Source of the DNA: Microscillaceae bacterium
Lineage (GTDB): Bacteria > Bacteroidota > Bacteroidia > Cytophagales > Microscillaceae
Reading direction: 5' to 3'
DNA length: 40,613 nt
Assembly: GCA_011390205.1 (NCBI GenBank)
Contig: JAABSX010000038.1
Coordinates: 1-40,613 of the forward strand
How positions within the stretch are numbered: the stretch's first letter is position 1; the number at the start of each line of letters is the position of its first letter. This document shows positions 1 through 40,613 of the stretch, piece after piece. The position numbers and the translations under genes were made by a program. Under the pieces are notes generated by a model that worked only from the letters and a program-made list of their open reading frames with translations, was not told the DNA's origin and did not search any database.

Positions 1-193
1 GACCCGCTACAAAGCAATAATAGAAAGAAAATTTAACTATCCAAAGCTTTAAGATACTTTTATTTACTCCGTGATTAGATTATTGGATAAACTTTCGTTT
101 ATTTCTATATAGCGAGGTATATACGCAATAGAATGGTTTGAAAAACCCTGCTGTGCTAAGATATGAGTCTTCCAAAGGGAGACTTAGCACGAC

Positions 194-342
194 TAATGAA
201 GGAAAAGTCTATGACTTTTCTTGCGTATGCAGAACAGACACCGAATTAACAAAACTACGAACTAAAACCAACATCACTTCACCCCAACACCCACTGTTTT
301 TTTTACTAAAAACAGGTACAGTCATAGACTTTGCCTTCATTA
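194..342. repeat. imperfect inverted repeat, 23-base arms
   Basis: The left arm at 194-216 (taatgaaggaaaagtctatg and on) is the reverse complement of the right arm at 320-342 with one mismatch in 23 bases, separated by about 100 bases. Inside lies a second perfect hairpin, ctgttttt at 295-302 with aaaaacag at 308-315. Just outside the left arm, TGCTAAG at 154-160 pairs with CTTAGCA at 183-189. The arrangement could be a miniature mobile element or a rearranged duplicate; no transposase is attached. Confidence 0.6.
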
Positions 343-363
343 CAAGAGTTCACAGGGGTAGCT

Positions 364-516
364 TCACGAAAGGTCATTCTCAGGTTTGAGGTGGTCAGTG
401 TAGCTGTACTCGTAGGCAAAGTCTGAGGATTCATTGCCTAGCTGATTAGGGGCAAGGGTTTTGCCCTCGGGCGTGGCGATGAATTGTAGCTCTCCTTCTT
501 GATAGACAAAGCCACC
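364..516 (-). pseudogene. RHS/YD-repeat protein C-terminal fragment
   Basis: Translated on the minus strand, this 50-codon stretch opens directly after an in-frame TGA (517-519). It reads GGFVYQEGELQFIATPEGK, then FAYEYSYTDHL, and ends at a TGA at 364-366. The order 'GG[F/Y]VY..G.LQF..TPEG' followed by 'YEY.Y.DHLGN' is characteristic of the RHS core just before the toxin junction in Bacteroidota RHS/YD-repeat proteins. The similarity breaks off exactly at DHL: the expected GN(L/T)R is replaced by KPENDLS and a stop. No start codon or upstream YD repeats are present in this frame. I read it as a remnant of a larger RHS gene left by deletion or recombination. Family recognition is from memory of motifs only. 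Confidence 0.6.
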
Positions 517-653
517 TCATTCTGTTCTCTAGTTAAGGGATACTTTTGCACTAAAAAGGATGGAGGACCTTGTAGCACATTCACTAGCAGGAAAAGAGGA
601 GATAGAAAGTTTTATTAAGTAAAAAGGTACAATACCATATACTTTGTAAAGAG

Positions 654-678
654 GTGGCACTTTTTCAAAAAGCACCAC
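654..678 (-). terminator. possible terminator hairpin downstream of the ROK kinase
   Basis: On the minus strand the RNA reads GUGGUGC-UUUUU-G-AAAAA-GUGCCAC and folds as one stem if two G-U wobbles are allowed. On the plus strand the same positions would be C-A mismatches, so the hairpin only works for minus-strand RNA, the direction of the ROK gene ending at 765. The following T run is weak. Confidence 0.35.
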
Positions 679-764
679 ATCTTATCAGTCAGCCAACTAG
701 TCAATTGATAATGTTAGATAAAACAGGACGGCACAATATAAAAATATGCTGCTATTGCTTAAAA

Positions 765-1742
765 CTATGCTGCGTTTTGTTTTTCTAATTCATGCCATAT
801 CAATCCGCTTGCCCCCAATACTGCTGCATTGCGGTGTTGTAGCTCAGACATCATCAGCTTGACAGTACCCTTAAAAGGGCCAAAAAGGCTTTGCTCCATG
901 TGGCGGAGTGTAGGCTCAAAGATTAAATCTTTGGCATTGGCAAGCCCACCAAACAGGATAATAGCCTCTGGACTAGTGATTAAGACAGTATCGGCTAGTT
1001 TTTGCCCTAGGATATGCCCCGTATATTCAAAAGCTTCTAGGGCTATTTTATCCCCTTTGAGGGCTGCCTGCGTGATAAGCTCACCCGTAAGCTCTGATTG
1101 GCTCACATCCCTTAGTTCACTTCCTACAAGAGAGTCTGCTAGAAGTTTAGAGACAGTGCGGCGAATCCCTGTAACAGATACATAGGCTTCTAAGCAGCCT
1201 CTTCTGCCATCTCCGCAGAGTCTGCCATCATAGTTTACAATCAAATGCCCCATTTCTCCAGCGAAGCCACTATGCCCATAGACCACATCTCCATTCACCA
1301 CGATGCCACTGCCCAGTCCCGTGCCAAGGGTGATAAGGATGAAATTCTTCATGTTACGAGCAGCCCCAAATCTTAGCTCACCTAGAGCCGCAGCATTGGC
1401 ATCATTGGTGATGACCGTAGGGATTTTGTACTTCTTTTGCATGAGTTCTACCAGATTTACCACGCCACCCCATTTGAGGTTAGGTGGGTTTTCTACAGTA
1501 CCTCTAAAATAATTGGCATTGGGTGCACCCATTCCGATTCCTTTGATGACTACGCCCTCTTCTAGCTCAGCCATTGCTTCATCTATGGCATCAAAGAGGC
1601 GAGGGAGGTAAGCCGTTACGTGGTCTTCGGCTTGTGTCATAAATTGAGATTCTTTGAGGATATTTCCATCGATATCTACAAACCCAAAAGTAGTGGTAGT
1701 GCCTCCGATATCGATTCCGAGTGTTAGTTCTTTTTTTGACAT
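765..1742 (-). CDS. ROK family sugar kinase (glucokinase-like)
   Basis: A 325-residue protein of the ROK family, whose members phosphorylate glucose, fructose, N-acetylhexosamines or related sugars with ATP in the cytoplasm. The N-terminal phosphate-binding motif GIDIGGTTTTFGFVD (about residues 9-23), the TNDANAAALGE segment, the glycine-rich LGTGLGSGIV segment and EMGH are all present, and the length is usual for a ROK kinase without an N-terminal DNA-binding domain, so it is not a NagC/Mlc-type repressor. The family zinc motif CxCGxxGCxE appears as CGDGRRGCLE, so the second cysteine is an aspartate. The substrate cannot be read from sequence. The start ATG at 1742 gives the canonical short leader MSKKELTLGIDIGG. 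It stands alone, divergent from the SiaB-like gene. Confidence 0.9.
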   Translation of the reverse strand: MSKKELTLGIDIGGTTTTFGFVDIDGNILKESQFMTQAEDHVTAYLPRLFDAIDEAMAELEEGVVIKGIGMGAPNANYFRGTVENPPNLKWGGVVNLVELMQKKYKIPTVITNDANAAALGELRFGAARNMKNFILITLGTGLGSGIVVNGDVVYGHSGFAGEMGHLIVNYDGRLCGDGRRGCLEAYVSVTGIRRTVSKLLADSLVGSELRDVSQSELTGELITQAALKGDKIALEAFEYTGHILGQKLADTVLITSPEAIILFGGLANAKDLIFEPTLRHMEQSLFGPFKGTVKLMMSELQHRNAAVLGASGLIWHELEKQNAA

Positions 1743-1962
1743 TGAATATAAGTTTTAGCGTAAGTTACTTTATTGGTCATTTTTTTGTACGTTTATAATG
1801 TCTTATAAAAAAGTTTAGTGCTTTTTTATGAATTTCAGAATAATCTTATTTAATTTGGCTCAGATTAACTACGTTTATGTGATAGGTGTCCAAATTAAGG
1901 GAATTTTTGTTTTTTTACAATAAAAAATCTTTTCCTTCGAATATTAAAACTTTCTTTGCCTC

Positions 1963-2643
1963 ATGAAATTAGATGTAAGCCTACTCAAATCAGTCCTTAA
2001 TATTTATGATGAGCTCCAGACCAACGGGATTTATCTGGTCTATCTTGGTGTATTTAGCCATGACATTACCAAAATGTTTACCTCCATGGCAGAAGATGAC
2101 ATGGATAGCAAAGGAGAGAGACTTTCTATAAAGAAGCGTGTCTATCACGTAATGGTAGAGACACTACAAAATATGACCAGACACTCCGATGAGATTACCT
2201 CAGAGAGCAGTGTAGGAAGTGGCTTATTTATGATTGGGCGTAAGAATGACTCCTACTATGTCATCACTTCTAACAAGGTATCTAATGAAAAAAAAGAATC
2301 TCTAGAAGCCGCCTTAGAAGACATCAATAACTCGACTCCCGAAGCCCTCAGGCAGATGTATATTGACCAGATTAGGCATGGCAAGTTGTCTTCTAAGGGG
2401 GGGGCAGGACTGGGGCTGATAGACATTGCCCGCAAAACCACAGGGGCGCACGACTACCAATTTATCCCCTATGATGACGACAATTACTTTTTTATTCTGA
2501 AAGTAGAGATAGATACCAAAGCCATCAAAGAAAACAAAGAAAGAGAAGAACAAGATGCAGCAGCTTCTACCCAAGACAGTGTGCAGCAAGAAGATACACA
2601 AACTCCAGCTTCTGACCAGAAACCAGAAGACAAACCATCATAA
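1963..2643 (+). CDS. SiaB family protein kinase
   Basis: A 226-residue cytoplasmic protein. Residues 1 to about 185 match the SiaB-like (DUF6272-type) kinase family, a GHKL-fold ATPase related to anti-sigma-factor kinases. The N-box is visible as VMVETLQNMTRH (E66, N70, R73, H74) and the G-box as KGGAGLGLIDIARK (about 145-158). In known Sia systems SiaB phosphorylates SiaC and the SpoIIE-type phosphatase SiaA reverses this, controlling surface behaviour. No SiaC (DUF1987) gene lies beside it; the nearest SpoIIE-type phosphatase domain is in the large gene ending at 17101. The last 40 residues are a Glu/Gln/Asp-rich tail with no expected structure. Upstream, TTTCTTTG close to the start resembles a weak Bacteroidota -7 box. 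Confidence 0.8.
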   Translation: MKLDVSLLKSVLNIYDELQTNGIYLVYLGVFSHDITKMFTSMAEDDMDSKGERLSIKKRVYHVMVETLQNMTRHSDEITSESSVGSGLFMIGRKNDSYYVITSNKVSNEKKESLEAALEDINNSTPEALRQMYIDQIRHGKLSSKGGAGLGLIDIARKTTGAHDYQFIPYDDDNYFFILKVEIDTKAIKENKEREEQDAAASTQDSVQQEDTQTPASDQKPEDKPS

Positions 2644-2808
2644 ATAAATAATTTAGATTGTTTAAGACCCTGAGCATCAGTGCCTTACATTAAAGCAATC
2701 TTATAAGTTAATCTTGAGTAATTACTCAGTCAGTAGATATTTTAAATCCGTTCGTAAATTGTATTGGGTGCTTTGTTAAATAAATACACAATAAAAGTGC
2801 ACAACATT

Positions 2809-2816
2809 TATTTTTG
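2809..2816 (+). promoter_or_regulatory. candidate -7 promoter box (TATTTTTG)
   Basis: Exact match to the Bacteroidota TAnnTTTG consensus, 18 bases before the ATG at 2834. No -33 TTTG lies at the usual spacing, so support is modest. Confidence 0.3.
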
Positions 2817-2833
2817 GTTTATAAATTAATATT

Positions 2834-3772
2834 ATGAAGTGGCTTAAAAGTTGTTTTTCTGGATGCTTCTACCTTATACTCATCATTGTGATTGCATCCT
2901 TCGTTTTACCTTTCTTAGTAGGAGACTTTTTATCAGGAATAGAAATAGAATTTTTAGACCCTGAAAACACCTTCGAGGCAAATGAAGAAATCTACCCTGA
3001 TGAGATAATAGTAGAAGAATTAGGGGCAGAAGGTACTGAAGTAGAAGTAGAAGTATTAGACTCAGACTGCAGAATCTCTGATGCAAGCTACAGAAGGGCT
3101 TGGCAAGATTTATCTGTAGGCAGAAAACTCACCCTACAGCTCAAAATAGAAGGAAGCAAAAAATGCCAAGCTGAGGAAAACAGAAATCGTTTTTATCCCA
3201 AAAACTGGAGCAGTGACGGAGATTACTGGAGGCAGGTATATGTCTCTTTGATTGATTTTGATAACCCACGAATGAAATCAGTGATGAGGCAGTTTGAAAC
3301 CCTAAAAAAAGAAAAAAAACTGAATTATCCTGATTTTGCAGAGGCTGTAGTTACTTTTATCCAAAACATACCTTACGTACTGGTCTTGACCAAACCAGCC
3401 TCTGAAGCAGTAGCAGACGGGGACTTTTACAAACAGTATTTAGAAGTAGAAAAACGCCCTTACATAGAAAATATCAAATACGGACTACACTCACCCATAG
3501 AGTTTTTACACACTCGCAAGGGAGATTGTGATACACGCACTGTATTGGCTTACAGCATTCTGACACACTTCGGATACGATGTAGCCATCGTCAATAATCC
3601 TGAGCATTCTATGCTAGGGATTAACTTACCTGCACAAGGGACTTACCTAACATACCAAGGCAAAAAGTATTTTATCTGGGAAACCACAGCCACAAACTGG
3701 GCACTAGGGAGCATCAGCCCTGAGTATCGTAATAATCTGTTTATCTGTGTGCCAAGTATCAATGCCCTTTAA
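2834..3772 (+). CDS. membrane-anchored transglutaminase-like protein
   Basis: A 312-residue protein with one N-terminal membrane segment (residues about 8-30), an acidic linker rich in Glu/Asp (about 45-78) and a C-terminal transglutaminase/cysteine-protease-like fold. The catalytic region reads FLHTRKGDCDTRT (C232), then NPEHSMLGI (H258), then FIWETTATNW, where E283 or a neighbour takes the place of the usual aspartate. The Cys-His order fits a transglutaminase-like hydrolase or peptidase acting outside the inner membrane, but the substrate is unknown. A small DUF350-like membrane protein follows 57 bases downstream on the same strand and may be cotranscribed. Confidence 0.7.
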   Translation: MKWLKSCFSGCFYLILIIVIASFVLPFLVGDFLSGIEIEFLDPENTFEANEEIYPDEIIVEELGAEGTEVEVEVLDSDCRISDASYRRAWQDLSVGRKLTLQLKIEGSKKCQAEENRNRFYPKNWSSDGDYWRQVYVSLIDFDNPRMKSVMRQFETLKKEKKLNYPDFAEAVVTFIQNIPYVLVLTKPASEAVADGDFYKQYLEVEKRPYIENIKYGLHSPIEFLHTRKGDCDTRTVLAYSILTHFGYDVAIVNNPEHSMLGINLPAQGTYLTYQGKKYFIWETTATNWALGSISPEYRNNLFICVPSINAL

Positions 3773-3829
3773 AATATATAAAAAATAAATAAATATAACT
3801 GACCCACTCAATATCTACCTTTACAAATT

Positions 3830-4348
3830 ATGAATACAAAACTGATTTACTTGGCATCTGCACAACTGTTGTTGTCTTTAATCCTTGCCATCTTGGTTAC
3901 TTTCTTTTCTTACAAAATATTTAGGTATTTTTTAGTAAAAAAATATAAAATACAGCTAGATAATTTTGCTTTTGCCCTTTTGTCTTCTTCCATTTTATTT
4001 TCAGTGGGCTACATCATCTCTGGCACATTACAGCCAGCCATGAATGTCATCAGAATCTTAGGGCAACAGACACAAAGTAGTTTAGAGTTGTTTTTTGAGA
4101 GCATACAGTACATTACTTTATTTGTAGGTATTGGCTTTGTGATTTCATCTGTTACTACTTTACTGGGCTTGTTTATCTTTACCCAGCTCACCCGTAAAGT
4201 CAATGAATTTGAAGAAATCAGCAAAGATAACAAAGCCGTAGGGCTGATTACTGGTGTGATTATCATCGTCATTGCGATGTTTGTCAAAGACAGTACTATA
4301 TTGCTTTTAGAATCTTTCATTCCTTATCCTAGGCTGCTGATTAATTAA
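3830..4348 (+). CDS. DUF350-like integral membrane protein
   Basis: A 172-residue protein with four predicted membrane helices (about 7-29, 46-66, 92-117 and 135-160). The C-terminal half, with KVNEFEEISKDNKAVGLITG leading into the last helix, resembles the DUF350 (YjfL) repeat, in which a polar turn with a conserved N-x-A/V-G motif precedes a helix. DUF350 proteins are often encoded beside spermidine-synthase-like and glutathionylspermidine-type enzymes; a spermidine-synthase-like gene lies 3.3 kb downstream (7677), but unrelated genes intervene. Function is not established. The gene may form an operon with the transglutaminase-like gene before it. Confidence 0.6.
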   Translation: MNTKLIYLASAQLLLSLILAILVTFFSYKIFRYFLVKKYKIQLDNFAFALLSSSILFSVGYIISGTLQPAMNVIRILGQQTQSSLELFFESIQYITLFVGIGFVISSVTTLLGLFIFTQLTRKVNEFEEISKDNKAVGLITGVIIIVIAMFVKDSTILLLESFIPYPRLLIN

Positions 4349-4458
4349 TTCAAGCAGCCATTGATGGCCATTAGCAACAGTGGTTTTGACAGAGATTTAC
4401 ACGGATTTTTTCAGCCAATATTCGTGTAAGTTTTTGTTCCAGAAATCTGTACAGCAAC

Positions 4459-4593
4459 TTAGATCCGTCCATAAAATATGTAAAATTTAGCCTCCTCCAC
4501 ATAGCACAAAGCCACGGGCATGTTTGAGGGCGAAAAGAGTGCCTCTAAATCAAAAGCATCTCCTTTTGTGCCTAACCTATCAGTAAAAAGCAT
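4459..4593 (-). CDS. possible small or remnant ORF, unknown function
   Basis: A 44-residue minus-strand frame from an ATG (4591-4593) to TAA (4459-4461). Its translation begins MLFTDRLGTKGDAFDLEALF and ends in CYVEEAKFYIFYGRI. The amino-acid mix, with alternating hydrophobic and charged residues and little low complexity, looks more protein-like than a random frame, and it could be the tail of a decayed gene. An in-frame TAA lies a few codons upstream. There is no recognised family and no clear promoter. Confidence 0.25.
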   Translation of the reverse strand: MLFTDRLGTKGDAFDLEALFSPSNMPVALCYVEEAKFYIFYGRI

Positions 4594-4622
4594 AATTCTT
4601 TTAAACTTTTAAACAATTCACG

Positions 4623-4630
4623 TATCTTTG
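4623..4630 (+). promoter_or_regulatory. -7 promoter box (TATCTTTG) of the aldolase gene
   Basis: TATCTTTGCC is a full match to the Bacteroidota TAnnTTTG element, 31 bases before the aldolase ATG. A T-rich TTTTA lies about 20 bases upstream where the -33 element would be. Confidence 0.55.
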
Positions 4631-4661
4631 CCTTACAAATTTATTCTAAATTCAAAATATT

Positions 4662-5735
4662 ATGGCTTACAAGAAAATAGTTGAGTTACTCGGCAAAGAT
4701 GCTGATTACCTGCTCTCACACAAAAGCAACAAAGTAAAAAAAGAAACCTTACACCTGCCCAACCCTGAATCTGTCAATGACATATTCATGCCCAGCAACC
4801 GCAACCCCCAAGTATTGCGTAGCCTAGGGCAGCTATTCGGCTCAGGAAGGCTAGCCAATACAGGCTATGTGTCTATCTTACCCATAGATCAAGGTATAGA
4901 ACACGCAGCAGGAGCTTCTTTTGCCAAAAATCCAATTTACTTTGACCCCGAAAACATCATCAAACTTGCCATAGAAGGAGGCTGTAATGCAGTAGCTACT
5001 ACTTTCGGAAACCTTGCCATGATGTCTCGTAAGTATGCACATAAAATCCCCTTTATCGTAAAAATCAACCACAACGAACTGCTCACCTACCCCAACAAAG
5101 CCGACCAAATCATGTACGGATCTGTGCAAGAGGCTTGGAATTTGGGTGCTGTAGCCGTGGGTGCTACGATTTACTTTGGCTCAGATAATTCTTCTCGCCA
5201 AATCATAGAAGTAGCAGAAGCCTTCGAAGAAGCACACGCACTCGGAATGGCAACCATCCTCTGGTGCTACACCCGCAATGATGCCTTCAAAAAAGATGGG
5301 GTCGATTATCACGTATCTGCTGACCTTACTGGGCAAGCCAATCACTTAGGCGTAACCATTCAAGCAGACATCATCAAACAAAAGCTACCCGAAAATAATG
5401 GAGGTTACAAAGCCCTTAATTCAGGTGGCTCAAGCTATGGCAAACTAGACGAAAGAATCTACACGGAGCTCTCAAGTGATCACCCCATAGACCTTTGCCG
5501 CTATCAAGTAATTAACTGCTACATGGGCCGTGCAGGGCTGATTAACTCTGGAGGAGCTTCCTCTGGAGAGGCTGATTTGGCAGATGCTGTCCGCACTGCT
5601 GTCATCAACAAACGTGCAGGGGGTATGGGGCTTATCTCGGGGCGAAAAGCCTTCCAAAGACCTATGAAAGAAGGGGCAGCACTCTTACAAGCTATCCAAG
5701 ATGTGTATCTTACGTCTGAAATTGACATCGCCTAA
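4662..5735 (+). CDS. fbaB: class I fructose-bisphosphate aldolase (DhnA/FbaB type)
   Basis: A 357-residue cytoplasmic enzyme that interconverts fructose 1,6-bisphosphate with dihydroxyacetone phosphate and glyceraldehyde 3-phosphate. Recognisable family segments are [20 protein letters not shown] (about 70-89), the [11 protein letters not shown] strand, the [11 protein letters not shown] strand and [10 protein letters not shown] (about 234-243), where the Schiff-base lysine is expected. Length agrees with E. coli FbaB (about 350). The TATCTTTG promoter box and a strong hairpin after the stop codon suggest a single-gene transcript. With glpK and glpD nearby, triose-phosphate metabolism is well represented here, though the genes are not in one operon. 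Confidence 0.93.
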
Positions 5736-5763
5736 TTTTTAAATAAATCATAAACGTATAATT

Positions 5764-5791
5764 GCCTACCACTTTGTAAAAAGTGGTAGGC
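5764..5791 (+). terminator. hairpin terminator after fbaB
   Basis: A perfect 12-base inverted repeat, gcctaccacttt (5764-5775) and aaagtggtaggc (5780-5791), with a four-base loop, followed by a T-containing stretch. It lies 28 bases after the aldolase stop and 18 bases before the accD ATG, so it probably ends fbaB transcripts and sits in the leader of any read-through into accD. It also contains the GTG that would extend accD upstream, which argues against that start. Confidence 0.75.
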
Positions 5792-5809
5792 TTACTTAAT
5801 TTGGAGGAA

Positions 5810-6664
5810 ATGGCCTGGTTTAATCGAAAAGAAAAAGGGATTCATACACCTACTGAGGATAAAAAAGAAACCCCTGACGGACTCTGGTACAAATGTCCTG
5901 AATGTAAAAATGTGATGCCCACCCGTGAGCATAAGCAGCACGCCTATACCTGTGCATCTTGTGACCATCACACAAGGATAGGCGCTCAGGAGTATTTTGA
6001 AATACTATTTGATGATAAAATATTTACAGAATTAGACCCCAACCTACAATCTGGAGACCCACTTAGCTTCTATGATTCTAAGCCTTACCCACAGAGGGTA
6101 AGAGAAGCACAAAAAAAATCAGGGCTAAAAGATGCCGTTCGCACTGCTTACGGCAAAATGAACACCCTAAATTTGACAATAGCTTGCATGGATTTTGGCT
6201 TTGTAGGCGGCTCTATGGGCTCTGTAGTAGGTGAAAAAATAGCCCGTGCCATAGATTTTGCCATCAAAAACAAAACCCCCTTCTTGATGATTTCTCGCTC
6301 AGGAGGTGCTCGTATGCAAGAGGCGGGATTCTCTTTAATGCAAATGGCAAAAACCTCAGCCAAACTCGCACTCCTTAGCCAAGCAAAATTGCCTTATATT
6401 TCTCTTATGACTGACCCTACCACGGGCGGCGTATCAGCTTCTTTTGCGATGTTAGGTGATTTTAATGTCTCCGAACCCAAAGCCCTCATTGGCTTTGCAG
6501 GGCCCAGAATCATCCGTGAAACCATCGGAAAGGATTTGCCCAAAGGATTCCAGACGGCAGAGTACTTGCTAGAGCATGGCTTCTTAGATTTTATCATTGA
6601 TAGAAAAGACCTCAAGGGGAAATTCTCTACCTTGCTCTCTATGCTCGCAGAGGAGCAAAAATAA
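5810..6664 (+). CDS. accD: acetyl-CoA carboxylase carboxyltransferase subunit beta
   Basis: A 284-residue beta subunit of the carboxyltransferase, which with AccA moves the carboxyl group from biotin to acetyl-CoA to form malonyl-CoA for fatty-acid synthesis. The N-terminal four-cysteine zinc ribbon is intact (C29, C32, C48, C51 in WYKCPECK and YTCASCDHH). The crotonase-fold core is visible as [12 protein letters not shown] and [17 protein letters not shown] chose the ATG at 5810, giving the usual family start MAWFNRK, over a GTG at 5783 that lies inside the upstream hairpin. accA is not in the window. Confidence 0.95.
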
Positions 6665-6701
6665 ATAAATCAATAGAACACGCTTAATTTTACAAAATAG
6701 G

Positions 6702-6745
6702 GAAGGCTTCGGACTTGTAGCAAATAGACTTGAGACGAAGCCTTC
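6702..6745 (+). terminator. hairpin after accD
   Basis: Inverted repeat gaaggcttcg (6702-6711) and cgaagccttc (6736-6745) with a 24-base loop, located 38 bases after the accD stop. The stem is perfect, but the loop is large and the trailing T run poor, so it is a probable rather than certain terminator. Confidence 0.5.
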
Positions 6746-6833
6746 GCTTATTTAGTATCAAATCCTTTGAAAATAAACGGAAAAAGTGCTAAATTGCTCA
6801 AAAATAAAACCTTGACAACCTAAACTATCAAAC

Positions 6834-7562
6834 ATGCTAAGCCGCCAAGATATTTCTAGAATTTTATTCTTAGACATAGAAACCGTCAGAGGATATCAGA
6901 CCTTTCAGGAGCTGCCAGCTACCCTAAAAGATGCCTGGAACCATAAATCCGAAAAAATAAAAACAGAGGAGGAGCAAAACCACGAACAAAAATACATAGA
7001 CCGTGCAGGGATTTTTGCAGAATTTGGCAAGGTCATCTGTGTCAGTTTTGGCTTTATCAACTGGCAAGACGATGTACCACATTTTAGAGTCAAATCATTC
7101 TATGCAGATGATGAAAAATCACTCTTACTTGATTTTAAAAAACTCTTAGAAGAAAAATTTAAAGGCTGGCTATTGTGTGCACACAACGGCAAAGAATTTG
7201 ATTTTCCGTATCTTGGCAGGCGTTTTCTCATCAACCAAATCCCTCTCCCCTCAGTGCTACAGGTGCAAGGCAAAAAGCCATGGGAGATTCCATTTCTGGA
7301 TACAATGGAGCTATGGCGTTTTGGAGATTATAAAAACTATACCAAGCTAGAGCTGCTTTGTGCTGTATTTGGAATCCCTACACCCAAAGATGACATAGAC
7401 GGCAGCCAAGTAGGCAAAGTCTATTGGGAGGAGCAAGGCCTGGAGCGAATCACCCGATATTGTGAAAAAGATGTCATCGCTACGGCACAAGTAATGCTCA
7501 AATATGCCGTACTTCCTGCCATCGAGGAAGCATACATTCACTCCGCTACTTTTGATGACTAA
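6834..7562 (+). CDS. predicted 3'-5' exonuclease (PolB-like, DEDDy)
   Basis: A 242-residue RNase H-fold exonuclease of the type related to the proofreading domain of family B polymerases. ExoI is ILFLDIET (D14, E16), ExoII is LLCAHNGKEFDFPYLGRR with its aspartate, and ExoIII is YCEKDVIATAQ, where Tyr and Asp four apart give the DEDDy class. All acidic metal ligands are present, so it should be active on DNA or RNA 3' ends. It is a stand-alone exonuclease without a polymerase domain. Its biological substrate in Bacteroidota is not known to me. It is flanked by the accD terminator and the promoter of the next gene, so it is probably monocistronic. Confidence 0.85.
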   Translation: MLSRQDISRILFLDIETVRGYQTFQELPATLKDAWNHKSEKIKTEEEQNHEQKYIDRAGIFAEFGKVICVSFGFINWQDDVPHFRVKSFYADDEKSLLLDFKKLLEEKFKGWLLCAHNGKEFDFPYLGRRFLINQIPLPSVLQVQGKKPWEIPFLDTMELWRFGDYKNYTKLELLCAVFGIPTPKDDIDGSQVGKVYWEEQGLERITRYCEKDVIATAQVMLKYAVLPAIEEAYIHSATFDD

Positions 7563-7635
7563 TCCTCCTCCCGACTGTGGTTTATATTTTATGTTTTCTA
7601 CATTGCCAATCACTCAAAATACCAAGACAGATTCA

Positions 7636-7643
7636 TATATTTG
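7636..7643 (+). promoter_or_regulatory. -7 promoter box (TATATTTG)
   Basis: Exact TAnnTTTG match, 33 bases before the ATG at 7677. The upstream TTG start (7641) of the same frame falls inside this box, which supports 7677 as the true start. Confidence 0.5.
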
Positions 7644-7676
7644 CACACTCAAGCAATAATACCATTTCATAAAACC

Positions 7677-9248
7677 ATGAACGCAAACTTAAACCAAGAC
7701 CAACGCCGAAAATCGCTTATCTTAAAGATTTCCTTGTTTGCTACGGGGCTTTCGGGCATTGTGGCAGAGTATATTTTATCTACCCTTGCAAGTTATTTTT
7801 TAGGAGATTCTATCTTGCAATGGACTTTGGTGCTTTCTTTTATGCTTTTTTCTATGGGGCTGGGCAGCAGGCTTACCCCCTTCTTAAAAGGAGATTTGTT
7901 AGAGAAGTTTATCATCATTGAGTTTATTTTGTCGGTGCTGGTGTCTTTCTCTGCAATGTTTGTCTATATCATTTCTGCCTATGCTTCACACACTGATTTG
8001 GTGATTTATGGCTTGAGCATTGCCATTGGTTTGCTGATAGGCATTGAGATTCCGATGGTTACGAGGCTAAACGAAGATTATGAAGAGCTTCGGCTCAACA
8101 TCGCTTCGGTGATGTCTTATGATTATTTCGGAAGTCTTTTAGGGGGTTTGTTCTTTGCCTTTGTGGGCTTGCCCATTTTAGGGCTGACTTACACTCCTTT
8201 TGTGTTGGGCTTCATTAATTTTTCTGTAGCAATGGTGCTTTTTGTGCAGTTTAGAGGCTTGGTGCCTTTGCCTCGCCGAAAACGCTTGCTAGGCTACAGC
8301 GTGCTGGTATTCATCATGCTCACAGCAGGAATTATATTTTCCGAACCGCTGATTCTTTTTGGAGAACAGCAGCGATACGCTGACCAAGTCATCTACGTAG
8401 AAGAATCAAAATACCAAAAAATCGTCATTACGCAATGGAAAAATGATTACTGGCTCTTCATCAACGGAAGTCAGCAGTTTAGCACCCGAGATGAAGAACT
8501 CTACCACGAGCCTCTGGTGCACCCGCTCATGACACTCTCACCTAACCCCCGAAACATCCTCGTTATGGGTGGAGGAGATGGATTGGCTGTGCGTGAAATT
8601 CTGAAATATTCTGAAGTAGAAGACATTACTTTGGTAGATTTAGACCCTGCCATGACCCAGCTCTCTAAGACACATCCCGTGCTGCTTGCCGCCAATGACA
8701 GCTCTTTTTATCACCCCAAACTGACCATCTACAACCAAGATGCCTACAAGTTTATGACAGATACTCGCCAGTATTTTGATGTCATCATCATAGACCTCCC
8801 TGACCCCAAGTCTGTAGAACTTAACAGACTCTACACCAAAGAATTTTACACACTGTGCCACAAACAGCTACGCCCTCATGGCTTGATTATTACACAGTCT
8901 GGCAGCCCTTATTACAGTGGGCAGTCTTTTGAGTGTATTAGGTTGAGCATGCAAGCCGCTGATTTTGGGGTTACACAAATCCACAATCAAGTGCTGACAT
9001 TGGGCGAATGGGGCTGGACCGTCGGCAGCAAGGGGATGGACGAACAGAAATTGAAGGCATCTCTTCGAAAACTCTCATTTAAGAACATACCTACTCGCTG
9101 GATTACCCAAGATGCCATGCTGATGATGACTTCTTTCGGTAAAAAATCTTATTTTTATGATAAAAATAAACAGCCCGTAGAAATCAATACCATCCATAAC
9201 CCTGTGCTTTACAAATACTACCTGAACGGAGGATGGGATTTGTACTAG
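7677..9248 (+). CDS. spermidine-synthase-like enzyme with N-terminal membrane domain
   Basis: A 523-residue fusion. Residues 1 to about 230 contain six or seven membrane helices, resembling the integral-membrane domain found in long SpeE-type proteins. Residues from about 236 form a polyamine aminopropyltransferase domain: YVEESKYQKIVI, then FINGSQQFSTRDEELYHE, then the nucleotide-binding loop VMGGGDGLAVREI (about 297-309), then IIIDLPDPKS and LYTKEFY. These are the standard decarboxy-SAM and polyamine-binding segments of SpeE. The product is probably a membrane-bound aminopropyltransferase, though transfer to another acceptor is possible. I chose ATG 7677 over TTG 7641 because the latter lies in the promoter box. 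Such proteins are often encoded near DUF350 proteins, and one is at 3830. Confidence 0.85.
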   Translation: MNANLNQDQRRKSLILKISLFATGLSGIVAEYILSTLASYFLGDSILQWTLVLSFMLFSMGLGSRLTPFLKGDLLEKFIIIEFILSVLVSFSAMFVYIISAYASHTDLVIYGLSIAIGLLIGIEIPMVTRLNEDYEELRLNIASVMSYDYFGSLLGGLFFAFVGLPILGLTYTPFVLGFINFSVAMVLFVQFRGLVPLPRRKRLLGYSVLVFIMLTAGIIFSEPLILFGEQQRYADQVIYVEESKYQKIVITQWKNDYWLFINGSQQFSTRDEELYHEPLVHPLMTLSPNPRNILVMGGGDGLAVREILKYSEVEDITLVDLDPAMTQLSKTHPVLLAANDSSFYHPKLTIYNQDAYKFMTDTRQYFDVIIIDLPDPKSVELNRLYTKEFYTLCHKQLRPHGLIITQSGSPYYSGQSFECIRLSMQAADFGVTQIHNQVLTLGEWGWTVGSKGMDEQKLKASLRKLSFKNIPTRWITQDAMLMMTSFGKKSYFYDKNKQPVEINTIHNPVLYKYYLNGGWDLY

Positions 9249-9487
9249 AAAGAAGGCTTTGACGATTGAAAAAGGGAGCGAGCTTTACTTTTTCTTTTAA
9301 GTTACTTAGATTTATTTGGCTTGATTCAGGATTAAATAGCTGAAAATCAAGGCATAACCGTTCTTTTTTTTACACAATACATTGATAATTAGTGCATTTA
9401 CTTGGGGCTATATTTTTTTTACTCTGGCTCTTTTATTATCTTTAAGATTGAAGTAATTCTTGAAATAATACCTAAAATCTTAAAAAC

Positions 9488-10990
9488 ATGAGCCCTCTTT
9501 CTTCTAAATACATCTTGGCCTTAGACCAAGGCACCACGAGCTCAAGAGCCATTATCTTTAATCATCAAGGAAAAATAGTTGCATTGAGCCAAAAAGAGTT
9601 TACTCAATTTTATCCCAAAACAGGCTGGGTAGAGCATGACCCCACCGAGATTTGGTCTTCACAAGCAGCCGTAACGGCAGAAGTCCTTGCCAAAGCCACA
9701 CTCGCCCCCCAAGATATTGCCGCCATAGGGATTACAAACCAACGAGAAACTACCATTATCTGGGACAAAGCCACAGGAAAACCTATTTATAATGCCATTG
9801 TGTGGCAAGACAGACGTACCGCAGCCATCTGTGATGCCATCAAAGAAAAAGGACATACTAACATGATTCGCCAAAAAACAGGGCTGGTCATTGATGCTTA
9901 TTTCTCAGCCACCAAAATCCAGTGGATACTAGACAATGTAGAGGGAGCAAGGGCAAGGGCCGAAAAAGGAGAACTCGCCTTTGGTACAGTAGATAGCTGG
10001 CTCGTATGGCAATTTACCAATGGCAAAAAACACCTTACCGAAATCAGCAATGCAAGCCGGACTTTACTCTTTAATATCCATACCCTTGAGTGGGACAAAG
10101 AACTCTTAGAAATTTTTAATATCCCAGCTTCTATACTCCCCGAAGTAAAGTCTTCTAGTGAAGTATATGGTTATACTGAGAGCAATGCCCTACAGGCCCA
10201 CATCCCGATTGCAGGCATCGCAGGCGACCAACAAGCCGCCCTTTTTGGGCAAATGTGCACTGAAAAAGGAATGGTCAAAAACACCTATGGCACAGGCTGT
10301 TTTATGGTACTTAATACAGGCGAAGAAGTCAAAACTTCTCAGAATAACCTACTCTCTACCATTGCCTGGCAGATTGATGGCAAAACAACCTATGCCTTAG
10401 AGGGCAGTGTGTTTGTGGGTGGAGCCATTATTCAGTGGCTCAGAGATGGCCTAGGCATCCTTAAAACTGCTTCTGAAAGTGAAGCAATTGCCAAGAGTGT
10501 AGAAGACAACGGAGGGATTTATTTTGTGCCAGCACTCACAGGACTGGGTGCTCCCCACTGGGACCCCTACGCAAGAGGGGCTATCATGGGAATCACGCGT
10601 GGCACTACTTCAGCACACATCATCAGGGCTGCCCTTGAGAGCATTGGGTTTCAGGTAAAAGACATCCTGACGGCAATGGTAGCCGATACAGGCATCACCC
10701 CAAAAGAACTCAGGGTGGACGGGGGAGCAGTCGCCAATGACTTAATGATGCAATTTCAGGCAGATATTTTTGGTTTTGAAGTTACTCGCCCTCAGATTTT
10801 AGAAACCACAGCTCTAGGGGCGGCTTACTTGGCAGGGCTTGCCGTAGGCTACTGGCAAAATATAGAAGAACTCAAACAACAATGGCATATAGACAAAGTA
10901 TTCGCACCCAAGCTGGAGCAAGAAAAAGTAAACGAACTCCAAAAAAACTGGGAAAAAGCCCTAGAAAGAGCCAAAGGCTGGGATAAATAA
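9488..10990 (+). CDS. glpK: glycerol kinase
   Basis: A 500-residue FGGY-family kinase converting glycerol and ATP to sn-glycerol 3-phosphate in the cytoplasm. The N-terminal ATPase motif [14 protein letters not shown] (about 11-24), the GWVEHDP and [10 protein letters not shown] segments, and the C-terminal [13 protein letters not shown] and [19 protein letters not shown] segments are diagnostic, and length matches E. coli GlpK (502). It is followed after 31 bases by glpD on the same strand, so the two almost certainly form an operon for glycerol use. No glpF facilitator gene is adjacent. Confidence 0.97.
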
Positions 10991-11021
10991 ATCATTCATC
11001 TAAATTAAATACCAAACCAAT

Positions 11022-12605
11022 ATGAACCGCAAACAAATGCTCGACAACTTAGAGGCTATGAAAAACCAAACCTGGGATGTAGTGGTCATCGGGGGCGGTG
11101 CTACAGGGCTGGGCAGTGCCTTAGAATCTGCCACAAGAGGATATAAAACACTGCTTTTAGAACAGGCTGATTTTGCCAAAGGCACTTCTAGCCGTAGCAC
11201 CAAGCTAGTGCATGGAGGGGTAAGATACTTGGCACAAGGAGACATTGCTTTGGTCTTAGAAGCCTTGCATGAGCGAGGTTTACTCAGACAAAACGCACCC
11301 CATTTAGTACGTAACCAAGAGTTTATCATCCCTAACTATGAGTGGTGGGGAGGCCCTTTTTATACCATCGGGCTGAAAGTCTATGATATGATGGCAGGTC
11401 GCTTAGGTTTGGGGCCTTCTGTACATATCTCCAAAAAGAAAACCCTAGAAGCCATTCCCAATCTTAACCCTGAGGGACTCAAAGGAGGAGTGATTTATTA
11501 TGATGGGCAGTTTGATGACGCACGCCTTGCCATTAACCTTGCCCAAACTTTTGTAGAGAATGGAGGGACTGCCCTTAACTATGCTAAAGTAACAGGCCTG
11601 ACCAAATCAAAAGACGGACTTATCAAAGGGGTTAAATTTGAAGAGGTAGAAAACAACCAAGATTATGACATCACTGCGAAGGTAGTCATCAATGCCACAG
11701 GCGTATTTGTAGATAATGTCTTAAAAATGGACAATCCTGATGCTAAAAACATCATCCGCCCTAGCCAAGGTGTGCATGTGGTCTTAGACAAAGAATTTTT
11801 GCAGGGAGATGCCGCCATTATGATTCCTAAAACAGATGACGGACGGGTGCTTTTTGTAGTGCCTTGGCACGAAAAAGTAGTGGTAGGCACCACAGATACC
11901 CCTATAGAAGAGGCAAGCTTAGAGCCCCGTGCTTTAGAAGAAGAAATTGATTTTATACTCAATACTGCCAGCAGATACCTCACCAAAGCCCCTACCCGCC
12001 AAGATGTAAGAAGCATCTTCGCAGGCTTGCGTCCATTAGCTGCACCACAAGGAGATGACACAAGCAGTACCAAAGAAATCTCCCGAAGCCACAAACTCAT
12101 GGTTTCTCTCTCTGGTCTGGTAACTATCACGGGTGGCAAATGGACTACCTACCGTAAAATGGGTGAAGATACCATAGACAAGGCGGCTCTAGTAGCAGGG
12201 CTGGAAGAAAAAAAATGTGTAACCAAGAATATGCCCATCCACGGCTATGTCGCCAATTTTGATACTGAAGATTCCCTCCACGTCTATGGCTCAGACAGAC
12301 AAGCATTGCTGAGGCTTCTTTCCGAAAATGAAATGTGGGAAGAAAAATTACACCCTGATTTGCCTTATTTTAAGGGGGAAGTAATCTGGGCAGTACGCCA
12401 AGAAATGGCACGTACTGTAGAAGATGTACTTGCCCGAAGATTGCGTGCTTTGCTTTTAGATGCCAAGGCAAGTTTAGAAATTGCCCCAGCTGTAGCATCA
12501 CTCATGGCAGATGAGCTAGAGCAAGGTGAAGACTGGCAAAAAGAGCAAGTAGCACTTTATACAGAATTGGCAAATGGCTACTGGCTGAGGGAAATCAATG
12601 AGTAG
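11022..12605 (+). CDS. glpD: FAD-dependent glycerol-3-phosphate dehydrogenase
   Basis: A 527-residue membrane-associated flavoenzyme oxidising sn-glycerol 3-phosphate to dihydroxyacetone phosphate and passing electrons to quinone. The FAD-binding motif VVVIGGGATGLGSALES starts at about residue 20, followed by the family segment GTSSRSTKLVHGGVRYL. FVVPWHEKVVVGTTDTP and ITGGKWTTYRKM, near residue 370, are also typical. A C-terminal helical DAO_C-like region ends the protein. Second gene of the glpK-glpD operon. Confidence 0.96.
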   Translation: MNRKQMLDNLEAMKNQTWDVVVIGGGATGLGSALESATRGYKTLLLEQADFAKGTSSRSTKLVHGGVRYLAQGDIALVLEALHERGLLRQNAPHLVRNQEFIIPNYEWWGGPFYTIGLKVYDMMAGRLGLGPSVHISKKKTLEAIPNLNPEGLKGGVIYYDGQFDDARLAINLAQTFVENGGTALNYAKVTGLTKSKDGLIKGVKFEEVENNQDYDITAKVVINATGVFVDNVLKMDNPDAKNIIRPSQGVHVVLDKEFLQGDAAIMIPKTDDGRVLFVVPWHEKVVVGTTDTPIEEASLEPRALEEEIDFILNTASRYLTKAPTRQDVRSIFAGLRPLAAPQGDDTSSTKEISRSHKLMVSLSGLVTITGGKWTTYRKMGEDTIDKAALVAGLEEKKCVTKNMPIHGYVANFDTEDSLHVYGSDRQALLRLLSENEMWEEKLHPDLPYFKGEVIWAVRQEMARTVEDVLARRLRALLLDAKASLEIAPAVASLMADELEQGEDWQKEQVALYTELANGYWLREINE

Positions 12606-12724
12606 CACAAAACCACAAAAGATAATCTCTAGTAAATTATTTTCATCTGCGAACATGAAACTTAATCATTCTATTCCGTTTAAAATCTAAATATTTATCT
12701 ACCAACACAATAAATACTCAATAT

Positions 12725-13219
12725 ATGGCAATCACTGACCGCTTTCTCAAATACTTAAAAGTAGAATTAAATGAATTTTTGGGGAAATATGGAGAAGAAG
12801 ATACTCAGAACAATCCGACATCTAAGAAAAAAGAGGATTGGACTGACTCTCTCTACAATTTTATGAATGGAAATACTGCCAAAGAAGATGAAAAAACACA
12901 GCAAGCTTCAAAAGATCAGTGGACACACCGAAGAGAACGCCGCTCCCAGCATCAATCCTCTAAGCAGCAAGCATACAATGATGCCTCCTCTTGGCAAAAT
13001 ACAAATACCAATGCTGACCCCGAAGCCAAATACTATGAAGCATTAGAAATCAAAAAAGGAGCTTCTGCCGAAGAAATAAAACAGGCGTACCGTCAGGTAA
13101 TGAAAAAATACCATCCTGACAAGTTTGCAAGCGACCCCGAAAAACAAAAATATGCAGAGCAACTTGCCCAGAAGATAAATGATGCTTATGATTATCTTAA
13201 GAAAAAACACAGCATCTAA
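12725..13219 (+). CDS. small J-domain (DnaJ-like) protein
   Basis: A 164-residue protein with a C-terminal J domain (about 102-164: YYEALEIKKGASAEEIKQAY, then KKYHPDKFAS with HPD at 130-132). The first 100 residues are hydrophilic, rich in Lys, Gln and Ser, and have no recognised fold. The intact HPD tripeptide means it should stimulate an Hsp70 (DnaK) ATPase. It lacks the G/F region and zinc fingers of true DnaJ, so it is a type III J protein with an unknown client. The reverse domain order, J domain at the C terminus, is seen in several small bacterial co-chaperones. Confidence 0.85.
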   Translation: MAITDRFLKYLKVELNEFLGKYGEEDTQNNPTSKKKEDWTDSLYNFMNGNTAKEDEKTQQASKDQWTHRRERRSQHQSSKQQAYNDASSWQNTNTNADPEAKYYEALEIKKGASAEEIKQAYRQVMKKYHPDKFASDPEKQKYAEQLAQKINDAYDYLKKKHSI

Positions 13220-13823
13220 AATAGAATAAATACAAAATTAATCACCAGACACCAAGCAGGGCTTGTCTAGAATCTGAAATATCATATTCAGTTTCTATAC
13301 GAAGTGCCTGCTTTTTTTTTGATTCTGACAGACTGCAAGCCAAAAAGCCCCCAACAAGCCCAATCAAAACAACCTCTTCGCCGTTGCCTTCACATGCGAC
13401 TAATAACACCCATCAAAAACAGTGAATTATATCTATTAACAAAGGATAGGATCACTTTGGGCAATCTAGCCAAATCTTGTTTATGTTTTTTCTTTGTCTT
13501 TTTAGATGAGGTTGAAATTGCTCACTTTCTGGATAAATTTAAGAAAATATCACATAAACTTAGTTTATATCACGAATGAAATATTATTTGGCTAGAAACA
13601 TTTTTTATCCACAAAATGCCTTTTTTAGCTTCTAAACATCATTTAGATATAAAAAACTGCTTGGCTTTAAAGTGAATAGGCTGTTAATGACGCATAAAAT
13701 GTTATAAAAATATCAACGACTTACTTCTTGATTGAGGAGGTTTTTAACCAAAAAAAAAGAATCACGTCTAAGCTATCACATAGCAAACAAATAAAAAACG
13801 ACATCATCAAACATAGTTCAATA
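13220..13823. other. 604-base AT-rich region, no certain gene
   Basis: Contains a possible small minus-strand lipoprotein-like frame (13242-13409, listed separately). A plus-strand frame at 13304-13579 starts with GTG and has no recognisable feature; I treat it as spurious. From 13580 to 13823 the sequence is AT-rich and forms the upstream region of the secreted-protein gene at 13824. Confidence 0.5.
13242..13409 (-). CDS. possible small lipoprotein or decayed gene end
   Basis: A 55-residue minus-strand frame starting at a GTG (13407-13409) and ending in TGA (13242-13244). It contains VVLIGLVGGFLACSLSES, a hydrophobic run ending in a lipobox-like LAC, followed by KKKQALRIETEYDISDS. An earlier LLVAC at the very start also resembles a lipobox. 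The protein-like second half suggests a small lipoprotein or the leftover 3' end of one. There is an in-frame stop two codons before the GTG and no ATG, so it may be truncated. Confidence 0.3.
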   Translation of the reverse strand: MLLVACEGNGEEVVLIGLVGGFLACSLSESKKKQALRIETEYDISDSRQALLGVW

Positions 13824-14957
13824 ATGAAAAATTTAATAAAAGAAATACTTTTATTGGCAACCGTTCTAGTGCTTTCTCTCAACCAAATCTCAGCACAGAA
13901 CACACTACAGGCCAAAGAGATTATTCAAAATTCACTCAATAAAATCTCTGAAAACTACCCAACACAAACACAACTCTTGGATTTCTTTTACAGAGAAACC
14001 ATTCAAGAAAACAACGAATACGTACAGCTTTCGGAAGCCACAGGAGAGATTGCTTACAGTGCTTCTAACACACCCTTGCACACTGGCAAAGCCATACAAG
14101 CTTACCAAGTCGGGGATTATTACAACACGAGTTTTATAGGAAGCCGTTGGCACAATACCCTCACACAGCCCGAAGACCAAGCAAATATCAAGGAGGTAAG
14201 ATACAGCAATGCCCATTTTAAGCACGACATAGGGCAGCAAATCACGGGAGGACCATTAGGATTGACCGCCTATGACAAGGTTAAATATCCTTCTTTTTTC
14301 TTTGATGCAGTACATCAAAAAAATAAAACTCCCCAAACAAATAAAAACTATCATTTTGAACTAAAAGGAGTAGAAAATTTGAATGGACATACAGTCTATA
14401 AAATTGATTTTCAGCCTGAAAAAATTGATAAAAACCACGCAAATTTTGAAGGAACAATCTATGTAGAGAAAAATAGCCTGGCCCTTGTACGTCTTGAATA
14501 TGTGGCATTGACTCAAAACACACAATACCTTGCTGGCGAAGAAGGATTTTTGCACCCTAGACACCAAGTAACCTTAGAATATGCACTGAACAAGGCAAAA
14601 TGGACACTTTCTTTCATTAGAGTACAAGATGAGGTTGTATGGCAAGATGCAAAAACCAAGACACAAATCGCAAGTTACATCACCACTTCTGAACTGTGGG
14701 TGCAAGGTGTGAATACAAAAGAAGTGAGCATACTTGCTGGTGCCCATTTATTGCCCAATACCCTGCAAAGCAGTCTGTATGATGTGCAAAAAAGCTACGG
14801 GGCAGCAATGTGGGAGGATTTAGAAAAATCTGGCAAGTATCCTTCATTAAATGAAAAAGCACGAAAAGACTTAGAAAAAAATGCAAATATGGTCTTAGAT
14901 ACTCAATTTAGTCTGCAGCCCGAGTTTCAGTCAAAATCACAGAAAGCTGCAAGATAA
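13824..14957 (+). CDS. secreted protein related to carboxypeptidase-regulatory-like proteins
   Basis: A 377-residue exported protein. The ATG at 13824 gives a clean signal peptide (MKNLIKEILLLATVLVLSLN, cleavage near SAQ-NT); the frame is open 96 bases further upstream but that extension is polar and would bury the signal. The mature part starts ALQAKEI-like helix segments followed by YPTQTQLLDFFYRETIQENN, and later FEGTIYVEKNSLALVRLEY. This pattern matches the conserved region that follows the CarboxypepD_reg domain in many Bacteroidota surface proteins, but that domain itself is absent here. Probably periplasmic or outer-membrane associated; function unknown. A strong terminator follows. 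Confidence 0.75.
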   Translation: MKNLIKEILLLATVLVLSLNQISAQNTLQAKEIIQNSLNKISENYPTQTQLLDFFYRETIQENNEYVQLSEATGEIAYSASNTPLHTGKAIQAYQVGDYYNTSFIGSRWHNTLTQPEDQANIKEVRYSNAHFKHDIGQQITGGPLGLTAYDKVKYPSFFFDAVHQKNKTPQTNKNYHFELKGVENLNGHTVYKIDFQPEKIDKNHANFEGTIYVEKNSLALVRLEYVALTQNTQYLAGEEGFLHPRHQVTLEYALNKAKWTLSFIRVQDEVVWQDAKTKTQIASYITTSELWVQGVNTKEVSILAGAHLLPNTLQSSLYDVQKSYGAAMWEDLEKSGKYPSLNEKARKDLEKNANMVLDTQFSLQPEFQSKSQKAAR

Positions 14958-15106
14958 TGTCTTAAAGATTCAAAAAATAAAAAGTAATTATTAGGGCAGG
15001 GAGTTTTTTGCAACACCGTAGGGGTAGTATTCTTGAAGAAGTTTCAAGCCTAAAGAGTTAGGACAAAAAATAAAATAATAGTGTGTTAATCTGGTATTTA
15101 GTTTGG

Positions 15107-15141
15107 ATAATCCTCGTTAATTTGGCGAGGATTATTTTTTT
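15107..15141 (+). terminator. rho-independent terminator
   Basis: Perfect 10-base stem ataatcctcg (15107-15116) and cgaggattat (15126-15135), nine-base loop, then six further T residues. It ends transcription of the secreted-protein gene and lies 15 bases from the convergent gene ending at 15156, for which the stem could also serve. Confidence 0.85.
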
Positions 15142-15155
15142 ATACATCCTTCAAA

Positions 15156-16187
15156 CTAAGCTTTTTTCTTTTTCTTTTTGAATACAAAGTACCATATCGT
15201 CAGGATACCCAGAATGATGATGGCAAGTGGCATTCCGAAGATTGCTAAAAACATCAACAGATAAAAAAAGCCTCCACTTTTCCAATCGTGTACCTCAAAA
15301 TCGTGTGGGTCAAAGGCTTGAAAAGCATTGCTGTCTATATTTTTTTTGCTGAGCTGGTCCAGTGCTTCATAGTATTTTTTGGATTGTTGGGCTACTTTTT
15401 CAAAATCAAAATTATTATCCGCTTCGGTATATCTAATAAGGACATTTTGTGCAGATTCGGGCTCTAGGTTTTCAAAATCCCAAACTATTCGTTTACTTTT
15501 TGCATCTGCTTTAAATGCTTTTCGAGGTAAAATGCCCTTGATATCTTCTAGTACCAGTTCTTCACTGAGTTGTATTCTGATTTGACCTTTTTCTATTTTA
15601 CCACCCCAAGCCTTGCCAGATTCTAAGATATACGTAAAGCCATTATGATTATCACGGCTGTAGCCTTCTCTGAGGTGTGCCTGATTGGTATTGACCATAA
15701 AATAAACTGTAATCTTGGTGAGTGTATCTGGGGCATAATTCCCTTGCCAGACATACCAGTTATAGACATTGTCTAAAGTAGGGGGCTGTGTGATGATTGC
15801 CTTGCTTGTGTCAGCCCTTAGCTGTGTGGCTTTGAGTTCTTTGGTATTTTCGAATACTTTGAGATGGTGTAGCTCATTAAAATGAATGGAATAGACAGTT
15901 TCATTTTCAAGAGAACCATTGACAGGGTAGCCTGTTTGCATCTTGATACTGTCTTGGCTGAGGTTTTTCATGTAATATTCTCCCTTCACCACGGCAAAGC
16001 CTCTATAAAGTAAAATACTGATTTGCTCACTTTGCATCTGTACTTTACCTATGTGGATGCTGTCTTGTGCGAAAATCGGGGTAAAAGCCCCACTTCCTCC
16101 CACAGCCCAGAAGCCAGGCATGGCGGCATTGCTCAAAAACAAAAAACCTAGAGAAATGAATACAATATTCAGGAAAATTTTTTTCAT
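15156..16187 (-). CDS. exported, membrane-anchored protein, DUF4424-like
   Basis: A 343-residue protein with an N-terminal signal or membrane segment (about 4-24), a long beta-rich extracytoplasmic part and a C-terminal membrane helix (about 312-335) followed by a basic KKKKKK tail that should stay in the cytoplasm. The central part has features of DUF4424-like proteins: alternating beta strands with GYPVNGSL, WYVWQGNYAPDT followed by TKITVYFMV, and FTYILESGKAWGGKIEKGQI. No enzymatic motif is visible. It follows the MlaE-type permease gene by 47 bases on the same strand, so the two may be cotranscribed and it could be an envelope component. Confidence 0.55.
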   Translation of the reverse strand: MKKIFLNIVFISLGFLFLSNAAMPGFWAVGGSGAFTPIFAQDSIHIGKVQMQSEQISILLYRGFAVVKGEYYMKNLSQDSIKMQTGYPVNGSLENETVYSIHFNELHHLKVFENTKELKATQLRADTSKAIITQPPTLDNVYNWYVWQGNYAPDTLTKITVYFMVNTNQAHLREGYSRDNHNGFTYILESGKAWGGKIEKGQIRIQLSEELVLEDIKGILPRKAFKADAKSKRIVWDFENLEPESAQNVLIRYTEADNNFDFEKVAQQSKKYYEALDQLSKKNIDSNAFQAFDPHDFEVHDWKSGGFFYLLMFLAIFGMPLAIIILGILTIWYFVFKKKKKKA

Positions 16188-16234
16188 GTGTGGGGTAGTC
16201 TAAGGGGTGTATGGGATTTCTAAGCAATTATTTT

Positions 16235-16969
16235 TTAGCTTAGGAATAATTGAGCCAGTACAAAATCAGCACACAATACCGCAATGGTGGCATTGGTAAC
16301 TGCCTGCGTGCTAGATTGCCCTACTTCAAGTGCTCCTCCTCTTGTGTAATAACCCTTAAAAGCTGCAATAGAAGCAATCAGGAAAGCAAATGCAAAGGAT
16401 TTTATCAAGGCAAAACTCACATTGAAGGGCATAAAATCAGCACGGATTCCTTTGATATACTCTTGCTCAGTCATGATTCCTGTCAGTGTACCTGCCAGAT
16501 AACCGCCTGTGATAGACAGAAAACCTGCTAGAGCCACCAGCATCGGGATGGTAATCAGGGCTGCAATCACTTTGGGAAGCACCAAATAAGAGATGGAGTT
16601 AATGCCCATGACCTCAAGAGCATCTATCTGCTCAGTGATGCGCATCGTGCCTAGCTCACCTGCAATGTTAGAGCCTACTTTGCCCGCCAGCACGATACAA
16701 GTAACTGTGGGTGCAAGCTCTAAGATAGTCATATCTCTTACTACTTGCCCGATGACATAATTGGGGATGAGTGGGCTGATGAGGTTATAGGCAGTCTGTA
16801 CGGCACTCACTGCTCCTATAAAAGTAGAAACAATGCTTACAATAAACACCGAGCTGATGCCTATGGAAACACACTCATCTATGACCAATTGTATATACAC
16901 CGAAAAACGCTCTCGGTTTACAAAAAGGCTGTAGAGGAATATCATATACTTACCAAAGGTCTTCATCAA
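16235..16969 (-). CDS. mlaE: MlaE family lipid ABC transporter permease
   Basis: A 244-residue inner-membrane permease of the MlaE/YrbE family, which with an ATPase (MlaF) and an MCE substrate-binding protein (MlaD) moves phospholipids or other lipids between the membranes. The signature segments are present: FIGAVSAVQTAY in the first core helix, ELAPTVTCIVLAGKVGSNIAGE, LGTMRITEQIDALEVMGIN, and RGGALEVGQSSTQAVTNA near the C terminus. Four to five membrane helices follow an N-terminal amphipathic segment. Two ATG codons are adjacent (MMK) and either may start. Neither mlaF nor mlaD is beside it in the window, which is unusual. Confidence 0.9.
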   Translation of the reverse strand: MMKTFGKYMIFLYSLFVNRERFSVYIQLVIDECVSIGISSVFIVSIVSTFIGAVSAVQTAYNLISPLIPNYVIGQVVRDMTILELAPTVTCIVLAGKVGSNIAGELGTMRITEQIDALEVMGINSISYLVLPKVIAALITIPMLVALAGFLSITGGYLAGTLTGIMTEQEYIKGIRADFMPFNVSFALIKSFAFAFLIASIAAFKGYYTRGGALEVGQSSTQAVTNATIAVLCADFVLAQLFLS

Positions 16970-17100
16970 TCTTAATCTTCAATGGTGAATCTCTATTTGG
17001 AAGCAAAGTAACAAAAATAAACTTATATTTTGAGTATTTGCTTAGATTAAGTCGCTAGATTTTCTGACAGGGAGCTGTTTTTAGAGATACTTTTTTAGAT

Positions 17101-20100
17101 TTACTCTATCCTGAATCCAATCATAAGCACATCATCTATTTGGCGATGCCCCTCAGTCCATTGCTGAAAGGTATCTTTAAGAATCTGATGCTGCTCCTCG
17201 AGTGGTTTTTGGTGAATCTCTAGCAATAAATCTCGGAGCTGCCTAATCATAAATTTGCGTGCGTGCACTCCTCCAAATTGGTCTTGGTAGCCATCCGTGA
17301 AGATATAAAAAGTAGTAGGGCTATCCACTTTGATTTGATGCTTCTGAAACTGCCTTTCTTCGGCTATTCTTACACCACCTATGGGTAGTTTGTCGCCTTT
17401 GATTTGGTGTAGTTTACCATCTTTGATATAAATCAATGGATTCTTAGCACCTGCAAACTCTACGATTTTGTTTTCTTTATCAATCACACAAAGAGATAAA
17501 TCCATGCCGTCCTTGTTGTCTGTGTCATTTTGTCTTAGTGCCTGTACTACGCCTTCGTGGAGTTCATTTAGGATGACATCGGGCTGCGTAATTCCCCTCA
17601 AATCCACGATTTCATTCAATAAATCATTTCCAATCATAGACATAAAGGCTCCAGGCACGCCGTGCCCCGTACAATCTACTGCTGTAATGACTACTTTTTC
17701 ACTTTCATAACCCACCAAGACCTTTTGCTTGTCGCCGTCTTGGTCTTCATAAATAGGGCGGGGCTCTAGCCTAGCATACCAGTAAAAATCACCACTTACG
17801 ATGTCTCTTGGTTTGAAGAGTACAAAAGATTCGGGTAAAATCTTCTTAATTTCTTCTATTTGTGGCAGCGTAGCCTCTTGGATTCGTTTGGCATAATTGA
17901 TACTGGAAGTAATATCTTGGTTTTTTTTCTCTATAATTTCTTTAGCTTTGACTACCTCTTCGGTGCGTTCTTTTACCTTTTCTTCTAGGTTTTCGTAGAG
18001 GAGGGCATTTTCTAGAGATATGGTAATCTGTGCAGAGAGAATTTCTAAGATTTCTAACCTATCAGGGGTAAATGCCTCAGAGGTTAGGTTATTTTCTAAA
18101 TACAAGATGCCAGTGAGTTTTCCTTGATGTATGAGTGGCATACAAAGCACAGATTTAGGAGAAACCTTTGCGACATAGTTTGCACCAATCATTCCACGCT
18201 CTTGTGAGGCATTGTTGATGACTACACTCTGCCGAGTACGGATAACATAATAGACCAAATCACTGGAAAGTTTCGGGGTGTCAGTCATTCCATTTACGTC
18301 TTCTATCGGGATAGAAAGCAGGGATTCTTCTTCGGTTTGGTTAAGATGACAATCTGCTTCTAGCACCCATCTTCCTTCTCTTTCTAAGATAAAAAGTCCT
18401 TTTTCTGCCCCTGCATTTTCTATGACGATGCGCATCATTTTCTGTAGCAAGCTGCTTAGTATTACCTCTCCGGAGAGGGCTTGTGATGCCTTGATGATGC
18501 TGTGCATATCTAGGCTAGGACTTGCCACAGAGGTAGATTGCGTATTGCTGTGTCGGGGTTTGCTGCTTTGTCCTCTCTGCAGATACTTTCCGAAGTGCTT
18601 CTCTAGGTTGTTGAGTTTATTGTTAGCTCCCCAGAGTTGGTAGCGGTAATAGGCATCTTGCAGATAGACTTTAGCGATTTTTTCTTTTGCAAGACCAAGG
18701 TAAAACTTCCCTGCCAGTTCATTGGCAAGTGCCTCTTCTTGGATATACATATGCTCTCGGGCTTCTTCTATAGCCTTGTCATAGTATTCCATGGCCCTGA
18801 GGGTCTGCCCAGAGAGGCGCATTGTTTCGGCTTGTATGAGGTGATGTTTATGTGAGCAGTTATCAGGAGAGTATTTTGCCCAGTTGGCGAGGGTTTTTTG
18901 GTTTTCGTTGATTTGGGCAAGATACTTTATTTTTTCTTCGGTGCTAGCCTCAGGAAATTGCGCCAAGAGTGCAAGAGAGTAAAAGAAATTATGTACGGGC
19001 ATAAAGAGCATTCCTGTTACGCCTTCTTTGTATTGGTCTGTCATCTCTGCATTTCGGAGGGCTTGGGCATAATCTCCAAAATAATAAGAAAGCATGGTCT
19101 TTGCCTGCAAAGTGATAAAAGCAAGGGTCAGTTGCTGCTCATTGATATACTCTGGCAGCATCGTATCTTCCTCAAAAAAAGCACCTTGCAGTTTAGTAGG
19201 CTCGTCTTGGGGGTTGCTGAGGTTTTCAATCATTTGCTGCCACGGAGTAAGGTATTGTACGTGAAAGCCTTGCTTGAGCTGCTTGATAAGTTCTAGGTTT
19301 TGGGCATATTTTTGTCCGAGAGATTCTAAGCTGATGCCCATTAAGAAGTGATAATGACAAGATTCTACGATATTGTAAGAAGCAAACTCAATTTCACCTG
19401 TTTCTAGTCCTACTTGGATGGCTTCAAAGTGAGGTTTTCGGGTGGCTCTTGCGGGTTCTTTCCAGTGCATCACCGTAGATACATAGAGGTTATCTACTTT
19501 TGCCTTAAAAAACTTGGCATTGAATTTATCGAGCATATTCACGGCAAGTTTGCCAAGCTGATAACCCAAGTCTATGTTGCCAAGTGCACCACAAAGCAAT
19601 CCACCATAAAAAGCATAGCCCACACATGCAGAGGCAGAGTTGCCATATTCTAAGGAGAGATTGACCATTGTGTAGGTAATCTTTCGAAAAAGCTCAGGGT
19701 TGGTAGCCGAAGCAGGAGAGATGATGCTGTCCATGATTTCCATTCCTGCCTTGATTTCAGGGTTTTTCATGTGAGGGAGCTGCTCAATGATGCTGACATC
19801 TATGTCTTTTTGGGGTGCATCTGCAAGGGTGATGTTGAGCAAATCAAGTACTTCTAGCCCTACTTCTATGGCTTCCTGTAGGTTTCCCTTGGCGATGTGG
19901 TACTGCATTTCTATCTCAAAAGCGGGCATTTTATCAAGCACATGCGCTGCTTTTTCACGGATGATATGAATGTATTGGCTACTTAGCTCTAAATCACCTT
20001 TTAAGAAAGCTACTTGCAAGATGGCAGCATAGATTTCAAGTGTGAGGTCATAGTTGTTTATCCAGGCATCTTTGGGCAGCAGCTCTAGGGCTATTTTGAG

Positions 20101-22359
20101 ATAATCAAAAGCAGGTTTGTAGGCAGCAGATAGATTGGCTTTTTTGCCAGCCTCTAGGTTAATACAAGTAAGGAAATACTTTTCTTCTGATGTTTCTAAT
20201 AAATCTCTTCCAAAGTTGAGCTGATTCACGATGTCAAAGAGATTTTCCTCTCTTTTGTTATCAGGGATATTATCTAGCAATAGTCTTCCTATTCTGAGGT
20301 GGATGACTTTGCGCTCTTCGTCAGGGATGAGTGAGTAAACTGCTTGCTGAATGCGGTCATGCGCAAATTTAAAATCGTTTTCGAGCGGGATGACAAGCCC
20401 CTCTATGAGGGCAGGCTCTAGGCTTCGGTGCGTACTGTCTGTATCATCGGGTGAGCCCATTTCATCTATGATGGCAAGCGTATCTAGGTGAAAACGGTTA
20501 CCGACACAAGAGGCAAGTTTGAGTAGGTCTTGTGTAACTTCGGGTAATTTTTGTACTTTGCCTGCCATGAGGCTTACCACATTGTCGGTGATATTGAGTG
20601 CTTGGATTTTTTGAATATCCCATTGCCAGTGTCTGAGTTCAAAATTAAAATGCAGCAGCCCTTCTTCGTAGAGAGACAAAAGCATTTGCTGCACAAAGAA
20701 AGCATTTCCCTGTGTTTTTTGATAAATCAGTTCTACCAAGTCTGAGATTTGCTCGGTTTCAGCCTTTAGCACATCAGAGATAAGCTGCTGAATGTGCTCT
20801 TGATGAAGATTACTAAGCTCAAGCTCATGGATTTGGATACTTTCTTCTCTGATTTCTTCTACTGAGAGTAAAAAAGGATGCCCTTCACCTACTTCGTTTT
20901 TGCGGTATGCCCCAATGATGAGTAGGTGGTCACCCGCTCTATTGGTAAGCAAAAGTTTGAGTAGATTCATAGAAGCGGCATCAGCCCACTGCCAGTCATC
21001 TATAAAAATGACAAGCGGATGCTCACGCCTAGAGATGGCAGTTACGAAGTTTTGAAACACAAGGTTAAACCTATTCTGGGCCTCTGTAGCTCCCAGTTCG
21101 GGGCTATCAGGTTGTTTGCCTATGATGAGTTCTAATGCAGGGATGACATCTGTAAGAATTTTGCCATTGTTACCCACGGCTTTGAGTATTTTTTGTTTCC
21201 AACGCTCTAGCTCTCTGCTGTTTTCAGTAAGCAGATAATTTACAAAACTTTTAAAAGCCTGTATGAATGCAAAGTAAGGCACATTTCTCTGAAATTGGTC
21301 AAATTTACCTTCTATAAAATATCCTTGCCTCTGCTGTATAGGCTGATGAATCTCGTGTACGAGGGCAGATTTACCCACACCTGAGTAGCCTGCCACGAGC
21401 ATCAGTGAGGCGATTCCTTGGGAGGTTCGTTCAAAGGCATCTAGCAAGTAGCCCACTTCTTTTTGTCTGCCATAGAGTTTGTCTGGGATTTGAAATCTGC
21501 CCGAGAAATCGTGCGTAGCAATTTCAAAACTGGTGATTCTCCCTTCTTCTTGCCATTCTTGCAGGCATTTTTCTAGGTCGTAGCGTAGCCCAAAAGCAGA
21601 TTGATACCTGTCTTCGGCATTTTTACGCATCAGCATCAGTATAATGTCAGAGATGACTTCGGGCATTTTGGGGTTAATGCTCTGAGGGGGGGCAGGGCTT
21701 TGGGCAAGATGATTGTGCACCATTTCCATGGGGTCTTCACTCTGAAAAGGAAGCCTTCCTGTGAATAACTCATACAAGACCACTCCTAGAGAGTAAAGGT
21801 CTGAGCGAGTATCTATTCTTCGGTTCATCCTTCCTGTCTGTTCGGGAGATATATAGGCGAGTGTGCCCTCTAGTTTGTCATGGTTATTTCTTTGATTGGC
21901 TTTGAGGCTGATGCGGGCAGAGATTCCGAAATCAATGATGAATACCTGCTCATTTTCTGAAATGAGGATATTTTTGCAGTCTAAATCTTTATGGATGACA
22001 TTGCTTTGGTGTATCTCTCCGAGGATATGACAGATTTGGATGCTTATTTTTAAAAGCCTTTCAAAAGATTGGATGGGCTGTGCTTTTATGATGTCTTCAA
22101 GCGTGCTTCCTGGGATATACTCCATGACAAGGGCAGCCTTTCCCTCAAATTTGGTTTTGCTATAGACCTTGCGTACTCCAGCTATTTCTAGTTTTTGGGT
22201 GATGCTGTATTCATTGTAAAATGCTTGGATTTGCTCTGCTGATGCCTGGTCATTTTTAATGGTTTTGATGACTACGGGCACGCCCCATTCACTATTTTCT
22301 TGGTGATACACTGTGGAGTTTTCGCCTTCAAAGATTATATCGGATTTTTCCGCCAACAT
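17101..22359 (-). CDS. multidomain Ser/Thr kinase - ATPase - GAF - SpoIIE phosphatase
   Basis: A 1752-residue signalling protein. Domains in order: (1) eukaryote-like Ser/Thr kinase, about 5-270, with the Lys of VVIKTIK (K32), HKDLDCKN (D125, N130), DFG (143-145) and SPEQTGRMNR; (2) AAA_16-type P-loop ATPase, about 293-560, with GYSGVGKS (324-331) and FIDDWQWAD (452-460); (3) a long helical, TPR-like region to about 1270; (4) GAF domain about 1302-1449; (5) coiled coil about 1450-1490; (6) SpoIIE-type PP2C phosphatase to the end, with SGDFYW (D1524), DCTGHGVPGAFMS (D1562) and DDVLMIG (D1742-1743) as metal ligands. The first four parts match the known 'trifunctional' kinase/ATPase/GAF/histidine kinase family, but a PP2C phosphatase replaces the histidine kinase. 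All active-site residues look intact. It is cytoplasmic with no membrane segments. Its phosphatase is of the same class as SiaA, the partner of SiaB (1963). Confidence 0.9.
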   Translation of the reverse strand: MLAEKSDIIFEGENSTVYHQENSEWGVPVVIKTIKNDQASAEQIQAFYNEYSITQKLEIAGVRKVYSKTKFEGKAALVMEYIPGSTLEDIIKAQPIQSFERLLKISIQICHILGEIHQSNVIHKDLDCKNILISENEQVFIIDFGISARISLKANQRNNHDKLEGTLAYISPEQTGRMNRRIDTRSDLYSLGVVLYELFTGRLPFQSEDPMEMVHNHLAQSPAPPQSINPKMPEVISDIILMLMRKNAEDRYQSAFGLRYDLEKCLQEWQEEGRITSFEIATHDFSGRFQIPDKLYGRQKEVGYLLDAFERTSQGIASLMLVAGYSGVGKSALVHEIHQPIQQRQGYFIEGKFDQFQRNVPYFAFIQAFKSFVNYLLTENSRELERWKQKILKAVGNNGKILTDVIPALELIIGKQPDSPELGATEAQNRFNLVFQNFVTAISRREHPLVIFIDDWQWADAASMNLLKLLLTNRAGDHLLIIGAYRKNEVGEGHPFLLSVEEIREESIQIHELELSNLHQEHIQQLISDVLKAETEQISDLVELIYQKTQGNAFFVQQMLLSLYEEGLLHFNFELRHWQWDIQKIQALNITDNVVSLMAGKVQKLPEVTQDLLKLASCVGNRFHLDTLAIIDEMGSPDDTDSTHRSLEPALIEGLVIPLENDFKFAHDRIQQAVYSLIPDEERKVIHLRIGRLLLDNIPDNKREENLFDIVNQLNFGRDLLETSEEKYFLTCINLEAGKKANLSAAYKPAFDYLKIALELLPKDAWINNYDLTLEIYAAILQVAFLKGDLELSSQYIHIIREKAAHVLDKMPAFEIEMQYHIAKGNLQEAIEVGLEVLDLLNITLADAPQKDIDVSIIEQLPHMKNPEIKAGMEIMDSIISPASATNPELFRKITYTMVNLSLEYGNSASACVGYAFYGGLLCGALGNIDLGYQLGKLAVNMLDKFNAKFFKAKVDNLYVSTVMHWKEPARATRKPHFEAIQVGLETGEIEFASYNIVESCHYHFLMGISLESLGQKYAQNLELIKQLKQGFHVQYLTPWQQMIENLSNPQDEPTKLQGAFFEEDTMLPEYINEQQLTLAFITLQAKTMLSYYFGDYAQALRNAEMTDQYKEGVTGMLFMPVHNFFYSLALLAQFPEASTEEKIKYLAQINENQKTLANWAKYSPDNCSHKHHLIQAETMRLSGQTLRAMEYYDKAIEEAREHMYIQEEALANELAGKFYLGLAKEKIAKVYLQDAYYRYQLWGANNKLNNLEKHFGKYLQRGQSSKPRHSNTQSTSVASPSLDMHSIIKASQALSGEVILSSLLQKMMRIVIENAGAEKGLFILEREGRWVLEADCHLNQTEEESLLSIPIEDVNGMTDTPKLSSDLVYYVIRTRQSVVINNASQERGMIGANYVAKVSPKSVLCMPLIHQGKLTGILYLENNLTSEAFTPDRLEILEILSAQITISLENALLYENLEEKVKERTEEVVKAKEIIEKKNQDITSSINYAKRIQEATLPQIEEIKKILPESFVLFKPRDIVSGDFYWYARLEPRPIYEDQDGDKQKVLVGYESEKVVITAVDCTGHGVPGAFMSMIGNDLLNEIVDLRGITQPDVILNELHEGVVQALRQNDTDNKDGMDLSLCVIDKENKIVEFAGAKNPLIYIKDGKLHQIKGDKLPIGGVRIAEERQFQKHQIKVDSPTTFYIFTDGYQDQFGGVHARKFMIRQLRDLLLEIHQKPLEEQHQILKDTFQQWTEGHRQIDDVLMIGFRIE

Positions 22360-22518
22360 ACTGCTTTCAGATTAATAGGTACATATTTGTTTTGTGATAG
22401 CTCAGAGAATGATACAAGTAGCTAAAAGAATCTACCTGTGTATTGTTTTGAACTTATACAAAAAGGGTGCAAGAATTAAGAAAGCGAAAAAAAGAAGGGA
22501 AATATAGTTAAAAAAACG

Positions 22519-22526
22519 CAAATTTA
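22519..22526 (-). promoter_or_regulatory. candidate -7 promoter box (TAAATTTG)
   Basis: Minus-strand TAAATTTG followed by CG fits TAnnTTTG. It would leave a leader of roughly 150 bases before the kinase start at 22359. The -33 position carries only TTTAC. Confidence 0.35.
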
Positions 22527-22620
22527 TTTGTAGAATAGGTAAATACTTGTATGTGATTTTTCTTTGCTTGATTTAGGCAATGGAATATTTTATAAAAATC
22601 AGAAAAGATAAAAACAAATA

Positions 22621-22656
22621 CCAAGCCCCGTATTTTGATAAAAATACAGGGCTTGG
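22621..22656 (-). terminator. hairpin terminator after the PepSY-like gene
   Basis: Sixteen-base arms (22621-22636 and 22641-22656) pair fully on the minus strand if one U-G wobble is allowed; on the plus strand this is a C-A mismatch. The minus-strand RNA then runs into a T-rich stretch (TATTTGTTTTTATC), as expected for termination of the gene ending at 22682. Confidence 0.75.
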
Positions 22657-22681
22657 CTAGGCATGGCATATTTTTGTGCCC

Positions 22682-23107
22682 CTAGAGGTCTTCTTCTACC
22701 CCGATGAAGAGACCATCTTCACGGTAGAGTACTTCTCTTGATTTTTCACCTTTTTCTAGTTCTATTTCATAGCAGACCATTCCATTGCTGTATTCTATGC
22801 GTTCTACCTCATCTATGCTTTGGTTGGGGTATTTTTCACGCATTGATTTTCTTACGATTTCGGGTAGCTCATCGGCAGCGATGCTTATTTCTGCGAGCAG
22901 TAAATGCCCTGTAACAGTGATTTCTACTTCGTAGTCATTGTCTTCATACTCAAAACTTGCTTCATAGATTTTGTAAGGCACTTCCCAAGACCATTCTACG
23001 GCAGCTATGTCTATATTAGGGAAGGCATCTTTGAAAGACAAGAGTACCTCGTCGGAGGGGTACAAGCGTTCGCTGTTTTGTTTTTTACGTGATTTAGATG
23101 CTTTCAT
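22682..23107 (-). CDS. PepSY-like domain protein, cytoplasmic
   Basis: A 141-residue acidic protein with two PepSY-like (DUF2874-type) alpha-beta repeats: LLSFKDAFPNIDIAAVEWSW followed by YEASFEYEDNDYEVEITVTG, and VRKSMREKYPNQSIDEVERI followed by YEIELEKGEKSREVLYREDG. Most Bacteroidota relatives are exported, but this one has a basic, polar N terminus (MKASKSRKKQN) with no signal peptide, so it should stay in the cytoplasm. It starts 39 bases after parC and shares its strand, so it is probably cotranscribed with it and ends at the hairpin 22621-22656. Function unknown. Confidence 0.75.
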   Translation of the reverse strand: MKASKSRKKQNSERLYPSDEVLLSFKDAFPNIDIAAVEWSWEVPYKIYEASFEYEDNDYEVEITVTGHLLLAEISIAADELPEIVRKSMREKYPNQSIDEVERIEYSNGMVCYEIELEKGEKSREVLYREDGLFIGVEEDL

Positions 23108-23146
23108 AGTGAGAAAGTATATTTAATTGGATTTAAAGATTGCTTT

Positions 23147-25153
23147 TTATTTCTGAGAATTTTGGAATAGCTCAGGGTCTGTGCCTGTGGCTTTGGTTGC
23201 TTTTTTGTTAAAATCTATTTTTCTGACAGGGTATTTTGTAAGAATATTGCCTTGGGCGGTTTTGCCTTTGATGTCCATCTCTCCAAGATTATACTCAAAT
23301 ATTTTGTTTTTGGCTTTGCAGTTAGAAGAGAGTTTAATGGTTACGATTTCGGTTTCTTCGGCTGCATTGACACTCATATAGAGTATTTTAGATTTGGGTG
23401 CACCTTTGGTGAGGTCATACTCTTTGTCTCTGATGATGGCATCTACCTTGAATCTTTTCACATAAGTATTGCCTGTGTCGCCATCTCTGTAGATGACATT
23501 GTAGGTGAGGTTTTTGGCACTTTCATTAAAGATTCCGATATGGATAATGTCTTTGCCTATATAGACTTTTTCGTCTATTTTTTTGATATAGTACTTGCCA
23601 TCATCTGTAAAGGCGATGACATCATCTATGTCTGAGCATTCGCAGACTTCCTCTTCTTTTTTGAGTCCGTAGCCCATAAAGCCCTCTTTTCTTTCTACAT
23701 AAAGTTTTACATTGTTGATGGCTACTTCGGCGGCTTTGATGGTATCAAATTCGCTGATTTTTGTACGTCTTTCACGTCCTTGCGCATATTTTTTGAGAAG
23801 ATTCTCAAAATACCTGATGGCAAATTTATTAAGATTTCGGAGGTTTTTCTCTACTTCGGTAAGTTCTTTTTCTAGTCCTTTGGTGATTTCGTCTGCTTTG
23901 AAAGAGTCATATTTAGAGATACGTTTGATTTTGATTTCGGTCAGGCGCAAGATGTCTTCTTTGGTGATTTCACGGTAAAACTCTTTTTTGTAAGGGTCTA
24001 GTCCTTTGTCTATGGTGGTGAGCACATCTTCCCAAGTAGTACATTCTTCTATGTCTCGGTAGATTCTGTTTTCGATAAATATTTTTTCTAATGAGCCATA
24101 GAGGATTTTTTCTAGGAGTTCATTTTTTCGGATTTCTAGCTCTTGTCTGAGCAGCTCTTTGGTGCGGAGGGTAGAGATTTTGAGCAGCTCATTGACATCC
24201 AAGAAGTGGGGCTTGTCATCTATAATCACACAGGCATTGGGTGAGATGCTCATCTCACAGTTGGTAAAGGCATAGAGTGCATCTACGGTAGTCTCAGGCT
24301 CTATGCCAGGGTGTAGCTCCACAAGGATTTCTACATCTTTGGCAGTATTGTCTATTACTTTTTTGATTTTGATTTTGCCTGCATCATTGGCTTTTAGGAT
24401 AGAATCTATGAGACTGACTGTGGTAGTGCCATAGGGGATATCTACTACGGCGAGCATCTTGCGGTTTCTGATTTCTATGTTGGAGCGTACACGGATTTTG
24501 CCGCCTCTCATTCCTCCTTTGTAGTTACTTACGTCTATCATTCCACCTGTCAAAAAATCAGGGTAAATGTCTATAGATTGTTCATTAAGCACTGCGATGG
24601 AGGCTTCTAAGATTTCACAAAAGTTGTGGGGCATAATCTTGGTAGCTAGGCCCACAGCGATTCCCTCCGTGCCTTGTGCCAATAGTAAAGGAAATTTGGC
24701 AGGGAGTGTGATGGGTTCTTTTTTTCGTCCGTCATAAGATTTTTGCCATTCAGTAGTTTGGGGGTTAAAGACCACATCTAGGGCAAATTTAGAAAGCCTT
24801 GCTTCTATGTATCTGGGGGCGGCGGCACTGTCTCCAGTGCTGGTATCGCCCCAGTTGCCTTGTGTTTCTATGAGGAGATTTTTTTGACCGATATTGACGA
24901 GTGCATCCCCGATGGAGGCATCTCCGTGTGGGTGATATTGCATTGCCTGCCCTATGACATTGGCTACTTTATGAAATCTGCCATCATCCATATTGCGCAT
25001 TGCATGCAAGATGCGGCGTTGGACGGGCTTAAGTCCGTCATTGATATGTGGTACGGCACGCTCTAAGATGACGTAAGAGGCATACTCTAAGAACCAATTT
25101 TCATATACTTTACTAATCGTGCTGGAGCTTTGTGTATTGTCTTGATTTTTCAT
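23147..25153 (-). CDS. parC: DNA topoisomerase IV subunit A, short C-terminal domain
   Basis: A 668-residue type IIA topoisomerase A subunit that cuts and rejoins DNA, mainly to decatenate chromosomes, together with ParE. The breakage-reunion domain is complete: LKPVQRRILHAM, QYHPHGDASIGDALVNIGQ, and the catalytic Tyr115 in AAPRYIEARLS, followed by the tower and coiled-coil region. After about residue 480 the C-terminal pinwheel contains only about three blade-like repeats, the last including TAQGNILTKYPVRKI, and the protein then stops. Related Bacteroidota proteins, as I recall them, continue for about 200 residues past this point. parE is not adjacent. I prefer ParC over GyrA because of the APRYIEARLS sequence and the absence of a GyrA box. 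Confidence 0.85.
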   Translation of the reverse strand: MKNQDNTQSSSTISKVYENWFLEYASYVILERAVPHINDGLKPVQRRILHAMRNMDDGRFHKVANVIGQAMQYHPHGDASIGDALVNIGQKNLLIETQGNWGDTSTGDSAAAPRYIEARLSKFALDVVFNPQTTEWQKSYDGRKKEPITLPAKFPLLLAQGTEGIAVGLATKIMPHNFCEILEASIAVLNEQSIDIYPDFLTGGMIDVSNYKGGMRGGKIRVRSNIEIRNRKMLAVVDIPYGTTTVSLIDSILKANDAGKIKIKKVIDNTAKDVEILVELHPGIEPETTVDALYAFTNCEMSISPNACVIIDDKPHFLDVNELLKISTLRTKELLRQELEIRKNELLEKILYGSLEKIFIENRIYRDIEECTTWEDVLTTIDKGLDPYKKEFYREITKEDILRLTEIKIKRISKYDSFKADEITKGLEKELTEVEKNLRNLNKFAIRYFENLLKKYAQGRERRTKISEFDTIKAAEVAINNVKLYVERKEGFMGYGLKKEEEVCECSDIDDVIAFTDDGKYYIKKIDEKVYIGKDIIHIGIFNESAKNLTYNVIYRDGDTGNTYVKRFKVDAIIRDKEYDLTKGAPKSKILYMSVNAAEETEIVTIKLSSNCKAKNKIFEYNLGEMDIKGKTAQGNILTKYPVRKIDFNKKATKATGTDPELFQNSQK

Positions 25154-25254
25154 TGAATGTGATTACTTTGTGCTTAAGTCGGTCAGAATGCTAAAAAACT
25201 AAGCAAGTGCTAAATTAGTAAATTTTTTTTATATCTAAAATCTCTGGGCATTCT

Positions 25255-26379
25255 TTATTTTTGAGAAATCGCTTTGAATACTGCCTCAAAACCTTCACAT
25301 TGCAGCGTGTGGGTATATTTATCCAAGACATTTTTTTGTGCCTCTTGAGCCATTTTGTTTCTCAATGCGGCATCTTGGTAGAGTTTGAAGACCGCTTCTG
25401 CCAATGCTTGTGCATCTTTGGGTGGGGTAAGCAGCCCTATTTTTCCTTGTGCGAGCAGGTCAGGTGTGCCCCCGCTGTCTGTGCCTATCACAGGGGTGGC
25501 TGTGGCAAGTGCTTCAATGGTAACCATCCCGAAAGATTCTGCAAGTGAAGACATCACAAAAACATCCAATGCTCTGAATGCCGCAGCGGTATTTTCTACA
25601 AAAGGGTGGAAGATTACTTTGTCTTCTAAGTCTAATTTTTGAATAAGATTTTTGAGATAGCCCAGATACCCCTCATGTCCGTAAGTTTCTTCTCCCACGA
25701 GGAGCACCTTCATGTCAGGTGCTTTGTCTGCAAGTATTTTCACAGCTTGGAGGATACATTCTTGCCCTTTGATGGGGTCTAGCCTTCCGATACAGCCCAG
25801 CACGAAGTCATTTTCTTGGAGGCGAAATTTTTTCTTGAGCACTGCTTTGGGCATTTTAGAAGCTTCTACAAAAGGAGCTACTTCTATGCAGAGTGGGATA
25901 ATTTTAATTTTGCTCTGAGAGATATTCGTGCTCTGAAGGAGCTGCTGCCTGAGGTACTCAAGCGGCGTAATCCAGGCATCTAATCTTTTATAAAAAAAAC
26001 CATGGTAAGGGTCTTTCTTTTGAGAAGTCATTTGCATTTGCTGCCAATAGACTACCTTGAGCGGGTTTTTAGAAAAAGATTTAGATAAAATGCCCGTATA
26101 AAATTGATAATAATGTGCAATCAGAAGCTGCTCTATCTGATGTTGTTCTAAGAGTTTTGCCAGTCTTTTAGAGGCATTGATGTTGAGGTGTTTTTGTTTT
26201 TGTGTAAACTCCAAGGTCTGTATGCCTGTTTTCTGAACCTCACTCATCAGTCTGCTGTCAGGTTTGCCCAGAAATACAATCTCATTGCCCCTCTCATGAA
26301 GCCATTTACAAAGCCTGAGTGTATTCATTTCTAAGCCCCCCCAAGAGTCAATACTGCACAAAACGGCCAACTTTAGCAT
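25255..26379 (-). CDS. glycosyltransferase family 4 (GT-B)
   Basis: A 374-residue cytoplasmic glycosyltransferase. The N-terminal Rossmann half opens with LAVLCSIDSWGGLEMNTLRL, the usual glycine loop for acceptor binding. The C-terminal GT4 half has VLGCIGRLDPIKGQECILQA and SSLAESFGMVTIEALATATP, the E-x7-E nucleotide-sugar motif. It probably adds a sugar to a surface glycan precursor. It is divergent from the heptosyltransferase-like gene at 26626 and marks the left edge of the glycan locus. Confidence 0.88.
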   Translation of the reverse strand: MLKLAVLCSIDSWGGLEMNTLRLCKWLHERGNEIVFLGKPDSRLMSEVQKTGIQTLEFTQKQKHLNINASKRLAKLLEQHQIEQLLIAHYYQFYTGILSKSFSKNPLKVVYWQQMQMTSQKKDPYHGFFYKRLDAWITPLEYLRQQLLQSTNISQSKIKIIPLCIEVAPFVEASKMPKAVLKKKFRLQENDFVLGCIGRLDPIKGQECILQAVKILADKAPDMKVLLVGEETYGHEGYLGYLKNLIQKLDLEDKVIFHPFVENTAAAFRALDVFVMSSLAESFGMVTIEALATATPVIGTDSGGTPDLLAQGKIGLLTPPKDAQALAEAVFKLYQDAALRNKMAQEAQKNVLDKYTHTLQCEGFEAVFKAISQK

Positions 26380-26625
26380 AAATGTTTATTTTGGTAAATA
26401 ATCTTGATTGTGTTGATGATAGTGTATAATTAGCAGCTTCAAAAGTGCTAAATATTTAGGAAATAAACGATTTTGGGTAGATAAATTTACTTATTCGGAA
26501 AGAAAATAGCTTACTGCTTTTTACCTAGGCGACAAGAAAACAGCCCTTTAAAAGATGGATTGTAGAAATACTTTTCAAAAAAACATTGAGAGAGATGGTA
26601 TAAAATCTTTTGAATTTCATTTTTT

Positions 26626-27657
26626 TTGCAGAGAATCACCAATTTTAAGCAAAATTTGGAAAAGAAAGCCCAACGAATCATCCTTAGCCGCACAGACAAC
26701 CTCGGAGATGTCATCCTTACACTTCCTTTGGCTGGATTTTTAAAGCATCATCTCGAAAATGTAAGGCTCTATTTTATCGGCAAGGCTTACACAAAACCCT
26801 TGATAGAGGCTTGTGAGTTTATTGATTGTTTTTTGGATAGAGAAGAAATCATCCAAAACCCTCATATTTTAGAAGAAATCAAGGCCGATGCCATTGTGTT
26901 TATTTTCCCTGATAAATCGCTTGCACAGTTGGCTTCCAAACTAAATATTCCTTTGAGAATAGGCACTTCACATCGTTGGTTTCATTGGTTGTATTGTAAT
27001 CAAAGCGTCAGTTTTAGCCGCAAAAAATCTGATTTGCACGAAGCACAGCTTAATTTTAAACTCCTCAAACCGCTCGGATGGGATGTATTGCCCTCTTTTG
27101 AGCAAATCAGTCAGTGGTATGGCTTTGAGGCAAAAGCCACATTGCCCACAGAAATAGAGGGACTACTCTCTGACAATCGTAAAAAAATCATCATTCACCC
27201 CAAATCTAAAGGCAGTGCTAGAGAGTGGGATTTAAGCAAATACAAAGAAGTGATAGATGCACTGGATGCCCAGAAATACCAGTTTCTAATCACAGGCACG
27301 GCTTCAGAGGAGGCACGTGTGATACAGGAGTTTCCTGGCATTTTAGAAGAAACCTCTGCCCTCAATCTAATGGGAAAGCTAGACCTAGCCCAGTTGATTA
27401 CTTTGATAGCCAAGGCAGATGCACTTTTGGCGTGTAGCACAGGGCCGCTGCACATCGCCGCTGCTTTGGGTAAATTGGCTGTAGGGTTGTATCCGCCCAT
27501 CAAGCCCATGCACCCCGAAAGATGGCAGCCCATAGGCACTCACGCAGAAGTATTGGTGCTCAAAAAAGAATGCAGTGCCTGCCGAAAGCAAATACAATGT
27601 GCTTGTATTCAGGAGATTAGCGTGGAAGAGGTGTGCAAAATATTGTGGACGGTATAA
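26626..27657 (+). CDS. glycosyltransferase family 9 (heptosyltransferase-like)
   Basis: A 343-residue GT-B enzyme of the family that includes the LPS heptosyltransferases. Typical segments are IILSRTDNLGDVILTLPLAG near the N terminus and IIIHPKSKGSAREWDLSKY, then ALLACSTGPLHIAAALGKLA and LYPPIKPMHPERWQP in the donor half. The end has a Cys-rich KKECSACRKQIQCAC segment. No ATG precedes the conserved start; the frame opens after a TGA at 26611-26613 and the best candidate is TTG at 26626. That TTG sits at the end of a run of eight T, and a frame with an ATG at 26555 runs into the same run, so a homopolymer indel is possible. Confidence 0.85.
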   Translation: MQRITNFKQNLEKKAQRIILSRTDNLGDVILTLPLAGFLKHHLENVRLYFIGKAYTKPLIEACEFIDCFLDREEIIQNPHILEEIKADAIVFIFPDKSLAQLASKLNIPLRIGTSHRWFHWLYCNQSVSFSRKKSDLHEAQLNFKLLKPLGWDVLPSFEQISQWYGFEAKATLPTEIEGLLSDNRKKIIIHPKSKGSAREWDLSKYKEVIDALDAQKYQFLITGTASEEARVIQEFPGILEETSALNLMGKLDLAQLITLIAKADALLACSTGPLHIAAALGKLAVGLYPPIKPMHPERWQPIGTHAEVLVLKKECSACRKQIQCACIQEISVEEVCKILWTV

Positions 27658-27685
27658 ATTTAGTTTTTTAGCAGACCTGTTTTTT

Positions 27686-28669
27686 ATGATGAAGAAAGAG
27701 AATATTTTTATCTCAGGCTTTACTTTTCTAAAAAATGCAACTAGTTTGTATTATCCTTTCTGTGAGTCTATCAAGTCCATTTTGCCACTGGTAGATGAAT
27801 TTGTGATAGCACTTGGCAAAGGCAGTGAGGAGGATGACACCCTTGCCGAGCTAGAGAAAATAGCTGACCCTAAAATCAAAATCATGCATACAGAATGGGA
27901 TGTAGCAGGCTACCCTACCAATACCATCTATGCACAGCAGACAGATGTGGCAAAAGACGCATGCCAAGGCGAATGGCTTTTTTACTTACAAGGGGATGAG
28001 GTCATACACGAGCAAGACCTTGAGAAAATCAAAAATGCCTGCCTCAAATACAAAGATGATGCAAGGATAGAAGGCTTTCTTTTTAAATACCTGCACTTTT
28101 ATGCAGATTATCGGCTGATTCAAGACAACCATGCATGGTACCCTCGTGAGATTAGAATGCTCAGAAATCTGCCCGAAATACATTCCTTTGGGGATGCACA
28201 GTCTTTCCGCAAAATCCCTCAATTTGACGGCAAAAGCTACAGAGATAAAAAAGGGACACAGAAGCTCAAAGTAGTCCTTTTAGATGCCTTTGTGTATCAT
28301 TATGGCTGGGTGAGGCCGCCTCGGTTTATGCAAAAACACAACTACTCTGCTGCTGTAAGCTACCATGGCGAAGAAAAAGCAAAACAGATGCTCGCACAGC
28401 AGCTCATCCGATACAATTATGGCCCACTCGGGCATTTATCTACATTCAAGGGAACGCATCCTGCGGTAATGAGTGAAAGAATTAAGGCATTTGACTGGGG
28501 AGACACATTAAACTATACCAAGCAATATGTCCCCGAAGAACCCAAGCAAGCCTCCCTCAAGTTGAAGAACCGTTTGCTTACATTCATAGAAAAATATATC
28601 TTAGGCTACAAGAATAAATCTTTAGGCTATAGAAATTGGAAGATTGTGAAGAAGGAAAAAAGTCTGTAG
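27686..28669 (+). CDS. GT2-like glycosyltransferase
   Basis: A 327-residue protein. It starts MMKKENIFISGFTFLKNATS, and the second ATG (27689) is equally possible; the open frame extends upstream into the previous gene but has no better start. Segments FCESIKSILPLVDEFVIALG, AKDACQGEWLFYLQGDEVIH (the acidic donor-binding motif replacing a DxD) and a later AFVYHYGWVRPPRFM fit a GT-A glycosyltransferase seen in Bacteroidota glycan loci. Basic C-terminal tail, no membrane helices. It is cotranscribed with the GT9 gene (29 bases before) and probably with the ABC exporter after it. Confidence 0.75.
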   Translation: MMKKENIFISGFTFLKNATSLYYPFCESIKSILPLVDEFVIALGKGSEEDDTLAELEKIADPKIKIMHTEWDVAGYPTNTIYAQQTDVAKDACQGEWLFYLQGDEVIHEQDLEKIKNACLKYKDDARIEGFLFKYLHFYADYRLIQDNHAWYPREIRMLRNLPEIHSFGDAQSFRKIPQFDGKSYRDKKGTQKLKVVLLDAFVYHYGWVRPPRFMQKHNYSAAVSYHGEEKAKQMLAQQLIRYNYGPLGHLSTFKGTHPAVMSERIKAFDWGDTLNYTKQYVPEEPKQASLKLKNRLLTFIEKYILGYKNKSLGYRNWKIVKKEKSL

Positions 28670-28703
28670 TTTTGCATCTAGCACAAACCATAACCCCAAT
28701 AGA

Positions 28704-30536
28704 TTGAAAACCTTTTTTAGAATATTATCCCATGGCAGGCCTTTTACTCAGTTTGCCGTTCCATTTTTAATCTTCTCTACACTCAGTACTATTTTCGGGC
28801 TGCTGAACTTCAGCCTGTTGATTCCACTTTTAGACGTACTTTTCGGGAGGATAGAGCCAGCACAGTTACAAACCATGCAGCAGCCCCCTGCTTTTTCTTG
28901 GAGTTTGGATTATGTAACGAATAGCTTTTACCATTTTTTCTCAGAAGTAGTCAGAGATTATGGCAAAATGGGTGCTTTGCAGTTTGTTTGTTTGACGATT
29001 GTTACTTCAGTTTTACTGGCCAATGTATTCTCTTACCTCTCTATGCGTATCAACGAGAAGCTCAAAATTAGAACCATCAAAAGTGTCAGAAAACAACTTT
29101 TTGAGCGCATTACGGCATTGCCCTTGGGCTACTTCTCTAACCAGCGCAAAGGAGACCTTACCTCAAGAGTAGCTACTGATGCCACTGAGTTAGAGTATTC
29201 TATTTCTATTAGTTTGAGTTTACTTTTCAGAGAGCCTATTAGTTTGATTTGTTTTTTCATTGCGTTGTTTTCCATTTCTGTCAAGCTTACATTATTTACA
29301 TTGATTATTGTGCCTATCTCAGGTTCATTAATAGCATATCTGACCAAGAAAATGCGTGAGAAGACAAAGCTGGGGCAAGAATACATTGGCTCACTTATTA
29401 GTATTGTGGATGAGACTATCGGAGCAATGCGCATCATCACAGGTTTTAATGCACAAGGCTATATTCGCCAAAAATTTGAGAACGAAAACGAACGCTATGC
29501 TCGGCAGCTCAACTCTATCGCCAGGACAAGAGAACTTGTAGCTCCATTCTCAGAGTTTTCGGGAGTATTGGTAGTTTCTATTATTTTGCTGTATGGGGGT
29601 AGTTTGGTGTTTTCCCAGGATGCAAGCCTGAGTGCAAGCCAGTTTGTAGCCTATATTATCTTGTTTTCGCAAGTATTACGCCCTGCCAAAGCCATTTCTA
29701 AGGGAATCAGTGATATACAAAAAGGACTCTCAGCCGCCGACCGTATTTTTGAGGTGATAGATACGCCATCAGAAATCAATGATACCCCACAAGCCAAGAA
29801 GATGCTTGGCTTTGAGAAGCGGATTGAGTTTAGAGATGTTTGGTTTAAATACCAAGAGCAATGGATTCTGAAAGGGGTGAGCTTTACGATAGAAAAAGGT
29901 GAAAAAGTAGCTCTAGTAGGGGAAACAGGCAGTGGCAAATCTACTATCTCTGATTTGATTCCTCGCTTTTATGATATTCAAAAAGGTGAAATCTTGATAG
30001 ATGATGTGCCTTTACAAGCCATAGAAATGCACTCTCTGCGTGCACAGATGGGTATCGTAACCCAAGAGGCCATTTTATTCAATGATACCATTGCCAATAA
30101 TATTGCCTTTGCCGAAGAAGTAAGCCAAGAAGAAATCCAAGAGGCAGCCAAAATCGCCAATGCCCATGATTTTATTCTCAAAACTGAAAAACAATACCAA
30201 AGCAATGTAGGCGATAGAGGCATGAAACTTTCTGGCGGACAGCGTCAGCGGATGACCATCGCAAGGGCTGTACTCAAAAACCCCCCTATCTTGATTTTGG
30301 ATGAGGCTACTTCTGCCCTAGATGTAGAATCTGAAAAATTGGTGCAAGATGCCCTTTACAAACTGATGAAAAACCGCACCTCCCTCGTGATAGCACACCG
30401 CCTCAGCACCATCCAAGATGCAGATAAGATACTGGTGCTCAAAAATGGAGAAATCATAGAACAAGGCACACACGAAACGCTGCTTGCTCAAGAAAATGGC
30501 TACTACAAACGCATGACAGCAGTACAAATTAGCTAA
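28704..30536 (+). CDS. MsbA-type lipid exporter, ABC half-transporter
   Basis: A 610-residue ABC exporter with an N-terminal six-helix transmembrane domain (about 15-330) and a C-terminal ATPase: Walker A VGETGSGKST, signature LSGGQRQR, Walker B ILILDEATSALD and H-loop IAHRLST, all intact. Homodimers of this type flip lipid A-linked or other lipid-linked glycans to the periplasmic side. The start is TTG at 28704, giving the usual MKTFFRIL opening; no in-frame ATG precedes it. It is the third gene of the plus-strand run from 26626 and is followed by a GT17 gene 32 bases later. Its place inside a glycosyltransferase cluster supports a role in exporting the glycolipid built by those enzymes. Confidence 0.9.
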   Translation: MKTFFRILSHGRPFTQFAVPFLIFSTLSTIFGLLNFSLLIPLLDVLFGRIEPAQLQTMQQPPAFSWSLDYVTNSFYHFFSEVVRDYGKMGALQFVCLTIVTSVLLANVFSYLSMRINEKLKIRTIKSVRKQLFERITALPLGYFSNQRKGDLTSRVATDATELEYSISISLSLLFREPISLICFFIALFSISVKLTLFTLIIVPISGSLIAYLTKKMREKTKLGQEYIGSLISIVDETIGAMRIITGFNAQGYIRQKFENENERYARQLNSIARTRELVAPFSEFSGVLVVSIILLYGGSLVFSQDASLSASQFVAYIILFSQVLRPAKAISKGISDIQKGLSAADRIFEVIDTPSEINDTPQAKKMLGFEKRIEFRDVWFKYQEQWILKGVSFTIEKGEKVALVGETGSGKSTISDLIPRFYDIQKGEILIDDVPLQAIEMHSLRAQMGIVTQEAILFNDTIANNIAFAEEVSQEEIQEAAKIANAHDFILKTEKQYQSNVGDRGMKLSGGQRQRMTIARAVLKNPPILILDEATSALDVESEKLVQDALYKLMKNRTSLVIAHRLSTIQDADKILVLKNGEIIEQGTHETLLAQENGYYKRMTAVQIS

Positions 30537-30568
30537 GATTTACACATCCTAAAAAAACAGAATACAAG

Positions 30569-31423
30569 ATGATATATGATTGTTTTACCTTCTTCAATGA
30601 GCTAGAGCTATTAGAGATTAGACTTCATGAGCTTGATGGGGTAGTCGATAAATTTGTGATTGTAGAGGCTACCCGCACCTTCACTAAGAAGAAAAAAAAA
30701 CTATATTTTGAAGAGAATAAAGCACGATTCAAGGACTTTGAGCATAAAATCATTCACATCATTGTAGATAAATACCCCACTTTTTTTAAGAAATTTCGTC
30801 CTGTTAAGACTTGGGATTATGAGCATCACCAGAGAGAAGCTATCTTACAAGGTTTAAAAGACTGCAAACCTGAGGATTGGGTGATTATCTCAGATATTGA
30901 TGAAATCCCTAAAGCTGAGCAGCTCAAAAACGCCAGCCAAACAAAGGGCATTAAAGTATTTGAGCAGGATTTATTTTATTACTTCTTCAACTGTATCTGT
31001 ACACATTTCCCTACGGAAAGTACTCAAAATGCCCCCCCAAAAACCAAAGGACACTGGAGAGGCTCTGTGATGCTGCCTTTCCGAGAAATCCAAAGCATCA
31101 GAGAAACCAGAATGATAAGAGATAAAAAAGAAAGTAGTGATATCCAGACCATAGAAAACGGAGGTTGGCATTTTAGCTTTTTGGGAGGATTAGCACAAGT
31201 CATCACCAAACTTCAATCTTACTCTCATGCCACTGAGGCAAAATATAGCCTCAGTGCCTTTAAAGATAATCAAGAGATAGAAGAAATCATCAACAGTGGT
31301 CTAGACCTATTTGGGCGTGGTATCCAATATAAGTTTATCCCCTTAGATGAGCAGTTTCCAGAATACCTCCTTGAAAATCAAGAAAAATACCAACACCTTA
31401 TCAAGCCGATTACTCAAACATAA
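30569..31423 (+). CDS. GT17 family N-acetylglucosaminyltransferase-like protein
   Basis: A 284-residue protein of the GT17 family, named after the animal bisecting beta-1,4-N-acetylglucosaminyltransferase MGAT3. It begins MIYDCFTFFNELELLEIRLH, the family hallmark, followed by VDKFVIVEATRTFT, HHQREAILQGLKDCKPEDWV, and the metal-binding IISDIDEIPKAEQL. GGWHFSFLGG in the second half is also typical. Bacterial members are found in surface polysaccharide loci. There is no signal or membrane segment, so it should act in the cytoplasm, unlike animal Golgi relatives. The actual donor and acceptor are unknown. Its stop lies 17 bases from the convergent gene at 31441. Confidence 0.88.
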   Translation: MIYDCFTFFNELELLEIRLHELDGVVDKFVIVEATRTFTKKKKKLYFEENKARFKDFEHKIIHIIVDKYPTFFKKFRPVKTWDYEHHQREAILQGLKDCKPEDWVIISDIDEIPKAEQLKNASQTKGIKVFEQDLFYYFFNCICTHFPTESTQNAPPKTKGHWRGSVMLPFREIQSIRETRMIRDKKESSDIQTIENGGWHFSFLGGLAQVITKLQSYSHATEAKYSLSAFKDNQEIEEIINSGLDLFGRGIQYKFIPLDEQFPEYLLENQEKYQHLIKPITQT

Positions 31424-31440
31424 GGCACTGAAGGCTCAGG

Positions 31441-32238
31441 TTATTCTTCTACCTCAAAGCCATCTAGTCTGCCTTTCTTTTTGAGGTACCAAAAGTTGGT
31501 GTATTTGATAAAATGTGAGAAGGCACTGCCAATAGAAATGATAAGCCCTTTTTTTCCATCCAAAAAGCCCCTCTGTGCAATGTAAGACTTCAGGAAAGCC
31601 GTGATAGGGCTCATCACTATTTTCCAGCCTTGTAGTTTTTTACCCTTTCGGAGCAGCTCTTCAGCACCATATTTGCCATAATAATTCATCTTGTCAAAAT
31701 ACTGGTGGAGAGAAGTATAGCTATTATGAAGTAAATCCTCTTTAAGATGCCCTAATTGATAAGGATGTGTAATCACAATGCCCTCATGCAAGATATTGTC
31801 ATTAAAATCACAGTGATGCTTGTTAAAAAAACGAGTAACCCTCCCAGGATACCAGCCTGTATGCCGTACCCATTCACCCATAAAAAAAGTTTTTCGTGGC
31901 ACATCATAGGCAGCCACACCCGCAGGGATGAGCGGAAAAATATGACACAGTTCTTCTTTCAGTGAACTCTGCACAATCTCATCTGCATCAATCCAGAACA
32001 CCCAATCATGAGCACTGTGCTGCACGGCTACTCTTTTGGTGCCAGAGAAGCCCAGCCACTCGGAGAGGATTACTTTCACATTCTCAAAATTTTTGGCGAG
32101 TGCCACGGTATTGTCTGTACTTCCACTATCTACCATAATTACTTCATCTGCCCAATCTAGTGATTGTAGGCATTTGACAATATTTTTTTCCTCATCTTTA
32201 GTAATCAAAATGACCGATACCTTAATCTTTTCTGACAT
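31441..32238 (-). CDS. GT2 glycosyltransferase, WaaE/KdtX-like
   Basis: A 265-residue GT-A enzyme. KVSVILITKDEEKNIVKCLQ and EVIMVDSGSTDNTVALA form the nucleotide-binding region and WVFWIDADEIV supplies the acidic metal-binding motif. The later HTGWYPGRVTRFFNK and ILHEGIVI segments match the WaaE-like LPS inner-core beta-glucosyltransferase group. A hydrophobic stretch near residues 205-245 suggests membrane association. It runs against the preceding genes of the cluster and has its own promoter candidate at 32264-32271. Confidence 0.85.
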   Translation of the reverse strand: MSEKIKVSVILITKDEEKNIVKCLQSLDWADEVIMVDSGSTDNTVALAKNFENVKVILSEWLGFSGTKRVAVQHSAHDWVFWIDADEIVQSSLKEELCHIFPLIPAGVAAYDVPRKTFFMGEWVRHTGWYPGRVTRFFNKHHCDFNDNILHEGIVITHPYQLGHLKEDLLHNSYTSLHQYFDKMNYYGKYGAEELLRKGKKLQGWKIVMSPITAFLKSYIAQRGFLDGKKGLIISIGSAFSHFIKYTNFWYLKKKGRLDGFEVEE

Positions 32239-32263
32239 GTCTTGTAATTTTGTGATAGTTTGG

Positions 32264-32271
32264 CAAAACTA
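32264..32271 (-). promoter_or_regulatory. candidate -7 promoter box (TAGTTTTG)
   Basis: Minus-strand TAGTTTTGCC fits TAnnTTTG and lies 26 bases before the start at 32238. No matching -33 element is visible. Confidence 0.4.
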
Positions 32272-32367
32272 ATATTTTTTTTACATTGCTGGATTTTGTG
32301 GGCGTGAAATCGTGCGGACTTCCCCAACATTCGCAGGAGAGATGCTTAGATATTCACGATAAATGAA

Positions 32368-32375
32368 TATTTTTG
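32368..32375 (+). promoter_or_regulatory. candidate -7 promoter box (TATTTTTG)
   Basis: Fits TAnnTTTG, 72 bases before the FkbM gene start. Weak support, as the region is AT-rich and chance matches are likely. Confidence 0.25.
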
Positions 32376-32447
32376 AATGAGGTTTTGTAGAGATGTTACT
32401 CTCAAAGCTAAAAATATTGCTTTTAGACCCAATCTATCTCCGAAAAT

Positions 32448-33134
32448 ATGAATGTAGAAGAAAACATAACTTTGTTTAGAAAATGTAATCAAAAAAAATA
32501 CGCCCCTGCACATGTAGCAGAAGTAGGTGTATATCTGCCCGAAACCTCTAACATTGCATCTTATATCAGGCAAGGAATACGGAGTATGCTTATAGAGCCA
32601 GACCTCCAGACAGTAGAAAAAATCAAATCTTATTTTAAAGAAGCTGGTAATTTGACCATTCATCCTTTGGCAGTGTATGATTATACGGGTACACTTGTGC
32701 TTGTAAACCGAGACTCTTCTACCTTTGCAGCAGACCTAAAAGGAAGCCCTGCACTCATCAATGATAAATATACCATACAGCCCGAAGACAAATTTGAAGT
32801 ACCTTGCACTACTTTTGATACTCTGGATGATGGCAGTATTGACCTACTGAGCATAGACATAGAAGGGGGAGAGTGGTATGTATTGAAGCATTTAAAAAGC
32901 CGCCCTGATGTCATTTCGGTAGAGACCCATGGCAAAAAATACATCAATCCCTTTATCCAAGAAATCTTGGATTGGATGGAAAAAAACAATTATCAAGTAT
33001 GGTACAAAGATGGTAGCGATACCGTATTTGTAAAGGAAGGCACATTTGAGGTTACTCCCAAAGAAAAAAGCCAATTATTCTGGACAAACTTCTGGCTAAA
33101 ACTCAGAAGAATACGCAAGAAAATCGGCTTATAA
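32448..33134 (+). CDS. FkbM family methyltransferase
   Basis: A 228-residue SAM-dependent methyltransferase. The SAM-binding opening is AHVAEVGVYLPETSN, followed by MLIEPDLQTVEKIK, which is the acidic residue after the second strand. The FkbM signature DLLSIDIEGGEWYVLKHL is clear at about residues 138-155. Family members O-methylate sugars or other hydroxyls, and the gene's position among glycosyltransferases suggests it caps or modifies the glycan. It is a lone plus-strand gene between two minus-strand ones, 19 bases from the convergent methyltransferase at 33154. Confidence 0.88.
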   Translation: MNVEENITLFRKCNQKKYAPAHVAEVGVYLPETSNIASYIRQGIRSMLIEPDLQTVEKIKSYFKEAGNLTIHPLAVYDYTGTLVLVNRDSSTFAADLKGSPALINDKYTIQPEDKFEVPCTTFDTLDDGSIDLLSIDIEGGEWYVLKHLKSRPDVISVETHGKKYINPFIQEILDWMEKNNYQVWYKDGSDTVFVKEGTFEVTPKEKSQLFWTNFWLKLRRIRKKIGL

Positions 33135-33153
33135 GCATGCTTACACTTCGGGT

Positions 33154-34101
33154 CTATTGCTTGATTCTGAGTAAAAATGCGGCTTGATCTCCACGTTTTT
33201 CAGTATTGAGTTGTTTTGCTTTCTTACGGTACTTCCATTTATCGAGCTTTTTTTGGATCTTGCCTGTGAGTCCTTTGTAGCTTTTTTGGTTTAGTGTGAT
33301 GTCTTTGATGTATTTTTCACTTGCGATAAATTGTAAATCCTCTGAGTCATAAATAGTATCAAAGAGTTCTAGACCAGCTTTCTCTGCCAAAATCTGCATA
33401 CTCTCTACGGAGTGCAAGAAAATATGCCGAGGTGCATCTAACTGAAACCAGTTGGTGCGATAATGCTCCCAAGCATAAGAAGAAGCCGTAGGGATTCTAA
33501 TCATACAGACTCCCGCAGGGCGGAGTAGTTCTTTTACTTTTTGTAGGTGCTCAAGCGGATCAGGCACATGCTCAAAAGAGTGATGATACATGATTAAATC
33601 CCAATCTTTGGAACTCATCTTATGGATACTTTTTTTGTAGATATTTAATCCATTGGCATAGCTGATATCTTTGGCTATGAAGGGGTCAATCCCCTCTAGA
33701 TGCTCAAAACCTACCTCTGCCATTGCATATAAAAAATACCCTGTGCCACAGCCCACATCCAGAATTTTACTTTGTGGATTTACTCCTATCTGAGCTACTA
33801 AATCATAAGTTTTCGTAGGAAATAGACGGCTTATGAGTTGATTTTTATGAAGTAAAGTGGCGGAGTAGCGTAGCTTCTTGAATTTACCCTTTAAGCCCTG
33901 ATAGAAACTCTCAGGAGAAATATTAAAGCTATAATATTCACTAGGATAATAATCTGATAAATTCTCAGGGACTTCACTGATTTGCAAGCACTTACAGGCT
34001 GCACACTGGAAATAAGTAAATATATCTCTCGTACCGATTTGCATTTCTTTTGCCTCATAGCTTTGGTTATTGGCCTCATTTCCACAAATTCTACAATCCA
34101 T
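33154..34101 (-). CDS. class I SAM methyltransferase with N-terminal zinc ribbon
   Basis: A 315-residue protein. The first 40 residues hold a four-cysteine zinc ribbon (C3, C6, C33, C36 in MDCRICGNEA and FQCAACKCLQ), then a Rossmann methyltransferase of the Methyltransf_23 type with SKILDVGCGTGYFLYAM and LIMYHHSFEHVPDPLEHLQK. This layout is common in polysaccharide loci for C- or O-methylation of sugars. It starts 21 bases after the GT2 gene ending at 34123 and is probably cotranscribed with it. Confidence 0.88.
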   Translation of the reverse strand: MDCRICGNEANNQSYEAKEMQIGTRDIFTYFQCAACKCLQISEVPENLSDYYPSEYYSFNISPESFYQGLKGKFKKLRYSATLLHKNQLISRLFPTKTYDLVAQIGVNPQSKILDVGCGTGYFLYAMAEVGFEHLEGIDPFIAKDISYANGLNIYKKSIHKMSSKDWDLIMYHHSFEHVPDPLEHLQKVKELLRPAGVCMIRIPTASSYAWEHYRTNWFQLDAPRHIFLHSVESMQILAEKAGLELFDTIYDSEDLQFIASEKYIKDITLNQKSYKGLTGKIQKKLDKWKYRKKAKQLNTEKRGDQAAFLLRIKQ

Positions 34102-34122
34102 TGTATAGGGAGCTTTTTTGAT

Positions 34123-35142
34123 TTAAATACTTGGTTTTACTACGTGATGTGCTTCTATGTCTTGCTGCATTTTTTTGATAATCTGATTGATAGAGGCTGA
34201 GCGATGGTATTTTTTGAGAAGTTTTTTCATTTTTTGTTTTGATTGGCTGAGTTGTTTTGATTGGCTCAAAAACATAAAAAACGCTTTGTAAAAACGTGTA
34301 TTGAATACCAGCCAGTAGCTTAGGAAATTAAGCGTGAGTTTTAAATTCCAGATAAATTTGCTTGTGCCGCTCAGGTGCAAGGCATGCAAGATAAATTTAT
34401 TTCGCATAGAGATGATGTAAATTTTGCGTTTTTTGTGGTAAGCTGCAATCGTGGTGGAGGCAGGATGATGGCAAATAGCCTCATGCTCATAATAACAAGC
34501 CCAGCCCAGCCGCCAAGCACGCAGTGATAGGTCTAAATCTTCTCCATAAAAAGGGGCATACAGCTCCTCAAAGCCTTCTAACTCTTGTACTTTTTTGCGG
34601 TCTAGTAAGGCATTCGCACCTGACAAAAACAGGGTAGGTATCCAAAACCCTTCGGGGATGGGTTCAAGTATAAAATTGATAGTAGAGTTGATTTTTTGAG
34701 TTGATTTTTGTTGGGGATATTTGGCAGTTTCTTGTACTTTTTGCCCGCTAAGGTCTAAGACTTGCCCCATGACCCCAAAGGTGTCTTCTTTTTCAAAATA
34801 TTTAAACAAGGGCAAAAAATAGCTTTTGCGAAGCTTTACATCACTGTTAAGGGCAAATACCAAGTCTTTTGTCGCTGCCATAATCCCCCGATTGATGGTA
34901 GGGGAAAAGCCTTCGTTTACCTCATTGATGAGTATTTTCACATCTGGAAATTTTTCTTTGAGCAGTGCTACGGAGGCATCTGTAGAGGCATCATCTACCA
35001 CAATTAGCTCATAATCTACCTCAGCAGCTTGCAAAGCCTCATATACTAGAGGGATATTGGCATTGAGCAAGTCATAGCCATTGTAATTGGGGATGACCAC
35101 AGAAATACTTTTGGACCGATAATCAGTACTTGTTTGTTTCAT
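34123..35142 (-). CDS. GT2 family glycosyltransferase
   Basis: A 339-residue GT-A enzyme beginning MKQTSTDYRSKSISVVIPNY at the ATG 35142. The nucleotide-sugar segment YELIVVDDASTDASVALLKE, the acidic FALNSDVKLRKS and the later YAPFYGEDLDLSLRAWRLG are typical of rhamnosyl- or galactosyltransferase-like GT2 enzymes. The frame stays open to an ATG at 35295, which would add 51 residues before the domain. That extension covers a TAnnTTTG promoter box (35238-35245), so I prefer 35142. A hydrophobic stretch near residues 275-300 may associate with the membrane. Confidence 0.85.
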   Translation of the reverse strand: MKQTSTDYRSKSISVVIPNYNGYDLLNANIPLVYEALQAAEVDYELIVVDDASTDASVALLKEKFPDVKILINEVNEGFSPTINRGIMAATKDLVFALNSDVKLRKSYFLPLFKYFEKEDTFGVMGQVLDLSGQKVQETAKYPQQKSTQKINSTINFILEPIPEGFWIPTLFLSGANALLDRKKVQELEGFEELYAPFYGEDLDLSLRAWRLGWACYYEHEAICHHPASTTIAAYHKKRKIYIISMRNKFILHALHLSGTSKFIWNLKLTLNFLSYWLVFNTRFYKAFFMFLSQSKQLSQSKQKMKKLLKKYHRSASINQIIKKMQQDIEAHHVVKPSI

Positions 35143-35237
35143 TTTGCTCAAAAAATCTCTTGTCGTTCTCAGGTAGGGTCTGTCTTTGTATGACAAGCTT
35201 AGCTTTTCCACTACTACCCCCCTGTAATTCAAAATGC

Positions 35238-35245
35238 CAAAATTA
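35238..35245 (-). promoter_or_regulatory. candidate -7 promoter box (TAATTTTG)
   Basis: Minus-strand TAATTTTGGC fits TAnnTTTG and lies about 96 bases before the chosen start at 35142, within the alternative longer frame. It would drive the GT2 and methyltransferase pair. Confidence 0.4.
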
Positions 35246-35412
35246 GACAAATAATTTCTATAAGAAATAACTATTTTCGTAAATTTGAACTCCATAAATA
35301 AGTGTAAAGCAAGACAAAACAGTTATAAAAACATAAAATACTGATTATCAATATCTTACGCTTTATTATGCTCAAAGTTAGACATATAATCAATTCTCAT
35401 CCATAATCAATT

Positions 35413-35997
35413 ATGAGCGATACAAGCCCCCAATACTCTGAAAAAGAAAAACACCATGTATTTAACAACGAGTTTATGCCACTCATGGATGCTGCCTATA
35501 ACTTTGCTTTTAGACTTACTCTAGATGAAGATGATGCCAAAGATTTAGTGCAAGATACTTATCTGAAAGCCTTTCGTTTTATTACTTCTTTTCAGCAAGG
35601 TACAAATGCAAAAGCATGGCTGTTCCGAATCTTGAAAAATAGTTTTATCAATGAATACCGCAAAAAATCAAAGCAACCTTCCAAAGTAGATTACCAAGAA
35701 GTAGAGCAGGTCTATAACTCCGAAGATACCGCCATGAGCCTCACCACGGACCTTCGTGTGGATGTGCTACAGGGCATGATAGGAGATGAGGTAGCCAATG
35801 CGCTGAACTCTCTTGCCATTGATTTCAGGACGGTCATCATCCTCTGTGATATAGAAGGATTTACCTATGAAGAAATGGCGAAAATCTTAGACATTCCCAT
35901 CGGGACGGTACGCTCCAGACTGCACAGAGCCCGCAATATCTTGAAAGAAAAACTCCAAGACCACGTCAAAAAAAGTGGCTATGGTGGTGAGGGATAG
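35413..35997 (+). CDS. ECF-type RNA polymerase sigma factor
   Basis: A 194-residue group 4 sigma factor. Region 2 is visible as FMPLMDAAYNFAFRLTLDED, then AKDLVQDTYLKAFRFITSFQ and AWLFRILKNSFINEYRKKSK. Region 4 follows a variable linker and contains VIILCDIEGFTYEEMAKILD and IPIGTVRSRLHRARNILKEK, the helix-turn-helix that binds the -35 element. It resembles SigR/RpoE-type factors paired with zinc anti-sigma factors, and one is encoded downstream (36430). The 432-base gap between them suggests separate promoters. Confidence 0.93.
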   Translation: MSDTSPQYSEKEKHHVFNNEFMPLMDAAYNFAFRLTLDEDDAKDLVQDTYLKAFRFITSFQQGTNAKAWLFRILKNSFINEYRKKSKQPSKVDYQEVEQVYNSEDTAMSLTTDLRVDVLQGMIGDEVANALNSLAIDFRTVIILCDIEGFTYEEMAKILDIPIGTVRSRLHRARNILKEKLQDHVKKSGYGGEG

Positions 35998-36429
35998 CAC
36001 TGAAAACATCAGGTATAATAAAACTGTTGGTGTAGATTTTCCGTTGCAGGGTTCTCCTATTTAATGGTAAGTGCAGCTATGGTATTGGAGTCTAGCTTTT
36101 TGTAACAAAAATTAGCACTCTGTAACGGATTATTTACACTATGAAATAAATTTATATGAATACGTCCGAGAATCTTCTTTGATTTGGGCAAAGAATCATG
36201 CGAGTAGCCTTCAGACAGCTAGATTGATTTAAGGTAAAATACTTATCAAGAATTATTCTTAATAATAAAAAAAAAACATGCAAATCAACTATTTCAAAAC
36301 AGTTTGTGTTTTCTTAACAAGTTTTTAACCAAGGATAGATTGCCCAAAATATATCAAACTAAGTGAAGCTCACTTGACATTTAATGATTAAAAACAGAAT
36401 AAAAAATAACACTCTAAACTTTAAAAATT
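35998..36429. other. 432-base leader between sigma and anti-sigma genes
   Basis: No open frame worth calling. It contains two perfect small hairpins: ttctttg (36175-36181) with caaagaa (36189-36195), and aagtga (36361-36366) with tcactt (36370-36375). The second lies 55 bases before the anti-sigma ATG and could be an operator-like site. An A-rich run near 36265-36280 separates them. A promoter for the anti-sigma-gmk-nadD run must lie here, but I see no clean TAnnTTTG; recognition by the ECF factor itself is one possibility. Confidence 0.45.
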
Positions 36430-36714
36430 ATGCAAGACAATACACAACCTACCTCTATGTCAGCAAAATATAGCTGCCAAGAATGCAAAACTTTCTTAGA
36501 AGTATTACAGGTCGTATTAGACAATGAAGCCAATGAAGAACAGATAGAATTTGTGAATGAACACATAGACAACTGTGGCTATTGTTTTGAATGTTATGAA
36601 GTAGATAAGACACTCAAGCAGACCATCAGTCAAAAAATAGAGAAAATCAATACACCCAAAGACCTCACACTCCTCATCCAGTCAAAAATTAGTACTTACT
36701 TAGCACAAGAATAA
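36430..36714 (+). CDS. zinc-binding anti-sigma factor (ZAS type)
   Basis: A 94-residue cytoplasmic protein with CQEC (C16, C19) and the HxxxCxxC zinc motif HIDNCGYC (H45, C49, C52), plus C55. This matches small RsrA-like anti-sigma factors that bind and hold their ECF sigma factor until the zinc centre is disturbed, often by thiol oxidation. The C-terminal part (LTLLIQSKISTYL) should contact the sigma factor. Its neighbour upstream is the matching ECF sigma factor and gmk follows after 19 bases. Redox control is an inference from the family. Confidence 0.85.
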   Translation: MQDNTQPTSMSAKYSCQECKTFLEVLQVVLDNEANEEQIEFVNEHIDNCGYCFECYEVDKTLKQTISQKIEKINTPKDLTLLIQSKISTYLAQE

Positions 36715-36733
36715 ACCCCAAACAAATACAACT

Positions 36734-37342
36734 GTGAAGCAATCTGATGAGCCTATATCTGGAAAAGCCATTATATTTTCTGCCCCCTCTGGAGCAGGCA
36801 AGACTACCATCGTCAATCATTTACTAGAAAAATATGATTGCTTTGGGTTTTCTATCTCAGCCTGCACCCGCCCCAAAAGACCCAACGAGATACAGGGCAA
36901 AGATTATTATTTTTTGGCACAAGAGGAGTTTCAAGCAAAAATCAAAGAAGATGCTTTCATAGAGTTTGAAGAGGTCTATCAGGGCTCATACTACGGTACA
37001 CTCAAAACAGAAATCAACAGACTCTGGAAACAGGGCAAACACGTACTCTTTGATGTGGATGTGAAAGGAGGGCTGGCGCTTAAAAAATACTTTCAAGACA
37101 ATGCCCTTGCCATTTTTATCACTGTGCCTTCTATAGAGACCCTAGAGCAGCGGCTTATCAGGCGGCAGACAGATTCTATGGAGAGCATCCAGAAGAGAAT
37201 CGCCAAGTATGAAGTAGAGCTCGGCTACCAACCTGAGTTTGATGAGGTCATCGTTAATAAAGATTTAAAAGAGGCTTTAGAAGAAGTAGAACGGGTTTTG
37301 CTTGAATTTTTAGATGTAGAATCCATTCCTGTTTCTAAATAA
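36734..37342 (+). CDS. gmk: guanylate kinase
   Basis: A 202-residue enzyme that phosphorylates GMP to GDP with ATP. The P-loop IFSAPSGAGKTTIVNHLL, the GMP-binding SISACTRPKRPNEIQGKDYY and FEEVYQGSYYGT, and the lid region IRRQTDSMESIQKR are all present. The start is GTG at 36734, giving MKQSDEPISGKAIIFSAP, as there is no in-frame ATG before the P-loop. It lies 19 bases after the anti-sigma gene and 11 before nadD, so the three form a likely operon. Confidence 0.96.
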   Translation: MKQSDEPISGKAIIFSAPSGAGKTTIVNHLLEKYDCFGFSISACTRPKRPNEIQGKDYYFLAQEEFQAKIKEDAFIEFEEVYQGSYYGTLKTEINRLWKQGKHVLFDVDVKGGLALKKYFQDNALAIFITVPSIETLEQRLIRRQTDSMESIQKRIAKYEVELGYQPEFDEVIVNKDLKEALEEVERVLLEFLDVESIPVSK

Positions 37343-37353
37343 ACCTACCAAGC

Positions 37354-37926
37354 ATGAAAATCGGGCTTTTTTTTGGTTCATTTAATCCCATTCATATTGG
37401 GCACCTTATCATCGCCAATACGATGGCAGAGAATACTGACCTGAGGGAGGTCTGGCTCGTGGTATCGCCCCAAAATCCATTCAAAAGCCAAAAAGCACTC
37501 TTGCATGAGTTTGACCGTTACGAAATGGTCAGCAGAGCCATTTCCGAAAATTACAAACTCAGGGCAACAGACATAGAGTTCAGAATGCCCAAACCTAGCT
37601 ACACCATAGATACACTCACGGCACTGCAAGAAAAACACCCCGAGCATGAATTTGTGCTCATCATGGGCAGTGATAACCTGACACACTTCCATAAGTGGAA
37701 AAACCACGATAAAATCTTAGAATACCACTCCGTTTATGTCTATCCACGCCCAAGTGTAAGCAGCCATGCCTTGTTTGAGCACCCGAAGGTGCGGGAAGTA
37801 CCTGCTCCTGTGCTGGATATTTCGGCTACATTTATCAGAGAATCCATCCAAGCGAAGCACTCCATACGTTACCTTGTGCCTGAGGCAGTAGAAACAATGA
37901 TTCGGGTCAAAGGCTTTTATCAGTAG
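37354..37926 (+). CDS. nadD: nicotinate-nucleotide adenylyltransferase
   Basis: A 190-residue nucleotidyltransferase making deamido-NAD from nicotinate mononucleotide and ATP. GLFFGSFNPIHIGHLIIANT carries the adenylyltransferase HxGH motif (H14-H17), VVSPQNPFK binds the nucleotide, VLIMGSDNLTHFHKW forms the central core, and ISATFIRESI is the C-terminal ISSTxxR-type motif with Ala in place of the second Ser. It overlaps the convergent lipoprotein gene by seven bases. Confidence 0.96.
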   Translation: MKIGLFFGSFNPIHIGHLIIANTMAENTDLREVWLVVSPQNPFKSQKALLHEFDRYEMVSRAISENYKLRATDIEFRMPKPSYTIDTLTALQEKHPEHEFVLIMGSDNLTHFHKWKNHDKILEYHSVYVYPRPSVSSHALFEHPKVREVPAPVLDISATFIRESIQAKHSIRYLVPEAVETMIRVKGFYQ

Positions 37927-38321
37927 GCAGGTCTTATCTCGATAAGCTCATCTGTAGCATTGTAAATTAGCTTAAACTTTTTGCCGACAAGTGCAGGATT
38001 TGCCCCAGGAGGACCTTCTGAATCCTCGATGTCATCTAGCAGATTGCCAGGTATTTTGATGGGGGAGGGGTACTCATCCATGCCTTCATTAAAGACCGTA
38101 ACTTCTATCAAATTCCCCTCTGAAGGCTGAAAATAAAACCTCGTAACAGAGGCATAGACTGCACAGCTTTCATAGTTGGCTTCTATTTCTTTGAAATTTG
38201 TTTTTTCTTGGGCTGAGGTGTGCTGAGTCTTAGAAGCTTCTTTGCTACAGGCACTCAACAAAAGGCATCCAGAAAAAAGAACTGCCATCAACAACAGGTG
38301 GAGAGAGGGTTTTGCACTCAT
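37920..38321 (-). CDS. small lipoprotein of unknown function
   Basis: A 133-residue protein with a lipoprotein signal peptide: MSAKPSLHLLLMAVLFSGCL followed by LLSAC, so lipidation is expected at C25. After a short polar linker (SKEASKTQHTSAQEK) the mature part is a beta-rich domain of about 85 residues ending FKLIYNATDELIEIRPAY. No family recognised. It converges on nadD with a seven-base overlap at the 3' ends and begins nine bases after the DUF6265-like gene, so those two are probably cotranscribed. Confidence 0.75.
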   Translation of the reverse strand: MSAKPSLHLLLMAVLFSGCLLLSACSKEASKTQHTSAQEKTNFKEIEANYESCAVYASVTRFYFQPSEGNLIEVTVFNEGMDEYPSPIKIPGNLLDDIEDSEGPPGANPALVGKKFKLIYNATDELIEIRPAY

Positions 38322-38329
38322 AAATAATT

Positions 38330-38815
38330 TTATTTTTTAGTAAATTTGAGAAAAAAAGTTTGTGTCCCCTCCTTAGAAAAATGGCTGACAGTGAGGTTTT
38401 TTTTGTCTATCAGATGATAAATCACCTTGTGAAGCTCTTGGTTATTGTAATTCTCAAACTCAAATTGGCTTTCATTCTTAACTCCCTGCAGCCTGAATGG
38501 ATACACCCAATCCTTGTCTAGTGCATAAATCTGGTAGATAAAATAAGCCTGGCGTAAGATACTTGCCCTTTGATAACGCATAGAGCCTTTACTTAATAAA
38601 GTAGTATCTGTATTTTGGAGTGTATAGCGCATCCATCGGAAGCTTGTTTTGTCGTCTTTTTGCCAAGTTTCATAGATAGTCTTATCCTCTTGCTGTGCTA
38701 CCCAAGTACCTTTTATTTTTTTGAGCGTGTGATAGGCTTTCTGCTCATCTAGCTGCCCACAAGCATCACAGACAAAGCACAAAAATAGTATGGGTGTGAG
38801 TAGGTATTTTATCAT
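38330..38815 (-). CDS. exported DUF6265-like protein
   Basis: A 161-residue protein with an N-terminal signal peptide (MIKYLLTPILFLCFVCDACG). The mature part opens with a helix (AYHTLKKIKGTWVAQ) and the motif YETWQKDDKTSFRWMRYTLQ, matching DUF6265-like lipocalin-type domains (GTW...yE.W...). A ligand-binding beta barrel in the periplasm is the likely fold; function unknown. It shares its strand with the small lipoprotein gene that follows. Confidence 0.65.
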   Translation of the reverse strand: MIKYLLTPILFLCFVCDACGQLDEQKAYHTLKKIKGTWVAQQEDKTIYETWQKDDKTSFRWMRYTLQNTDTTLLSKGSMRYQRASILRQAYFIYQIYALDKDWVYPFRLQGVKNESQFEFENYNNQELHKVIYHLIDKKNLTVSHFSKEGTQTFFLKFTKK

Positions 38816-39067
38816 TTTTTGAGATACAACTCACAAAGGTATTCTAAATTATAGAAATATAATATTAGAATACCTGAAAAAACAGCTCTTTATTTTTCAT
38901 TCTATAAATCCCAGCTTTTTGAGTAAATTTGTGAATGGATACAGTAGAATCCAATAATAAATGAAGTGCCATACTACCATACATTTCTCGAATTACAGTA
39001 GTATGATTAAGTGCTTATTCAAGCAAAATACCATTAATTAGCACATTTACATATAATTAACTTCTCA

Positions 39068-40405
39068 ATGAGTAAACTCTGGAAATCTGACGCCGAAATC
39101 AACCAAAAAGTAGAAAAATTTACCATAGGGCAAGACCTCACACTGGATTTGCTACTTGCCCATTATGATGTGCTTGGCACAATGGCACACATCCGAATGT
39201 TGCACAAAATCAACCTGCTCTCTATCCAAGACCTGAGCCAGCTTAACTTGGCACTCAAAAAAATATTGCATAAGATAGACGCAGGAGCGTTCACCATAGA
39301 AGCAGGTGTAGAAGATATTCACTCACAGGTAGAGCTAGACCTTACTCGAGAACTGGGTGAAATTGGCAAAAAAGTACACAGTGGCCGCTCACGCAATGAC
39401 CAAGTGCTGCTAGATCTTAAGCTATTTATCCGTGCAGAGTTACATCAAATCGTAGAATATACCCACACACTTTTTAAGACCTTGCAGGCACTCAGCGAGC
39501 AATACAAACACATACTCATGCCTGGCTATACACATATGCAAGTAGCGATGCCCTCCTCTTTTGGGCTTTGGTTTGGGGCCTATGCAGAGGCACTGACAGA
39601 TGATTTGCTCTTGATTCAGAGTGCTTTTGAGATTTGCAATCAAAATCCATTGGGTTCGGCAGCGGGTTATGGCTCTTCTTTCCCTCTAGACAGGGAGATG
39701 ACCAGTGATTTGCTTGGCTTCTCACAGCCCAATTACAATGTCGTCTATGCACAAATGGGTCGAGGCAAAGTAGAGCGAATTGTGGCTTTTGCCCTTGCCA
39801 ATTTGGGGGCTACTTTGGCAAAAATGGCCATGGATATTTGTCTTTACAATGGGCAAAACTTTGCATTTTTGCGCTTTCCAGAAGGCTTCACTACGGGGTC
39901 AAGCATTATGCCCCATAAAAAAAACCCTGATATTTTTGAGTTAATCCGTGCCAAAGGCAATCAACTTCAAGCCCTGCCCCAAGAGATGGGCTTTATTTCG
40001 GGAAATCTGCCTTCGGGCTATCACCGTGATTTTCAGATACTTAAAGAGCGTTTTTTACCTGCTTTTTCAAACCTAAAAGATTGCTTAGAGATTGCCAATT
40101 TGGCATTGCAGCAAATAGAGATTAGAGAAGACATCATCTCAGAAGCACAGTATGATTACCTTTTTACGGTAGAAGAAGTCAATCGTCTGGTGCTTGAAGG
40201 CACAGCTTTCAGAGAAGCCTATCAGCAAGTGGCTGCTTCCATCAAGGAAGGAAACTATGAAGCTCAAAGAGAAGTAAACCACACACACTTGGGCAGTATC
40301 GGAAATCTGGGTACAGAAAGAATCAAACAAAAAATGGCACAAGTTATGGCTCGTTTTCCTTTTGATAAAATCAAAGAAGCCCTCAGCAATTTGCAGAAAG
40401 GTTAG
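39068..40405 (+). CDS. argH: argininosuccinate lyase
   Basis: A 445-residue enzyme that splits argininosuccinate into arginine and fumarate, the last step of arginine synthesis. Fumarase/aspartase superfamily signatures are present: EDIHSQVELDLTRELGE, KVHSGRSRNDQVLLDLKLF (substrate-binding), GYTHMQVAMPSSFG and the flexible loop TTGSSIMPHKKNPDIFELIR with the catalytic serine. Length is close to the family norm of 450-460. No other arg gene is adjacent in the window. Confidence 0.96.
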   Translation: MSKLWKSDAEINQKVEKFTIGQDLTLDLLLAHYDVLGTMAHIRMLHKINLLSIQDLSQLNLALKKILHKIDAGAFTIEAGVEDIHSQVELDLTRELGEIGKKVHSGRSRNDQVLLDLKLFIRAELHQIVEYTHTLFKTLQALSEQYKHILMPGYTHMQVAMPSSFGLWFGAYAEALTDDLLLIQSAFEICNQNPLGSAAGYGSSFPLDREMTSDLLGFSQPNYNVVYAQMGRGKVERIVAFALANLGATLAKMAMDICLYNGQNFAFLRFPEGFTTGSSIMPHKKNPDIFELIRAKGNQLQALPQEMGFISGNLPSGYHRDFQILKERFLPAFSNLKDCLEIANLALQQIEIREDIISEAQYDYLFTVEEVNRLVLEGTAFREAYQQVAASIKEGNYEAQREVNHTHLGSIGNLGTERIKQKMAQVMARFPFDKIKEALSNLQKG

Positions 40406-40505
40406 ATTCTGGCACATTCAAGATTTAGTAATTAAGTTTGGTTATTTTTGTGGTGGTTAAAAGGTTTCAATGCTCAAAAACATGAACAATCTAGACAATG
40501 GTTTG

Positions 40506-40613
40506 TCAGTCTATGACCGTGTTGGTAACCAAAATCGTAGTAGAGCATAAAGATAGATTAACAAGATTTGGCTTTCATTACATCCAAGAATTATGGCAAG
40601 GCGAGTTAATAGT
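40506..40613 (+). pseudogene. IS607-type serine recombinase (TnpA) remnant, runs off the window
   Basis: Two pieces of an IS607-family serine recombinase in different frames. In one frame from 40506 the sequence SVYDRVGNQ matches the N-terminal catalytic strand (Y-x-RVSS-x-x-Q), but the usual nucleophilic serine after RV is replaced by GN. In the next frame, from 40531 to the window end, KIVVEHKDRLTRFGFHYIQE matches the strongly conserved IVV-x-HKDRLTRFGF block of the same family. In an intact enzyme these lie roughly 50 residues apart, so a deletion of about 140 bases plus a frame change has inactivated it. The window ends before the rest can be seen. Confidence 0.65.

Follow-up and report, generated by a model that had tools for sequence, protein, structure and literature searches.

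A one-chain kinase, NTPase and SiaA-like phosphatase from a Microscillaceae bacterium belongs to a widespread protein family with apparently exchangeable output domains

We describe a 1752-residue protein in which a Hanks-type Ser/Thr kinase, an NTPase, a TPR-like arm, a GAF domain, a helical linker and a SiaA-type PP2C phosphatase are joined in one chain, with cores that appear intact by their sequence motifs. The protein is one ordinary, intact member of a family in which the kinase-STAND-TPR-GAF part appears, from sequence comparison, to serve as a chassis with exchangeable tails, and its kinase-AAA_16-GAF-SpoIIE architecture, although not new, is real, conserved and widespread. The gene lies in the window, that is, the whole stretch of DNA analyzed (40,613 nucleotides of contig JAABSX010000038.1), where 17101..22359 forms a single minus-strand ORF with an ATG start and a single stop; the plus strand of this interval contains many stops in the frame translated. 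A preliminary description had reported a kinase, an ATPase, a GAF domain and a SpoIIE phosphatase in this one chain, and the observation is confirmed by the ORF and a Pfam domain search, which agree, all four domains (Pkinase, AAA_16, GAF, SpoIIE) scoring above their own gathering cut-offs; the interpretation placed on it is partly supported. The family amounts to a natural domain-swap experiment, with one kinase-NTPase-TPR-GAF input joined to phosphatases, histidine kinases, cyclases and sigma-54 activators. It makes testable how a single input can work with such different outputs, and whether a push-pull pair is formed when kinase and phosphatase share a chain. The features are as follows.

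17101..22359, minus strand: whole ORF, kinase-STAND-TPR-GAF-linker-PP2C (ORF translation and Pfam)
21535..22359, minus strand: Hanks-type Ser/Thr kinase, residues 1-275 (Pfam PF00069, 2e-40, and motifs)
20260..21507, minus strand: NTPase (AAA_16), probably of the STAND type, about residues 285-700 (PF13191; predicted model; 6mfv, MalT and Apaf-1 matches)
18505..20259, minus strand: TPR-like superhelix spanning about residues 701-1285 (array of helix pairs in the predicted model; matches to Rap and MalT domain III)
17995..18489, minus strand: GAF domain, about residues 1291-1455 (PF01590, 7e-15; PDE GAF matches of the family profile)
17815..17994, minus strand: helical linker, residues 1456-1515, containing LEEKVKERTEEV (long helix, low-confidence part of the model)
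17104..17814, minus strand: SiaA-like PP2C (SpoIIE) phosphatase, residues 1516-1752 (PF07228; 6k4e, 1.7e-70 with the family profile; Foldseek)
22620..22657, minus strand: terminator-like hairpin between a PepSY-like gene and the ORF (17-pair stem and T-rich tail; pattern match)

At the N-terminus, Pkinase (PF00069) covers residues 7-252 (2e-40), and the catalytic set of a Hanks Ser/Thr kinase (K, E, D, N, DFG) is complete: K32, D125 and D143, previously read as an intact active site, are in place, with HKD at D125 (the residue before it is K) and DFG at D143, and E50 and N130 are present as well. E50 and N130, like the Walker A and Walker B motifs and D1689 mentioned below, presumably fill the motif roles given to them here. 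In one close ortholog pair, dN/dS is about 0.06 in the kinase and about 0.05 in the PP2C domain, and dN is far below dS in every domain of L005/L006 and L003/L008, the only two pairs with dS readable in every domain, dS being mostly saturated in the two pairs that include the window's own gene.

At the opposite end, SpoIIE (PF07228) covers residues 1554-1751 (2e-17), and the metal-binding Asp/Gly set of PP2C/PPM phosphatases is complete (D1524, D1562, G1565, D1689, G1690, D1742), which bears out the earlier reading of an intact phosphatase site at D1524, D1562 and D1742/D1743; no histidine kinase family is among the Pfam matches of the protein up to E 0.01. The proposed PP2C fold of the C-terminus holds in the predicted model, for which the best Foldseek match is 6k4e, the PP2C domain of SiaA (E 8e-16, target TM 0.80, query TM 0.44), with RssB and SpoIIE ranking lower. 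The last 274 residues match 6k4e at 4.5e-35 in phmmer, and a profile of 30 members does so at 1.7e-70, with RssB next for the PP2C part at 1.4e-6. SiaA of Pseudomonas aeruginosa (6K4E; PMC7647112), whose solved structure covers just the PP2C part, is the closest solved relative of this end, and against the SiaA equivalog NF038263 (NCBIfam) the window protein scores 195 bits, below the cut-off of 700. In alignment, the metal-site residues listed in the available text of PMC7647112 are all conserved (D457, D474, G477, D600, G601, D653, D534 and D604 of SiaA with D1524, D1562, G1565, D1689, G1690, D1742, D1620 and D1693, respectively), whereas in place of the SiaC contacts modeled there, F612, R652 and E609, the window protein has R1701, I1741 and V1698; the two proteins have the catalytic site in common but not the substrate surface. 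Because these contacts differ, SiaC as a substrate is without support at the level of residues.

Between the two enzymes, the earlier assignment of an AAA ATPase stands, with AAA_16 (PF13191) over residues 294-482 (7.5e-42) and P-loop NTPase motifs (Walker A from 324, Walker B from 450), but it had missed the long TPR-like arm that follows: the predicted model of residues 284-1290 (mean pLDDT 83, pTM 0.56, five sequences) consists of the NTPase and then a long array of helix pairs. Its best Foldseek match is 6mfv, a STAND protein with a TPR sensor (E 2.5e-10, query TM 0.30), and MalT and Apaf-1 are also among the matches. In VIA comparisons, the model aligns with MalT 8bob (Z 16.6, rmsd 6.0, 381 aligned), Apaf-1 3sfz (Z 15.2, rmsd 5.1, 378 aligned), MalT domain III 1hz4 (Z 18.8, rmsd 5.0, 348 aligned) and 6mfv (Z 14.9, rmsd 11.1, 606 aligned); ORC/Cdc6 reach Z 15.4, a small margin of STAND over other AAA+ proteins, and the TPR part scores Z 20-22 with Rap and APC/C subunits, Rap being the top match at Z 22. 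Residues 284-1290 are thus probably, not certainly, a MalT-like STAND unit, a call kept at this strength because ORC/Cdc6 and unrelated TPR proteins also score high. MalT and other STAND NTPases (8bob, 1hz4, 6mfv) likewise combine an NTPase with a TPR arm. Peptide sensing, considered on account of the Rap matches, was dropped, since helical repeats score high easily. The output of MalT is the control of transcription; in the window protein, unlike MalT, the unit has a kinase on its N-terminal side and a phosphatase on its C-terminal side. The TOMM kinase/cyclase fusion model TIGR03903 matches residues 295-704 (E 6e-47), scoring 160 bits where the cut-off is 706, and the tail of the window protein is not a cyclase.

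The GAF match (PF01590) spans residues 1302-1449 (7e-15), and a profile of the chassis family matches PDE GAF structures; the model of residues 1285-1752 (mean pLDDT 57, three sequences) is reliable mainly within the PP2C domain, with the GAF part below pLDDT 50. The linker motif also precedes other kinds of tail in relatives: a pattern written from the chassis family itself is present in 31/34 SpoIIE, 21/43 histidine kinase, 5/10 cyclase and 2/2 sigma-54 members, absent from 22/43 histidine kinase, 5/10 cyclase, 2/2 AAA_35 and 1/1 GGDEF members, and found in 0/92 shuffled proteins. Crossing coiled-coil helical linkers are proposed, in the accessible part of PMC12143880, to make inputs exchangeable between phosphatases, histidine kinases and cyclases, and the occurrence of the linker pattern across tail types fits, by analogy, the mechanism outlined there.

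Relatives with 53-61% identity over essentially the full length occur in eight genomes of the same family, and because these near-full-length relatives exist and dN is below dS, the architecture is more than chance. A query-spanning relative in one ORF is found in 12 of the 15 same-family genomes, the window's own included; in the remainder, one relative runs off the end of its contig, another has a frameshift near residue 1517, and in G010 no chassis relative was found among the candidates scored. Relatives of the first 1280 residues occur in at least 76 of 291 genomes of the order (E up to 1e-120), at least 15 of 296 genomes of the same phylum (1e-60), at least 15 of 198 in the phylum of G346 (1e-100) and at least 15 of 247 in the phylum of G347 (1e-120), all of these being lower bounds, with two or three candidates scored per genome and the query or center genome counted. 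The homology runs along most of residues 1-1280 or more, beyond single domains, and the matches include two Microscillaceae MAGs, one Desulfobacteraceae MAG and one Acidobacteriota MAG; the best 20 plasmid relatives, which are cyanobacterial, align over about residues 6-1448 (38-42%). The Acidobacteriota MAG (G347, 11.6 Mb, the source of L034) has 34 chassis matches, a count in which some genes appear as two pieces, and its members (L113, L114, L116-L121, L124-L132) carry several kinds of tail. Gene fission, considered for L074, L075 and L007, each of which consists of two overlapping ORFs, was rejected, as assembly frameshifts explain them equally well.

The view of the SpoIIE tail as an oddity is therefore not upheld: the architecture is common, being found in the family, elsewhere in the order and in further phyla, and one example is already in print, from Leptospira, a genus of another phylum than that of the window's organism. 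Leptospira interrogans lic12324 is listed in a table of PMC5100919 as "PK, AAA_16, GAF, SpoIIE", the domain order of the window protein, and both of its transposon mutants were less fit in hamsters, a likeness drawn from the table entry and fitness data. The dual kinases HstK of Anabaena and cbSTKIII, as given in parts of PMC2176072 and PMC1262709, share with the window protein an N-terminal Ser/Thr kinase, a GAF domain and a C-terminal signaling enzyme, but their tail is a histidine kinase where that of the window protein is a PP2C domain, and with its SpoIIE tail the window protein is not a dual Ser/Thr-histidine ("trifunctional") kinase. The available text of PMC2176072 reports domain shuffling among cyanobacterial dual kinases, HstK included, with one GAF and cyclase form, and that of PMC1262709, printed in 2005, reports dual Ser/Thr-His kinases together with PP2C-kinase fusions of Pseudomonas in which, opposite to the window protein, the PP2C domain is N-terminal to the kinase. 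A kinase and a PP2C domain in one chain are common to the window protein and the cases in PMC1262709 and PMC12088040, the latter stating in the part at hand that PP2C proteins with Pkinase may perform both reactions; the excerpts of these two papers give no AAA or GAF part for the fusions. A literature search, which covered few subscription journals, found no biochemical study of the kinase-AAA_16-GAF-SpoIIE architecture, and the accessible portions of PMC2887360, PMC11032199, PMC7517822 and PMC7159879 contain nothing on it.

The window protein fits the chassis family in having an N-terminal Hanks kinase, AAA_16 and then GAF with a signaling enzyme in one chain. Dereplication of 191 chassis ORFs at 90% left 153 members, with tail classes assigned from profiles built on the first sample: 64 histidine kinase, 50 SpoIIE, 22 cyclase and 9 cut tails, the other 8 being 5 sigma-54, 2 AAA_35 and 1 GGDEF. 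That first sample comprised 92 tails by Pfam (HATPase_c 38, SpoIIE 34, cyclase 10, sigma-54 2, AAA_35 2, GGDEF 1), a count that includes near-copies from two sister genomes and one gene counted twice (L056 and L076), the true numbers being 91 genes and 9 cyclases. In a tree built from 144 chassis cores, with kinase and tail removed and the 9 cut-tail members left out, at least 30 changes of tail label are required; SpoIIE taken by itself needs 15, at least 9 being forced by starred (strongly supported) branches alone. This is a quick LG+G4 tree in which many rows have an unusual letter make-up and two long-branch joins, one involving L213, are flagged. The first tree, of 88 rows, from which members without a readable tail and the near-copies L012, L059, L061 and L066 were left out, has 21 label changes, with 11 for SpoIIE (8 on the starred count). 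Because histidine kinases, cyclases and sigma-54 activators share the chassis, it was not born only as a pair that adds and removes phosphate. The SpoIIE tail of L088 (G346:C452) is of another subtype, carrying GDVSGHG instead of VDCTGHG, which suggests a separate acquisition.

Taking the parts together, we lean slightly towards reading the protein as a STAND-type ligand-gated switch, with the PP2C tail as its output and the kinase as a regulatory tuner. It would be a soluble, stand-alone signaling switch, in which a ligand or protein bound on the TPR arm, or perhaps on the GAF domain, would bring the STAND-like NTPase into the ATP state, chains in this state would associate, and the GAF domain and helical linker would relay the signal by pairing two PP2C domains. 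The paired PP2C domains would dephosphorylate a small STAS-fold phosphoprotein, presumably of the SiaC type sooner than a classical STAS protein. The N-terminal kinase would be an active regulatory module that phosphorylates its own chain or a partner and, most likely, sets the sensitivity of the switch rather than reversing the phosphatase on the same site.

SiaC is the known substrate of SiaA, and SiaB acts on SiaC in Pseudomonas (both from the available text of PMC7647112). A partner of SiaC or STAS type had been suggested for the window protein, and Sia-type candidates do exist in its own genome (G000, 4.5 Mb), which holds 45 SpoIIE domains, 10 SiaC ORFs (11 matches, two apparently within one frame), 10 SiaB matches and 4 STAS matches, with SiaA-SiaB-SiaC-like clusters on contigs C47 and C77; phosphatases are in large excess over known partners. 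A SiaC-type partner appears more plausible than a classical STAS protein on these sequence matches. Only one copy of the chassis is present, the other 44 SpoIIE domains sitting off it, and because they do, this type of SpoIIE domain would seem to need no such kinase. SpoIIE domains within 1 kb of a SiaC gene number 3 of 45, and a tree with 41 of these domains (the window protein's included, 4 weak ones left out) shows the three scattered, one of them sharing a starred set of 18 with the window protein. The window itself contains a SiaB-type (DUF6272) gene at 1963-2643 on the plus strand (match 2101-2493), about 14 kb from the 1752-residue ORF; the search of the genome for SiaC found none on this contig.

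An alternative that we consider unlikely, raised already in the preliminary description, is push-pull, in which kinase and PP2C domain would write and erase one and the same phosphosite on a single partner, with the outcome set by the STAND/GAF state. It draws on the state of the kinase across tail types, where the K/D/N/D set is intact in 48/50 SpoIIE (the PP2C residues in 49/50, both cores in 48/50), 37/64 histidine kinase, 13/21 cyclase, 2/2 AAA_35, 1/1 GGDEF and 1/3 readable sigma-54 members. With "degenerate" defined as any departure at K32, D125, N130 or D143, the kinase departs in 27/64 members with a histidine kinase tail against 2/50 with a SpoIIE tail (Fisher p = 2e-6, relatedness ignored, most SpoIIE members coming from the window's own order); five of the 27 (L018, L272, L273, L280, L281) differ only at N130, and L093 and L112, the contigs of which start inside the kinase so that K32 is unreadable, are listed as degenerate in the count. 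In tree-aware tests, from which L093, L112 and L055 were left out and L094 was set aside too, independent pairs give a mean of 3.8 for and 0.4 against for SpoIIE (median p 0.25, not significant) and 5.4 for and 0.5 against for histidine kinases (median p 0.07), and kinase changes number 2 on 28 units of tree for SpoIIE versus 14 on 50 for histidine kinases (p 0.066; SpoIIE versus all non-SpoIIE, p 0.079). Better kinase retention with SpoIIE tails is thus a lead, the direction being the same with the tree taken into account, but these tests, which are not significant, speak against push-pull, as do L213, in which the kinase residues are lost and those of the phosphatase kept, and the 10 SiaB-type kinases of the window's own genome. 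The paralog L071 (G012:C15), in which the catalytic residues of kinase and phosphatase have both been lost while the full-length frame is still open, can be counted in favor. It is likewise a doubtful proposition that SpoIIE-tailed members are single-chain writer-and-erasers, the phosphatase tail having been gained several times independently and the kinase then selected to stay active on a shared phosphosite, against frequent decay of the kinase with a histidine kinase tail. A broader rule, that the kinase is kept with every tail other than histidine kinase, was rejected: cyclase members were intact in 8/8 of the first sample and 13/21 of the larger one, and 2/3 readable sigma-54 members are degenerate. 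Members with a histidine kinase tail and a departing kinase include L072, L099, L110 and L122, and many "dual kinases" may, from their sequences, be pseudokinase-histidine kinases.

We give still less credence to a self-resetting timer, in which the PP2C tail would strip the phosphate that the kinase puts on its own chain, with no partner switch. Both enzymes are in one chain, Hanks kinases commonly autophosphorylate, and a fixed neighbor gene was not seen among 11 relatives, all of which would suit such a timer; against it, the PP2C domain is SiaA-like, and the substrate known for SiaA is SiaC, while the remaining SpoIIE domains of the genome sit off the chassis. That the kinase is a docking or nucleotide-sensing module only, without catalysis, is very improbable for the window protein: the chassis probably works without kinase catalysis, because so many histidine-kinase-tailed relatives depart from K/D/N/D, but the window protein and nearly all SpoIIE members (the 48/50 above) retain the catalytic residues, and dN/dS in the kinase is low.

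For the switch with a regulatory kinase that we favor, the surroundings of the gene offer no fixed partner. Upstream, a PepSY-like gene stops 322 bases short of the ORF start, and because the terminator-like hairpin sits between the two, the arrangement suggests that the ORF is transcribed separately, although terminator-like sites in the region are not clearly in excess over shuffles (8 vs 5.7, sd 2.9); a pattern search listed no promoter-like site on the minus strand of this gap. A GyrA/ParC-like gene lies further upstream and an MlaE permease gene downstream. The flanking genes (MlaE permease, PepSY-like) adjoin the chassis ORF in 0/11 relatives (15-20 kb each), for which reason a fixed partner gene is not seen and a conserved operon partner was dropped as a candidate. 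The only strong match to any window gene near the 11 relatives is an ORF of L153 (8694-10268), adjoining the ortholog there and 66% identical to the window gene at 7641-9248, which has a spermine synthase domain and sits about 8 kb from the 1752-residue ORF; the rest are at 27-32% and include a SiaB-like ORF 3 kb off in L152. Elsewhere in the window, glycosyltransferase, heptosyltransferase-like, FkbM methyltransferase and ABC transporter genes follow in a row at 25255-35295, a run that is probably for surface glycan synthesis.
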